From NCBI GenBank assembly GCA_030429835.1, contig JAUIGC010000001.1, positions 1 through 64,000 on the forward strand: 64,000 bases of DNA. Direction: 5' to 3'. Positions 1-64,000 of the stretch are shown piece by piece. Origin of the DNA: Bacteroidia bacterium (GTDB taxonomy: Bacteria; Bacteroidota; Bacteroidia; Flavobacteriales; Flavobacteriaceae). Made by a program: the position numbers and the translations under genes. Each line of letters starts with the position of its first letter. Position 1 is the first letter of the stretch. The notes under the pieces were generated by a model. It ran no database searches and was not told the DNA's origin. It saw only the letters and a program-made list of their open reading frames with translations.

Positions 1-15
1 ATTAAGTATCTTTAC

Positions 16-49
16 GGTGCCGGAAATTTATTTTTCGGCACCTTTTTTT
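16..49 (+). terminator. Rho-independent terminator of the gene upstream of clpP
   Basis: GGTGCCG (16-22) ... CGGCACC (36-42) followed by a T-tract. Confidence 0.75.
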
Positions 50-74
50 ACTACTAAAAATCGATTAAGAGTTT

Positions 75-755
75 ATGGATTACGGAAAAGAGTTCAAAAA
101 ATACGCCATAAAAGATCAGGGTATCAGTAGTACGTACTACGATAAAATAATGAGTAGCATGTACCCTGTAAACATGACCCCCAATATCATAGAGGAGAGA
201 CAGCTTAATGCCATTGCTATGGATGTTTTCTCCAGGTTGATGATGGATAGAATTATCTTTTTGGGCACAGGTATCAACGACCAAGTAGCCAATATTGTAC
301 AAGCCCAGTTATTGTTCTTGGAAAGTGCGGATGCCACCAAGGATATTCAGATATATATTAATTCTCCAGGCGGAAGTGTGTACGCAGGTTTGGGTATTTA
401 TGATACTATGCAATTCATAAAACCAGATGTGGCCACAATATGTACCGGAATGGCAGCTTCCATGGGAGCCGTTCTTCTTTGTGCAGGTGAAAAGGGTAAA
501 CGAAGTGGTCTAACACATTCAAGGGTTATGATTCACCAACCCATGGGTGGGGCCCAAGGGCAGGCAAGTGATATTGAGATTACTGCACGCGAAATTCTCA
601 AATTGAAGGACGAGCTCTATCAAATAATATCAAAACATTCAGGACAACCCATAGAAAAAGTTCAGGAGGATAGTGATCGAGATTATTGGATGAAAGCCGA
701 TGTTGCCCTTGAATATGGTATGATCGACGAGATTTTGGTAAGGGACAAAGAATAA
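75..755 (+). CDS. clpP: ATP-dependent Clp protease proteolytic subunit ClpP
   Basis: Contains IYINSPGGSV, GMAASMGA (catalytic Ser) and HSRVMIHQP (catalytic His); adjacent to clpX. Confidence 0.97.
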   Translation: MDYGKEFKKYAIKDQGISSTYYDKIMSSMYPVNMTPNIIEERQLNAIAMDVFSRLMMDRIIFLGTGINDQVANIVQAQLLFLESADATKDIQIYINSPGGSVYAGLGIYDTMQFIKPDVATICTGMAASMGAVLLCAGEKGKRSGLTHSRVMIHQPMGGAQGQASDIEITAREILKLKDELYQIISKHSGQPIEKVQEDSDRDYWMKADVALEYGMIDEILVRDKE

Positions 756-841
756 TTTCGACCAATTACCCAGAATTTTATTTTTTTATGAAACCAAAAA
801 CCGATTTTAATCGTTAAGTTTTTGGTCAGATTATTTTTAGT

Positions 842-2077
842 ATGGCAAAGGAAAATTTAGAATGTTCGTTTTGTGGAAGGAAAAAGCCAGAAACCAATTT
901 GTTGATTGCTGGTTTGGATGCCCATATTTGCGATAGATGTATTGAGCAAGCCCATGGTATAGTTGCAGAAGAAAGCAGGCAGACCAAAACCAATGACCTA
1001 TCTTCTGAACTGACCCTTAAAAAGCCCCAGGAAATCAAGGATTTTTTGGACACTTTTATCATTGGACAGGAACGTACGAAAAAGGTAATGTCCGTGGCCG
1101 TCTATAACCATTACAAAAGACTGCTTCAGCCCTCTTCCAAAGAGGACGATATTGAGATACAAAAAAGCAATATTATCATGGTTGGCCAAACAGGTACTGG
1201 AAAGACCCTAATGGCAAAAACTATAGCAAAAATGCTCAATGTACCCTTAGCCATAGTTGATGCTACCGTATTGACCGAGGCTGGCTATGTTGGCGAGGAT
1301 GTAGAGAGTATACTAACAAGATTATTGCAAGCTGCAGACTACAATCTGGAAAAAGCTGAACGAGGAATCGTCTTTATTGACGAAATTGATAAGATTGCCA
1401 GAAAAAGCGACAACCCTTCTATTACCAGGGATGTTTCGGGTGAAGGAGTTCAACAGGGACTTTTAAAGTTGCTGGAAGGAACTACAGTCAATGTACCTCC
1501 AAAAGGAGGAAGAAAGCATCCTGATCAGAAATTTATCGAAGTCAATACTGAAAATATATTGTTCATCGCCGGCGGTGCATTCGATGGAATCGAGCGGGCT
1601 ATCACCAAAAGGCTCAATTTACAGGCTGTTGGATATAGTGCATCCAAAGCAGAAGAGAATCTTGATGAAACCAACATTCTACAATATATAATTCCAAAGG
1701 ACTTAAAGGAATTTGGGTTAATTCCTGAAATCATTGGAAGGCTTCCCGTGCTTACACACATGAATCCACTGGATGACAAAACGCTTAGGGCCATACTAAC
1801 GGAACCTAAAAATGCCATTATAAAACAGTACGAAAAACTGTTTGCCATGGACAACATTACATTTACCATTACAGATCAAGCTTTGGATTATATAGTATCC
1901 AAAGCAATTGAGTACAAACTTGGTGCAAGGGGACTTAGATCTCTATGCGAAGCTATCTTTACTGATGCCATGTTCGAAATGCCAAGTACGGAAGAGACGG
2001 AATTTAAGGTTACTAAACCTTATGCGGAACAGAAACTGTCCTATGAAACAGTTAAAAAATTAAAGGCGGTTTCTTAA
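842..2077 (+). CDS. clpX: ATP-dependent Clp protease ATP-binding subunit ClpX
   Basis: N-terminal zinc-binding domain (CSFCGRKK...CDRC), Walker A GQTGTGKT, Walker [12 protein letters not shown]. Confidence 0.98.
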
Positions 2078-2092
2078 ACCGCCTTTTTCTTT
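2062..2092. terminator. Bidirectional terminator embedded in the overlapping 3' ends of clpX and the convergent gene
   Basis: AAAGGCGGTTT (2062-2072) / AAACCGCCTTT (2076-2086) perfect 11-bp inverted repeat with a 3-nt loop, followed by T-rich sequence. Confidence 0.8.
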
Positions 2093-2643
2093 TCAATCTT
2101 TTCGGGAATATTTATTGCTGTGACTTCATTCAATAAGGCCAAGCAAACCTTTCTTATTATTTTTTCATCCGTATATAAGGTATGTCCGTAATTTGGAACA
2201 ACATCCAATTCTACGTCCAATTTATTGGCCCAAATATCATCCGGTCTGTTGGCATCCTTTTCACCATATATTAAATTAAGACATACGGAAGGCTTTACAT
2301 CCTGAAATCGAATTCTTGTCGCCGAAACAGAAAAAAGAGACTTAACCGGTAAGCCTTTTTTTGCCGCATTCCAGACAATGGTACCCCCAGTACTGAACGC
2401 CAAATAATAGCAAGGAGATTTCTCTTTTTTAAGAAGATGAGCAACCGCGGTGTCAATACCTCCATTTACAAAAGCATCATGGATGTTCTGTTCGGTCTGT
2501 ACGGGCAAATCAAGATTTGCAAGTTGTTGGCTATCATAAAAGGTAATATCAAAATATTGTTGTAAATAACCTAAATACGAAGTAATCCAGAGGCCCTTTT
2601 TTGTGCCCCACATATCCGAGACAATCACTAGTTTTTCAGCCAT
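2074..2643 (-). CDS. Alpha/beta-hydrolase-like protein
   Basis: 189-aa ORF with [13 protein letters not shown] nucleophile-elbow-like segment and C-terminal PNYGHTL. Confidence 0.55.
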
Positions 2644-2772
2644 AATTATAGTTTGTAAATTAACAATTTGGGAACGTGTCCTCCAAATTCATTAAATAAC
2701 GGATGATTGTATAATTTATTTGGTAATTCGTGCCAAATCTTCGATGTAAGACTTATACCAGAGAAAAACAGC

Positions 2773-4338
2773 CTAAATATCTTGACCGTCCTGAGTAAGT
2801 TCTTCTTGATATAGACTGCTAGAAGCAATATTCATGCACAGTAATTTTTCAATATAATCCCTTTTATTGGAAAGCCTAGGAATTTTATGCTGTCCTCCAA
2901 GTTTATCGTTGATTTTTAACCAATCATAAAATAGATTTTCGCGTGCAATGTGCACCTTTGGCATCTCCAACGTTGTGTTGTTATAACGCTTCGCTTCATA
3001 GTCGGAATTCATGGATTTCAAGGCATTATCCAATAATTCCGTGAAGTAATTAAGATCTTTTGGAGATTTTCTAAACTCGATTATCCACTCATGGGAACCT
3101 TTCTTTTTACCATTCATAAAAATAGGACCCGCGGTATAGTCCTTAATTTCAGTATTGGTCTTAAGGCAAACCAATTTAAGGGCTTCCTCCGCATTCTCAA
3201 TAATCAATTCCTCCCCAAAAACATTGATATGGTGTTTGGTTCTACCTGTTACTCTGATGCGATAGGGATTTTTAGAAGTAAAACGCACCGTATCCCCAAT
3301 TTTATATCGCCACAAACCTGAATTAGTGGTAATCACAATGGCATAATTCTTACCAATCTCAACCTCCCAAAGGGGAACACAACTTTGGTCTTCCGTACCA
3401 TAGGTATCCATTTGAATAAACTCATAGAATATACCATAGTCCAACATCAATAAAAGGTCCTCTGCGTTGTTCCTGTCCTGTATAGCGAAAAATCCTTCCG
3501 ACGCATTATAGATTTCATAGTACCTGAAACTCTTTCGGGGCAAAAGGGCCCTATACTGTTCTTTATATGGACTGAAACTTACGCCCCCATGAAAATAAAC
3601 CTCTAGATTTTCCCAGACTTCAAATAAATGCTCCTTACCGGTTTCCTGCAATACATTGTTCAATAAAACCAACATCCAAGAAGGCACACCGGCCAAACTG
3701 GTCACATTTTCCTGAACACTTTCCTTTATAATGGCCCCAAGTTTTGTCTCCCATTCGCTCATTAAGGAAATCTTGTTGCTAGGCGTACTACTGAACTCTG
3801 CCCATAAAGGCATGTTATCAATTAGAATGGCGGAGAGGTCTCCAAAAAAAGAACCATTGTCCTCGTACAATTCCTTACTCCCTCCCAAACGAAGACTTTT
3901 TCCAGTAAATAATTGGGAATTTTCATTATTGTTAAGATATAGGCATAACAAATCTTTTCCCGACTTATAATGACAATCCTCCAAAGCCTCTGAACTCACA
4001 GGAATGAACTTACTTTTGGCATTGGTGGTGCCACTGCTTTTTGCAAAGAGTTTTACCGTAGTGGGCCAAAAAAGATTTTGCTCTCCTTTTCTTGTTCGCT
4101 CAATGATAGGTTCAATTTCCTCATAGGATACTATGGGAACTCGTTCTTTAAAAACATTGTAGTTGTTTATCGTCTCAAAATCGTATCGGCGTCCTATTTC
4201 TGTATCCTCTGCATATTCCAAAAGATTTAACAACACCTCTTCCTGCACTTCTTCAGGATACTTTAAAAAAAGTTCTATCTGGTGATAGCGCTTTTTAAGC
4301 AACCAGGAAGCTATGGAATTGAACAGTGGAATGGACAT
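2773..4338 (-). CDS. GH3 auxin-responsive promoter family protein (acyl-adenylate/thioester-forming superfamily)
   Basis: 521 aa; FAKSSGTTNAKSKFIPVS adenylation motif, YNASEGFFAIQD, TNSGLWRYKIGDTVRF. Confidence 0.85.
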   Translation of the reverse strand: MSIPLFNSIASWLLKKRYHQIELFLKYPEEVQEEVLLNLLEYAEDTEIGRRYDFETINNYNVFKERVPIVSYEEIEPIIERTRKGEQNLFWPTTVKLFAKSSGTTNAKSKFIPVSSEALEDCHYKSGKDLLCLYLNNNENSQLFTGKSLRLGGSKELYEDNGSFFGDLSAILIDNMPLWAEFSSTPSNKISLMSEWETKLGAIIKESVQENVTSLAGVPSWMLVLLNNVLQETGKEHLFEVWENLEVYFHGGVSFSPYKEQYRALLPRKSFRYYEIYNASEGFFAIQDRNNAEDLLLMLDYGIFYEFIQMDTYGTEDQSCVPLWEVEIGKNYAIVITTNSGLWRYKIGDTVRFTSKNPYRIRVTGRTKHHINVFGEELIIENAEEALKLVCLKTNTEIKDYTAGPIFMNGKKKGSHEWIIEFRKSPKDLNYFTELLDNALKSMNSDYEAKRYNNTTLEMPKVHIARENLFYDWLKINDKLGGQHKIPRLSNKRDYIEKLLCMNIASSSLYQEELTQDGQDI

Positions 4339-4415
4339 TTTTGGGTATCTTTAACGGCTAAAAATAGGGTATATCCCCATCATTTTCAAATTCAAATTTA
4401 AATAGCGTTTCAACC

Positions 4416-5210
4416 ATGCAGTACAAGGGTGTTTTACGAAAAATGCAAACTGAAATTGGTAATCCCATACAATATTATTTGGTTTTTGAATCGGACTTTC
4501 TAAATATGAATCAAGTCCTCAATAGCCAATTGACCATTGAGTTTATTAAATATGAATGTCTTAATTGCGGGAACGATAGAAAAATTTACCGACAGGGATT
4601 CTGCAAATCCTGTTTTTATGAAATTCCCTCTGCCGGCGATTGGATCATGCGACCTGAATTAAGTACCGCCCATTTGGACAAGGAAGACCGTGACCTGGAA
4701 TATGAAAAAAAAGTACAGTTGCAGCCACATATCGTTTATTTGGCAAACTCCAGTAATATCAAGGTGGGGGTAACCCGAAAAACACAAATACCCACGAGAT
4801 GGATAGACCAAGGTGCACACGAAGCCATTGAGATTGTGGAGGTACCCAATCGTTATTTGGCAGGAATCACGGAAGTCGCCCTCAAAGACCACGTTTCGGA
4901 TAAGACGAATTGGCGCAAAATGTTGACCAATGAGATAGAAGATCAGGATTTGGTGGATTGGCGAAATAAACTGAAAGCGTATATCCCCCAAGAAGCCCTA
5001 CCCTACTTTATAGAGAACAATACGGAAACCAATTTAGAATTTCCGGTACTTCAGTTTCCTGAAAAGGTAAAAAGCCTAAACCTGGATAAAAACCCGCAAT
5101 ATCAAGGCACCCTTAAGGGAATAAAAGGACAATACCTCATCTTTGAGGATAATACCGTATTCAATATCAGGGGAAGCGAAGGTTATTACATCGGGCTTAG
5201 CATCAATTGA
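4416..5210 (+). CDS. DUF2797 domain-containing protein
   Basis: Cys cluster CLNCGNDRKIYRQGFCKSCFYE; HIVYLANSSNIKVGVTRKTQIPTRWIDQGA typical of this family. Confidence 0.8.
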   Translation: MQYKGVLRKMQTEIGNPIQYYLVFESDFLNMNQVLNSQLTIEFIKYECLNCGNDRKIYRQGFCKSCFYEIPSAGDWIMRPELSTAHLDKEDRDLEYEKKVQLQPHIVYLANSSNIKVGVTRKTQIPTRWIDQGAHEAIEIVEVPNRYLAGITEVALKDHVSDKTNWRKMLTNEIEDQDLVDWRNKLKAYIPQEALPYFIENNTETNLEFPVLQFPEKVKSLNLDKNPQYQGTLKGIKGQYLIFEDNTVFNIRGSEGYYIGLSIN

Positions 5211-7941
5211 CCGAATCCTTTTTAGTTTCCGTTTCCGCTTTCTTTTTGCCAAACAGGCCCTTTAACACATCTTTGGCCGCCTCTTTAACCGCTTCCTCCT
5301 TTTTGGGTGTAGTGGTAATGGTATCGGTTTGCACTTTTGTAGAATCCGCTTTTTTAGTACCTCCAAGAATACCGCCGAGCACTTCTTTGGCACCGGAGTT
5401 TTTATCCGCATCACCACTTGTAGAATCCTTTTTAGTTGTATTGGATAAAATACCCCCTATCAAATCCTTCGCCTTGTCCTTTCCTTTATTGACCAGCTTC
5501 TGTTTCTCTATTTCTACCAATTGATTGGTCAGTGTTTTTACACCTGAAGTTAAATCCGTGGTTATCTGGGGACTATTGTAAAGCCCACCTATATTGGCTG
5601 TAACGGGAATTGTAAGACTATCCAGTGCACTATCATCTATACGGGCTATCAAACTATTGATGTCCTTGCCCAAGTATTTGGCAGGTACTTGCAACGTGGC
5701 CTTGTAATCCATTTTTTGATCAAAAGTATGACCACCGTCCACGTTTATTTTGATATCCTGATACTTAATGGTAAAAGGTTTTACGGATACTAGGCCATCT
5801 TTAAAGGATAACTTCGTCTTTAACTCCTTAAGGCTCAATTTTTCCAAATTGATAAAATCCAACTTGCCATCCAATGCGGATAGCACAGGTGCCTTATCCG
5901 CGCTGATTTCCCTGGTAACAATATCGGCAAGGATATCTCCGGTCAAGGAAAGAAGATTAGGTGTAAAATCATCCTTTAAATTTCCGGATAGTGAAATATC
6001 GGAACTTAGTTTTCCCTTAAGGATACGTGCTACGGGTGCCAAAACTTGAAAGAGCTCAAGCGCCTCGAAACTTTCCTTCAACTCCAACTGATCCAAACCT
6101 AGCTTCATGGCAAACGTGGGTGTATCCTCTTTGGTAGAAACTTCTCCGCTAAAGGCTACTTTTCCATCAAACAAGGAACTAGTCATGTTGCTTAAGGTCG
6201 CCTTTTCGTCTTTTACCCTAAGGTTTCCCTTTACGTTCTTAAGAGTGATATTATCATATATTACATTATCCGCAGAAGCATTAAAGTTAGCATCCAAGAA
6301 AGATGGAATTTTAATCTTTTCTGTTGATTCCGAAGAACCTGTAGAACTTTCCCCAGAATTTTCCGAAGTGTCCTCGACCATAAAATCGTTCAGGGCAAAC
6401 GTATTTGATGTCAGGTTAAAATTTCCTTCCACATTTTCGTTATTGAAAAGATACCCCAAGAAATTATTGATGGTTCCCGTAATCATAAAATCGGTTTTTC
6501 CGGTAGCTCCATTCATTTCCTTTAAGGTAACCGATTTAGGATTGAATGTAACCGAAGTAGAATTCAGTATCACTGGGTTAGGTATTTCGTCAGATTTATA
6601 CTCAAAACCGGTCAAGGTCATCTGCCCCTCCGTTTTGGTATTCTCATATTGTTTTCTTTCTATAGTGGCCATATCAAAGGCGGTAGTCACGTCTGCATTC
6701 AACAAGCCTTTTAAACTAAGGCCAGCAGGTACGGGATATGCCTTTTCCAAATTGGCCAGGTTCATTTTACCGTCCAAGTGGGCACTGACCTTGGTATTGC
6801 CCATTAAGTCGGTTATTTTGGACGTTAAATTAAAACGGTCCTCATCGATCATAAACGATGCCTTATTGATATCCAAATAAGTATCTTCCGGTATACCCGT
6901 TGTATTATTTACGACAACATCGATGAATATATTTTTTACTGCTTTTGGTAAATCTGGATATTTAAAGGATGCATTTTCTGAATTTATTTCAATTTTGAAC
7001 TTGGGAATATGCTCTTCATCCACTACACCGTTAAAATTACCTTCCACAATAAAATCACCCGTGGTGGTTACATTCTCAATATTCTTGGAATAGGTTTCGG
7101 GAATTACGGCCAAGAAATTTTTAAAATCGGAAGAAGGGGTCTTAAAACTGATATCCATCTCCTGATTGTCCTCATTTACCTTTACGAATCCTTCAAAAAC
7201 TAAGGGTAGTTGATTCACCAAAGCTTCGTTCTTTAGAAAGGAGTATTTGTTTTCGTTCAAATCGATTCCAATCAAAGCATCCAGCTGTACCTTATTTTTA
7301 TTCAGATAATTGGTGCTATCCATTTCAAATGAAACCAAGGCATCTGTATGCGTATCCAATTCTGATGTAGCCAAGGACAGGTCTCCCGTTCCTTTGTGGT
7401 TCATATCATCAATTTGCAAGTGAATGCCCGTTGCAAAATCATCATATATTATTTTGGAGTCGTTTATTTCATAGGATTCCATATTAAATGAAAATCCTTC
7501 GTTGGCCGATCCCTCCGGGGCAGTTCCCGCATCCGACTCTGTAGATATGTCATAATTGGCATTTTCCTCTTGGTCCACCTTAATGTGCAAAAGAGCGTTA
7601 TCCACATTAAGTTTAGTGATTGAAATTGGGTCACCACTGAATTTGAACAATTGCATAATCCCCATAGAAAGTGAAACTTCCTTGGAAGCAAAAAGCGTAT
7701 CTCCCTCAAAAGGAGCCTTGTTGACCAAACTAACGTCCTTAAGGCTTACTTCTGCATTTGGAAAACTTTTGATCAAGCTTAAGTCCGCATCGGAAAAATC
7801 CAGTGTTGCATTTACAGAACTATTGACATTGTTCCTTATGATATCCCCAATCTTAGCTTCCAGAAAAAAGGGTATAGCCACCAATATCCCTATAACCAAT
7901 ATTAATATGACCCCAATTATTTTTAAAACCTTCTTTTTCAT
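5203..7941 (-). CDS. AsmA-like family protein
   Basis: 912 aa; N-terminal signal anchor, LIKSFPNAEVSLKDVSLVN and repeated AsmA/DUF748-like segments, Lys-rich C-terminus. Confidence 0.8.
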   Translation of the reverse strand: MKKKVLKIIGVILILVIGILVAIPFFLEAKIGDIIRNNVNSSVNATLDFSDADLSLIKSFPNAEVSLKDVSLVNKAPFEGDTLFASKEVSLSMGIMQLFKFSGDPISITKLNVDNALLHIKVDQEENANYDISTESDAGTAPEGSANEGFSFNMESYEINDSKIIYDDFATGIHLQIDDMNHKGTGDLSLATSELDTHTDALVSFEMDSTNYLNKNKVQLDALIGIDLNENKYSFLKNEALVNQLPLVFEGFVKVNEDNQEMDISFKTPSSDFKNFLAVIPETYSKNIENVTTTGDFIVEGNFNGVVDEEHIPKFKIEINSENASFKYPDLPKAVKNIFIDVVVNNTTGIPEDTYLDINKASFMIDEDRFNLTSKITDLMGNTKVSAHLDGKMNLANLEKAYPVPAGLSLKGLLNADVTTAFDMATIERKQYENTKTEGQMTLTGFEYKSDEIPNPVILNSTSVTFNPKSVTLKEMNGATGKTDFMITGTINNFLGYLFNNENVEGNFNLTSNTFALNDFMVEDTSENSGESSTGSSESTEKIKIPSFLDANFNASADNVIYDNITLKNVKGNLRVKDEKATLSNMTSSLFDGKVAFSGEVSTKEDTPTFAMKLGLDQLELKESFEALELFQVLAPVARILKGKLSSDISLSGNLKDDFTPNLLSLTGDILADIVTREISADKAPVLSALDGKLDFINLEKLSLKELKTKLSFKDGLVSVKPFTIKYQDIKINVDGGHTFDQKMDYKATLQVPAKYLGKDINSLIARIDDSALDSLTIPVTANIGGLYNSPQITTDLTSGVKTLTNQLVEIEKQKLVNKGKDKAKDLIGGILSNTTKKDSTSGDADKNSGAKEVLGGILGGTKKADSTKVQTDTITTTPKKEEAVKEAAKDVLKGLFGKKKAETETKKDSVN

Positions 7942-8082
7942 ATGTTTCTATTTCTTTTTTCCATGATGGAGTTAATATCCATCCTTTTTCATAGTCATAG
8001 TTTCAATTGACTACCTAACGTTTAGCAATGTAAATACATGCTAATACATTGATACTCATAAAACAGGAAACCGCTTTAAATA

Positions 8083-8793
8083 TTATACGTCCAAATCAAT
8101 TTCTTGATTTAAGGACAACTTAAAACGCTTTCGCATTATATATACGGATAAATAGAGGAAAGGAGTGTCCAAAAGTGCTATAATTATCTTAAAAATAAAC
8201 CCACTGATAACAAGACCCGTAAAACGCTCCCAAGGTATCTCACCAAAGGAACATAAAAGTAGGACTACGGTGAAGGTATCAATGAGCTGTGATGAAAAAG
8301 TAGAAAAGTTGTTCCTAAGCCACAAATACTTCCCCTTGGTAAGATTTTTCCAAAAATGGTAAATCTGGATGTCCACAAATTGGGCAAGAAGATAGGCCAT
8401 CATGGAGGCAAAAACAGCGATGATGGTATTTCCAAAAACCGAAGTGAACAGGCCATCCCCTACCGGAGACCATGTCGTGGCCGGCACCGCATTGGCCGTA
8501 TACACAATCAATAAAGAGAAAAATGAGGCAAAAATACCAGCCACCACGATTTGATTCGCCTTCTTTTTACCAAAAATTTCAGAAATCAAATCGGTAATTA
8601 AAAAGGTTACCGGATACGGTAAAATTCCCACTGAAATTTCAAACAAAGGTGCTCCAAAAACAGTAACATCCCCAAAGGGTTTCCAAAAGAAAAACTTTTG
8701 AAATATAAGATTGGATACAACCAGCGAGGTAATAAAAAGTGCCCCTAAATAAAGATATATTCTTCTGGCCAGTAACTTATCCCTATGTACCAT
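8083..8793 (-). CDS. Queuosine precursor transporter (YhhQ/DUF165 family)
   Basis: Polytopic; FLITDLISEIFGKKKANQIV and FVDIQIYHFWKNLTKGKYLWLRNNFSTFSSQLIDT are typical of the family. Confidence 0.9.
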   Translation of the reverse strand: MVHRDKLLARRIYLYLGALFITSLVVSNLIFQKFFFWKPFGDVTVFGAPLFEISVGILPYPVTFLITDLISEIFGKKKANQIVVAGIFASFFSLLIVYTANAVPATTWSPVGDGLFTSVFGNTIIAVFASMMAYLLAQFVDIQIYHFWKNLTKGKYLWLRNNFSTFSSQLIDTFTVVLLLCSFGEIPWERFTGLVISGFIFKIIIALLDTPFLYLSVYIMRKRFKLSLNQEIDLDV

Positions 8794-8794
8794 G

Positions 8795-10582
8795 TTAATC
8801 GATATTCAAGGTAAAGGGCATCCTTGCTTGAATTCCTTTTTGGTTCATAAAGGTCTTGATATCCTTTAGTACCTGATACGTCTCCTCCCCTATTTCCTGC
8901 CTGATCATATTTTCCTGTGCCTTGGCACCGGCACCAGAAATATCCTCCATGAACCTTTCAAAACCAGATTTGTATTTTGGATATTTTTTTATTCCATAAC
9001 TGTCGATTTCGGCCAACAAAGCAGCTTCATCTATGGCGTCCTCCAAGGTACCCAGTTCATCCACCAATCCTAAACGCTGTGCATCCACCCCGCTCCAGAC
9101 CCTTCCTTGGGCAATACTGTCCGCTTGGGCCATGGAAATGCCCCTGCCCTCGGAAACGCGCTTTAAAAAAGTTTGGTAAGTATCCTCTATACTTTCTTGA
9201 ACCTGGTTCCTAAAGGTTTCCCCCATGGGCTCGAAAAGTGAATATTCAACGGAGTTTTTATTTGTTCCGACCTGTTCCGCGTTGATCCCGATATCTTTGG
9301 CCAACCCATGAATATTGGGTATAGTGCCAAAAACACCTATGGAGCCAGTTATTGTGGTAGGTTCAGCAAATATTTTATCGGCCCCGGCCGCGATATAATA
9401 GCCTCCTGAAGCCGCAACGTTCCCCATGGAAACGACAACGGGTTTAACCGCCTTGGCCAATTCCACCTCCCTCCAAATAATATCAGATGTTAGGGCACTT
9501 CCACCAGGAGAATTAACACGAAGTACAATCGCCTTTACATTATCATCTTCCCGGGCCTTGACCAAAGCCTCATTGATGATACCTTGACCAATCACATCAG
9601 GTCCACCTTCACCATAGAAAATTTCCCCTTGGGCAAAAATTACAGCTATTTTATCATTGCCTGATTTAAGTACCTTTTTATTGGAATATTTGGTGTATTC
9701 ATCCAAGGTTATATAGTTTATATCCTCCCTGTCTTTCAAGGACAGGGCATCCGCAATCTTGCCTTCGTATTCATCATAAAAAAGGACACCATCGATCAAC
9801 CGGTTTTGCTGGGCATACTTTGGCAATCTTCCTCCCAGCGTATCCGCAATAACATTAAGGTCATCTTGGGCAATGTTTCTGTCCTCCGAAATATCGGCAA
9901 TCATAGAATTCCAAAGTGACTGTATCAATTCCTTGATTTGGGTCCTGTTGGCCTCACTCATTTCATTCTCTAAATAGGGTTCTACGGCGCTTTTGTATTT
10001 TCCATGGCGGATTACTTCCATCTTTACTCCTGTCTTTTCCTGTAAATCCTTATAATAAAGCACCTCAGAGGAGAGCCCCCTAAAATCCATAACACCCACT
10101 GGATTCAGGAATACCGAATCCGCTACGCTTGCCAAATAGTAGTCTTTTTGGGAGTAAAAATCGCCATAGGTATAAATGAACTTCCCAGACTCCTTGAAAT
10201 CCTTTAGTACCTTGCGCAAGGTCTGTGTTTGCGCAATACCCGCCAATAAAAAATTATTGTTGATACTTATTCCCGTTATCCTATCATCGTCCTTGGCAAC
10301 ATCTATGGCATGCAAAATTTCGTCCAACCCTTGAGACTCTTCAAACAAACCGGAGAAGGGATTTATCTCGCTACTCCCAACATAATCCGCTATGGGGCGT
10401 TGCAACTGTATTTCCAAGATTGAATTTTTCTTGATATTTACGGTGTCCTCCCCACTTCCCAAAAGTGTAAGCAAGACAAAAAACATAACAAAGACAATCC
10501 CAAAGGCGACCAGGCAACCTAGAATTGCCGCTAAAAAGTTTCTTAAAAAATTCATGCGGGAACAATTTTTATTAGCTTCCAA
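8795..10582 (-). CDS. sppA: Signal peptide peptidase SppA, 67K type
   Basis: Tandem S49 domains; VNSPGGSALTSDIIWREV, GNVAASGGYYIAAGAD, TGSIGVFG. Confidence 0.93.
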   Translation of the reverse strand: MEANKNCSRMNFLRNFLAAILGCLVAFGIVFVMFFVLLTLLGSGEDTVNIKKNSILEIQLQRPIADYVGSSEINPFSGLFEESQGLDEILHAIDVAKDDDRITGISINNNFLLAGIAQTQTLRKVLKDFKESGKFIYTYGDFYSQKDYYLASVADSVFLNPVGVMDFRGLSSEVLYYKDLQEKTGVKMEVIRHGKYKSAVEPYLENEMSEANRTQIKELIQSLWNSMIADISEDRNIAQDDLNVIADTLGGRLPKYAQQNRLIDGVLFYDEYEGKIADALSLKDREDINYITLDEYTKYSNKKVLKSGNDKIAVIFAQGEIFYGEGGPDVIGQGIINEALVKAREDDNVKAIVLRVNSPGGSALTSDIIWREVELAKAVKPVVVSMGNVAASGGYYIAAGADKIFAEPTTITGSIGVFGTIPNIHGLAKDIGINAEQVGTNKNSVEYSLFEPMGETFRNQVQESIEDTYQTFLKRVSEGRGISMAQADSIAQGRVWSGVDAQRLGLVDELGTLEDAIDEAALLAEIDSYGIKKYPKYKSGFERFMEDISGAGAKAQENMIRQEIGEETYQVLKDIKTFMNQKGIQARMPFTLNID

Positions 10583-10626
10583 AGATAACCAATGTGAATT
10601 TGTTTTGCTTATTTTGCCTTCATATT

Positions 10627-11772
10627 ATGACAGCGACCCAAACCGTTTATTTATCCATTGGCAGTAACCTAGGCCAGAAGAGAACCAACCTACAAAAGGC
10701 CATTTTTCAAATTGGGGAACACATAGGCGAGGTTATCAAAGTATCTCCAGTCTACAACACCCCTTCATGGGGCTTTGATGCAGAAGATTTCCTAAATGCC
10801 TGTCTCGAGGTTTCTACCTCCCTCTCCCCCCACGACATTCTGCGCAATCTAATGGAAATCGAAAAAAAAATGGGAAGGGAAAGAACCGAGGAGATGGAAT
10901 ATCAAAGTAGGGTCATTGATCTTGATATTATTTATTATGGCACTGAAGTTATTGATAGTACAGAACTAACCGTTCCACATCGACGATTGGCAGAAAGAAA
11001 GTTTGTCCTGAAACCTTTGGCGGATATCGCTCCCCAATTCTATCATCCAATCGTTAACAAGGATACCCGCAACCTATTGCAGGAAAGCAGGGACAAAAGC
11101 ACACTGACCAAACTTCCCATCAAACTTTTTAAAAATAAAATCGATTTGTTTTCTGATGTTCAATTCCTTGCCATAGAGGGGAATATAGGAGCTGGAAAAA
11201 CGAGTTTGGCCACTAAAATTTCGGAAGATTTCAATGCGAAATTGATTTTGGAGCGCTTTGCGGAAAACCCCTTTCTTCCCAATTTTTACCGGGACCAGAA
11301 TAGATATGCCTTTCCTTTGGAGATGTCATTTTTGGCCGATCGTTATCAGCAATACACGGACGACACCAATCAGTTTGACCTGTTCAAAAACTTTATGGTC
11401 AGTGATTATGATATTTTTAAATCCTTGATCTTTGCCAAGGTCACACTGCAAAAAGATGAGTTTGCCCTGTACCGGAAGATTTTCAATTTTATGTACAAGG
11501 AAGTTAAAAAACCAAAAATCTACGTTTATCTGTATCAAACTACGGAGCGACTCTTAGATCAAATAAAAAAAAGGGGAAGGGACTATGAACAGAGCATTAA
11601 TGCTCAATACCTGGACAATATCAACCGAGGTTATTTGGATTTTTTAAAAACCTACCCCAAACAAAATCAATTGATTATAAATGTTTCAGAACTGGATTTC
11701 GTTAACATAAGTGAAGACTACGGAACTATCTTAGAGCATATTTCAGACTTTGCCCTGGAGCAACGGGATTAA
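10627..11772 (+). CDS. folK: Fusion of FolK (HPPK) and a deoxynucleoside kinase domain
   Basis: HPPK motifs YLSIGSNLGQKRTNL and SRVIDLDIIYYG; C-terminal P-loop AIEGNIGAGKTSL and ERFAENPFLPNFY. The ORF track starts at 10594; internal ATG at 10627 gives the canonical HPPK N-terminus. Confidence 0.92.
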   Translation: MTATQTVYLSIGSNLGQKRTNLQKAIFQIGEHIGEVIKVSPVYNTPSWGFDAEDFLNACLEVSTSLSPHDILRNLMEIEKKMGRERTEEMEYQSRVIDLDIIYYGTEVIDSTELTVPHRRLAERKFVLKPLADIAPQFYHPIVNKDTRNLLQESRDKSTLTKLPIKLFKNKIDLFSDVQFLAIEGNIGAGKTSLATKISEDFNAKLILERFAENPFLPNFYRDQNRYAFPLEMSFLADRYQQYTDDTNQFDLFKNFMVSDYDIFKSLIFAKVTLQKDEFALYRKIFNFMYKEVKKPKIYVYLYQTTERLLDQIKKRGRDYEQSINAQYLDNINRGYLDFLKTYPKQNQLIINVSELDFVNISEDYGTILEHISDFALEQRD

Positions 11773-11860
11773 CACAATTTTGGCAATTTATTTGCACAGT
11801 ATAAAGAAATGTACTTTCTTGGTAGACTCTTTTGAGAAACTAACTAACTCAAACTATACA

Positions 11861-11890
11861 AAAAGCCCGGCATTGCCGGGCTTTTATTTT
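11861..11890. terminator. Bidirectional Rho-independent terminator
   Basis: AAAAGCCCGGC (11861-11871) / GCCGGGCTTTT (11875-11885) followed by T-rich tract, between convergent genes. Confidence 0.85.
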
Positions 11891-12435
11891 TTCAATTTGG
11901 ACCAGAAATCCCAAATGACCACCCCCACACTAACGGCAATATTCAAGGAATGTTTGGTTCCAAATTGTGGTATTTCCAAGACAGAATCACATATGTTTAC
12001 CACTTTCTGCTGAACCCCCTTGACCTCGTTCCCAAAAATTAAGGCATACTTACCGTTTTGGTTCGGAATAAATTCATGGAGCATCTGCGCACCTTCTGCT
12101 TGCTCTATGGCCAAACTACTGTAGCCCTCCAATTTAAGATCCTTCAACAACTCCAAAATGTCCTCTACATATTCCCATTCCACACTTTCGGTCGCTCCCA
12201 AGGCTGTTTTATGTATATCCTTATGGGGCGGTTTCGCCGTTATGCCGCAGAGATAAATCTTCTCTATCAAAAAGGCATCTGAAGTCCTAAATACCGATCC
12301 AATGTTGTTCAAACTGCGTATGTTGTCCAAAACAATACTTACTGGAATCTTATCAGATTTTTTAAACCCATCCACATCCAATCGGTCCAACTCCTCGTTT
12401 TTTAATTTTCTCATGGGATACTTTTCAACTATCAA
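11884..12435 (-). CDS. SpoU/TrmH-family RNA methyltransferase
   Basis: LDNIRSLNNIGSVFRTSDAF, ALIFGNEVKGVQQKVV, IPQFGTKHSLNIAVSVGVVIWD (SPOUT motifs 1-3). Confidence 0.93.
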   Translation of the reverse strand: MIVEKYPMRKLKNEELDRLDVDGFKKSDKIPVSIVLDNIRSLNNIGSVFRTSDAFLIEKIYLCGITAKPPHKDIHKTALGATESVEWEYVEDILELLKDLKLEGYSSLAIEQAEGAQMLHEFIPNQNGKYALIFGNEVKGVQQKVVNICDSVLEIPQFGTKHSLNIAVSVGVVIWDFWSKLKK

Positions 12436-12518
12436 CCTTAAATATCAACAAAAATTTAAATCGCATGGCGAATGCCATATATTCGTAACTATTCAACAAA
12501 AATAGACAGATAAAACAA

Positions 12519-15140
12519 GTGGCGGACAAGGGAAAAACAAAAAAGGTGACTCCATTGATGAAACAGTACAACACCATCAAGACCAAATACCCTGATGCCC
12601 TATTGCTTTTTCGTGTTGGTGATTTTTATGAGACCTTTGGAGAGGATGCGGTAAAAGCCTCCAAAATACTTGGTATTATTCTTACCCACCGAAACAATGG
12701 TGGTGACCGTACGGAACTTGCAGGCTTTCCACATCATTCCCTGAATACATACTTGCCAAAACTGGTGAAGGCCGGTCAACGCGTGGCCATTTGCGACCAG
12801 TTGGAAGACCCCAAACAGACCAAGACCATAGTTAAAAGAGGCGTTACAGAATTGGTTACCCCTGGGGTGGCCCTAAACGACGATATCCTTCATGCCAAAA
12901 GCAACAATTTTCTGTGTGCCGTACATTTTGGTAGGAAAAAAATTGGGGTGGCCTTCGTGGATATTTCTACGGGAGAGTTTTTAACTTCAGAAGGTAGCGA
13001 GGAACAAGTTGACAAACTGCTGCAAAACTTTGCCCCAAACGAAATACTGGTATCCAAAGCTCACAAAAAGGAATTTTCGGAAGTATTTGGAAATCAATTC
13101 CATACTTTCTACATGGAAGATTGGGTGTTTCAAGAAGATTACGCCCTGGAAAACCTCACCAATCATTTTAAGACCAAATCCCTGAAAGGATTCGGGATTG
13201 ACCATATTTCCCATGGAATTATAGCATCTGGCGTTGTTTTGCACTATCTCTCCGAAACCCAGCACAGGCAACTTCAGCACATCAACAGCTTACAACGTAT
13301 TGCCGAGGACGAATATATTTGGATGGATCGTTTTACTATCAAGAACCTTGAATTGTACCATTCCACGAACGAGAATGCCGTTACATTATTGGACGTAATT
13401 GATAAGACGATATCCCCTATGGGTGGACGAATGATCAAACGATGGTTAGCACTGCCCCTAAAAAATATTCAAAAAATAAAAAGCCGCCATCAAGTGGTAC
13501 AGCATTTGTGCGAAAATGAGCAAGTGTTGCACAAGCTACAGGAAAATATCAAACACATGGGGGATTTGGAGCGTCTCATTTCCAAAATTTCAACCGGCAA
13601 GGTAAATCCCAAAGAGGTTGTACAGCTTAAAAACTCCCTAGAGGCCATTATCCCCATTAAGCAAATCTCGTCCAATGCAAAGAACGATGCCCTGGCCCTG
13701 ATTGGAGATAAATTGCAATCCTGTGATTTGCTACGCTCAAAAATCATGGAAATGCTCAATGAGGAAGCACCCGTAAACATACTTAAAGGGAATGTGATCG
13801 CCGAAGGTTTTTCCGCTGAACTGGATGAATTACGGGGCCTTGCCACTAGAGGAAAGGACTATTTGGACCAGATGTTGGAACGTGAAACAGAGGCCACAGG
13901 AATTACCTCCCTTAAAATAGCGTCAAACAACGTATTCGGTTATTATATAGAGGTTAGAAATACCCATAAAAACAAGGTTCCCGATACCTGGATCAGAAAA
14001 CAGACCTTGGTCAGTGCCGAACGCTATATTACAGAGGAGCTTAAGGAATATGAGTCCAAGATCTTAGGCGCCGAAGAACGCATTACCTCCTTAGAACAAC
14101 AGTTGTTTTCACAGCTTATCGTTTGGATGCAAGAATACATCCAACCCGTACAAAACAATGCTCATCTTATTGCCCAGCTCGACTGTCTCTGTGGGTTTGC
14201 TCAATTGGCCAAGGAAAACAACTATGTAATGCCCGAACTCAGCGACTCTACCGATATTTCCATAAAGAACGGAAGGCACCCTGTCATAGAAAAACAATTG
14301 CCCTTGGGAGAAGCGTATATCGCCAATGATGTAAAGTTGGATAGGAGCAAACAACAAATCATCATGATTACGGGTCCCAATATGAGTGGTAAATCGGCCA
14401 TTCTAAGACAAACGGCCCTCATCGTGCTATTGGCACAAATGGGAAGTTTTGTTCCTGCGGAAGCAGCCCAAATTGGTTATGTGGATAAAATATTTACCCG
14501 GGTGGGCGCGAGTGACAATATTTCCATGGGAGAATCTACCTTTATGGTAGAAATGAACGAAACCGCCTCCATCCTGAACAACCTATCTGAAAGAAGTTTG
14601 GTGCTTTTGGATGAAATAGGTCGGGGAACCAGTACCTACGATGGTATTTCTATCGCTTGGGCCATTTCAGAATATTTGCATGAACATCCGGCTCGGGCTA
14701 AAACACTTTTTGCTACGCACTATCACGAGCTTAATGAAATGGCGGCCACTTTTGAGCGTATAAAAAATTACAATGTTTCCGTAAAGGAACTCAAGGATAA
14801 TGTGCTTTTCCTTAGGAAATTGACACCAGGTGGCAGCGAGCATAGTTTTGGTATCCATGTAGCCAAAATGGCGGGTATGCCCCAGCAGGTTATTTCAAAA
14901 GCCAACAAAATTCTTAAGAAGTTGGAGAAATCGCACTCCAGCGAGGAACTCACCGAAAAAATGTCTACGGTACAAAACGAAATGCAGTTGAGCTTCTTTA
15001 ATTTGGATGATCCTTTATTGGAAGAAATCAAAGAAGAAATCCTGCATTTGGACATTGATACTTTGACCCCTGTAGAGGCCTTGATGAAATTAAACGAGAT
15101 AAAACGCTTGTTGTCAAAAAAGAAGAAAGCCACCTCGTAA
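12519..15140 (+). CDS. mutS: DNA mismatch repair protein MutS (GTG start)
   Basis: N-terminal [34 protein letters not shown], Walker [25 protein letters not shown]. Confidence 0.97.
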
Positions 15141-15235
15141 CAAAAACTATTCTTTTGCTTTTTTTACTTTGACATTTATAGAATTGTATTAAATTTGCAT
15201 CCGCATCTTTTAGGAGATGTACGTTCTTTAAATTT

Positions 15236-15308
15236 GCGAAAATAGCTCAGTTGGTAGAGCGCCACCTTGCCAAGGTGGAGGTCGCGGGTTCGAATCCCGT
15301 TTTTCGCT
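15236..15308 (+). tRNA. tRNA-Gly (anticodon GCC)
   Basis: Cloverleaf: acceptor GCGAAAA/TTTTCGC, anticodon arm CCACC-TTGCCAA-GGTGG, TPsiC arm GCGGG-TTCGAAT-CCCGT. Confidence 0.93.
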
Positions 15309-15397
15309 CAATTTTTACTCCGCACGGCTACGGCTACGCTAGCCATTACTCGCGGAGTTTTTTATTTAAAACAATAAGTCCTGCTCAAGTGGTGGCC

Positions 15398-15413
15398 CCC
15401 GATAGCTATCGGG
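15398..15413. repeat. Perfect 16-bp palindrome CCCGATAGCTATCGGG
   Basis: Read directly from sequence in the tRNA-Gly/tRNA-Leu intergenic region. Confidence 0.85.
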
Positions 15414-15496
15414 AGGTAGACATACCAAAGGGATAATAAAAGGACTTTGTTCTAAACTTACTGTACTACCTGTTGCCAAAAAGTGGCAACGAATAT

Positions 15497-15580
15497 GCTC
15501 GAGTGGTGGAATTGGTAGACACGCCGGACTTAAAATCCTGTGGGCATTTGCCCGTGCGGGTTCAAGTCCCGCCTCGAGTA
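15497..15580 (+). tRNA. tRNA-Leu (anticodon TAA)
   Basis: Class II tRNA: acceptor GCTCGAG/CTCGAGT, anticodon loop ACTTAAAAT, variable arm TGGGCATTTGCCCG, TPsiC arm GCGGG-TTCAAGT-CCCGC. Confidence 0.93.
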
Positions 15581-15780
15581 CAGAAACCCTTGTTAATCAT
15601 TTGATTTTCAAGGGTTTTTACTTTTTTAGGGGGCAAAATAGGGGGCATTTATTGTAAATTAGCAGATCAACTTAGAGATATTTTTTAAATGTAATACTTG
15701 CATTATTCTTTAAACTGGCGATATAGTTGAAAAAGAAATATGCCTAAATATATTCAAGACCACTGCATTAATTAAATATT

Positions 15781-17829
15781 TTAGAGTGGTTTAATAAGTT
15801 TTCCTTCAATTAAATTAAGATTGAAGTCTAACCCTTCGGTAGCTGCTCTAAATGACTCATCAGAATTCTCAAAAGATGCAAATACTAATACCTGGGCGTC
15901 ATTATAAGTGGACAGTTCTGAAAGGAACTCATGGAAATTTTCTAAAGCTATATCTTGCTGCTTAGGCTCGTCAAACATTAGCAAGCCTGGATGATTACCA
16001 CTATGTTCTTTTGAGACTTTATACAAACTACATGTATATGCCCATATACATCGAACAAAATCACTCGCAGAGGAATCAAACCTAATGTTATAAGATTTTA
16101 TCTCTCCATTTTCCAATTTTTCATTGGCAATGGGCAGATAATTTTCTTGAGAGATATCTAAGAGTTGTGTAGGCTTACTCGTATAATTTACTTTGTTCAG
16201 AATTCTTCTAAATTGATTTGTAAGCCCTGAAAGTTTTTCTCGGTCTTTTGAGGAAAAATATTCCTTTGGAAGATTTTTCATTTGCTTCAACATGCTTTCA
16301 TATTCTTGAGACAATGAAACTATCTCATTAAGCATATCAGCAAATTCGTCTTGATATTTTGTAAAAAATTCAATTCTTTTTTTAATGTTTAGCTTCCTTT
16401 CTATTTCTAACTCTGATGGTAACCTATCATCTGCAACCAATTCCTTTTTTATTTGCCTGATGTCATGACGATGCTCTGAGATTTTATTGCGAATGATAGT
16501 TTGATTTTTCTCCTTTTCTTCGATTTTATGTTTAACTCCATCCACATAAACATCTACCATTTTCATTTGAGCTTCTATGAACGAAATATTTTCCTCTAAA
16601 TTCATAGGATTTTGCTCAATATCTGCTGGTAATAAGGAGTCTTTAACAGGCTGATTGCAGGTAGGGCAATTGTCATTTGCTGATTTCAACTTGACTTCAG
16701 CCCCAAGCTTTTTCATCTTCAGAGCTCCTTTGTTTTTTCTTAAATCTTCTGTTAGAGATTGTAACTGTGTACTGTATCGACCTAATTTGTCCTTATCAAA
16801 ACTCAATTCGGTAGATAACATTTCATAATTAAGTGATAACCTATTTACCGCATTATTTAGTGCCTCTAACCTTAGTTCATTCTCATTCAAATTGGTTGAA
16901 ACAGAAGGAATATGTTTACTTTCTATTTCTTCTAATTCATTCTCCATCACCTCCAAATAATTTGAAACAGTAATATCACTTTCGTTATGTGTCAGGAGAA
17001 TTTTAATCGCGCTAGAGTCGTTAATAATTGATGGTTTATGTTCTAAGCCAATAAGTTTACCACCACCTTTTTCAGCCAATCTATAGAACTGCCTGTATAA
17101 TGATTCCCACCTGTCATCTATTATCCTTCTATCAGAATTAAGCTTTTGTCGCTTTCTTTGATTTTCATAAACATCTAAATCAAGTAAGAATTCAACAACT
17201 CGAGCCTCCTTGTTCGTTAAACTATAGTAAGGCATGGTCGCGAAAAAATCTGACCAACCCGATTTTTGTTCAATTATGAAAGCGGACGCAACTTGCTGTA
17301 AATAGAGTTTTCTTGATTCACCAAGTTTATTTAACACATGAGGCAGCTCCCATCCTAAAAAGTCTTCGAGAAATAAATGAAACCCATAATATTCATCAGA
17401 TGCACCACCTTTATCATGAACAAACATTGGCCTTGGCTCGGTTTCGTTTATATTTTGGCTCAAAACCGCTTCTTCAAAAACATCTATTAGTTTAGAATCT
17501 CTATTCGTACTTGCAATGCTTCTTCTTAATGTAATAATTTGCCCTTGTTGATTTTCAATTTCTAACAGAACGAAAGATTGCAGTACATCATGAAAATTGT
17601 CTTTTGGGAACTCAACAACATCTTTAAGTACTGATTGCATTGTCTTCTCATTTCTGCCTCCGATCAATTCTTCAAGTCCTAAACAATAGAGTATAGCTTG
17701 GAAAAAACTACTTTTACCTGAAGTGTTATCTCCCCTTACAATGTTTAACCCGATTGTAAAATGATACTCTGCTCCAAACAGTCCTGAAGATGTATTAACC
17801 TCAAATTTTATTGCATTGATTTTAAGCAT
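15781..17829 (-). CDS. Rad50/SMC-like ABC ATPase of a three-component (ABC-3C/Lamassu-like) conflict system
   Basis: Walker A VRGDNTSGKSSFFQA, zinc-hook-like CPTC within a long helical middle (codons at 16657-16668), Walker B-like GLLMFDEPKQQD; overlaps the upstream gene by 8 nt. Confidence 0.75.
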   Translation of the reverse strand: MLKINAIKFEVNTSSGLFGAEYHFTIGLNIVRGDNTSGKSSFFQAILYCLGLEELIGGRNEKTMQSVLKDVVEFPKDNFHDVLQSFVLLEIENQQGQIITLRRSIASTNRDSKLIDVFEEAVLSQNINETEPRPMFVHDKGGASDEYYGFHLFLEDFLGWELPHVLNKLGESRKLYLQQVASAFIIEQKSGWSDFFATMPYYSLTNKEARVVEFLLDLDVYENQRKRQKLNSDRRIIDDRWESLYRQFYRLAEKGGGKLIGLEHKPSIINDSSAIKILLTHNESDITVSNYLEVMENELEEIESKHIPSVSTNLNENELRLEALNNAVNRLSLNYEMLSTELSFDKDKLGRYSTQLQSLTEDLRKNKGALKMKKLGAEVKLKSANDNCPTCNQPVKDSLLPADIEQNPMNLEENISFIEAQMKMVDVYVDGVKHKIEEKEKNQTIIRNKISEHRHDIRQIKKELVADDRLPSELEIERKLNIKKRIEFFTKYQDEFADMLNEIVSLSQEYESMLKQMKNLPKEYFSSKDREKLSGLTNQFRRILNKVNYTSKPTQLLDISQENYLPIANEKLENGEIKSYNIRFDSSASDFVRCIWAYTCSLYKVSKEHSGNHPGLLMFDEPKQQDIALENFHEFLSELSTYNDAQVLVFASFENSDESFRAATEGLDFNLNLIEGKLIKPL

Positions 17830-18310
17830 TAAACAATGTCCATTTAGCTGTTATTTTATTTAGTCTACTATCCGTTATTTTATTTTTACCTATCTGTGAA
17901 AGGTAAGTCTTCTCAAAACTTAAAATTTCAACATCATTAGCAATAAGTTCATAAAGTTCATTTCCTTTTTCAGTTAAAGTATAATTACCATTTGAATAGC
18001 TACAGATTTCTTCTGCAACCGAAATATGAAGTGCCCTATTTAAAGTAGGTTCTATTCCCCAAACTGAAAAATCATTAGTGAAATTACTATTAATAAAATC
18101 TCTAAGCTCTGCTCTATTCTTTTCACTTTTTAAAGCCCAAGAAAACAAGTGCAGCTTCAATAGTTTAGAACTATTACTCCTACAAACCAATTTTAAGATA
18201 AGTACTATTTGAGCAATCTTATAAAGTGGTCTATAATCCGCAGGTAAAGGAATAGGTTTTTTTGAGAATGATATTTTCTGAATTGTTCCTTCCATTTTAT
18301 TCAAAGTCAA
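17822..18310 (-). CDS. Small winged-helix-like middle component of the ABC three-component system
   Basis: 162 aa; YRPLYKIAQIVLILKLVCRSNSSKLLKLHLFSWAL and YTLTEKGNELYELI (winged-helix-like wing); sandwiched between overlapping genes. Confidence 0.55.
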   Translation of the reverse strand: MTLNKMEGTIQKISFSKKPIPLPADYRPLYKIAQIVLILKLVCRSNSSKLLKLHLFSWALKSEKNRAELRDFINSNFTNDFSVWGIEPTLNRALHISVAEEICSYSNGNYTLTEKGNELYELIANDVEILSFEKTYLSQIGKNKITDSRLNKITAKWTLFNA

Positions 18311-19226
18311 TTGGACATCTCATAATCCAATCTGCCATTACTTGATTGCATAGGTTAGTTACCATAGTCTCCTCTAAAAAAGGAAAACTTTCTTTTATTT
18401 TAGAGAATAGATTAGCTTTAATTTCCTTGAGTCTCTCATTGTTGTTATCTGTCGGAAACATACACTCCTCGATTACTTTTTCTTCAAATTGGCTTTTTAT
18501 TTTAATGAATTTTTCAAAATCCTCAGGGTAATCGTTCTCCCATCTTTTAAGTATAATATTCCCATTAAGAAAGTGCTTAACGCTTTGCTCCGTTAAATCA
18601 TCTACTTTTTTGTCGACATTATTTGCATCCTGAGTGAAACGTAAGGCGTGTTTCCTTTGAGCGTGTTCAACTAAAGAAATTTCCTTGCCTTTCCACTTCA
18701 ATTTTTCTTCCTCACTTATAGCCTCTGCGGGAGTAATGTCAATTTTATGATTAGTTACCCCTAATGCTGTAGTTATGTAAGGGGTTAAAAAGTCGATATC
18801 CGTGGGGATTACTTCAAAATTAGCATTATCAATTATAGACAAATTTAATGCTCTTATCTCATCCTTTTTTTTAGTACAATGAGCTATGATTTCATTTCTA
18901 CTATATTCTGGAGTTACGAAATACCAATGCTTTATTAAAGTGTCTCCAAGCCTTCTTTTAAGCTGCGTTTCAAAAGTCTTAAGCTTTCCTAAATCTTGAG
19001 TTATTTTATCACGCTGTTTATCATAGAGTTCTTCCTTTGTGTAATGCTCATCAGGACAATAACATTGAAAAGCTTTTCCAGTTCTGGTAAATCCCTCTAT
19101 CCCAAAATCTCCTGGTGTAGCTTTGATTTCTAAATAAACTTGTTCCTCATACTTCTGCTTGAAGCAAATTTGGCAAATCCGCTCCCACTTATCTCCATCA
19201 AAAATTCCGTATTCTGTATTTAACAT
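18297..19226 (-). CDS. Candidate effector of the ABC three-component system with a restriction-endonuclease-like N-terminus
   Basis: 309 aa; WERICQICF...GDFGIEGFTRTGKAFQCYCPDE resembles the D-G-I-(D/E)-G...(V/F)QC-x spacing of Mrr-like PD-(D/E)XK domains; overlaps the next gene by 14 nt. Confidence 0.5.
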   Translation of the reverse strand: MLNTEYGIFDGDKWERICQICFKQKYEEQVYLEIKATPGDFGIEGFTRTGKAFQCYCPDEHYTKEELYDKQRDKITQDLGKLKTFETQLKRRLGDTLIKHWYFVTPEYSRNEIIAHCTKKKDEIRALNLSIIDNANFEVIPTDIDFLTPYITTALGVTNHKIDITPAEAISEEEKLKWKGKEISLVEHAQRKHALRFTQDANNVDKKVDDLTEQSVKHFLNGNIILKRWENDYPEDFEKFIKIKSQFEEKVIEECMFPTDNNNERLKEIKANLFSKIKESFPFLEETMVTNLCNQVMADWIMRCPIDFE

Positions 19227-19391
19227 TATTTTGTTGCGTACTTATGTTTTTGAATTTAATAAATATCGTAAAACTCTAAATAGATAGACATTATAAGAAT
19301 CAATAGTTTGCCTTTCAAATTAACAAATCGATGAAATGTAAGAATTTAAGGACGAAAAACACATAATGTAAACTTGTTATTTTAGTTAGAA

Positions 19392-19835
19392 TTATATCAT
19401 CCCCTCATTCGCAAAGCTATAAAATGAACCATGTGGGGTAACGATGATGTGGTCCAATACTTTGATATCCAACAATTCCCCTGCCTTGACTATTTTTTGG
19501 GTCAGTTGCATATCGGCCTGACTAGGAACTACGACCCCACTGGGATGGTTATGGGTAAGTATTATGGCTGTGGACAATGTCTTTAAGGCCGTTGCAAATA
19601 TCAAGCGTATGTCAACGATAGTACCTGAAATGCCTCCGGTGGAAATGGTACAGATTCCTTTTACGGTATTGCAGTTGTTCAAATAGACAACCTTAAAGGT
19701 TTCGAATAGTTCAATAGTGTTTCTATCCCAGGAATCCATAATAATATCGTTGGCACTACTGGCTTCGGTAATTTTTAATTGATTGGCACTTCCATTGTTT
19801 TTGTAACTGATTTGAATTTCGTTCGCTCTTTCCAT
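19392..19835 (-). CDS. RadC/JAB-domain protein
   Basis: JAMM motif ILTHNHPSGVVVPSQAD; ORF track extends to 19865 but MERANEIQIS at 19835 is the more likely start. Confidence 0.88.
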   Translation of the reverse strand: MERANEIQISYKNNGSANQLKITEASSANDIIMDSWDRNTIELFETFKVVYLNNCNTVKGICTISTGGISGTIVDIRLIFATALKTLSTAIILTHNHPSGVVVPSQADMQLTQKIVKAGELLDIKVLDHIIVTPHGSFYSFANEGMI

Positions 19836-19873
19836 TGTTCTAAGATTTTGATGGCGAGCGTCCACCGGATTTT

Positions 19874-19912
19874 AAATGAATAAGCCAAATCTTCGCATTT
19901 GGCGTTTCATTT
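19874..19912. repeat. Nested inverted repeat (two-tier hairpin)
   Basis: AAATGAA(19874-19880)-taa-GCCAAAT(19884-19890)-cttcgc-ATTTGGC(19897-19903)-gt-TTCATTT(19906-19912). Confidence 0.75.
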
Positions 19913-20005
19913 GAAATTCGGAGCTTGCAAAGCAAAATCTTGAACAAGATTGGAAGGAAGGGATTCCCGCTACAAAATATATTTAGGCCAATGAAGGGCA
20001 ACTAT

Positions 20006-20042
20006 AAACGCGAACGAACGCTTTTAGCGTTCGTTCGCGTTT
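20006..20042. repeat. Perfect 16-bp inverted repeat with 5-nt loop
   Basis: AAACGCGAACGAACGC-TTTTA-GCGTTCGTTCGCGTTT. Confidence 0.9.
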
Positions 20043-20190
20043 CTGCGCGGTTTCGAGGAGGTTGAAAATTATAGAAGCCGGAAAGACGACCGAAGGCGGA
20101 CCAGCAAAAAGTGTCCGCTTGGTCCGGATTAAAGATGAAGGTTTTTCAACTTCCGCAGGAACATGGAAAACATTTAAATACAAATTATCT

Positions 20191-20338
20191 GTAATCATTT
20201 TTCATAACAAAGTATAAAAAGTAATTGTTTTTCATGGAAAGTAATCATTTTGCATGCTATATTTGTAATCATATTTCATGATTAATGTCAAAAAGTAATC
20301 GTTTTTCACGCAAAGTAATCACTTTTCATGGTAGAGTC
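20191..20338 (+). repeat. Two tandem diverged 74-bp units, each with three copies of GTAATCATTTTTCATG-like 16-mers, directly upstream of fic
   Basis: 16-mers at 20191, 20221, 20241, 20265, 20295, 20315; spacing 30-20-24-30-20, so each copy recurs exactly 74 bp later. Confidence 0.9.
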
Positions 20339-21829
20339 ATGCCTGAAGAGGGCGTTTTAGTAGGCTATGCCTTCTTACTTCAAATTTTGGAAGAGCATAC
20401 AGGTAGACGTTTACCAACACCAGATGTTCTGGCAATGGTTACTGATAAGCAACAACGCTACAATACCGAACAATGGCAAGTGTTCGCCAATCGTTATATG
20501 CCCTCAAAAGATGAAATGTCCCATTTAACATTCGCGTTAAAATACGAGGGCATTGATTTATTAATCTTAAAGGAATTCTTTCTTTATGCCGGTGATGGCC
20601 TTGTAAAGACCATGATGAAGAACGAACCCACCAGTCAATACTCACGACGCATTTGGTTCCTATATGAATGGTTATTGGGCAAACAACTTGACATTCCCGA
20701 TTTAAAGGTAGGCAACTATGTCGAAATCGTCAATCCAAAACTTCAGTATGAGGGGCCAATTGAAAACAGTACCCGGCATCGCGTAAAAAACAATCTTCCC
20801 GGCACTCCTGAATTTTGTCCATTAATTCGAAGAACCGAGAAATTGGAAAATTTTACGGCAACCAAATTTCCTGAACTCATGGAAAAGGACTTGAAAGGAA
20901 GAAACAAGGATTTAATCCGCAGAACGGCCGCCTTTCTATTATTAAAAGATTCCAAGGCCTCTTTTGCCATCGAGGGTGAATACCCCCCGAACCTAAGAGC
21001 AAGAAATTGGGGCAAGGCTATTGGGCAGGCAGGAAAAAAACCTTTGTCCGTAAATGAATTAGAACGCTTACAGGATATTGTTATCGGCACGAAGAAATTA
21101 AAGCATATGGGACTCCGCATAGGGGAAGGCTTTATCGGCGAACATGACCGGGAAAGTTTATTGCCTATGCCCGACCATATTTCTGCAAAAGCAAGTGATT
21201 TGAATTCGCTGATGCAAGGGCTTATCGACGCCAATGAAAGACTTCAAAATAGCAGCTATGACCCTGTTTTGGCTGCGGCAAGCATCGCCTTTGGCTTTGT
21301 GTTCATACATCCTTTTTCCGATGGAAATGGCAGAATCCATAGGTATTTGATACATCATATATTGGTCAAAATGGGGTACACGAAACGGGATATGATTTTT
21401 CCAGTATCCTCAGCTATCCTGAACCGAATCGGGAAATATCAAGATGTTTTGGAGGCCTACTCCTCCCCTATACTGGATTTGATAGAATGGAAACCAACTC
21501 CAGATCATAACGTTGAAATTACCAATGAAACGATTGATCTATACCGCTATTTTGATGCCACTCGTCAAGCTGAATTTCTTTATGAATGTGTAGAAGAAAC
21601 TATCGAAAAGATTATTCCTGAAGAGTTGGACTTTTTAGAAAAGTACGACCGAATGACCAACTTTATCAATTCCGTTGTAACCCTGCCTGATACTAAGGTC
21701 GATCTCTTGATTAAATTCCTGAACCAAAATCAAGGCAAACTTTCAAAGAACAAAAGAACTAAGGAATTTGATGAATTGAGTGATGAAGAAATTGCGGCTA
21801 TTGAAGCGTTTTATGGTTCAACTTTCTAA
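20339..21829 (+). CDS. Fic family protein with N-terminal inhibitory motif (class II-type)
   Basis: HPFSDGNGR Fic motif (about 21308-21334) and upstream SFAIEG inhibitory-helix motif (20960-20977). ORF track start 20285 lies inside the repeat array; ATG at 20339 follows it exactly. Confidence 0.9.
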   Translation: MPEEGVLVGYAFLLQILEEHTGRRLPTPDVLAMVTDKQQRYNTEQWQVFANRYMPSKDEMSHLTFALKYEGIDLLILKEFFLYAGDGLVKTMMKNEPTSQYSRRIWFLYEWLLGKQLDIPDLKVGNYVEIVNPKLQYEGPIENSTRHRVKNNLPGTPEFCPLIRRTEKLENFTATKFPELMEKDLKGRNKDLIRRTAAFLLLKDSKASFAIEGEYPPNLRARNWGKAIGQAGKKPLSVNELERLQDIVIGTKKLKHMGLRIGEGFIGEHDRESLLPMPDHISAKASDLNSLMQGLIDANERLQNSSYDPVLAAASIAFGFVFIHPFSDGNGRIHRYLIHHILVKMGYTKRDMIFPVSSAILNRIGKYQDVLEAYSSPILDLIEWKPTPDHNVEITNETIDLYRYFDATRQAEFLYECVEETIEKIIPEELDFLEKYDRMTNFINSVVTLPDTKVDLLIKFLNQNQGKLSKNKRTKEFDELSDEEIAAIEAFYGSTF

Positions 21830-21857
21830 TTCAAACCCATGCCATCGAAGAGAAAAA

Positions 21858-23561
21858 CTAAAACCGAATCAAACCTTCATCTTGTTTAGCCATAGGTTCG
21901 AAGATACTTTTGCCCTGCCAAATAATCTTTTGGTAATTGTCTTGAATATCCTGATCCGTTGCCCTAATTGGAAAATCGAAACCACTATCTCCTAACCACT
22001 CATTGATTGCAAATTCAGATTTTAAGATTTCCCTCTCGTTGCCTTCGGCTATTAGACCATAGAATTCCCCTGGTCGAAGACTCATTATATCGGTGGTTTT
22101 TACTCGGTCCCGTTCTTGAACGGTTTCGTTGGTACTTTTGTTCAAAGAATTGGTGTGCTTACCAAAAATGGAGGATTGATAATAGTTATCCCCATGACTG
22201 GTCGTCTTAAAAGTTTTGTCCGCCTTGCCGAATATATGGGTTATCATCTGTGCGGAATCCTTATTGACCGTTCTTCCGTAAAACTGGCTTCCCATGTTGG
22301 ACAGCATAACCTGGGCCTTGTCACTTCCGTATCGGTCTACGAGTTGGCTAAAATCTTGACAGGCCAAAACCGTCGCTACCCTATTGCTGCGGGCCGTGGC
22401 AGGGGTCTGTTCCAGTTTGTTGATATAGAGGGTGGGCAGCTCGTCCACCAATACTATCGATTTATGTTTACCCGGTTGATTCATCTTTTTTAAGGCTACG
22501 GAAATAAGCAGGGAGATTACAGGGGCATAGGTTTCGGACAAGGTGCTTTCGTTTCCGATACAAAGGAATTTTGGGTTTAGCGGGTCGTTGATGTTTAAAT
22601 CAAGGTCGTTTCCGGAAAGTATCCAGAAAATATCGGGCGTATTAAGCTTCGCCAAATTGGTGCGTAAGGTACTTACCACTCCTGCCACTTGGTTGGAGGC
22701 TTCATTTTGAACTGCCTGTTTTAAACTGGCAATAAAACCCGCAGCCTGCGGATTTTCGGATATCCGTTCCACCAGTTCCGATATATCGCTATGTAAAATC
22801 AAACTTATCACATGCGGAAGGCTACAATAGAGGGGATGCTCCGATTTCAGATACCATATAAGCCCGGTCAGCACACTTTTAGCCTCCATCATCCAATAGT
22901 CCTCGTTCTTGATGTTCTTGGGAGAAAGGTTGTACATCAGGGTCTGGGCATATTCGTGGGCATAAGCAATTTTAGGTAACAGTTCGGGTTGTAAGGGATT
23001 TGTCCGCGCACTTCTCCGGGCTTCCTTGAAATCGATAAAAATAGGTCGGACTATCCCCTCCCCTTTTTTAACCGTAGCAAATAGTAATTGTGTCAATTCG
23101 GGGGATTTAAAATCATAACATATTCCTGAATAATTTTTGGCAACAGCCTGTATCAATATGGGGTGTATCAAAGAGACCGACTTTCCACTCCCCGCTCCTC
23201 CCTGGATATAAATGCCCCGATATGGATTCTCCAAGAGTATGTTCTTCCCACCGACTGAAAACAAAAAGCCCTCCAGACTGTCCTGAACCTCATTGTGGAC
23301 AACTTCGCTTTTCTTAAATAGGGAAAGTACCCAAGCGTAAATCCGATAGGAAGTCCAACCTAGGACAAAACATGGGATAAAAAGTGCCAATGGAAAAAAT
23401 GTGGTTAGGGGAAAAGAAACAAAGAGTGCTAGAAAAAAGTGCATCCTACAGACACGCTTTAAAAACAGCAAGTAGACTACAAAGGCGACAAAGCGCATCA
23501 ACAGATGTATGATGGGGTGCGTACCTCCCATCAGCAATTCCATAAATACCGACTTGTCCAT
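21858..23561 (-). CDS. TraG/TraD-like coupling protein (MobC-type mobilization protein)
   Basis: N-terminal TM segments, Walker A IQGGAGSGKSVSLIHP, Walker B-like SIVLVDELPTLYI, VLACQDFSQLVDRYG; followed by relaxase-type genes. Confidence 0.88.
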   Translation of the reverse strand: MDKSVFMELLMGGTHPIIHLLMRFVAFVVYLLFLKRVCRMHFFLALFVSFPLTTFFPLALFIPCFVLGWTSYRIYAWVLSLFKKSEVVHNEVQDSLEGFLFSVGGKNILLENPYRGIYIQGGAGSGKSVSLIHPILIQAVAKNYSGICYDFKSPELTQLLFATVKKGEGIVRPIFIDFKEARRSARTNPLQPELLPKIAYAHEYAQTLMYNLSPKNIKNEDYWMMEAKSVLTGLIWYLKSEHPLYCSLPHVISLILHSDISELVERISENPQAAGFIASLKQAVQNEASNQVAGVVSTLRTNLAKLNTPDIFWILSGNDLDLNINDPLNPKFLCIGNESTLSETYAPVISLLISVALKKMNQPGKHKSIVLVDELPTLYINKLEQTPATARSNRVATVLACQDFSQLVDRYGSDKAQVMLSNMGSQFYGRTVNKDSAQMITHIFGKADKTFKTTSHGDNYYQSSIFGKHTNSLNKSTNETVQERDRVKTTDIMSLRPGEFYGLIAEGNEREILKSEFAINEWLGDSGFDFPIRATDQDIQDNYQKIIWQGKSIFEPMAKQDEGLIRF

Positions 23562-23565
23562 GAGC

Positions 23566-24477
23566 TTACCTTGTAATTTGATTGTTTCTCTTAATTATCC
23601 TTTCCTTTTGAATACTCTTGGCCATTTTGATTTCATTTGAGAGAGAGCGATTTTCAATGACTTGGTTCCTTTCATTTTGTATGGCCATTTTCAACACCTT
23701 TTTCTCTTCTAGGGTACCATGCTTTAAAACCCGAAGCGTCTCAAATTTTTCCTCCAGGCCCCTCTTGTACCTGAACATATCATCAAAAGTGTCTTCGTTC
23801 CGTTGTTTCCATTGGGAACGGTCAAATCCCCCATTTACTTTTTTTCCGTTCAGGACTAGATTCTTGCCACTACGGGCATTGGCCAAGGGGCTTAGGTTTA
23901 TCCTATAATCCTTGTGCATTCTCGAAACGGTAATATGTACATGGGTCTGCAGCCCTTCTTTACGTTCCCCGCTTTTGGCCTTGCCGACCAATACCTCTTT
24001 ATCGGTTCCCTTATAATATCTTCGGTGCTCAATCTTGGCAAACCAAACAAGTTGCTTCTCGGTAATTCCCTTATTAAAGTTGTCCGCATAATTTCGCATG
24101 GCCTGTCGGGTAAACAATCGGATAACCTCATTGTAATCCTGTAACTCCTTGTCGCCTAATTCGGCAACATCCCTGATGGGTCTTTTTGCCAAGGTCGATG
24201 TAAGATGTTCCAGCTCCTTATTGCTAAAATTCAGGGTCATCGTAAAATACCGGTCCTGTTTTTTGGCCAATCCTTTGTTTTTTCCATTGTCATCGACCAT
24301 TGAAATCGCCTTTAGGGTCGTGAGCGTATTTTGTTCCTGGTCGAAGAAAAACTGTTGCCGATGCCCTAGGCCCTCCTTCTTCAGCACCTTATTTTCCTTA
24401 TTTAGGTAATGTCCGTATTTGGAGCAACTGCCCTTATTTTCTTGGGAAGTGGTATGAACGATACTTATGGGCATCAT
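23566..24477 (-). CDS. Relaxase/mobilization protein (MobB / DUF5712-like)
   Basis: SIVHTTSQENKGSCSKYGHYLNKEN N-terminus; HVHITVSRMHKD His-rich relaxase-type motif; position between coupling protein and MobA. Confidence 0.8.
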   Translation of the reverse strand: MMPISIVHTTSQENKGSCSKYGHYLNKENKVLKKEGLGHRQQFFFDQEQNTLTTLKAISMVDDNGKNKGLAKKQDRYFTMTLNFSNKELEHLTSTLAKRPIRDVAELGDKELQDYNEVIRLFTRQAMRNYADNFNKGITEKQLVWFAKIEHRRYYKGTDKEVLVGKAKSGERKEGLQTHVHITVSRMHKDYRINLSPLANARSGKNLVLNGKKVNGGFDRSQWKQRNEDTFDDMFRYKRGLEEKFETLRVLKHGTLEEKKVLKMAIQNERNQVIENRSLSNEIKMAKSIQKERIIKRNNQITR

Positions 24478-24863
24478 CCCCCAAATTTTATCCGTTCAAA
24501 AATCTTGTTCAGTTCCTCGATAAGCTTTTTGAAAAGAAAGTCGGTACGCTCTCCATTTTTGTTTAATTGCGCCTGAATAGGATACAGGATTTCCGATTCC
24601 TGGGTCTTAAAGAAGGAAACGATACGCCTATCGATGACCTTGATCATCTCGCTGGCGTTTTTCCCTTTTATCGCTTGGGGGTCGGTTCCGGTTTTTTGGA
24701 AATAAAGGATCATTTCCTCGGTAAACCTTGCAATAGTCCTGTTGTGCTCTTGGGCCAGTTTTTTGAGTTCCCTGTGGCTTCTTTCGCTTACGATAATACT
24801 CTTCTTACGCATGTCGGTTCCTTTTCCCAAATGTCCTTTTTTGGAACTCCGAATCCCGTGCAC
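24474..24863 (-). CDS. MobA-like mobilization accessory protein (BfmA/BtgA-type)
   Basis: Small basic protein KKSIIVSERSHRELKKLAQEHNRTIARFTEEMILYF (ribbon-helix-helix-like); overlaps the relaxase gene. Confidence 0.78.
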   Translation of the reverse strand: MHGIRSSKKGHLGKGTDMRKKSIIVSERSHRELKKLAQEHNRTIARFTEEMILYFQKTGTDPQAIKGKNASEMIKVIDRRIVSFFKTQESEILYPIQAQLNKNGERTDFLFKKLIEELNKIFERIKFGG

Positions 24864-25041
24864 TAAGTTTTGTGGTGCATGTTTATCCTTCTAACTCCCT
24901 GGATATCAGAATTATTTAAAAAATGTCGAAATTTAAGAAGTGCGCAAGGCTTTTATATCATTTCATTCTGAAAATCAACTAATTGCACCGTTCGTTATAA
25001 GATAATTATAAAACGGTATAATCTTGGAAATACTTCTTAAA

Positions 25042-25132
25042 GCAGGCATAGCCTGCGTTGGCCCGCCGCAGGCGCAAGCGGGAACCACTGCATCGCATGG
25101 TTCCCGCTTGCTATCTTTCTTTTTTGAAAGAT
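25042..25132. repeat. Cluster of three hairpins upstream of the mob operon (candidate oriT/nic region)
   Basis: GCAGGC-ATA-GCCTGC (25042-25056); CAAGCGGGAACCA-N10-TGGTTCCCGCTTG (25075-25110); ATCTTTC-N6-GAAAGAT (25113-25132). Confidence 0.6.
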
Positions 25133-25241
25133 ACGACTCCAACTTTCGTTGTTCCTTCTTTAAAAAGTAAGGACAGGGTATTATGGTGAAAGTCCAATTT
25201 ACTACTCAATTTATGGACATCAAACAGTCCTAATCAAATAC

Positions 25242-25490
25242 ATGAAACGATTAAAAATAAAAGAAAGAGATCGGTAATTTAAGGTAAGGAGAATATCCCA
25301 TAAACTTGAATTACTTCACTTCACAATCTATAGTGCGCGACATACGTATGCCAATATTCTAAAAAGAAGTGGGGCGCCAAGGAATATAATTCAAGATAGT
25401 CTTGGTCACACCACAGAGACTATGACCCAGGCCTATCTAAATTCGTTTGAGACTAATATCATTGATGATTATGACTCCAGAATAATGTAG
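25242..25490 (+). pseudogene. C-terminal remnant of a tyrosine recombinase/integrase
   Basis: In-frame translation IYSARHTYANILKRSGAPRNIIQDSLGHTTETMTQAYLNSFETNIIDDYDSRIM* holds the ARHTYA, LGHT and catalytic AYL signatures; in-frame TAA at 25275-25277 and no N-terminal domain. Confidence 0.85.
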
Positions 25491-26307
25491 TCACAAAAAA
25501 AAATTATATGTTTTTAACGTAGTACTATCCATAATTTTTACAATATAAATTCTTCATTATGAACCATTTGGAAAATAAACAATTGTCACTTTTCAACAAA
25601 TCTTGAAGAAGTACCTAATGCTTTTTAAACCATATTTTTCTTAAAATATTTTTGGAAATCAGGTGGTGAATTTGAGTTTCCAGTTAATAATTGAAGCGAG
25701 AGGAAATCAAAAACAGGAAAGAAAAAGGAGGAAGTTAACAATTTAGAATTGGAAGATTCGAAAAAATATTTGAATAGAATGATTAAAACGGTTTATAGGG
25801 AAGTACTTATATAAATTATATTGCCACACAAGCAATTTTGAAGCCTTTGATTGATTTTAGCCAATGTCTTTACTAAAATTGATCAGAGAAGAAGGTGTTT
25901 CAAAGTGAGTATCATAAAGGTAATTTGAACTCTTAACAAACCTGAAAACAGCAGTGTATAATGAATTTTGTAGTAATAAAATTAGGTATTGTTATGCTTA
26001 GTAGAATTATAAATTCAATCTTTGGGCATATGTGTAATTAATAAATCCAACCCAATAAGAATAAAAAACTTCTTTAATCTTTTTTTACCCAAATCCGGAA
26101 AGAATTTAACCTTATTATTTCGATAAATATTATGTCGAATTTTAGTTTACGAGAAATATGTTCAAACCACATGACCATTGTTAGTTGCATATCTTTTACA
26201 ATTTGCGAAATAAACGTGCCCTTTTATTAGGATAGATGTAAGTTATTAAATTTACGACTTATGATAGTCCAAACGATAGGTTTGTCATTCAATATGAGAT
26301 AAAAACT

Positions 26308-29300
26308 ATGAAAAGATTTTCATGGATTCTAGGTATTTGTACCTATATTTTAATAACAGGTTGTGAATCACAGGAAGACCAGAATTTATTTAAGCTATTA
26401 AAGTCCAAAAACACTGGCATTGACTTCATCAATCGTCTTACACCTAGTGACTCCATAAATATATTGGATTTTGAATATATGTTCAATGGTGGAGGTGTGG
26501 CAATTGGAGATGTCAACAATGATGGATTACAAGATATCTATTTTACTGGAAACCAGGTTTCCAGCCGTTTATACCTTAACAAGGGAAACTTAAAATTTGA
26601 GGACATTACACAATCTGCAAAAGTAGGCACGTCTGGTTGGTCTAATGGAGTGGCCATGGTTGACATAAACCAAGATGGACTTATAGATATCTATGTAAGT
26701 CGTGGAGGCCCTAGGAACACTTCTCCGAAAGACATGGCCAATCTTTTTTTTATCAATAATGGCGATGGAACATTTAGGCAGTCCGCTAATGAATTGGGGG
26801 TAGACGATTCTGGATATAGTATCCAAGCTTTATTTCTGGATTATGACAAAGATGGTGATAATGACTTATATATTCTTACCAATGCCCTTGTCGATTACAA
26901 TAGGAATACATCAAGAATCAAGGCTTTGGGCGGTGAGGCCACCAGTACTGACAGACTATACCGAAATGATGGAGTAAGAGGTTTTACAAATGTCTCTAAA
27001 GAGGCAGGAATCCTTGCCGAGGGTTTTGGTCTTGGTGTTTCGGTCTGCGATATTAATAATGATAACTGGCCAGACATATATGTTTCGAATGATTTTTTGA
27101 CCAATGACCTTCTTTATATAAACAATCAAGACGGAACATTCTCAGATAAAATAGATGTCTATTTAAGACATCAAAGTTATAATGGTATGGGTAATGATAT
27201 TGCAGATATAGATAATGATGGTAACATGGATATAATGGTGGTGGATATGCTACCAAACGATAATAAGCGAATCAAACAAAGTATGATGAAGGTCAGCTAT
27301 GATACTTATGTCCGAGACCTTTCATTGGGCTATTCTCCTCAAATGGTTAGAAATACCCTTCAACTTAATAATGGTAACGGGACTTTCAGCGAAATTGGTC
27401 AGTTAACAGGATTACATAATACTGATTGGAGCTGGGCCCCACTTATGGCAGATTTAGATAATGATGGCAAGAAGGATATTTTTATTTCAAATGGATATCG
27501 AAGGGATATCACGAACTTAGACTATATCGTTTATAGCGAACAATCCTCATATTTTGGTGGAAGTAAAAATCGTGATAGTATTAATCTAAAACGTCTTCAG
27601 GATTTACCGGAAGTTAAGCTTCCTAATTTTGTCTATAAAAATCATGGGGAATTAAAGTTTGAAAATAAGGTTAGGGAATGGGGTTTAACACAACCTTCCT
27701 ATTCAAATGGTGCGGCTTATGCAGATTTAGACAATGATGGGGATTTGGAATTAATTATCAATAATATAGATGACGAAGCCTTCATTTACAAAAATAACGG
27801 TATGGAGTTGGCCTCCAAGAAAGGCGAATCCAGAAATTTTATTGACATTAAGTTAATTGGTAATAACTCTATCGGCACTAAAGTATCGGTATTCACAGGA
27901 GAGCATCGGCAAATTCAAATGTTTTCACCTGTTAGGGGCTATTTATCCACAGTAACAGAACGATTGCATTTTGGTTTAGGATCCACATCTAAAATTGATT
28001 CGATTTATGTGCTCTGGCCCAATGACAGGCTTGAAATAATTAAAAATCCTAAGTCAAATCAATTGATGAAAGTTTTTGAAAAAAATGCACAGCCGGACTA
28101 TAGGGAAAGTCCAACTTCTCCAGAAAAATTATTTTCTGAAGTAAGTAAGGAAATAGGAATAGATTATCGCCATCAAGAGGATGATTTTATAGAATTGAGG
28201 TATCAAGCAAGTCTCTTAAAAATGAATACGAAGTTAGGCCCGGGTATTGCGGTTGGAGACGTCAACAATGATGGTCTTGATGATTTTTATGTAGGAGGGA
28301 CCGAACAAAAGAATGGAGCATTGTTTGAGCAAAATTCGAAAGGTCTTTTTGAGTCTCGAACAATTTTAGAAGAGAAAAGGGAGGATATGGCCGTATTGTT
28401 CGCCGATATAGACTCCGATTCCGATATTGACTTGATTTCTATTGATGGTGGTGGAATCGCCGATATGATTAATAAGACCTACACTGACCTTATTTTCTTT
28501 AATGATGGTGAGGGCAATTTTGAGCCTACTGAATTATTACAAAGAGAAGGTAGGGGTTCATGTGCGGAAATGGTGGATTTTGATAGAGATGGGGATTTAG
28601 ATTTGTTTATTGGGGGGAAAGTAATGAACGGATCTTACCCGAATAGTCCAAAGAGCTATTTTCTATCGAATGAGAATGGGAAGTTTAAGGATCGTACTAA
28701 CAATATTTTTGATGGAGATGGAAATCTTGGTATGGTTAGCGATGCCCTTTGGACTGACTTTAATGATGATGGTTATATAGATTTGATAGTTGTTGGTGAG
28801 TTTATGGACGTCCGCTTCTTTAAAAATAAAGAAGGGAGATTGGTAGATGTTACCCAAGAAACAGGATTAAAAAATATGAACGGATGGTGGAATAGTATAG
28901 TCTCTGGTGATTTTGATCAAGACGGAGATACAGATTATGTAGTGGGCAATCTTGGTCAGAACAGCGACGTAAAGGCGAGTCCTGAAGAACCAGTAACGAT
29001 TTATGCCAAGGATTTCGACGGTAACGGGTCAATTGATCCGCTACTTAGTTGCTTTCGAAATGGCAAAGAACATTTAATTCATCCGAGGGATGTTGTGGTA
29101 GCGCAAATTAGCCCGTTTCGCAATCGTTTTTTAGATTATGAAAGTTATGCGAATGCTACAATAGATAAAACGTTTACCGAAAATGATTTTCAAGATGCGA
29201 TCATTTTGAAAGCGACCAATTTTTCATCCACTTATATTGAAAATCTGGGTGATGGCAAATTTATGGCAGTACCTTTGCCGTTACAGGCACAATTTGCCCC

Positions 29301-29790
29301 AGTTTATGGTATTCAGGCCCGAGATTATAATATGGATGGTTTATTAGACCTGCTTTTAGTTGGTAACCATTATAGTGTTGAACCTTCTACAGGTCCATAC
29401 GATGCGTCTATAGGAACATTATTATTGGGAGATGGTGCGGGTAATTTTTCATATGTTAAACCTTTAAAAAGTGGTGTAACAATAACAGGTGATGCAAAAG
29501 GGATGGCAACTATGATTTCTGCAGACAAAAATACGTTAACATTAATTGGTCAGAATTCTAAAAAACTATTGGCGTTTTCAAACAGGACCACTCATCAATA
29601 CATTGCTGTGAATCCGCTAGAGTTATTTGTAAAGGTTCATCTGAAAAATGGAAAAGTTGTGAAATATGAATTTCCTTATGGTGAGTCATACTTAAGTCAA
29701 TCAGCTCGATTTTTGACAATTAACAACGAGGCCACGGATTTTGTGGAATTTATCACCGCAACCGGAAAAAAAAGAAATCAGAAAATTTAA
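26308..29790 (+). CDS. FG-GAP/VCBS-repeat lipoprotein with ASPIC/UnbV domain (CRTAC1-like)
   Basis: Lipobox ILITGCES; many D-x-(D/N)-x-DG repeats (GDVNNDGLQDIY, DLDNDGDLELI); ASPIC/UnbV-like region. Confidence 0.9.
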   Translation: MKRFSWILGICTYILITGCESQEDQNLFKLLKSKNTGIDFINRLTPSDSINILDFEYMFNGGGVAIGDVNNDGLQDIYFTGNQVSSRLYLNKGNLKFEDITQSAKVGTSGWSNGVAMVDINQDGLIDIYVSRGGPRNTSPKDMANLFFINNGDGTFRQSANELGVDDSGYSIQALFLDYDKDGDNDLYILTNALVDYNRNTSRIKALGGEATSTDRLYRNDGVRGFTNVSKEAGILAEGFGLGVSVCDINNDNWPDIYVSNDFLTNDLLYINNQDGTFSDKIDVYLRHQSYNGMGNDIADIDNDGNMDIMVVDMLPNDNKRIKQSMMKVSYDTYVRDLSLGYSPQMVRNTLQLNNGNGTFSEIGQLTGLHNTDWSWAPLMADLDNDGKKDIFISNGYRRDITNLDYIVYSEQSSYFGGSKNRDSINLKRLQDLPEVKLPNFVYKNHGELKFENKVREWGLTQPSYSNGAAYADLDNDGDLELIINNIDDEAFIYKNNGMELASKKGESRNFIDIKLIGNNSIGTKVSVFTGEHRQIQMFSPVRGYLSTVTERLHFGLGSTSKIDSIYVLWPNDRLEIIKNPKSNQLMKVFEKNAQPDYRESPTSPEKLFSEVSKEIGIDYRHQEDDFIELRYQASLLKMNTKLGPGIAVGDVNNDGLDDFYVGGTEQKNGALFEQNSKGLFESRTILEEKREDMAVLFADIDSDSDIDLISIDGGGIADMINKTYTDLIFFNDGEGNFEPTELLQREGRGSCAEMVDFDRDGDLDLFIGGKVMNGSYPNSPKSYFLSNENGKFKDRTNNIFDGDGNLGMVSDALWTDFNDDGYIDLIVVGEFMDVRFFKNKEGRLVDVTQETGLKNMNGWWNSIVSGDFDQDGDTDYVVGNLGQNSDVKASPEEPVTIYAKDFDGNGSIDPLLSCFRNGKEHLIHPRDVVVAQISPFRNRFLDYESYANATIDKTFTENDFQDAIILKATNFSSTYIENLGDGKFMAVPLPLQAQFAPVYGIQARDYNMDGLLDLLLVGNHYSVEPSTGPYDASIGTLLLGDGAGNFSYVKPLKSGVTITGDAKGMATMISADKNTLTLIGQNSKKLLAFSNRTTHQYIAVNPLELFVKVHLKNGKVVKYEFPYGESYLSQSARFLTINNEATDFVEFITATGKKRNQKI

Positions 29791-29800
29791 GAACTAAGAA

Positions 29801-31027
29801 TTAGTCGTAGATACCGATAAGGTGTGTTCTAATATACACGGGAACTACCAAGGAGTCTTCTTGATTAAAAACTGACATAGTTTTTGATGGAATCAGGGGC
29901 ATATGGCAACTAACACAATTGTTTCCACCTGAATTTCGTTTTTCCATGCTGACACTACACTCGATTATATTGTTAGCATTTCCATGACATTGGATACACT
30001 TTGATTTGAACCATTCAATATCATTTCTTTGATTTTTATGGGGATTATGACAAGTAGTACAACTCATGGCAGTACTCCTCTTAAAACAAGGGCTTGATAG
30101 TAAAAGTCCGTATTGGTTGCCATGTACATCCAGGGAATCTTGTATAGCCAAACTTTGATTCTCTTTTCCCGTATTGTTCGTTAGTGTATCTCCTGTTACG
30201 AATTCAAATGGGTTTTTCCCAAATTCCAATTCTGTTCCTGAGTGGCAAAGGGCACACATATAAAGATTTTGCCTTTGGGTTGCATTAGAAAGTGATAAGA
30301 TATCACGCCCTGTATTTTCATTGGGATTTTTTTTATGGTAATTAACATGATCTATTGATGGTCCATGGCAGCGTTCACAATCAATTCCAAAAATTAAATT
30401 CGATTTGTCATAAATATTGTATTTGTTAAATGTTACCTTATTTTCTGCATATGTAAAATGACATTCAAGACAACGTGCTCTCACAGGTCTATTAGGGGCA
30501 TAAACGCCATTGGGATAACCAGGACTGTTGACCCAACTTCCATCCGCTTCAAAATAAGAAACTTGCAGCTGATATAATTGATTCTCCTGCCAATTGAAAT
30601 AAGATTGGCCCTTAGTCCCAGATCCAATGGCAATATCTAAACTTTTGGACTCGATTAGGGAATCAATTGGCCTCAAAAAGGTATTTTGATGGATACTCTT
30701 CTCCTTTGAAACCATGGAAAACCTAATTTCATCGTTCAGTATAAAATCATTATCAATAGTAATATTTCCTTTTACCGTAGTACTATCTGCGGGTCTAGAG
30801 GTTTTAAAATGTGTTGTTTCAAGGTGTGACCTAAAGATTTCTGGATGGCACGAGGCACATGTTTCCGAACCTGCAAAACCCTTACCGTTGTTATGTACAA
30901 TCTCGGGAATTATGGGTTGGTATTCATTAGTAGAATAGGATTTATAATATTTAAATGTCAAAAATCCAAAGATGATTAAGATCAAGCTGAATATTGGAAT
31001 CGAACGTTTCCTCGTTAAATGAATCAT
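29801..31027 (-). CDS. Membrane-anchored multiheme c-type cytochrome (7 CxxCH)
   Basis: CASCH, CLECH, CERCH, CALCH, CTTCH, CIQCH, CVSCH; N-terminal TM helix. Confidence 0.9.
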   Translation of the reverse strand: MIHLTRKRSIPIFSLILIIFGFLTFKYYKSYSTNEYQPIIPEIVHNNGKGFAGSETCASCHPEIFRSHLETTHFKTSRPADSTTVKGNITIDNDFILNDEIRFSMVSKEKSIHQNTFLRPIDSLIESKSLDIAIGSGTKGQSYFNWQENQLYQLQVSYFEADGSWVNSPGYPNGVYAPNRPVRARCLECHFTYAENKVTFNKYNIYDKSNLIFGIDCERCHGPSIDHVNYHKKNPNENTGRDILSLSNATQRQNLYMCALCHSGTELEFGKNPFEFVTGDTLTNNTGKENQSLAIQDSLDVHGNQYGLLLSSPCFKRSTAMSCTTCHNPHKNQRNDIEWFKSKCIQCHGNANNIIECSVSMEKRNSGGNNCVSCHMPLIPSKTMSVFNQEDSLVVPVYIRTHLIGIYD

Positions 31028-31160
31028 AATTTAGAAATAACTCAATTATCTGAAAATGAAAAATTTGTTTAAGAAGTTCATTAATCCTTTACCCCAAAAT
31101 AGTTTTTTTTAGTCCGTTAAATGTAAATAGGTCAATAATTGTTTTTAAAGAATAATGTTT

Positions 31161-31175
31161 TGACAAAAAAGTATT
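31161..31175 (+). promoter_or_regulatory. PUL-shared motif TGACAAAAAAGTATT upstream of GH5
   Basis: Matches TGACAAAAwArTAC-like sites elsewhere in the locus. Confidence 0.4.
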
Positions 31176-31227
31176 GAAATATGAGCTAATATTTGAATAA
31201 ATTGCCTTTTCACTTTAATAAAACCCT

Positions 31228-32226
31228 ATGCCAGTAATACGGTCAATTATTCCCTATATTTTAATTTTTATGGGGAGCACCATATATTCACAAGAAGTTC
31301 TGAGCAGAGTTTCTGTAAAAGAAAACTATTTTGTTACTGAAACCCAGGAGCTAATTGTTTTTCGGGGAATGAGTTCTAGTGATCCGGACAAATTGGATAG
31401 GGAAGGAATATGGACCAAAGGATATTTTGATGAAATAAAAAATTGGGGTGCTAACTTAGTTCGTTTTCCTATTCATCCAGAACGATATAAAAAAAGAGGA
31501 AAGGAAGCCTACTTCAAACTTTTGGATAAGGGTATTCAATGGGCAAGTGAAGCAGGGTTATATGTGATTATTGACTGGCATAGCATAGGAAATCTAAAAA
31601 CTGGGTTGTTCCAAGCTGAAATGTACGATACGGACTTAAAGGAAACATTCAAGTTTTGGCGTGAGATTGCAATACGGTATGGCAATAATACAACAGTTGC
31701 CTTTTATGAACTTTTTAACGAACCTACCAGTGCGCAAAATAGGTTCGGTACACTTAATTGGGAGGAGTGGAAGGAAATAAACTTGGAAATTATTGAAATT
31801 GTAAGAGCTAATGGAGGAAAGGGAATACCTTTAATTGCAGGTTTTAATTGGGCATATGATTTGACTCCAGTGAGCTCGGAACCTTTGGAGGTGGAGGGTA
31901 TCGCATATGTAAGTCACCCATATCCGCAAAAAAGAGAGAAACCATGGGAGGAAAAATGGACCAAGGATTGGGGGTTTGTAAAGGAAAAATACCCTTTGAT
32001 ACTTACAGAATTAGGATTTTGCGGTCCAGAAGATCCTGGTGCACATATACCGGTTATTAGCGACGAATCATACGCAGAAGCAATTACGGATTATTGTGAT
32101 GAAAGAGGTATTTCCTATGTGGTTTGGGTTTTTGACAAGCAATGGGCCCCTAGGCTATATGTAGATGAAAACTATACCCCTTCACGCCAAGGCCGTTATT
32201 TCAAAAAAAAGCTGAGAAGCTATTGA
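31228..32226 (+). CDS. Glycoside hydrolase family 5 (cellulase/mannanase-like)
   Basis: Signal peptide; NWGANLVRFPIHPERY, VIIDWHS, AFYELFNEPTS (acid/base Glu), PLILTELGF (nucleophile Glu). Confidence 0.88.
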   Translation: MPVIRSIIPYILIFMGSTIYSQEVLSRVSVKENYFVTETQELIVFRGMSSSDPDKLDREGIWTKGYFDEIKNWGANLVRFPIHPERYKKRGKEAYFKLLDKGIQWASEAGLYVIIDWHSIGNLKTGLFQAEMYDTDLKETFKFWREIAIRYGNNTTVAFYELFNEPTSAQNRFGTLNWEEWKEINLEIIEIVRANGGKGIPLIAGFNWAYDLTPVSSEPLEVEGIAYVSHPYPQKREKPWEEKWTKDWGFVKEKYPLILTELGFCGPEDPGAHIPVISDESYAEAITDYCDERGISYVVWVFDKQWAPRLYVDENYTPSRQGRYFKKKLRSY

Positions 32227-32436
32227 AAGTAATTCAATTTGTCATGTCCATTTGCCCAATAATAAGCATTCTTTCAATTCTCTTACTCTTGAACTAGACA
32301 CATTTGCACAAGTATAATATTACCATAATCCCATGGTCCTTGAATTGAATTCTTTCCGCCACAATCATTGAAAACCATCCGCAGATTCCACGAGATTCGC
32401 TTGAGCTGCGACTTAAAAGAAGTCATTACCAAATAA

Positions 32437-32463
32437 AAAAACCTCGTCAAAACGAGGTTTTTA
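32437..32463. terminator. Rho-independent terminator
   Basis: AAAAACCTCG-tcaaaa-CGAGGTTTTT. Confidence 0.85.
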
Positions 32464-32573
32464 TAACTAACAACTCAATAATTAACAATTGTCGCCTAAT
32501 TTTAACAACGGGTTGTCAAACCACGACAATTTTTTACTTATTATTCAAAAGTACGCCTGATTCAATGTATTTT

Positions 32574-32590
32574 GTAGTATTATTTTGTCA
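32574..32590 (-). promoter_or_regulatory. PUL-shared motif (reverse orientation TGACAAAATAATACTAC)
   Basis: GTAGTATTATTTTGTCA on + strand; inverted relative to the copy at 32709. Confidence 0.45.
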
Positions 32591-32708
32591 ATTCCCAATT
32601 ATATTTTAAAATCTTATCTGCTAGTATTCTAGTGATTTTATAATTGCTAAAAAAAGATTTTTTTCCAGTCATTTCGCAGAAAAAAAATGTCAATATTCTT
32701 TTCGTATA

Positions 32709-32724
32709 TGACAAAATAATACAT
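32709..32724 (+). promoter_or_regulatory. PUL-shared motif TGACAAAATAATACAT upstream of the symporter operon
   Basis: Same core as the sites at 31161, 32574 and 41741. Confidence 0.45.
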
Positions 32725-32948
32725 ATTCATTTCAAGGTGTCTGGTTATTTTTGATATAATTTTTTATGGTTTTTCTTCATTATTTTTAAGAAATTTTCAT
32801 TAGGACCTGCAATAAATTAATGATATAAAAAGCATTTGGCATTTATATTTGAATTTGGGTGATACCTTTAATACCCTAAACTACTTTAACAGGAGTTGCT
32901 AATCAATTATGGAAGCATACTTAATTTAAACCCTATGCAATCAATGTA

Positions 32949-34796
32949 ATGCTTCGAACCACAGATATTGTAATTATAGCTATATATCTCACTGCAACGA
33001 TTATCATTGGATTGATACTTCGGAAAATGGCGGCAAAGAGTAAAGGGGACTATTTACTTGGGGGCAATTCAATTCCCTGGTATATGCTAGGGTTGTCAAA
33101 TGCTTCTGGAATGTTTGATATTTCCGGAACAATTTGGTTGGTCACCTTAATGTTTGTTTATGGGATTAAAAGTGCATGGATTCCCTGGCTTTGGCCAATT
33201 TTTAATCAGATTTTCATGATGGTTTATTTATCCAGTTGGCTCCGAAAATCAAATGTTACTACGGGTGCGGAATGGATACAAACACGCTTCGGAACTGGAC
33301 GTGGAGGAAAACTTTCCCATTTAATTGTTGTTTTATTTGCCTTATTAAGTTGTCTAGGATTTCTAGCCTATGGATTCATAGGGCTAGGGAAATTTGTAGA
33401 AATTTTTCTTCCCTGGGAATTATTGAACCCTTATGTTCCATTTGAGGTTCCCTTACGTTATGTACCTCACTTATATGGTATAATGTTCACGCTTTTTGCC
33501 ATTTTTTACACCCTTTTGGGTGGCATGCGAGGTATTGTGTGGGCAGATGTACTTCAATTTGGAATTATGACTATTTCTGCAGTAGTGATAGGGTACCTTG
33601 GATTTAAAGCGATTGGAACAAATCCTCTTAATGTACCCCAGGGATGGATGAGTCCCTTTTTCGAATGGAAACTCAATCTGGATTGGAAGGAAATTATACC
33701 CCAAGTAAACCAAAAGATAGCCTCTGACGGCTATGGGTTATTCACTGTGTTCTTTATGTTAATGGTATTTAAAGGCATATTGGTGAGTTTAGCCGGACCT
33801 GCCCCCAATTATGACATGCAAAAAATTCTATCTACAAAGTCTCCCCAGGAGGCCTCCAAAATGAGTGGCCTTGTTTCGGTAGTACTTATGCCCATACGAT
33901 ACCTAATGATTGCAGGTTTTACTGCTTTAGCCCTGATTTATTATGAACGTTTAGACTTGTTGAAAGCGACAGGGGATGTTGATTTCGAACTTCTATTGCC
34001 GTCGGCTATTCTTGAGTTTGCACCAGTTGGACTTTTAGGACTTTTGTTGGCTGGGTTACTGGCTGCATTCATGTCCACCTTTGCCGGCACATTGAACGCT
34101 GCCCAGGCATATTTAATTAATGATATTTATCTAAATTATAAAAAAGAAAAAGTAAATCCGGCCCAAGTCAAGTATGTCAATTATGGTTCAGGTCTACTTG
34201 TGGTATTGGTGAGCATAATACTGGGGTTTTTTGTTGAGGATGTCAATTCGGTTTTACAATGGCTGGTATCTGCTCTTTATGGAAGTTATGTACTTGCGAA
34301 TATACTCAAGTGGCACTGGTGGAGATTTAATGGTCATGGCTTTTTTTGGGGAATGGTATCAGGAATGATTCCTGCCCTTGTACTTCCAATTGTATTTGCA
34401 GAAACCCTAGAACTATATTATTTTCCTGTTTTATTATTGACTTCCTTATTGGGATGCTTAATCGGAACATATTCCGCTCCACCAACAAACCATGAAATTT
34501 TGTCTAACTTCTATATAAGTATTAGACCTTGGGGTCTATGGAAACCCTTACGGGAGGCCCTGAAAGAACATCACCCTAAAATAGAGAAGAATAAATATTT
34601 CAAAAGGGACATGTTTAATATTTTCATTGGTATTATTGCCCAAACCTCCTTGGTCCTATTACCGATGTACTTAATCTTCAGACAGACCTTACCTGTGTTC
34701 ATTCTTCTACCTATTTTGATTGGATGTATCTATCTTTTAAAAAAATACTGGTGGGATACTTTAAATGACACCAATGACCTTATAGATAAAGAATAA
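32949..34796 (+). CDS. Sodium:solute symporter (SSS family) sugar transporter
   Basis: Many TM helices; N-terminal SKGDYLLGGNSIPWYMLGLSNASGMFDISGT typical of SSS sugar transporters. Confidence 0.88.
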   Translation: MLRTTDIVIIAIYLTATIIIGLILRKMAAKSKGDYLLGGNSIPWYMLGLSNASGMFDISGTIWLVTLMFVYGIKSAWIPWLWPIFNQIFMMVYLSSWLRKSNVTTGAEWIQTRFGTGRGGKLSHLIVVLFALLSCLGFLAYGFIGLGKFVEIFLPWELLNPYVPFEVPLRYVPHLYGIMFTLFAIFYTLLGGMRGIVWADVLQFGIMTISAVVIGYLGFKAIGTNPLNVPQGWMSPFFEWKLNLDWKEIIPQVNQKIASDGYGLFTVFFMLMVFKGILVSLAGPAPNYDMQKILSTKSPQEASKMSGLVSVVLMPIRYLMIAGFTALALIYYERLDLLKATGDVDFELLLPSAILEFAPVGLLGLLLAGLLAAFMSTFAGTLNAAQAYLINDIYLNYKKEKVNPAQVKYVNYGSGLLVVLVSIILGFFVEDVNSVLQWLVSALYGSYVLANILKWHWWRFNGHGFFWGMVSGMIPALVLPIVFAETLELYYFPVLLLTSLLGCLIGTYSAPPTNHEILSNFYISIRPWGLWKPLREALKEHHPKIEKNKYFKRDMFNIFIGIIAQTSLVLLPMYLIFRQTLPVFILLPILIGCIYLLKKYWWDTLNDTNDLIDKE

Positions 34797-34805
34797 CCTT
34801 CAAGA

Positions 34806-36002
34806 ATGCTGATCACGAAAAGGTATGAAGATATAAAGGTGGAGATGTTTGATGAACTGCATCGGATATTGGAGTATTGGGCCTCATACTCTATTGATGC
34901 TAAGTATAATGGTTTTGTTGGAAGACGTGATTTTTATAATAATTTAATTCCTAATGCGAATAAAGGCATCATTTTGAACTCTAGAATTTTATGGTCATTT
35001 TCTTCGGCATCAATTTTCTTAAACACGAAACAATATATGAGCCTTTGCGATAGGGCATTCCAGTATCTTAAAAGTTACTTTAAGGATGAGTTAAATGGTG
35101 GTGTTTTTTGGGAAGTACATTTTGACGGCTCACCATCAAATACTCGAAAACAAGTTTATGCTCAATCTTTTGTCATATATGCCTTGAGCGAATATTACAA
35201 ATTGACAAAAAACGAAGAAGCCAAACTATGGGCAATAGATTTATTTGAAATACTTGAAAAATATGCCAGAGACCGTATAAACCTAGGGTATTATGAAGCT
35301 TTTAACGAGGATTGGAGTCCTATAATGGACATGCGTTTAAGTGAAAAGGATTTAAATTGTGCCAAATCAATGAACACCCATTTACACCTATTGGAGGCCT
35401 ACACCAATCTTTACCAGGTTTACAAAGCTGAGTATTTAAAAAAGGCACTCGAAGAATTGATCTACCTTTTTCAAAACAAATTTTTGGAGAAAAGTTACCA
35501 TCATACACTTTTTTATAATGAGCATTGGGCTCCTTTAAGTCAAAAAATTTCATATGGTCACGACATTGAAGCAGCATGGCTCATGATCGAGGCAGCTAAG
35601 GAAATTAACGATAGAACGATGCTAAAGGAAGTAGAAAATAATTCGCATAAAATCATTTCTAAGTTTATGGATGAAGCTTTGGATAGAGCCGGAGCGGTTA
35701 TGAACGAATATAATACAACAACAAAAACATGGGATGCTGATAGACACTGGTGGCCGCAAGTTGAGGCACTGATCGGGCTTAAATATGGGTATGAGCTAGT
35801 AGGTACTTCAGAATATTTGGAGAAGTCAATAAAAATTTGGGAATTTATCAAGGGCAATCTTTTAGACTACAGGAATGGTGAATGGCATTTTAGAGTTGAT
35901 ACAACTGGACAAGTATGTTTAGATGAAGATAAAATCAGTATGTGGAAGGCCCCTTATCATTCGGTTAGGGCCTGCATTAAAATGAACCAAATTTCGCAAT
36001 GA
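34806..36002 (+). CDS. AGE-family epimerase, likely cytoplasmic cellobiose/mannobiose 2-epimerase
   Basis: No signal peptide; RILWSFSSAS, NTHLHLLEAYTNLYQV, GHDIEAAWLMIEAA, RHWWPQVEALIGL, WKAPYHSVRACI. Confidence 0.88.
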   Translation: MLITKRYEDIKVEMFDELHRILEYWASYSIDAKYNGFVGRRDFYNNLIPNANKGIILNSRILWSFSSASIFLNTKQYMSLCDRAFQYLKSYFKDELNGGVFWEVHFDGSPSNTRKQVYAQSFVIYALSEYYKLTKNEEAKLWAIDLFEILEKYARDRINLGYYEAFNEDWSPIMDMRLSEKDLNCAKSMNTHLHLLEAYTNLYQVYKAEYLKKALEELIYLFQNKFLEKSYHHTLFYNEHWAPLSQKISYGHDIEAAWLMIEAAKEINDRTMLKEVENNSHKIISKFMDEALDRAGAVMNEYNTTTKTWDADRHWWPQVEALIGLKYGYELVGTSEYLEKSIKIWEFIKGNLLDYRNGEWHFRVDTTGQVCLDEDKISMWKAPYHSVRACIKMNQISQ

Positions 36003-37261
36003 CAACAAATTTTCGAATAGCCTTTTTAATTTTGAGTATACCAATTATGGTCAGTTGTTCAACAAATACGGACTATGATTCTTATATACCTGAGATAAAT
36101 GGTGGGACCAAGGAAAATGATAGTTTACAATTTCCAGTTTTGGATTTCGAACCTGAAGAAGCGTATTTATATATGGTGAACCCTAATGCTACTTTGGAAA
36201 CCACTAGCCTATTCTATAACCTTAAATCAATTTCGCAAACAAGAATTATCCTGGGTCAACAAGATGCCTTTAGCAGTTTTTATATGAATAATGCGGGCGA
36301 TTCAGACATAAAAAAACTTACTGGAAGCAATCCTGGATTATTGGGTTCAGACTTTATGTTCATCACCGATGATTTGAACGATGGATCTATGTCCAACTGG
36401 TATTTCCAACAGGAAAATCAAATTCGGCATAATGTGATAGAGGCATTTGATATGGGCCTGGTGAACGTTTTCTGTTGGCACCTTCGAGAGCCATTTGAAG
36501 GAAAGGTTTTTTATACCGATGAAATGAGCCAATTCCAGAAAGAAAATGCCTTGAAAAGCATTTTTCCAGGAGGTGAAAATCATGCGTATTATAGACAGAA
36601 ACTAGAAAAAATTGCCTCCTTTTCAAAAAGTCTTGTAAATGCGGAAGGTCTAACGGTTCCTATAATATTTAGACCTTTTCATGAGTTTGATGGTGATTGG
36701 TTTTGGTGGGGTGCGCCTTATAGTAGTATAGATGAGTATATTCAGCTGTGGCAATTTACCATTTCTTATCTTACACGTGATCTTATGGTTGATAATTTAC
36801 TCTTTGCGTTCTCCCCGGACAATACTTTTAATTCGGAAGGCGATTACTTACAAAGATATCCAGGAGATGACTTCGTTGATATTTTAGGCATGGACAAATA
36901 TGGTGATTTTATGGCTCAAAATTCACAGGATATCGAAAGCGCTTCCCAAAAACTTCAAATTATATCCCATCTGTCTGAGACAAAAAACAAAATAGCAGCA
37001 TTAACCGAAACCGGTTTTGCATTCAATCTTGATGAACATAATGTTATATCTGATTATTATACAAACAAACTTTACAAAGCCATAGTTGGTGAAGATATCA
37101 ATATTGCCTTCATCATGTTTTGGTTTAATTCGCAAAATTCCTATTACACTCCCTTACCTGGTCTTGAGGGGTCTACTGATTTTATTAAGTTTGTCTCCAT
37201 GCCAGAAATACTGTTAGCTGATGAACTCCCCGATATGTATAATTTATCCAATGGCTTTTAG
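35999..37261 (+). CDS. GH26 beta-mannanase-like lipoprotein
   Basis: Lipobox IMVSCSTN; ILGQQDAF, FRPFHEFDGDWFWWG (acid/base Glu), AALTETGF (nucleophile Glu). Confidence 0.9.
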   Translation: MTTNFRIAFLILSIPIMVSCSTNTDYDSYIPEINGGTKENDSLQFPVLDFEPEEAYLYMVNPNATLETTSLFYNLKSISQTRIILGQQDAFSSFYMNNAGDSDIKKLTGSNPGLLGSDFMFITDDLNDGSMSNWYFQQENQIRHNVIEAFDMGLVNVFCWHLREPFEGKVFYTDEMSQFQKENALKSIFPGGENHAYYRQKLEKIASFSKSLVNAEGLTVPIIFRPFHEFDGDWFWWGAPYSSIDEYIQLWQFTISYLTRDLMVDNLLFAFSPDNTFNSEGDYLQRYPGDDFVDILGMDKYGDFMAQNSQDIESASQKLQIISHLSETKNKIAALTETGFAFNLDEHNVISDYYTNKLYKAIVGEDINIAFIMFWFNSQNSYYTPLPGLEGSTDFIKFVSMPEILLADELPDMYNLSNGF

Positions 37262-37292
37262 GGACTTGGACAGCATGCTTTTTCAAAAGGTT

Positions 37293-38291
37293 TTACCTAT
37301 TTAGAATACAGTCAATATAGGCTATCTCTTCCTCTTGAAAAATAAGATTATTTACAGCTCCCAGATTATTTAACAATTGATCTGCTGTACGTACCCCTAC
37401 CAATACCGAAGTTATAACCGGATTTCTTAATATCCAAGAAATAGCCATTTGGGCAAGACTCTGTCCTCTATCAAGTGCGACCGAATTCAAGATATTTACC
37501 TTTTCGAGAATCTTCTTATTAATTTCGTTCTTTTGTAAAAACCAAGACTCTTTAGCCGCTCGGGAATTTTCAGGAATTCCTTTCAAATATTTGTCAGTCA
37601 GAATTCCCTGATTTAATGGTGAAAATGCTATACAGCCAATTCCCTCCTTCTCAAGTGTATCCAAAAGCCCCTCTTCAACCTTACGGTCAAACATGTTATA
37701 ACGAGGCTGATGAACTAAACAGGGAGTACCTAAACTCTTTAAGATTTTTTGTGCCTGTCGTGTTTGATTTACATTGTTAGAGGATGATCCAATATAAAGC
37801 GCTTTTCCTTGACGCACCATAAGGTCCAATGCCATTAAAGTCTCTTCAAGGGGAGTATCGGGATCAGGTCGATGATGGTAAAAAATATCCACATAATCCA
37901 GTCCCATTCGTCTCAGGCTTTGGTCAATACTTGCCATCAAATACTTTTTCGAGCCCAGATTACCATAAGGTCCTGGCCACATTTCCCAACCAGCCTTGGT
38001 CGAAATAATGAGTTCATCCCTAAAGGATTTAAAGTCAAGCTTCAGGATTTTCCCAAAATACTCTTCTGCAGAACCGGGTGGTGGCCCATAATTATTTGCC
38101 AAATCGAAATGGGTAATACCATGATCAAATGCGGTTCGTATAATTTTCCGGGCATTCACGAAATTATCTACATGACCAAAATTATGCCAAAGCCCCAAAG
38201 ACAATAACGGCAACAACAATCCACTCTTTCCGCACCTTCTGTATTCTAAAGGTGTTTGATAACGTTTTGTATTGGGTCTATAGGGTAGCAA
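37293..38291 (-). CDS. Aldo/keto reductase
   Basis: FDLANNYGPPPGSAEEYFGK, DYVDIFYHHRPDPDTPLEET, GVRTADQLLNNL. Confidence 0.92.
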   Translation of the reverse strand: MLPYRPNTKRYQTPLEYRRCGKSGLLLPLLSLGLWHNFGHVDNFVNARKIIRTAFDHGITHFDLANNYGPPPGSAEEYFGKILKLDFKSFRDELIISTKAGWEMWPGPYGNLGSKKYLMASIDQSLRRMGLDYVDIFYHHRPDPDTPLEETLMALDLMVRQGKALYIGSSSNNVNQTRQAQKILKSLGTPCLVHQPRYNMFDRKVEEGLLDTLEKEGIGCIAFSPLNQGILTDKYLKGIPENSRAAKESWFLQKNEINKKILEKVNILNSVALDRGQSLAQMAISWILRNPVITSVLVGVRTADQLLNNLGAVNNLIFQEEEIAYIDCILNR

Positions 38292-39401
38292 CTATGGTAT
38301 TAATTTTTCTAAGAATGGCTTTAGCTGTATAGCCATTCCTTTATGCTCTTCAATATTGGGGTGTGATCCACAACCTGTAGGTTTATTAGTTTCAAATTCA
38401 AAAATCGATATATTCATATCCTTTGAAAAATGATTCTTTATTTGAATTAGGCAATCTAAAAGTATTTGACCTTTTTCTCCTGAAAGCATTGGTGACGTGA
38501 GTAAGACCATTTTTACATCAGGTGTCTTCTCTACCAATTTATCCACAAAATTGATATAGTTTCTAATAAATTTATTCCTATTGAAAGGGAGTCTTCCCTT
38601 CGTACCATCACCTTCCGATAGATCATTGGTCCCCAAACCAATGCACATTATATCGGGCGCCTTAGTATAGGAAAAATCGAAAATCGAATCTTTGTTTAAA
38701 TAGAGGTTATCATAAATGTCCGGCATAATAGGTTCCAATTTATTTTCATCATTCCAGTTCCTATGCATTCCGATTCCAGAAACCGCACTCAGTAAATAAT
38801 CGGCATTGAGGGAGCGAGCAACTTTGGGACCGAATGCCAAATAAGCATTGTGTTGGTCAAACCATTTCCCTGTATCGCATGGAACTTCAGAGGTATCAGC
38901 TCCCATGCCACAAGTTATTGAATTACCGATAAACTCAATCAAAAACGTATTTTCAGAATTATAAGACGTTATTGTTTTAGCAGTAGCACCTAGAAAAGCC
39001 AAGGCTCCATTTGCTGATTCAGTAGCCTTATGGAGACCGATCCTATTTGCTCCCTTTCCAGATAACCCTAAGGATATTTTATTCACGGAATCACCGTATA
39101 CCTTATATTTTTTAACAAAATCCCCATTAATCGAAACCGTTAAATAATCGTAGTGCGGATTACTAGCTTTTAGATACAGTTGAAGGGAGTCTCCATATGC
39201 CTCGAATTCAACTCCGGAAGCCGGACCAATAAGAAGTGTTTTATCATTCTGTTTTAGAACACGACCACTATACTGGAAGACATTTAAATCCGAGGCATAA
39301 AAACTAGGCTTATTTTCATTCGAATGGCAGCCCAAGAGCAATAAAATTGTCAACGATGTACTAACCCAACTCCTAAGATTAATGAAATTGAATGGCATCA
39401 T
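38292..39401 (-). CDS. SGNH/GDSL carbohydrate esterase, CE2-like
   Basis: Lipobox LLLGCHS; N-terminal beta-rich domain then FIGNSITCGMGAD (Ser block), MCIGLGTNDLSEG, C-terminal GCGSHPNIEEH (Asp/His block). Confidence 0.85.
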   Translation of the reverse strand: MMPFNFINLRSWVSTSLTILLLLGCHSNENKPSFYASDLNVFQYSGRVLKQNDKTLLIGPASGVEFEAYGDSLQLYLKASNPHYDYLTVSINGDFVKKYKVYGDSVNKISLGLSGKGANRIGLHKATESANGALAFLGATAKTITSYNSENTFLIEFIGNSITCGMGADTSEVPCDTGKWFDQHNAYLAFGPKVARSLNADYLLSAVSGIGMHRNWNDENKLEPIMPDIYDNLYLNKDSIFDFSYTKAPDIMCIGLGTNDLSEGDGTKGRLPFNRNKFIRNYINFVDKLVEKTPDVKMVLLTSPMLSGEKGQILLDCLIQIKNHFSKDMNISIFEFETNKPTGCGSHPNIEEHKGMAIQLKPFLEKLIP

Positions 39402-40285
39402 AAAACTCTTCTTATACCATTGAATTCAGCCCTAAAAATACTAGGCGTTATTCCCTTCACCTTTTTAAAGACCCTATTAAAATTCGCCATATTGTTAAAT
39501 CCACATTTAAATCCAATCTCACTAATGGTCAAATCAGTTTCTATCAACCATCTTGAAGCATAACTGATACGGGTGTCATTTATATATTCAACAAAGGTCT
39601 TACCCGTTCTTTTTTTTATAAATCTATTAAAGGTGACCACCGTCATATTTACAAGTTCGGATATTTCATCGAGGGATACCTTTCTATCGTAATTCTCTTG
39701 TACATAATCATATACCTTTTTTATCTTTTTACTATTCTCAAAATCATTTAATTGAGAAACACTGGTAGATAAAAGCCTTTGATTTCTAGAGTTGGCCAAA
39801 TCATGGAGAATTGACATAAGGTCTAAAAAGTAATCGATATTGGTCGTCTTCGAAAGTCTCATTATTTTGGGAAGACATTCCTCGGAAATTTTCCTCGAAA
39901 ATAGAATACCATGGTTAGCTCTGTGAAATAAATCCCTTAACGGTTTAAAAATTGTTCTTGAAAGTAGTTTGGCGTCAAGAAGATCTTCATGGAATTGTAT
40001 GGTAATTTCATGAATAAGCTTGTTTTTAGAATTGTGCGTTTCCCAACCATGTATAAGATTGGGACCTACAAGTACCAATTCAATATCGTCAATTTCTTCA
40101 AGATTATCTCCAACGACTCGCCTAACTCCTTTCCCATTAATTATGCAATTAAGTTCATATTCCGGGTGGAAGTGAATCGGAAAGTCAAAGTCTTCCTTAA
40201 AACGGTCAAAAACGATAAAACTATCCTCTGGAGTAAGTGGAGTAATTTCTCTATGAACGTTACTTAAGGCAAATTGATGATCCAT
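39398..40285 (-). CDS. AraC-family transcriptional regulator with cupin-like sensor domain
   Basis: FPIHFHPEYELNCIINGKGVRRVVGD sensor; C-terminal tandem HTH ...LTISEIGFKCGFNNMANFNRVFKKVKGITPSIFR. Confidence 0.95.
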   Translation of the reverse strand: MDHQFALSNVHREITPLTPEDSFIVFDRFKEDFDFPIHFHPEYELNCIINGKGVRRVVGDNLEEIDDIELVLVGPNLIHGWETHNSKNKLIHEITIQFHEDLLDAKLLSRTIFKPLRDLFHRANHGILFSRKISEECLPKIMRLSKTTNIDYFLDLMSILHDLANSRNQRLLSTSVSQLNDFENSKKIKKVYDYVQENYDRKVSLDEISELVNMTVVTFNRFIKKRTGKTFVEYINDTRISYASRWLIETDLTISEIGFKCGFNNMANFNRVFKKVKGITPSIFRAEFNGIRRVL

Positions 40286-40297
40286 GAAATAGGTAAT

Positions 40298-41665
40298 TTA
40301 TTTTTTTCTATTTTCTTGTGTTTCCAACATTTCCTTGCAATTGACTAGTGCCCTATAATTGTGGTAGGCCCCTTTCCAAATATGTCCCTTGCGATTTAAC
40401 TCTGTTTCCGGTCTTTTATCCAGCCCCCACTCATACCATCCACCGTGCTTTTTATCCATTAGGTAATCATTTGTATACTTCCAAAGCGTATTAAAATGTT
40501 CATAATAATTCAAAGAATCATTGGGAAAGTAATGGTGCATTAGCAAAAGGCTATTTAGCCCCTCTGCTTGTGACCACCAATTTTTATCATCATTAACGAT
40601 AGTTATAGATTCCTCATTTTTAAAGTAATAGCCCCCATCGTAGAACCCGCCAACTTGGTTATCCCATCCATTCCTTAATGAATGATCGACCATTTTTTTA
40701 CCTTTTTTCAACGTTTCGTCAAATTCCCAATTACCTAGAACATGTGAGGCTTCCAGCATTAAGTAGGCCGTTTCAACATCATGTCCGAATGAGACATGGT
40801 CCAGAAAATAGTGCTTTGATATCGAATCTTTGGGGCTTTCTACAAATGTCACGGGTTTCCAATCTTTTTCAAAGAATAAATTCATGTAGTCTTTTTCATT
40901 TGTAATTGTGTCCCTAATAAGTGTTAACAATTCCTTTATCCTTTCTTCAAGAATTTCATCCGGCCATACTTTGTACAAGGTAGTAAAGGCCTCCAATAGA
41001 TGTATACTGCTGTTTTGGTCTTTATAGCCAACATCGGAAATGGATGGAAAGCCTTTTCTTCTCTCAATTGGGGTTCCATTAACATTTAATGACTGAAAAT
41101 ATCCTTTATGAATACTATCGTGGCTATGGTTCTCCAGCCAATTAAAGGTTGACTTTGCCAAATTAAGTGCCTCTTCATTCTCTGAGGCCGCATAATACAT
41201 CGACAATCCATAGATAGCAAAAGAGTTACCATAGGCAGTTTTTTCATTACCAAAATTTAGGATAGGTGTTCCATCACTGGTCACTAAGTTATAAAACCCT
41301 CCGTTAACGGTATCCCACATAAAATCCCTTAGATATTCATAGCCATGATGGGCATATTTGAGATACTCCTCTTTCATAGAGGGAACTTTTTCCGATGCCA
41401 TTGAAGCAGTCCATAAGTGCCTGGCTTGGGTGACAATCATTTTTTCGGATTTATCACCAACCTGAAAATCATAGGATATATTACTGAAGTAACCACCATT
41501 GATCGTATCCAGTACCAAAGGATACCATCTTTCCAATAGACCTTCCCTCGCAGCTTTGTCAAATTCTAAAAGTAGGGTACTGTTCTGGGACTGTGCATGC
41601 TCATTTGAGGTACATCCGAGTGTTAGCCCGAAAAGGAGGAGAATTGCGATAATGTTTTTCCACAT
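40298..41665 (-). CDS. AGE-family epimerase, predicted lipoprotein (exported)
   Basis: Lipobox LTLGCTSN; RHLWTASMAS, GHDVETAYLMLEASH, NWWSQAEGLNSL, WKGAYHNYRALV. Confidence 0.88.
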   Translation of the reverse strand: MWKNIIAILLLFGLTLGCTSNEHAQSQNSTLLLEFDKAAREGLLERWYPLVLDTINGGYFSNISYDFQVGDKSEKMIVTQARHLWTASMASEKVPSMKEEYLKYAHHGYEYLRDFMWDTVNGGFYNLVTSDGTPILNFGNEKTAYGNSFAIYGLSMYYAASENEEALNLAKSTFNWLENHSHDSIHKGYFQSLNVNGTPIERRKGFPSISDVGYKDQNSSIHLLEAFTTLYKVWPDEILEERIKELLTLIRDTITNEKDYMNLFFEKDWKPVTFVESPKDSISKHYFLDHVSFGHDVETAYLMLEASHVLGNWEFDETLKKGKKMVDHSLRNGWDNQVGGFYDGGYYFKNEESITIVNDDKNWWSQAEGLNSLLLMHHYFPNDSLNYYEHFNTLWKYTNDYLMDKKHGGWYEWGLDKRPETELNRKGHIWKGAYHNYRALVNCKEMLETQENRKK

Positions 41666-41740
41666 ATTATGAAGCTATTTACAATAAATATAAAATATTC
41701 TTTATTGCTTAAAGATTCTTGAAATAATTGTACTCCAAAA

Positions 41741-41756
41741 TGACAAAATAGTACTA
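41741..41756 (+). promoter_or_regulatory. PUL-shared motif TGACAAAATAGTACTA in the divergent AGE/GH9 promoter
   Basis: 37 bp upstream of the GH9 start; same core as 32709 and 32574. Confidence 0.45.
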
Positions 41757-41792
41757 TGATGCAATTTTATAATCCTACTACTTTTAATCCGC

Positions 41793-44297
41793 ATGAAATT
41801 TTTACCCTCAATTCTACTTTTACTACAATTCGGAACGGCTGTTGCCCAACTTCAGTACGATTCAATAACTACCCATTTTGTGATTAACGATTTGGAATAT
41901 TTGGAAAGGACGGGTGTAAATGTAATGCTTGCCCATGATTTCTATCCCGAAAGTCATCAAGGAGGTGTGGGCATAATTCAAAATGGTGTCCGGGTTGCCA
42001 CAAATGGGGACCTTAGATTGGAGTCCGCTCCAGGTCAGTGGCAACCTGTACCAAAGGTTGGGGAGAGATTGGTAGATCGTAGGAATCAAGAAATTAGCGT
42101 TGTTATGTCCTATCCGGATAAAAGCAAGGACAAAATAGGCTTTAACCCTATCGATTATCCTGACTTAAATTTTTCCTATACCCTAAAAATAAAACCTGCG
42201 GGAACTTCATTTAAAATAATAGTTGATTTGGACAAACCTTTACCAGAGGAATGGATTGGCAGAGTGGGTTTAAATATCGAACTTTTTCCTGGGCTTCTAT
42301 TTGGAAAGTCTTACTACATGGATGATTCCTTTGGTATTTTCAACCGACAGGCCAATGGTCCGGGGAAAACAAATAAATATGGCATCTACGAACTTGAGCC
42401 CATGGCTACGGGATCACGGTTGACAATAGCTCCAGAAAATTCCGAACAAACCATGACAATTGTAAATGTCGATGGAAGCCCTTTACAATTATTGGATGGT
42501 CGGGCACAACATAGCAACGGGTGGTTTATAGTTCGTTCATTAATACCATCTGGAGCTACAAAGAATGCCATTGAATGGTTAGTTGAACCAATTGCAAAAG
42601 AAAACTTTGTGTACGACCCAATTGTACAAGTTTCCCAAGTGGGCTATCATCCCAAACAAAATAAGGTCGCCGTCATTGAAACGGATATAAATGATGTACC
42701 AAGAGTGCTATCCTTATTTCGAATAAACGAACAAGGTGGTAAGGTTCAAATCTCTTCCGACATACCTGAATTATGGGGTGATTTCTTAAGATATAGATAT
42801 TATCAATATGACTTCACCCAAATAACAGAGCCTGGAATTTACCAAATTCAATATGGAAATTTCATGACCAGTCCTTTTCAAATTTCAGAATCCGTTTTTA
42901 CCAGAAATGTTTGGCAACCCACCTTAGAATATTTTTTGCCTGTTCAGATGTGTCATATGCGAGTAAAGGATAGATATAAGATTTGGCATGGACTATGCCA
43001 TATTGATGATGCAAGGATGGCTCCAATTAACATGAATCATTTTGATGGGTATCTCCAAGGTCCACAGACTTTCACAGCCTATGAGACCGGGGAGCATGTA
43101 CCTGGTCTCAATGCTGGGGGCTGGCATGACGCAGGTGACTACGATATACGTATTGAATCCCAATCCGCTACCGTACATGGGCTCTCACAAATATACGAGC
43201 TTTTTAAAATAGATTATGACAATACCACTATTGACAGGTCAGCTCAACGTGTGGATATGCTTACTCCTGATGGAATACCTGATATTCTTCAACAAATCGA
43301 GCACGGGGTCATTTCAATTGTAGGTGGGTACACTAATATGGGTAGATTTTATCGTGGACTAATTGTTCCGACCCTAGATCAGTATAGATTATTGGGAGAC
43401 CCTGTAAATCATAGTGATGGCAAGGATTATGATGGCAGGAATGTAAGTCAAGAATTTCAATGGGGAAAAATGGGGGAACCAGATGATCGATGGGTATTTA
43501 CTGAATCCAATCCACGCCGTGAAATTTCAACTGCTGCAGCGCTAGCGGCTGCTGCAAGGGTACTAAAAATTCACAACCCTGTCCTTTCCAATAGCTGTTT
43601 AAGGATTGCCGAGGACATTTGGTCACTTTCCAAAAAGGAAGATCCTTTATTGAGAATGGGTTTGGCCGTTGAACTTTTTCAGACCACAAGTGCCAAAAAA
43701 TACAGAGAATATATTCTAAAAAATGAAGAAAGCATCATTAATAATATTGCAAATACCGGATGGTTAGTAGGTCCAATATTACCGCATTTGAATGATGTGG
43801 ATTTTAATACAAAAATTGAGACTGCAATCAAGTCATACTTTAAGAAAATTGAGGAATTAGGAAAAAGGACCCCTTATGGTATACCCTATGAGCCTAATAT
43901 TTGGGGGGCTGGTTGGGGTATTCAAAGCTTTGGGGTAAAACAATATTTTCTGCACACAAGTTTTCCTGATATTTTCCCGAACACTTATATGTTTAACGCC
44001 TTGAATTTTATTTTAGGCGTCCATCCCGGAGTGAACACTTCTTCGTTCACTTCGGGTGTGGGATCTAAATCAATAACGCAGGCTTATGGGGTAAACAGGG
44101 GCGAGTTTTCGTATATCCCTGGAGGCATTGGTTCCGGAACAGCTTTGATTCGACCCGATTTTCCAGAATTATTGGAATGGCCATTTCTATGGCAACAAAC
44201 AGAATATGTTCTTGGAGGGGGTACTACGGATTACTTGCTACTTGTTTTAGGAACCCAGAAGTTACTCACAGATACTATTAAAACTACTAGCAAATGA
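41793..44297 (+). CDS. Glycoside hydrolase family 9 with N-terminal cellulase Ig-like domain
   Basis: VSQVGYHPKQNKVAVIE (CelD_N), GGWHDAGDYDIRIESQS, VHPGVNTSSFTSGVG; C-terminal GH9 pattern. Confidence 0.85.
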   Translation: MKFLPSILLLLQFGTAVAQLQYDSITTHFVINDLEYLERTGVNVMLAHDFYPESHQGGVGIIQNGVRVATNGDLRLESAPGQWQPVPKVGERLVDRRNQEISVVMSYPDKSKDKIGFNPIDYPDLNFSYTLKIKPAGTSFKIIVDLDKPLPEEWIGRVGLNIELFPGLLFGKSYYMDDSFGIFNRQANGPGKTNKYGIYELEPMATGSRLTIAPENSEQTMTIVNVDGSPLQLLDGRAQHSNGWFIVRSLIPSGATKNAIEWLVEPIAKENFVYDPIVQVSQVGYHPKQNKVAVIETDINDVPRVLSLFRINEQGGKVQISSDIPELWGDFLRYRYYQYDFTQITEPGIYQIQYGNFMTSPFQISESVFTRNVWQPTLEYFLPVQMCHMRVKDRYKIWHGLCHIDDARMAPINMNHFDGYLQGPQTFTAYETGEHVPGLNAGGWHDAGDYDIRIESQSATVHGLSQIYELFKIDYDNTTIDRSAQRVDMLTPDGIPDILQQIEHGVISIVGGYTNMGRFYRGLIVPTLDQYRLLGDPVNHSDGKDYDGRNVSQEFQWGKMGEPDDRWVFTESNPRREISTAAALAAAARVLKIHNPVLSNSCLRIAEDIWSLSKKEDPLLRMGLAVELFQTTSAKKYREYILKNEESIINNIANTGWLVGPILPHLNDVDFNTKIETAIKSYFKKIEELGKRTPYGIPYEPNIWGAGWGIQSFGVKQYFLHTSFPDIFPNTYMFNALNFILGVHPGVNTSSFTSGVGSKSITQAYGVNRGEFSYIPGGIGSGTALIRPDFPELLEWPFLWQQTEYVLGGGTTDYLLLVLGTQKLLTDTIKTTSK

Positions 44298-45289
44298 AAA
44301 ATTGCATTTATTGTTTTATCACATTCTTTACTGTTGGAAGTCTTCAGTCGCAGACCCCGCCTGTGAACAAAAATTCTACCAAGGAAGCGCAAAGGTTGTT
44401 AAATTATATATACACTTTGGGAGATAGAATCCTAACAGGGCAACATAGTTATAATGAAAATCCCAGCTCTTTTTACAATGTTGCCACGGAGATTACTGGA
44501 GAGGAACCTGCCGTGTGGGGTACTGATTTTTATTGGAATAGAAATCAAAATCCAGGTGATAGAATAGTTGAGGAGGCAATTAAAAAACATGCCAACGGCA
44601 ATATAATTACCCTTATGTGGCATGTCGGTCGACCTCATGATACTCCTCCTTTCACTTGGCGCGAAAGTGTACAAGGGGAGATAAGCGAAAAGGATTGGCA
44701 AGCTTTGCTTACACCAGGTACAAGTTTACATAAACGCTGGGAAGAACAAGTCGACCAAATCGCTTTGCCCCTTAAAGAACTACAACGGAAAGGTATCCCC
44801 GTACTTTGGAGACCATACCATGAAATGAATGGAGTTTGGTTTTGGTGGGGGAACAAAAAGGGTGACAACGGATTTAAAAAACTTTGGATTCAACTGTATG
44901 ATAGAATGGTAAATGTCCATCATCTAGATAATTTGATTTGGGTCTGGAATGCGAATGGTCCTAGAGATATACCTGGTGACGAAGCATATGATTATCTTGA
45001 TTTCTTTCCCGGTCATGACTATGTTGATATTTTAGCCACTGATGTGTATCATGGCGATTATGAACAAAAAGACTACGAACAGTTAGTTAAGTTGGCTCAA
45101 GGAAAGCCCGTAGCCTTGGGTGAGGTCGGTAAACTACCGAATCGTACTATACTTAATTCACAACCTAAATGGTCTTGGTTCATGGTCTGGTCGAACTGGA
45201 TTACGACTGCCAATACCCCTGAAAATGTTAAGGATATATATGAATACACAAAAACAATTTCTAAAAATGACATTGACATATCAAATTAA
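44294..45289 (+). CDS. GH26 beta-mannanase/mannosidase-like protein
   Basis: Signal peptide; RILTGQHSYNENPS, VLWRPYHEMNGVWFWWG (acid/base Glu), PVALGEVGKLPN (nucleophile Glu); ATGA overlap with GH9. Confidence 0.9.
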   Translation: MKNCIYCFITFFTVGSLQSQTPPVNKNSTKEAQRLLNYIYTLGDRILTGQHSYNENPSSFYNVATEITGEEPAVWGTDFYWNRNQNPGDRIVEEAIKKHANGNIITLMWHVGRPHDTPPFTWRESVQGEISEKDWQALLTPGTSLHKRWEEQVDQIALPLKELQRKGIPVLWRPYHEMNGVWFWWGNKKGDNGFKKLWIQLYDRMVNVHHLDNLIWVWNANGPRDIPGDEAYDYLDFFPGHDYVDILATDVYHGDYEQKDYEQLVKLAQGKPVALGEVGKLPNRTILNSQPKWSWFMVWSNWITTANTPENVKDIYEYTKTISKNDIDISN

Positions 45290-47225
45290 TTTGAAATACC
45301 TTATCTGGATTTTATTTATTTTGTCTCCACTTCATGCCACATCCCAAACCGAGTTCACGACTTGGGGAAATATTACGGGAATTCGGGTGGACAATCAACT
45401 TATGGAATTCAATTCGAGCCTAGTTGTCGTAAGCGATGATTTTAACGAAAGAAAAACTAGAAAAGAGGGACAAAGAATAAATTTCACACGCACCGAAGGT
45501 CACAAGATATTCACATTTGAAATGGAAAACCTTCGTTGGTTAGAAGATATTTCGACAACTGGTAATGGCATCTCCACTATAGACATTGAATTTTCATCTG
45601 AAAAAGACACCCTTTTAAATGGTGCCTTTTTTAGAATTGAACTGCCTAAGGAGTTCGGTTTAGACACGAAATTTGATATAAAGGGACCAACCTCCATGTC
45701 CTTAAGGGATATTACAAAGCCCATCGATAAAGCCCAGTATAAATCACCTGTTTCTTCGTTATCTATCGCTTCAAAAAACAGAAAGCTTGAGATTTCCCTG
45801 GAAAAGGTTACGGATATCAGCATCAGGGCCTTGGATTCGATACGTCCAAAAGTTGAACTTAATTTCAGAATTGCCGGAGGGACTATTAAAGCCGATTCCA
45901 TTTACAGGAACAGTTTTTCGATTGCGGCCTCCGGGGCTATTGATAAGTCACCAATATCGTTAAAATTATTTCCTGATCAGCTAGGTGAAAGATTTGATGG
46001 AATCGGCGGTAATTTTAGGCTTCAAAATCCTAACTTGGATCCACAAGTAATCGATTATAGTCTCAAAAATTTGAGGGTATCTTGGTCAAGGGTTGAAATG
46101 CCGTGGCATTTATGGCACCCAGAACGCAATATTGACCCTACTACCGCTGCCAAAAATGGAAACTTGCACCCTAAAGTCGAAGCGGCAATGAAGATGGCCC
46201 AACGGCTTGACAAGATGGGAATTCCCGTTATTTTGGCAGCATGGTTTCCCCCAGAGTGGGCAATTAATGGGACTCGTTCCAGAGGAGAAAATCCAGATGG
46301 CACTAGGGGAAATACATTAGACCAGGACAAGAAAAGTGCAATATATAAGTCGATTACGGACTATATTCTATATTTAAAAAACACCTTCGGAGTAGAAACG
46401 GTCATGTTTTCTTTTAATGAATCAGATTTGGGAATCGATGTACGCCAAACACCCGAGGAACATAATATACTAATAAAGGAATTGGGAAGTTATTTTAGGT
46501 CTCGAGGAGTGAACACTAAATTTCTATTGGGAGATACCGCCGACGCGAACGGTTGGGAATTTACAACAAAGGCCTCCTTAGATCCTGAAACAAGGCCCTA
46601 TATAGGTGGCGTATCATTTCATTCCTGGCGAGGTTGGACCATTGAAAACCTAGTAAAATGGTCGGATATTTCAAAAAGAGTAGGATTACCTCTTTTTGTT
46701 GGAGAAGGAAGTATTGATGCTGGTGCATGGCGTTACCCCCAAATCTTTGAAGAACCTACATATGCTCTAGATGAAATCGATGTTTATTTAAAAATTTTGA
46801 ATGTTGCACAACCATTGACTATTCTACAATGGCAACTGACAGCGGATTATTCACCCATGTCCGGTGGTGGCATTTTTGGAAATGAAAAAGAGGATTTATA
46901 TCCTACCCAACGATTCTTTAATTTAAAACAATTGGGCAGTACACCAGACAATGTCTTCTCTATACCTTCAAAAAGTGACAACGATTGGATAACCTCCGCT
47001 GCTTTCCTAAATAAACAGAAGAGCAAAATTGCCATTCATTTAGTCAACAAGGGTGCCACAAGAAATATAACCATTGAGGGAATACCTAATAGAATAAAAA
47101 GGGTTAAGATGTATAAAACCAATACGCAAAAATCCTATGAACATTCCGAGACAATTCCTGTTGTCGATGGAAGTATTACTCTTTCATTGGAGGGAGCAAG
47201 TTATATTTCATTAATTAACGATTAA
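45267..47225 (+). CDS. Clan GH-A glycoside hydrolase (GH30/GH39-like, family uncertain)
   Basis: Signal peptide after Met at 45267 (ORF track start 45120 lies within GH26 CDS); MFSFNESDLGID (N-E acid/base) and GLPLFVGEGSID (nucleophile Glu); C-terminal beta-sandwich-like segment. Confidence 0.65.
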   Translation: MTLTYQINLKYLIWILFILSPLHATSQTEFTTWGNITGIRVDNQLMEFNSSLVVVSDDFNERKTRKEGQRINFTRTEGHKIFTFEMENLRWLEDISTTGNGISTIDIEFSSEKDTLLNGAFFRIELPKEFGLDTKFDIKGPTSMSLRDITKPIDKAQYKSPVSSLSIASKNRKLEISLEKVTDISIRALDSIRPKVELNFRIAGGTIKADSIYRNSFSIAASGAIDKSPISLKLFPDQLGERFDGIGGNFRLQNPNLDPQVIDYSLKNLRVSWSRVEMPWHLWHPERNIDPTTAAKNGNLHPKVEAAMKMAQRLDKMGIPVILAAWFPPEWAINGTRSRGENPDGTRGNTLDQDKKSAIYKSITDYILYLKNTFGVETVMFSFNESDLGIDVRQTPEEHNILIKELGSYFRSRGVNTKFLLGDTADANGWEFTTKASLDPETRPYIGGVSFHSWRGWTIENLVKWSDISKRVGLPLFVGEGSIDAGAWRYPQIFEEPTYALDEIDVYLKILNVAQPLTILQWQLTADYSPMSGGGIFGNEKEDLYPTQRFFNLKQLGSTPDNVFSIPSKSDNDWITSAAFLNKQKSKIAIHLVNKGATRNITIEGIPNRIKRVKMYKTNTQKSYEHSETIPVVDGSITLSLEGASYISLIND

Positions 47226-47251
47226 TAGCTGACTGAAGCTAACCATTATAG

Positions 47252-47283
47252 ATCTGGAAGAATTTTTCCCACTTCTTCCAGAT
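47252..47283. terminator. Bidirectional terminator
   Basis: ATCTGGAAGAA / TTCTTCCAGAT hairpin between convergent genes. Confidence 0.75.
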
Positions 47284-47321
47284 TTGTTTAATAAAAATGG
47301 TATAATAATCATCCAACCCTA

Positions 47322-48512
47322 TTATTGGAATTCTTCATTGCGCTGTATTAAATCGTGGATAGCAGCTACCGAATTATTGGAATATAACTTATCTTCAGGT
47401 GTACTTTTACAGTAGTCTAGAAGAATTTTTATATGTGAGGTCGCCACGTGCATCCGAGTATCCGATGATGCATAATAAATAAACACTTTACCATCCTCAT
47501 CAGCAATCCATCCATTGCAAAATAGAACATTTCCTACATCACCGATAATCTCCTGATTATTTGGCGCCATAAGATATCCACCAGGTTGGTATATGACTTT
47601 GGTGATATCTTTTAAATCCGTCATGAACATATACAGGACATATCGAAGTCCTGCAGCAGTATTTCTAACCCCATGTGCCAAATGCAACCAGCCTTCAGTA
47701 GTTTTTATTGGTGTTGGCCCTTGGCCATTTTTTAATTCGTACACAGTATGATACATTCGGTTGTTGATAATAATTTCATCCTTTACTTCAGGATAAGACA
47801 TATCATGTATATATCCTAACCCTATTCCTCCTCCAGAACCTGCTAGAATAAAATCATCCTGTGGTCTTGTATAGATTGCATATTTACCATCAACAAACTC
47901 GGGATGCAATGTTACGTTGCGCTGTTGGATAGTCGTTGAAATTAAATCAGGTAGACGCTCCCATTTCTTCAAATCCTTAGATCTAATTATGCCTGCATTC
48001 GAAATTGCAGCGACCAAATCCGAGGAAGGAGCATTAGTATCTTTTCTCTCAGTACAAAAAATTCCATATATGTATCCGTCCTCGTGTTTGACTAGGCGCA
48101 TATCATAGACATTGACATCTGGATTTTCAGTTTGTGGAAGTAGTAATGGTTTTTTCCAAAATCTAAAGTTATCTATACCATTTTGACTTTCTGCAAAGGC
48201 AAAATATGATTTTCTATCCGCACCTTCTACCCTAACTGCGAGTATATATTTATTATTCCACTTAATTGCACCAGCATTGAACGCAGCATTTACGCCTATT
48301 CTTTCAATCCCATAAGGATTTGTTGATGGGTTTAAATCATATCGCCAGTGTATAGGAATGTGTTCAGCTGTAATCACCGGATGATGGTAACGATAAATAA
48401 TCCCATTGGATTTCAGCTCCCTTTTATTTTTACGAGTAATTAAAGCATTATAATCGTCAAAAATCTTTTGAAATTTTACTAAGGGCTGAAGATGGGTAAA
48501 ATTATTAATCAT
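47322..48512 (-). CDS. GH130 family, 4-O-beta-D-mannosyl-D-glucose phosphorylase-like
   Basis: ERIGVNAAFNAGAIKWNNKYILAVRVEGADRKSYFAFAES, GHPEF-type TLHPEFVDGKYAIYTRPQDDF, VLFCNGWIADEDGKVFIYYASSDTRMHVA. Confidence 0.9.
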   Translation of the reverse strand: MINNFTHLQPLVKFQKIFDDYNALITRKNKRELKSNGIIYRYHHPVITAEHIPIHWRYDLNPSTNPYGIERIGVNAAFNAGAIKWNNKYILAVRVEGADRKSYFAFAESQNGIDNFRFWKKPLLLPQTENPDVNVYDMRLVKHEDGYIYGIFCTERKDTNAPSSDLVAAISNAGIIRSKDLKKWERLPDLISTTIQQRNVTLHPEFVDGKYAIYTRPQDDFILAGSGGGIGLGYIHDMSYPEVKDEIIINNRMYHTVYELKNGQGPTPIKTTEGWLHLAHGVRNTAAGLRYVLYMFMTDLKDITKVIYQPGGYLMAPNNQEIIGDVGNVLFCNGWIADEDGKVFIYYASSDTRMHVATSHIKILLDYCKSTPEDKLYSNNSVAAIHDLIQRNEEFQ

Positions 48513-48769
48513 TGTGTAATAAATTTATTTACATAGCATTCCGAAATTGTACGAAAAATCTGTTTACATATTCCTGATATCATTGTGATTAAGACCTCAG
48601 TCTAAAAATTTAAAATATTTGTTCTAATCTTAAATCTAATAATCGTAAACACAATGACGGCAATAACTATTCAAAGTTCTAGTTTGTTTTCAATGATATA
48701 AAAAATTAACTCACGACAGACATAAAATAAAATCACCGAACCAAACCCAATGTATTCCCATTCCGCTAT

Positions 48770-48791
48770 TTTTGTACAAAAAAGTACAAAA
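48770..48791. promoter_or_regulatory. Inverted repeat TTTTGTAC-N6-GTACAAAA upstream of GH130
   Basis: 8-bp perfect arms in the long intergenic region between GH130 and the susCD terminator. Confidence 0.45.
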
Positions 48792-48975
48792 CTAACTATA
48801 TTCAGTTTCTCGAATAAAGATATAAGTCTAATCCAAGTGTTATTAATACTTTCTGATCAAAAGCACACAATATATAAGCTAGGAATTGCTTTGTTCCTGA
48901 GGATTATTAATTTCGTCAAAGAAATCTTTTTTCTGAAAATCAAGTAGATTCATAAAAATTCAAATCTTAAAATGT

Positions 48976-49010
48976 AAAAGGACCTCGAATAGATACATCA
49001 AGGTCCTTTT
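48976..49010 (-). terminator. Rho-independent terminator of the susCD operon
   Basis: AAAAGGACCT / AGGTCCTTTT hairpin just past the susD stop on the minus strand. Confidence 0.75.
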
Positions 49011-49031
49011 CAAAGCTAACTCCAAGGCTAA

Positions 49032-50591
49032 TTAATATCCAGGGTTCTGGTCCAAATTAGGATTGATGTCTATTTGAATTCTCGGTATTGGTAACAATTC
49101 ACGTCCTTGAGGTATTGTAATTCCAAACTTGCTGGCCATATACTCACTTACTTGACCGGTCCTCCTTAAGCAAAGCCACAAAGAAAACTCCCCGCCAAGT
49201 TCATGGCGGTATTCGTCAAAAATAGCGTCCATAATATTTCCAGATGGTGCAGGAGCAGTTCCTCCCCATGCGCGATTTCTCACACGCATTAAAGTCTGCA
49301 TTGCTAAACCATCATTTCCACTTTTATGATAGGCTTCGGCCAAACTAATTAATACTTCCCCGTAGCGAAGCCAAATATGATTTTGTCCGCTAAAAATATT
49401 TGGGCCGTTCCATCCACTTATAACAGGATTTCTCCATGTTTTTACGGCATAATAACCAGTTCTTCCTGGTGATCCGTCCGTGCCTAACCAAGGCTCAGTT
49501 TTAGTACCCAGGGTATTAATTCCGTTATAATTTGCCTGAATGTTAGGATAATCGGAGATATTAATTAAAGGATCCGGATGTTCTTCTCCTGGGGCAATTA
49601 TGGTAAAATCCCTTCTTAAATCTCCAAGCTCAAAAGATTCGTATAATGCCTCTGTTGGGATACCGCCATATGACCCCCCATTAATTTCCGATGGCATATT
49701 AAATGACTGCAGAAATGTTTTCTCTTCATTCCTATTCCATCCTAAGTCACCGTTATCATTGAATTGAATTTCGAATAATGACTCTTTACCATTTTTGTTA
49801 GCGAGTGCATGAACATCTAAAAAATTTTCCTCGAGAAAAAAGTGTCCCTCCAATTGTTCAAATGCTTCAACGGCATCATCATATCTTCCCAACCACATGT
49901 AAACACTACCCAACATAGCATAGGCAGTTCCTTTGGTAACCCTTCCTTTTTCTAAGTCATAGCTCCAAGGCAATCTTTCTGCTGCATCCTCTAAGTCTAA
50001 AGCCAATTGGTTCCAAACTTCTTCTTCCGTATTTCTAGGAGCAAAAAAATCAGAGTCCCCCGTTGTAGGTTCCAATATTAGGGGTACACCCCCCATGGTA
50101 CCTGTAAGATAATAATAGAATATACTTCTTAAAACTAACGCCTCTCCTATCAATCTATTACCTAAAGCTTCGTCAATATTTCCTGCATCTATAGCAGGTT
50201 GCAAATTGGAGAGCGCCACATTGGCCCTTCCAATCCCATAATAATGTACCGGCCATAATTTTCCTGATATTTCATTATCGGGATTTAATTCGAACTGCCT
50301 AAACTCTTCGTCCAAACCATTACCCTTCCAGTCTTGTGTTAATCTGTCCAAAGTTTGAATGGCTTTGGTATTATATTCATTAGGTATTCCATCCGGTCCC
50401 CCGTAGGCTCCTTGAAATGCATCATATATTCCAGTTATAGTTGCAACGGCAGTAGATTCGGAAGTATAAACCGTAGCATCACTGACCCCATCAGTTTTGG
50501 GATCTTGTAGGGCATCGTCAGAGCAGCTATAAATTACCACTCCAATGATAATTAAAGCAAACAGAATGTTTAAAATTTGATTTTTTTTCAT
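49032..50591 (-). CDS. susD: RagB/SusD family outer-membrane lipoprotein
   Basis: Lipobox IGVVIYSCSDD; RANVALSNLQPAID, GEALVLRSIFYYYLTGTMGGVPLI, C-terminal LLPIPRIQIDINPNLDQNPGY. Confidence 0.95.
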   Translation of the reverse strand: MKKNQILNILFALIIIGVVIYSCSDDALQDPKTDGVSDATVYTSESTAVATITGIYDAFQGAYGGPDGIPNEYNTKAIQTLDRLTQDWKGNGLDEEFRQFELNPDNEISGKLWPVHYYGIGRANVALSNLQPAIDAGNIDEALGNRLIGEALVLRSIFYYYLTGTMGGVPLILEPTTGDSDFFAPRNTEEEVWNQLALDLEDAAERLPWSYDLEKGRVTKGTAYAMLGSVYMWLGRYDDAVEAFEQLEGHFFLEENFLDVHALANKNGKESLFEIQFNDNGDLGWNRNEEKTFLQSFNMPSEINGGSYGGIPTEALYESFELGDLRRDFTIIAPGEEHPDPLINISDYPNIQANYNGINTLGTKTEPWLGTDGSPGRTGYYAVKTWRNPVISGWNGPNIFSGQNHIWLRYGEVLISLAEAYHKSGNDGLAMQTLMRVRNRAWGGTAPAPSGNIMDAIFDEYRHELGGEFSLWLCLRRTGQVSEYMASKFGITIPQGRELLPIPRIQIDINPNLDQNPGY

Positions 50592-50601
50592 TGCTTATTT
50601 T

Positions 50602-53600
50602 TTAGAATTGTAAATTAACTCCTAGTGTTAGTGAGGATGAAATAGGATACTGACCTGCATCTATTCCTCTTGTTTGGGCGTTGTTCACCCCATTAATATC
50701 AGCATTTTGACCTACTTCCGGATCATATCCCGAATAACCAGTCCAAGTTGCCAAATTTTGTCCACTCAAATACACTTTGGCACTGGTCATGCCTAGCCTT
50801 TCGGTCAAATTATTTTGGAAATTATATCCTAAACGAAGATTTCTTAGTCTGAGAAAAGAACCATCTTCCATATAATAATCGGAAGCCCTACCATTCTGGA
50901 TTTCACTGTCATTGCCAATTGCCCTAGCATAAGTAGTACTTGTTCCAGGACCTGTCCATCTTCCATTATAATAATCAATTCCTATATTTGTAAAAGCGTC
51001 TGCTAAGCCATATCCACCGGCAGTTTCCAATTCCAACCTTGTAAAATTCATTATTTCACTTCCATAGGAACCATAAATATCGATTCCTAAATCCCAATTC
51101 TTGTAACTAAAATTCATGTTTAGTCCTCCAAAGAAATCAGGTATAGGACTTCCGATAATTTCCCTATCGTCACCATCCACACGACCATCTCCATTTAAAT
51201 CCTTAAACCTTCTATCCCCTGGTGCTGTATTCTCCGATTGATAAAAGTCAAACCCTGCAGCTTGCGCGGCGGCATTAGCAGCATCAATCTCGTCTTGGGT
51301 TTGAAACAATCCGTCAGCCCTAAATGCGTAATACGAACCAACTTGTCCTCCAACTTCCGAACGTGTAAGACCAAACCAAAAGTTAGCCGTACTGAAACTT
51401 GGAACGAATTCCGAATTCAGAACCACAAAATCCTGTTGCGAAGTCAACTCAGTTATTTCGTTATTTAATAAAGTTAAATTGGCTGAAATATCATAAGTAA
51501 AATCCCCATCTATTTTTCTATGTCCCAATAAGAATTCGAATCCCTCATTCACCACACTTCCTGAATTAACGGCTCTGAAACCAAACCCATTTTGAATAGG
51601 GATAGGTTCCCTGAATAAAAAGTCTGAAGCCTCCTTTTTAAACCAATCGACCGTTAAATAAATGCTTCTATTGAAAAATTCAGCCTCCAATCCTATATCA
51701 GTCTGTATTTGTGATTCCCATTTTAAGTCTGGATTTGGCAATACCAAAGGATATAGCCCTTGGGACGTGGTTCCCCCAAAATCATAATTAGCATCATTAT
51801 TTGCGTTCCCAGCAGAGTAAAATACGGCAAATTGGAATGGATCTATTCCAAAGAAGCTACCTGTTTCCCCCCAACTTCCACGAATCTTTAATATATCGAA
51901 AATACTATTGTCCATAAAAGATTCTTCGTCTATATTCCAACCTGCAGCTACTGAAGGAAAAACTCCCCAAAGATTATTAGCCCCAAATGTGTCTCCCACA
52001 CCATCCCTACGAATGGTACCAGTGATATAATATTTACTGTCAAAATTATAATTCAAGCGACCAAAATAACTTGCCAAAGTTCTTCTAGTTCTATACCCTT
52101 CTACAATTTGAATATCCGCTGCTTGGGATATATCCCTGATATCGTTGTTCAAAAATCCGGCACCCCTATTTCGAACTCTTTTAAAATAATTTCTTTGCCC
52201 GGAAATACCACCCAACAGATTTATTTTGTGTTTACCGACTTCCTTGTTATACTCCAAAAGCAATTCTCCCAATACTTCATTATTCACATTTGTTTGCACA
52301 TCAAACAACGCTGAGGTATTTAAATCCACGTTAACCTGACTCCTATAATATTGGGGAGTGAAGTTTTGACCGAAAAAGGTATTTGAGTTACCACCAACGG
52401 TAAGCTTCGCCGTAAAATCTTTGAAAAAATCGTACTCCAACCCCATGTTCAATTGTACATTGGTACTACCATTATCATTTTCATTTTGAAGCGCATTACC
52501 AATTACATTGGTGCTACCCCTGAACGTTTGCTGTGTGATATCAGGATAGCCACCATAATTACCCATTCCATCAAAAGGAATATTAGTACCATTGGTATTA
52601 CCTTGGGCATTTACTGCATCAGCATCCGCTAAATGGGGTACATTACCTAATAACTTAACTATATTATAGTATCCCTGATTTAATTGCACAGTACTTTCCG
52701 TATAGGCATATTTTATATCCCCGTTCACCCTAAAATTTTCTGTTACGTCAAACTGGCCGTTTAGACCGGCATTGTACCTTTTATAGGAGGAACCGACAAC
52801 CACACCATCTTCTTCAATGTAACCTCCCGTGAAAGCAAATCTGGAATTTTCGCCACCCCCACGCACTGTCAAATTGGTGGATGTACGAAAACCGCTGTTA
52901 TAAGCAAAATCCTGCCAGTCCACGTTGGTCAAACTCGAAGGGTCATTCCAACCTACATAAGGAACTAACTGTTCGTTTGGTTGGTCTGGACCATTATTTT
53001 CTTGGGATAGATTGACGGCAAAATTTGCAAATGTTTGGGCATCCAAAACATCTAAAAACTTTGGCTGCAATCTAAACCCAGACCATGAATCGACTTCAAA
53101 GGTGACTTTACCATTTGTCCCTTTTTTAGTTTCTATAATTACCACTCCATTACTTGCACGAACTCCATAAATAGCTCCAGCGGAAGCATCTTTTAAAACT
53201 GAAATCGATTGTATATTATTAGGATTCAAATATGAAATATCTTGAATTGGATATCCATCCACTATGTACAAAGGTGTTGTATTAGTGAAAGACCCTGTTC
53301 CCCTAATATTGACGGTAACCGAAGCGCCTGGGGCACCTGAATTTGATACAATTTGAACGCCTGATGTCCTACCCTGTAAAGCTTGATCGACTGTGGAAGT
53401 AGGAAATTTTGCCAATTCTTCCCCCGAAACTACACCAACAGCACCTGTCAAATCCTTTTTGGTTGAAGTACCATATGCAACTACCACTACTTCATCGAGG
53501 CTTTCAAAATCTTCTTGAAGATTTACATTAACAGTATTTCGATTATTGACTGCAATTTCCTGTTTGGTATATCCAATGTAGGTAAATACCAAAATGGCAC

Positions 53601-53799
53601 CAGCAGGCACATTGTCTATTACATAATTACCATCGAAATCGGATTGGGTCCCATTGGTTGTACCCTTTACCACGACGTTGGCACCTGGCAAAGGGCCATT
53701 GGCATCAGAAATGGTTCCGGTGACGGTTTGACCATATGATAAAGAACCAACTAAAAAAGCAAGACTTACTAAAAGTTTTCTAAATAAAGGTATTTCCAT
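50602..53799 (-). CDS. susC: SusC/RagA family TonB-dependent transporter
   Basis: Signal peptide, CarboxypepD_reg-like VTGTISDANGPLPGANVVVKGT, TonB-box-like DEVVVVAYGTSTKKDLTGAV, plug NIRGTGSFTNTTPLYIVDGYP. Confidence 0.97.
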   Translation of the reverse strand: MEIPLFRKLLVSLAFLVGSLSYGQTVTGTISDANGPLPGANVVVKGTTNGTQSDFDGNYVIDNVPAGAILVFTYIGYTKQEIAVNNRNTVNVNLQEDFESLDEVVVVAYGTSTKKDLTGAVGVVSGEELAKFPTSTVDQALQGRTSGVQIVSNSGAPGASVTVNIRGTGSFTNTTPLYIVDGYPIQDISYLNPNNIQSISVLKDASAGAIYGVRASNGVVIIETKKGTNGKVTFEVDSWSGFRLQPKFLDVLDAQTFANFAVNLSQENNGPDQPNEQLVPYVGWNDPSSLTNVDWQDFAYNSGFRTSTNLTVRGGGENSRFAFTGGYIEEDGVVVGSSYKRYNAGLNGQFDVTENFRVNGDIKYAYTESTVQLNQGYYNIVKLLGNVPHLADADAVNAQGNTNGTNIPFDGMGNYGGYPDITQQTFRGSTNVIGNALQNENDNGSTNVQLNMGLEYDFFKDFTAKLTVGGNSNTFFGQNFTPQYYRSQVNVDLNTSALFDVQTNVNNEVLGELLLEYNKEVGKHKINLLGGISGQRNYFKRVRNRGAGFLNNDIRDISQAADIQIVEGYRTRRTLASYFGRLNYNFDSKYYITGTIRRDGVGDTFGANNLWGVFPSVAAGWNIDEESFMDNSIFDILKIRGSWGETGSFFGIDPFQFAVFYSAGNANNDANYDFGGTTSQGLYPLVLPNPDLKWESQIQTDIGLEAEFFNRSIYLTVDWFKKEASDFLFREPIPIQNGFGFRAVNSGSVVNEGFEFLLGHRKIDGDFTYDISANLTLLNNEITELTSQQDFVVLNSEFVPSFSTANFWFGLTRSEVGGQVGSYYAFRADGLFQTQDEIDAANAAAQAAGFDFYQSENTAPGDRRFKDLNGDGRVDGDDREIIGSPIPDFFGGLNMNFSYKNWDLGIDIYGSYGSEIMNFTRLELETAGGYGLADAFTNIGIDYYNGRWTGPGTSTTYARAIGNDSEIQNGRASDYYMEDGSFLRLRNLRLGYNFQNNLTERLGMTSAKVYLSGQNLATWTGYSGYDPEVGQNADINGVNNAQTRGIDAGQYPISSSLTLGVNLQF

Positions 53800-54402
53800 G
53801 ATTAATTGTTGTTAGGTTGGGCGATTAACTTCATATTATTGATTTAAAAAACAGGGCGTGTTAAAAAATAAATTTGACAATTATTGCCCACAAATTTTTT
53901 AGAATATTCAAAAATATGACATGTACTATGGGGAGACTTAACAAAATTTAATCAATTGTTGATACTATTTTAACATAGGAATTCATTTGTGTAGGGCTAT
54001 TTGAACAACCAATAAAATCATCTTACCATTGGTAGGAAGGAGGAAAGAAAATGAGCATTCAGAAAATATAATGGACGGTGGATTCAATTTTTCCTTATTA
54101 AAATTTTTGTCAGTTTAGAGAAAGGTATACCACATGGAATCAAACACTTGATAATAGCTTTTAAATCCAAAACCACCTTACAGGAAAATCTTTCTAGGCG
54201 AAAAACTAATTTTTCAGTCAAGGAGTAAAGACTGTAAAAACGATATATAAGGTTTAAATTTTTTAGGAGTTTAGAGCCTTTCAAATATACTCAAGAGGAC
54301 CATCATCTAATTTCAAAGAGATAAATAATACATATATCATTCAGAAATCATAAATTCCTAAAAACCTTGTGCTTCATTATTTTTTGAGTCGCTTCTGGGT
54401 AT

Positions 54403-55497
54403 TTATGATTTTGATTTTTCAATTGTAGGTCTGTCCTGCCAATAGGAAGCTAGTATAGATCCCGTGATGTTCATTAATGGACCAAAAACTGCCGGAGCCA
54501 ATCCCATTGTGGCAATTTTTCCCAAGGCATTGGCAAGTCCTGAGGCCATACCTCCATTCTGCATTCCTACTTCTAGGGCTATTGTTCTGGCATCGCGTTC
54601 GGAAAGTCCGAACATAAGGGCATAGCCATATCCGATACTGTACCCTGCCAAATTGTGTATTAACACAAAAACCATAAGAGATACTCCTATTTCCAATAAA
54701 CTATCCCGACCGGCTGCGGTAATAATGATGATAATCAAACCGATAGCGAACATCGAGGTCAAGGGCATAACTCGATTAATCCATTGGGTTCCCCTAGCGA
54801 GAAACCTGTTAAACAATAATCCAGCGCCAATAGGTATAATAATCATTTTAATAATTGTCCACATCATAGACAAAATGTCAATTTCAACAAATTGACCTGC
54901 CAAAAGCTTCATGAGAATTGGCGTCACAAAAGGGGCAAGTAATGTGGCAATCGAAGTGATGGTAATAGATAACGCTACATTGGCCTTAGCCAAATAAGCC
55001 ATAACATTAGAAGCTACTCCACTGGGCGAACATCCTATCAAAATAATGCCAGCTGCAATTTCCGGAGAAAAATTGCTTGTCGTTGCCAAAAGAAATCCTA
55101 TAATCGGCATAATTAGAAGTTGCGCTGAAACCCCAATCAATACTCCTTTTGGAGACTCAAAAACTGTAGCAAAGTCTTTAATGCTCATTGTAGTTCCCAT
55201 ACCGAACATAATGATTTGAATTAAAGGTATAATTAGTACGGTTAGTTTTAAACTGCCCATTTCGGTAAAGAAATCCGGATAGTATAATGAAATGGAAATT
55301 CCTGCAAAAATCAGTATGGCGAAGACAAACCCCTTAACGCTTTTATACCCACTAAATCCAAATGCCAGGGTTAAAAAGAATCCTAAAAATAACCATCCTG
55401 AATCAGATATTCTTCCAATAAATATCATGTAAACTATGGCAATTAGCAACAAAATGGATATAACCAATGCCATAGGATAGAGGGTAGACTTTTTCAT
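54403..55497 (-). CDS. Bile acid:sodium symporter (BASS) family transporter
   Basis: Polytopic; GMGTTMSIKDF, GCSPSGVASNVMAYLAKANVALSIT, ARTIALEVGMQNGGMASGLA. Confidence 0.92.
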   Translation of the reverse strand: MKKSTLYPMALVISILLLIAIVYMIFIGRISDSGWLFLGFFLTLAFGFSGYKSVKGFVFAILIFAGISISLYYPDFFTEMGSLKLTVLIIPLIQIIMFGMGTTMSIKDFATVFESPKGVLIGVSAQLLIMPIIGFLLATTSNFSPEIAAGIILIGCSPSGVASNVMAYLAKANVALSITITSIATLLAPFVTPILMKLLAGQFVEIDILSMMWTIIKMIIIPIGAGLLFNRFLARGTQWINRVMPLTSMFAIGLIIIIITAAGRDSLLEIGVSLMVFVLIHNLAGYSIGYGYALMFGLSERDARTIALEVGMQNGGMASGLANALGKIATMGLAPAVFGPLMNITGSILASYWQDRPTIEKSKS

Positions 55498-55503
55498 TCC
55501 AGG

Positions 55504-55941
55504 TTACAGTTTATAGGCTTGACGCGCCAATAGTTTCCATTGTCCACCAACTTTGTTAAAAATCAATAGTGCCCCAATATTTACATCAACCTCTACCCCT
55601 TTATCTCTTCCTTTAGCCTTAAATATATGTCTCACTATCCCCGTATTTTCATAAATTGATATGCTTTGGTCAATAGGGGTAATGGACAAAAATTCGAATG
55701 GGCCGTTCATAATTGCCTCAATAAACTCCGTTCGATTTTCGATGATTCCGCTGGAATGGCCATACGTAAGTTCTTTAAGTGTAAGAAATTCCAAATCCCC
55801 CTTTTCCTTATGGACCATTGCGTAATAAAGTTTATGCACCGTTTTTAGCAGAGCTTTTTCTTCAGCATTTGAAATTTGCGCATGGGTAAAGTTCGAATAA
55901 AAAGAGAGGGTCAATACTAAAATTTTTATCCAATACTTCAT
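55504..55941 (-). CDS. NTF2-like (DUF4440-type) exported protein
   Basis: Signal peptide; 145 aa, YGHSSGIIENRTEFIEAIMNG...GQWKLLARQAYKL. Confidence 0.8.
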   Translation of the reverse strand: MKYWIKILVLTLSFYSNFTHAQISNAEEKALLKTVHKLYYAMVHKEKGDLEFLTLKELTYGHSSGIIENRTEFIEAIMNGPFEFLSITPIDQSISIYENTGIVRHIFKAKGRDKGVEVDVNIGALLIFNKVGGQWKLLARQAYKL

Positions 55942-55975
55942 AATAAATAATTTAAACCGAATAATTCAATTGGTA

Positions 55976-56911
55976 TCAATGCTGTTCTACATGTAAGTAA
56001 TCTTGTAATTCCTTTCTGGTCATCGGCAATTTGTCATCTGGATATGCATCTAGCCATTTTTTGAAGTCATCGTTAATTTCTTTTGTCCACTTCGTATCGA
56101 TTTCTCCTGGTGTATATTTTTTCTCTCTAAGTCTTTGAAATCCAAAAAGGTCCTTTAACCCAACTACCTCTGAAGAAAGTACTAATTCAGAAGCCAAATG
56201 GGATGGAATAAAAATTGTTCCATGTCGATTGGCAAGAACGACGTCACCAGGTAAAACTGTAGTCCGACCGATTCTAATAGGCGTATTAATATGCGTGAGC
56301 ATTTCTTCTTGTAAATAAGAAGGGTCCGCTCCTCTATACCAAGCATTAAAACCTTGGATATCCAAAAGACCGGCAACATCTCTAACCCCTCCGTCAAAAA
56401 TCACCCCATTTTTAGCATTTGCATAAATAGCGTTTCCAAGATTTGAACCAATAAGCGTTCCATCGATTATTCGTCCATATCCATCAGCCACATATACATC
56501 TCCGGGAACCAATAACTCTATGGGCCAGGAATTGCTTCCTCCGATGGTGTCCCGACTCTCTTCGGCTCCTTTTAACTTTATTAGTTGTTTTAGGTCTGGT
56601 CTATTTGGCATGTATTGTGCAGTGACTACTCTACCCGTCATCACACTGTCTTGATGCAAAATTTGCCAATCTCCCTCATATTGGTTATGAAATCCACGTC
56701 CCCTTAAAAAGCCCCACGCTTCCTCTATCTGTATATTCTTCATCCGTTGTAAAATAGCGTCGGATACCTTAGGCCGACCATCTTTAAAACGTTCCCCCTT
56801 CCACGAGGAGGTTAATTCCTGAATATATGAAGGAGAGGCTGTAACGCTTTGGGATTGACCTTTCAACTGAATAAATGCAAAAATGTAGATTAGAAATATT
56901 TTTTTAATCAT
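55976..56911 (-). CDS. RraA-like family protein with signal peptide
   Basis: VPGDVYVADGYGRIIDGTLIGSNLGNAIYANAKNGVIFDGGVRD and LPGDVVLANRHGTIFIP are RraA-fold motifs; N-terminal MIKKIFLIYIFAFIQLKGQSQ signal sequence. Confidence 0.88.
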   Translation of the reverse strand: MIKKIFLIYIFAFIQLKGQSQSVTASPSYIQELTSSWKGERFKDGRPKVSDAILQRMKNIQIEEAWGFLRGRGFHNQYEGDWQILHQDSVMTGRVVTAQYMPNRPDLKQLIKLKGAEESRDTIGGSNSWPIELLVPGDVYVADGYGRIIDGTLIGSNLGNAIYANAKNGVIFDGGVRDVAGLLDIQGFNAWYRGADPSYLQEEMLTHINTPIRIGRTTVLPGDVVLANRHGTIFIPSHLASELVLSSEVVGLKDLFGFQRLREKKYTPGEIDTKWTKEINDDFKKWLDAYPDDKLPMTRKELQDYLHVEQH

Positions 56912-56948
56912 GGTTAAGTAATAGTTTTTAAAACTGGCAATTCATAAT

Positions 56949-58448
56949 TTAGCTATATGTTCTATCATGTGAACGAAGTTCATTCCATTCTTTTGTCGGT
57001 GCAAAAAAGCTTTTATCGCTTGGATGCAGGTGTTGTTTTATTTCTTCCTCATTTAATTCTATACCTAATCCAGGAGCTGTCAAAGGAACTGTAGCAAAAC
57101 CTTTTTCAATCATTTTAAAGCCACCGACTGTTTTTACTAGGTTTTCCCACCAAGGTAAATCTACCGAATGATGCTCAAGCGCCAAGAAATTTTGTGTAGC
57201 CGCGGCGCAATGAACGTTGGCCATAAAGGAAATGGGTGTCCCCGCTTGATGCATGGCCATGGCTACACCGAATTCTTCTGCATAGTCGCCGATTCTCTTA
57301 GTTTCCAAAAGTCCTCCGGAAGAAGCAAGATCTGGATGCACAATGTCCACGGCTCTTTGCTCTATCAGGGGTTTAAAGTCCTTTAGGAGATAAATATCTT
57401 CACCCGTGGTAGTTGGAGTTTCAATGGAGTTTGTAATCGTCTTCCACTGTTCCGTGTATTGCCAAGGTACCATATCCTCAAACCAAGCCAAGCGGTATTT
57501 TTCTAAAGCTTTAGCAAGGCGAATATTATTGTTTAAATCAAAGTGACCATAATGATCTGTTGATATCGGAATTTCGTATCCTACCATATTTCTTACATCC
57601 TCTACGACGGATTGTAAATGTTCCAATCCTTTCTCCGTTATCTGTATTTGTGTAAACGGATGCATCGTATTGGCATAGGACATCATATTGCGCTGGTCAC
57701 CCCATTGTGCTAAATTACCATTTTCATTTTGCCAAAACTTACCATTGACAACGGTATCCTTTTTACCCTTAAGCTCCCCAATGGAAACATCCATCTTCAA
57801 CCAAGTATAACCTTGTTCTCTAACCCTGAAATCAATTAATCGTTTCTGTTCTTCAGGAGATGTGGCCTCGGGTGTATCCGCATATAATCGAATTTGGTCG
57901 CGATACCTACCTCCCAGTAGTTGCCAGGCCGGTACATTATAAGCTTTACCGCAAAGATCCCATAATGCCATCTCCACTGCACAGACTCCCCCAGCCTGTC
58001 TTGCCGGTCCACCAAACTGCTTGATGATTTTAAATATTTTTTCTACGTTACAAGGGTTTCTTCCGAGAATACGACTTTTAAGCATCAAGGCGTATCGAAC
58101 ATCCCCAGCGTCCCTAACTTCCCCAAGGCCATAAATCCCTTGATTCGTATCAATACGAATAATGGCAGTTCCTCCCATAACATTGGTCAGGACATATCTC
58201 ATATCCGTAATCATTAGTTGCGAGGGTGCGGATGCCCGTTGCACATTTATAGTACTTTGTGCAAGGGTATCTTCCAAGGAATAACCCATAAATCCTGCCA
58301 ATGAAAAACCTCCTAATGCCGTTTTTTTTAGAAAATTTCTGCGGTTTTCACCTATTGATGGATCCTCTATCTCTTTTTGTTTCAAGTCTAGATAAGCTTT
58401 TTCTTCCCTCTTGAATTGATTAATTAGTGTATTTAAGGTGTTTTTCAT
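56949..58448 (-). CDS. Mandelate racemase/muconate-lactonizing (enolase superfamily) protein with Tat-like signal
   Basis: NRRNFLKKTALGGFSLAGFMG; WLKMDVSIG, ISTDHYGHFD, LAWFEDMVPW, TTGEDIYLL, AMAMHQAGTP. Confidence 0.9.
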   Translation of the reverse strand: MKNTLNTLINQFKREEKAYLDLKQKEIEDPSIGENRRNFLKKTALGGFSLAGFMGYSLEDTLAQSTINVQRASAPSQLMITDMRYVLTNVMGGTAIIRIDTNQGIYGLGEVRDAGDVRYALMLKSRILGRNPCNVEKIFKIIKQFGGPARQAGGVCAVEMALWDLCGKAYNVPAWQLLGGRYRDQIRLYADTPEATSPEEQKRLIDFRVREQGYTWLKMDVSIGELKGKKDTVVNGKFWQNENGNLAQWGDQRNMMSYANTMHPFTQIQITEKGLEHLQSVVEDVRNMVGYEIPISTDHYGHFDLNNNIRLAKALEKYRLAWFEDMVPWQYTEQWKTITNSIETPTTTGEDIYLLKDFKPLIEQRAVDIVHPDLASSGGLLETKRIGDYAEEFGVAMAMHQAGTPISFMANVHCAAATQNFLALEHHSVDLPWWENLVKTVGGFKMIEKGFATVPLTAPGLGIELNEEEIKQHLHPSDKSFFAPTKEWNELRSHDRTYS

Positions 58449-58854
58449 AAGATTTTATTTTGCCACATCATGTCATTTAAATATTGACGAGCCTCCACTT
58501 GTTTTATTTAAAACCTTGAACTTAAAGGCTTCAGGTGGTTATTTTAGATTATGCCGATTAAAAAACTACGGTGTATATATTTCAATTGCGCATCATATAT
58601 GCATATAATTGTCCGACATATTTAACCAACCTTAAGGTGTAAAATTTTTTAAATATATAGATAAAAATAATGCGATATATTGAAGAATAAACAATAGACG
58701 AACAATATAAATAAAAGAATCATATTAGAACTGAATCATATCCTTATGTTCACAGGATTTTCAATTGCTTTAGGAATTAGGAAACAATGGATGCTGAGTG
58801 TATTGATTTTAAAGCTTCAATGCAACTACGCTCTTTAGAGCATTGCCTTATGGT

Positions 58855-59721
58855 CTATTTTTTTAAACTTCTTAAGTAAGCTATACTTTCTGGAATCTGT
58901 TGAATTATTCTACTGCTTTCATCCTCAATAAAATAGTGTTCAACACCTACTTCTTGGGCAGCCCTGATGATACCGGGTATATCGAGTTCCCCCTCCCCCA
59001 GCGTTACATCGTTTTCCGGATCGGTTAGTCCTGTATGATCTTTTAATGTCCCTTTTTTTAGATCTTTGAGGTGCATTAATTTCCATCTATTTGGATACTT
59101 TCTAAGTAAATGGGCGGGATTTCCACCTCCAAATTGTACCCAATAAATATCCATTTCAAATGAGACATATTCCGGGTTTGTATTTTCAATAATGTAATCT
59201 AGTAAGGTTCCGTCTTCATAATCTATGAGCTCATAGCCATGGACATGATAACAAAAGGTCAGATTGTTCTTCTTAAGGTTTTTTCCAATCTCATTAAAGT
59301 CCTTCACCGCTTTTTCTGCGTCTTCAAAACTAAAACTTCCAGTTTTATGGGGTATCCATGCACACATAATATACTTTGCACCATAAACTTTTGCTCGCTC
59401 GATTATAGGTCTGGGGTTGTTCAATAAATCCTCATAACCACTTCCCATTGAAGGAATTTTCAGACCTCTTGCCTCACACAGTTTTTTATATTCCAGTGCA
59501 TCCATTCTATTTCCACCTCCTTCTATTGAAGTAAACCCCATACTTTGAATGGTGTCTAGTGTTTGGGCTACCCCATTGGGAAAACTTCTTCTAAAAGTAA
59601 ATGGGGCTATACCTAAGTCCTCGGTGAAAAGTGGAATACTAGATTCCTGTCCATTTACGGAAGAAATAACAGCCATTAAGCAAAGGACTAAAACAGAAAT
59701 CCTTGATATTGATTTTCGCAT
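58855..59721 (-). CDS. Sugar phosphate isomerase/epimerase-like (xylose isomerase-like TIM barrel), exported
   Basis: Signal peptide from Met at 59721 (ORF track start at 59832 overlaps GMC gene); FCYHVHGYEL, EMDIYWVQFGG, MHLKDLKKG, YFIEDE. Confidence 0.88.
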   Translation of the reverse strand: MRKSISRISVLVLCLMAVISSVNGQESSIPLFTEDLGIAPFTFRRSFPNGVAQTLDTIQSMGFTSIEGGGNRMDALEYKKLCEARGLKIPSMGSGYEDLLNNPRPIIERAKVYGAKYIMCAWIPHKTGSFSFEDAEKAVKDFNEIGKNLKKNNLTFCYHVHGYELIDYEDGTLLDYIIENTNPEYVSFEMDIYWVQFGGGNPAHLLRKYPNRWKLMHLKDLKKGTLKDHTGLTDPENDVTLGEGELDIPGIIRAAQEVGVEHYFIEDESSRIIQQIPESIAYLRSLKK

Positions 59722-59737
59722 TTGAAATAGATTTTTA

Positions 59738-61456
59738 TTATATGTTTCTTTTTTTAAGTTCGGCAATGGCATAATTTGCCGCTCTGGCGGTGATAGCCAT
59801 AAAAGTGAGCGTTGGATTCTGCGTACTGCCACTGGTCATACAAGCACCATCTGTTACAAATACGTTTTTGCAACTGTGTAATTGATTCCACTCGTTCAAA
59901 AGGGATGTCTTAGGGTCATGTCCCATACGCACCCCACCTACCTCGTGAATATCAGACCCGGGCAAAGCATGGGAATCTCTCGCCTCAATATTGGTGAAAC
60001 CTGCTTTTTCAAACATTTCTATGGATTGCTCAACGTAGTCTTTTGTCATTTTTTCATCATTTTCCGTCCAATCACATGAAACGACCAGTTGGGGGATTCC
60101 ATACTTATCCTTTAAATTGTCGTGCAAGCGAACATGATTACTTTCAATAGGTACACATTCCCCCATCATCCAAGTACTGACGTGCCAATTATCCCATTTC
60201 GGCTTAAGGATATTCTCCCGCAATTCATCACCAATAATACCCTCTGTTTCCGTTTTTCTTCCCCTACTTCCGGAAACTCCAATGGCATACCCTCGTAAGA
60301 AGTCAGTCTCTTGCTTAAAAACATTTCTAAATCTTGGCATATAAGCATGACTTGGGTTTCCTCCATCGGTCGTTTTGTCCTTAAACCCTTCATATTCCGC
60401 ATTTGCCTTTCCTCGGTAATTATGCCAAGTAATGTATTTACCTAATAATCCATTATCATTACCTAAACCATCCGGAAATCTCTCTGAGGTGGAATTCAGA
60501 AGAATTGCATTGGAATTGAAGGTGGAGGCATTGACAAAAATTATTTTTGAATAAAATTCAATCATTTCACCTGTCGTAGAATCAATAACCCGTACGCCAG
60601 TTGCCTTACCCCTTTTTCTTTTTTTATTGTTATGAATAATGGAATGTACGACCGAATTGGGTCTCATCGTAAGATTGCCACTTTTTTCAGCCCAGGGAAG
60701 TGTAGTTGAGTTGCTACTAAAATAACCTCCATAATTGCATCCCCGGTTGCACATGCGCTGATTTACACATTTAATTCTTCCTTGAGCTCTGTGAAGGGGT
60801 TGAGGGTCGGTTAAATGAGCACACCTAGCTTGAATTAAATGTCTGTCATTACCGTAATTTTGCTTTAAGCTTTCCTTAAAATATCGCTCTATACAACTTA
60901 ATTCAAAACCTGGCATGGTAATACTATCTGGTAATTCCGGAAGTCCATCGTTACCACCGGCCACACCGGCAAAGCGCTCAACATGGTCGTACCAAGGGGC
61001 TAAATCCTTATATCGAATGGGCCAATCTACGGCAAAGCCATCTCGGGCGGGACCTTCAAAATCATAATCGCTCCATCGTTGTGTTTGCCTGGCCCACAAA
61101 AGTGATTTCCCACCTACATGGTAGCCTCTAAACCATTGAAATGGCTTTTCTTGAACATATTCTTGTTCATCGTCCTTCATTTGCCAATGTAAAGTCGATT
61201 CGTTGAGCCTTCTTGCGTTTTCATGGTTAACTCTTTTTTCCAAAGGCACGGTACCTCTGTACTCAAAATCCCAAGGCGCTTTTGAAGCTGTTGGGTAATC
61301 AAGTATATGCTTTACATCCCTTCCACGTTCTAGCACCAAAGTTTTGAGACCTTTTTCACAAAATTCCTTGGCCGCCCAGCCGCCGGTTGCTCCTGAACCA
61401 ATGACAATTGCATCGTAGGTTCTTTTCTTTTCTGAGTCTATTGCTAAATGTGCCAT
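59738..61456 (-). CDS. GMC family oxidoreductase
   Basis: FAD-binding AIVIGSGATGGWAAKEFCEKGLKTLVLERG; C-terminal GGVRMGHDPKTSLLNEWNQLHSCKNVFVTDGACMTSGSTQNPTLTFMAITARAANYA. Confidence 0.95.
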   Translation of the reverse strand: MAHLAIDSEKKRTYDAIVIGSGATGGWAAKEFCEKGLKTLVLERGRDVKHILDYPTASKAPWDFEYRGTVPLEKRVNHENARRLNESTLHWQMKDDEQEYVQEKPFQWFRGYHVGGKSLLWARQTQRWSDYDFEGPARDGFAVDWPIRYKDLAPWYDHVERFAGVAGGNDGLPELPDSITMPGFELSCIERYFKESLKQNYGNDRHLIQARCAHLTDPQPLHRAQGRIKCVNQRMCNRGCNYGGYFSSNSTTLPWAEKSGNLTMRPNSVVHSIIHNNKKRKRGKATGVRVIDSTTGEMIEFYSKIIFVNASTFNSNAILLNSTSERFPDGLGNDNGLLGKYITWHNYRGKANAEYEGFKDKTTDGGNPSHAYMPRFRNVFKQETDFLRGYAIGVSGSRGRKTETEGIIGDELRENILKPKWDNWHVSTWMMGECVPIESNHVRLHDNLKDKYGIPQLVVSCDWTENDEKMTKDYVEQSIEMFEKAGFTNIEARDSHALPGSDIHEVGGVRMGHDPKTSLLNEWNQLHSCKNVFVTDGACMTSGSTQNPTLTFMAITARAANYAIAELKKRNI

Positions 61457-61457
61457 C

Positions 61458-61979
61458 TTATACCGTTTCTATTTCAACGCAGCCATGGTAATATCCCGGT
61501 GCCATTTTATACTTAAAATAGGTTGTCATCACCTCCTTCGAAGTTCTAAAACCCCTAATTGTTTCGTTTTTCATAAATTCAAAGAATTCCCTTTCCAACA
61601 TATTTACTGCGTTTGATTTCGCCAACAAAATCGATTTGCGTTCATCTGGATTGCAGGAAACAAAAGGTTTCCCAAAGGTTTCAGAGGCAGATTCATTAAG
61701 GTCATTTAACTGCTGTTTAAAACTCTCTTGAATTTCTTTCTCATAACAATCGGCCAATAAGCGCTGAATATATTTGTCCACACCAACCGATAGGGCTCCT
61801 ATTTGGTCGCCTTGGGGAATTATAGTATCCACTACCGAAGACAGAATCTTTTGATCATCATCCACATACAAGTTGGGTATATTCACGTCAGAAGGTCCCC
61901 AACCATTCGCCCAAGTGGGCAAGGAAACCAAGCTGAGGGAACCCATCAGCAAATTTTTAAGTGATTTACGTCTATCCAT
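61458..61979 (-). CDS. Gluconate 2-dehydrogenase subunit 3 family protein
   Basis: Tat-like MDRRKSLKNLLMGSLSL; LSSVVDTIIPQGDQIGALSVGVDKYI; C-terminal PGYYHGCVE; directly upstream of GMC gene. Confidence 0.92.
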   Translation of the reverse strand: MDRRKSLKNLLMGSLSLVSLPTWANGWGPSDVNIPNLYVDDDQKILSSVVDTIIPQGDQIGALSVGVDKYIQRLLADCYEKEIQESFKQQLNDLNESASETFGKPFVSCNPDERKSILLAKSNAVNMLEREFFEFMKNETIRGFRTSKEVMTTYFKYKMAPGYYHGCVEIETV

Positions 61980-62232
61980 AATAAGAATTAAATTTTTAAA
62001 CTATTATCTTAAAATTATCAGAATGGTAAATTTTTGCAATTTATACCATGAAGTGCTAAATAAATGGAACCAAATTATCATAATCACATAAAATATTGTC
62101 ATTCACTATTGATTCGGATGAGATAAAATGATTTGCGAATTCTAATACTCCTAAGGGTAGCCATAAAATTGGTTTAGGCGCATTTCAATTTGGGAAAATT
62201 GATGTTACTTACCAATGGCCAGCAGATAAGTG

Positions 62233-63090
62233 TTAGTCCAAATACTGCATTGGCAATTCCTTTAAGGGCTTTATTCTAATGTCTTGATAAAATATCTCAG
62301 CACCTTCCGCTTGGAGCTGTATTTTACCTTTAGTTAGGGGTATTTCTTGATTGCCTTCACCATATTGTGAAGAATTATACAGAACCATAACTTTTTTTCC
62401 ATTAACTACGTGGATGGCAGTACTTCCGAAGCAATAAAGATCAATAGTATTCCATTCCCCACTACGTTTCTCAGCATTTACTGATTTACTAGCATGTCTT
62501 CCTTGTGGTAGTTTATGTGAAAAGTGAATCAGGTTCCCTGTAGGATCATACATATAATCCCCACCTTTATTACTTACTGGAATGTCAAAAGTTGCACCCG
62601 CACAACCCCAGTAATCACCTGTGTCTCCTTCCTGAATCTGAAATTCCTGTGATCTCATCCAAAATCCACTATCTGCTCCGTGCTCACCGACAGCATGATA
62701 CAGTATGCCACTGTCTCGAGGACTATTTTCTTTTGGAGGATATTTGTTTTTACCCCATTTAAATTTTAAGTGCAGATGATAATTTTCAAATTCCTCATGA
62801 GTTGAAATTCCGCCAAATCTTTCACCAGAGATATGCAACGTCGGCTTACCTTCCAGTAGGATTATTTTAAAAAGACCATTGGGATCATTGTTTAAACCCA
62901 GTCTTGTTCCGCTAGTCCATTCGCTCCACTCCCCTTTTGTATATTTTGCTCCTATATAAGTATCCCAATTGGACAGGTCCTTTCCATTCAGTAATAGCTT
63001 CCATCCTCCTTGGGAATTTTGGGAAATCAAAATGGAATTGAACAATACAAACAATAGAATCACGGAGCGGATTTTTTTATTGAATAACAT
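62233..63090 (-). CDS. DUF1080 (3-keto-disaccharide hydrolase-like) exported protein
   Basis: Signal peptide from Met at 63090; GWKLLLNGKDLSNWDTYIG, FENYHLHLKFKWG, DSGILYHAVG, SQEFQIQEGDTGDYWG, GKIQLQAEGAEIFYQDIRIKPL. Confidence 0.92.
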   Translation of the reverse strand: MLFNKKIRSVILLFVLFNSILISQNSQGGWKLLLNGKDLSNWDTYIGAKYTKGEWSEWTSGTRLGLNNDPNGLFKIILLEGKPTLHISGERFGGISTHEEFENYHLHLKFKWGKNKYPPKENSPRDSGILYHAVGEHGADSGFWMRSQEFQIQEGDTGDYWGCAGATFDIPVSNKGGDYMYDPTGNLIHFSHKLPQGRHASKSVNAEKRSGEWNTIDLYCFGSTAIHVVNGKKVMVLYNSSQYGEGNQEIPLTKGKIQLQAEGAEIFYQDIRIKPLKELPMQYLD

Positions 63091-63344
63091 GTTGTGTATA
63101 AAAAAGTTAATATTACAATTAAATGTCAATCGATAAAAGCAAGCTTGGCTCCCTTCCTTATTAATTGATAATTTATCTACCTAAAAAAACAGTATTTCTA
63201 CCAATACTGGTTCGATTAATTCTTAAACTTAAATTTTTATTAGGAACAACAATAAAAATTCATCACTCCTAAAATTTTCGAACTCTTATAATTTTTTCAT
63301 TTAGTATTAAAACTATTCATGTACATTAAATAAAATAACCTCTT

Positions 63345-64000
63345 ATGACAAATTTTTATAAATTCTTTAAATTAAAATTGAGTGCCTCCTTCATATGTTC
63401 TTGCTTAATTATGTTTACAATTATATCCTGTAAAGAAAAGCGAAAGGACATACAAGAAATGGAAAAGGTGGCCGTGGCAGATACACCTTTCTTCAAACCC
63501 AATCCACAATTCATTGAGAAAGTAGAGGTAAACAAATTGGAATTAGGGCAACCCGCACCCGATTTTAATCTCCCGGGAATTGATGGAAAATTTCACAATC
63601 TGGCCGAATACACCTCGGAAGTGTTAGTTATTTTGTTCACATGTAACCATTGTCCGACGGCCCAGGCCTATGAAGATCGGGTGATTGCATTTGTTGACGA
63701 CTATAGTGATAAAGATGTGCAGTTGGTGGCCATATCGCCTAATAGTCCAATTGCCGTTCAATTGGAGGAATTAGGCTATACAGACTTGAGCGATAGTTTC
63801 GAAGAAATGAAGATTAGGGCAGAAGACAAGAAATACAATTTTCCATATTTATATGATGGGGACACGCAGTCGGTCTCATTGAAATATGGTCCAGTCGCAA
63901 CGCCTCATGCATTCGTTTTCGATAAAGACAGAATTTTACAATATGTAGGACGGTTGGATAGCATCGAGAAACCGGGTTCTGCCAACGCTGAGGACTTACG
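63345..64000 (+). CDS. Thioredoxin-like/peroxiredoxin-like lipoprotein (truncated by window end)
   Basis: ATG at 63345 opens MTNFYKFFKLKLSASFICSCLIMFTIISCKEK...LGQPAPDFNLPGIDGKFHNLAEYTSEVLVILFTCNHCPTAQAY...; open to window end so not in ORF track. Confidence 0.85.
   Translation, partial: MTNFYKFFKLKLSASFICSCLIMFTIISCKEKRKDIQEMEKVAVADTPFFKPNPQFIEKVEVNKLELGQPAPDFNLPGIDGKFHNLAEYTSEVLVILFTCNHCPTAQAYEDRVIAFVDDYSDKDVQLVAISPNSPIAVQLEELGYTDLSDSFEEMKIRAEDKKYNFPYLYDGDTQSVSLKYGPVATPHAFVFDKDRILQYVGRLDSIEKPGSANAEDL

Follow-up and report, generated by a model that had tools for sequence, protein, structure and literature searches.

An exported AGE-fold protein linked to mannan-degrading enzymes is a putative periplasmic reducing-end 2-epimerase in Bacteroidota

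A predicted lipoprotein with the AGE fold

The window (the whole 64,000-nucleotide stretch of DNA analysed here, from a marine bacterium) carries at 40298-41665, on the reverse strand, a gene for an exported protein of the AGE fold, a predicted lipoprotein which from its PF07221 domain, its match to the cellobiose 2-epimerase RmCE and its catalytic positions is proposed to be a periplasmic reducing-end 2-epimerase. The gene lies inside a beta-mannan utilisation locus extending from a GH5 gene to a SusD/SusC pair and, judging from sequence and gene context, it is fairly probable that its product epimerises Man to Glc at the reducing end of (gluco)manno-oligosaccharides in the periplasm, as a member of a distinct AGE subfamily.

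The open reading frame is intact, with an ATG start and no internal stop, and specifies 455 amino acids, of which residues 58-426 are spanned by PF07221 (E 2.3e-38). The AlphaFold model (mean pLDDT 85.9, pTM 0.87) has the (alpha/alpha)6 barrel which together with that domain marks the AGE superfamily, and its fold matches are RmCE and AGE structures, headed by RmCE with mannobiose (9l8i; TM 0.79/0.88, 27% identity). By sequence, the closest solved relatives are cellobiose 2-epimerases (CEs), with RmCE at 164 bits (412 aa). A sequence-only reading of this DNA had described a complete AGE fold retaining GHDVETAY, NWWSQAEG and WKGAYHNYR; all three motifs are present, and domain and model confirm the fold.

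Catalytic centre

Residues R82, Y145, N218, H222, H295, E298, W364, W430 and H435, corresponding to R66, Y124, N196, H200, H259, E262, W322, W385 and H390 of RmCE, are invariant in all 52 members of the subfamily. The triple histidine of the cellobiose 2-epimerase active site (RmCE H200, H259 and H390) is present with its partners, and the listed catalytic positions, the third His and the Tyr/Asn pair included, are identical to those of characterised CEs, for which the roles of the His triad and the contact of Tyr/Asn to the reducing-end O2 have been described (PMC5726027). An exported, lipid-anchored protein might instead serve at the periplasmic face as a binding protein or as a pseudoenzyme that does not epimerise, and the subfamily has no member of known activity; but invariance of the catalytic residues in 52 of 52 members, across many families, is unexpected for a decaying enzyme, and such a role seems very unlikely.

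The CEs of EC 5.1.3.11 (RmCE 3wkf/9l8i, StCE 5zig, RaCE 3vw5 and EpiA of Segatella copri) share with the exported protein not only fold, His triad and catalytic residues but also the mannan-locus context, with a GH130 MGP and a symporter in the locus. The characterised CEs are, however, leaderless (EpiA has been described as cytoplasmic; PMC12704710), whereas the subfamily is exported and ~27-30% identical to them. In addition, residues invariant in the CEs are replaced subfamily-wide: RmCE T197/H198 by S-S, W265 by F or Y and P388 by N, T or A, with loss of E308; and an insertion of ~15 residues precedes GHDVE. Given these replacements and the insertion, substrate specificity may differ from that of the CEs.

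A distinct subfamily

Matches from a survey of 201 genomes of the same family and 396 genomes across the phylum Bacteroidota fell into two groups, exported and canonical, with profile scores of ~360-770 bits and (partial hits aside) at most 236 bits, respectively. A tree of 64 sequences, midpoint-rooted in its final form and leaving out the AGE outgroup rows L031-L033, separates the two groups with full support and has the characterised CEs on the canonical side: RmCE, StCE and BtCE cluster with leaderless CEs (97/93), and the exported subfamily forms a separate clade (100/100), not placed in this tree inside that of the characterised CEs. In the phylum sample the subfamily occurs in ~30 of 396 genomes, across 14 of the sample's numbered families.

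The exported protein is ~30% identical to its leaderless neighbour encoded at 34806-36002. The earlier claim that the two are paralogous holds at the level of the superfamily but not beyond it, in view of this identity and of their separate, fully supported clades. Tree and identity also rule out a recent duplication of the cytoplasmic copy, and the exported AGE is best described as a distinct subfamily, not the cytoplasmic enzyme moved to another compartment. Against the equivalog cut-off of NCBIfam NF041848 (800 bits) it scores 167 bits, and the RmCE-like paralogue, at 362 bits, likewise lies below, so that this threshold does not discriminate here. A scan of public genome contigs with the exported AGE as a single protein returned one relative, L034.

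The glucose-2-epimerase Runsl_4512 of Runella slithyformis (8h1k) is nearly as close to the exported AGE as several CEs (120 bits, compared to 164 for RmCE and 112 for RaCE), and the two share fold, a lengthened stretch ahead of the GH motif and a residue other than proline at P388. Together with the GntP permease or oxidoreductase-type genes that adjoin other exported branches, this would suit a periplasmic monosaccharide 2-epimerase, acting on free glucose or mannose or some other free sugar instead of oligosaccharides. But the Asn at RmCE position 196 and the Trp at 321 are CE-like in the exported AGE and different in 8h1k, which is ~25% identical to it and sits on a separate long branch of unsure placement. 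Also, oligosaccharides are indicated by the links and fusions with GH26A and GH9 and by the apparent replacement of a CE beside a disaccharide phosphorylase (both discussed below), so that a free-sugar substrate is judged unlikely.

Export and location

The N-terminus, MWKNIIAILLLFGLTLGC followed by TSN, comprises a short n-region with K3, a hydrophobic core and then a lipobox. The sequence-only reading had cited LTLGCTSN as a lipobox, and L-T-L-G-C can indeed be read directly (residues 14-18, ending in the Cys), as is typical of bacterial lipoproteins. The predicted lipoprotein signal peptide, MWKNIIAILLLFGLTLG followed by the putatively lipidated Cys, covers residues 1-18 (41612-41665, reverse strand). 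Export is conserved across the subfamily: 39 of the 52 members have a signal, 38 their own and one (L092) that of a GH9 to which it is fused; the 12 that lack a leader make up a single nested branch (100 SH-aLRT), and one (L113) is ambiguous. The classes are cleanly separated, the N-terminal 11-residue hydropathy maximum being bimodal (<=1.31 or >=2.01). Parsimony over canonical, exported and leaderless states requires two changes in total on the tree, on which export is reconstructed as ancestral in the subfamily and lost once. A lone odd gene with an accidental signal can be rejected, since export is conserved over the subfamily.

A signal is retained among orthologues, as a lipoprotein or an ordinary one, even though its sequence drifts. 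Its type (SPI or SPII) can differ from one close orthologue to another, in keeping with a periplasmic protein with optional anchoring. An ordinary signal peptide, with neither T9SS tail nor lipid anchor, is found in L034, L035, L036, L038, L090, L091 and L093. The acidic outer-membrane export motif is absent directly after the Cys (C-TSNEHAQ), while the SusD of the locus has C-SDD; as a criterion for surface lipoproteins this motif is a rule of thumb, and orthologue L037 carries C-KEEEE. Because of the SPI orthologues, the missing acidic motif and the ordinary signal peptides of the linked GH9 and GH26A, the periplasm is a likelier location than the cell surface. Of the earlier suggestion of export to periplasm or surface, export stands, given the conserved signals; retention of the epimerase active site likewise has good comparative support, and the mannan context is clear. 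The surface is disfavoured by SPI orthologues and the lack of the motif; 'before import' is then best taken as before inner-membrane import. Localisation is a prediction, and were the N-terminus not a working signal the protein would be a second cytoplasmic epimerase; the canonical lipobox, the retention of an SPI or SPII signal despite sequence drift, and fusion behind the signal peptide of a secreted GH9 make this hardly credible.

The mannan locus and its linked glycosidases

On the left, the locus encodes a GH5 glycosidase with a signal peptide (31228-32226, forward; PF00150), a sodium:solute symporter (32949-34796, forward; PF00474), the leaderless canonical cellobiose/mannobiose 2-epimerase (34806-36002, forward; 314 bits to RmCE, grouping with RmCE, StCE and BtCE) and a GH26 endo-mannanase lipoprotein orthologous to Muricauda GH26C (35999-37261, forward; PDB 6q78, 597 bits). 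There follow, on the reverse strand, an aldo/keto reductase (37293-38291; PF00248), a CE2-type esterase lipoprotein (38292-39401; PF17996, PF13472) and, directly downstream of the exported AGE, an AraC-type regulator (39398-40285; PF12833). By gene coordinates, a 127-bp intergenic region (41666-41792) separates the AGE gene from the divergent gene of a GH9-family protein with a CelD_N domain (41793-44297, forward; PF00759 8.4e-15, PF02927). Next come a GH26 orthologous to Muricauda GH26A (44294-45289, forward; PDB 6q75, 542 bits) and a glycosidase-like protein (45225-47225, forward), the third gene of this GH9-GH26A module; beyond it lie the GH130 MGP (47322-48512, reverse; 563 bits to 3was, PF04041) and the SusD/SusC pair (49032-53799, reverse), assigned from sequence and position. 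Similar to clan GH-A on visual inspection, the glycosidase-like protein had no match in Pfam, NCBIfam or PDB and keeps its position next to GH26A in L034, L035, L037 and L039; it may represent a new family of glycosidases or a distant member of GH30.

In eight of nine close relatives the AGE and GH9 genes are arranged divergently, this order being kept in L034-L037 and L039-L041, and GH26A lies beside GH9 in all seven close loci that extend far enough; in an eighth close genome (G146) GH26A is directly 3' of GH9 on the same contig, and in G050 the AGE/GH9/GH26A module and the main PUL lie on separate contigs. Single-ORF fusions join the subfamily to GH9 (GH9-AGE in L092, 1289 aa, with a Pro/Ala-rich linker), to GH26A (AGE-GH26A in L099, 794 aa) and to a CE2 domain (AGE-CE2 in L107, 845 aa). 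Over the 201 genomes, clade-A AGE and GH26A occur together in seven and each alone in one (Fisher 2.7e-11, or 1e-4 within CE-bearing genomes, genome kinship being ignored in both). In the GH26A-only genome a truncated GH9 adjoins mobile-element-like (relaxase/coupling-protein, restriction-type) genes. In G134 (L125, L123), relaxase/coupling-protein and restriction genes occupy the site expected for GH9 and the exported AGE, and a GH9 stump is left. GH9 occurs without the exported AGE in G017 (with GH3 and SusCD) and in G111, so it is rejected as an obligate partner. The GH9 homologue of G114 (L126) is the N-terminal part of a 2468-aa open frame.

The locus matches the PUL of Muricauda sp. MAR_2010_75, which has orthologous GH26A and GH26C, both structurally known, and for which AraC, symporter, SusC, GH130 and esterase are also reported (PMC9860051). 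According to that paper, all but the HTCS regulator of the 22 PUL proteins are induced on galactomannan, and GH26A, whose +2 subsite is blocked, fails to act on manno-oligosaccharides; a requirement for Man/Glc oligosaccharides is suspected. Its text mentions one conserved epimerase, of which the location is not given, and puts none in the periplasmic part of the cascade. Since GH26A (RS02340) and AraC (RS02325) fit the gene order of the window, FG28_RS02330 would correspond to the exported AGE gene.

Linkage and fusion, taken with the published inactivity and blocked +2 subsite of GH26A, connect that enzyme to the epimerase. It is tempting, though decidedly tentative, to suggest a periplasmic editing of sugars in which a reducing-end Man is rewritten as Glc, enabling action of a GH26A and GH9 with a Glc-requiring +1 subsite; such a step would explain both the inactivity of GH26A on pure manno-oligosaccharides and the fusions in relatives, and the exported AGE possibly supplies the Glc-ended substrate missing from the published GH26A assays. 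Alternatively, the exported protein might epimerise oligosaccharides which its cytoplasmic counterpart cannot use, their reducing end being atypical or decorated (galactosylated, acetylated or specific to algae). The CE2 deacetylase domain fused in L107, the CE2 gene in the same cluster and the pocket substitutions throughout the subfamily would agree with this, as would the report that bloom mannan is attacked by GH26A and commercial manno-oligosaccharides are not (PMC9860051). Nevertheless, the leaderless branch of the subfamily seems to serve a plain Man-Glc phosphorylase, and a role confined to such ends appears quite improbable.

The leaderless branch

A canonical CE is missing from all 12 genomes with leaderless members, in which the best matches (90-129 bits) are the exported-subfamily genes themselves, while in the exported-only genomes G410, G421 and G472 canonical CE matches reach 321-358 bits. 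An MGP-type GH130 gene adjoins six of the 12 leaderless members, several of which also lie beside a symporter. As leaderless members occur only in CE-less genomes, half of them next to a Man-Glc phosphorylase gene, this branch seems to stand in for the mannobiose epimerase of the cytoplasm. Leaderless and exported copies occur together in G580, G379, G314, G237, G449 and G564, and in the first four of these the exported copy shares its locus with GH9 or GH26A. The simplest reading of this gene context is that the subfamily catalyses a mannobiose-type epimerisation which is wanted in both compartments.

Proposed pathway

For activity, substrate, periplasmic location and order of steps we infer the following scheme. 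Uptake by SusCD would deliver beta-1,4-(gluco)manno-oligosaccharides to the periplasm, where the lipid-anchored AGE would interconvert reducing-end Man and Glc before inner-membrane import, by the His-triad chemistry of the CEs: ring opening and a cis-enediol, with His295 and His435 as putative acid/base pair and His222 as third His. Glc-ended products would then serve as substrates of GH26A and GH9, which are co-encoded and also periplasmic in this scheme, and the symporter would import Man-Glc for the cytoplasmic GH130 phosphorylase, which requires a reducing-end Glc. Against this proposal count the cytoplasmic CE already encoded in the same locus, the other branches of the exported subfamily that lie outside mannan loci, the replaced CE-invariant residues and the GH9 genes of G017 and G111, which have no such epimerase with them.

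In Bacteroides fragilis and Ruminococcus albus, Man2 is epimerised to Man-Glc and then cleaved by GH130 phosphorolysis, both steps being placed in the cytoplasm, and mannobiose epimerisation is regarded as taking place in the cytoplasm, where it supplies GH130. The scheme proposed here is alike in its order of epimerase then GH130, and differs by a further, exported epimerase with linkage to GH9 and GH26A. No periplasmic or lipoprotein cellobiose or mannobiose epimerase was found in the open-licence literature; the chemistry is known, and as far as that literature shows the exported subfamily is undescribed, together with its fusions and its position in the pathway. An exported AGE branch fused to mannan-cutting enzymes suggests a periplasmic editing step that is absent from published mannan pathways. 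If this is true, sugar editing moves before inner-membrane import, altering models of algal and plant mannan digestion by marine Bacteroidota. The exported subfamily is a concrete candidate for supplying the missing substrate of GH26A, and offers a naturally exported, diverse set of epimerases for producing epilactose-type sugars.

Other members and neighbouring genes

A third AGE protein of the same genome (G000, contig C38; L051:11379-12791, reverse strand), also a predicted lipoprotein and ~46% identical to the 40298-41665 protein, is encoded next to a Tat-type molybdopterin oxidoreductase (8632-10818) and a 2Fe-2S-like subunit, and belongs to another pathway. A Flavobacteriaceae branch of the exported AGE (L042-L049) is syntenic with TauE and symporter genes, outside mannan loci. 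In L097, L109, L111 and L112 another exported branch lies beside a GntP permease, members of the enolase superfamily and apparently Tat-exported proteins; these neighbours suggest sugar-acid metabolism. The exported AGE gene of G524 (L121:4821-6179) is interrupted by an in-frame TAG stop. Left of the PUL, the window at 26308-31027 encodes a 1160-aa lipoprotein, which recurs near other survey members (L034, L053), and a multihaem cytochrome-c-like protein.
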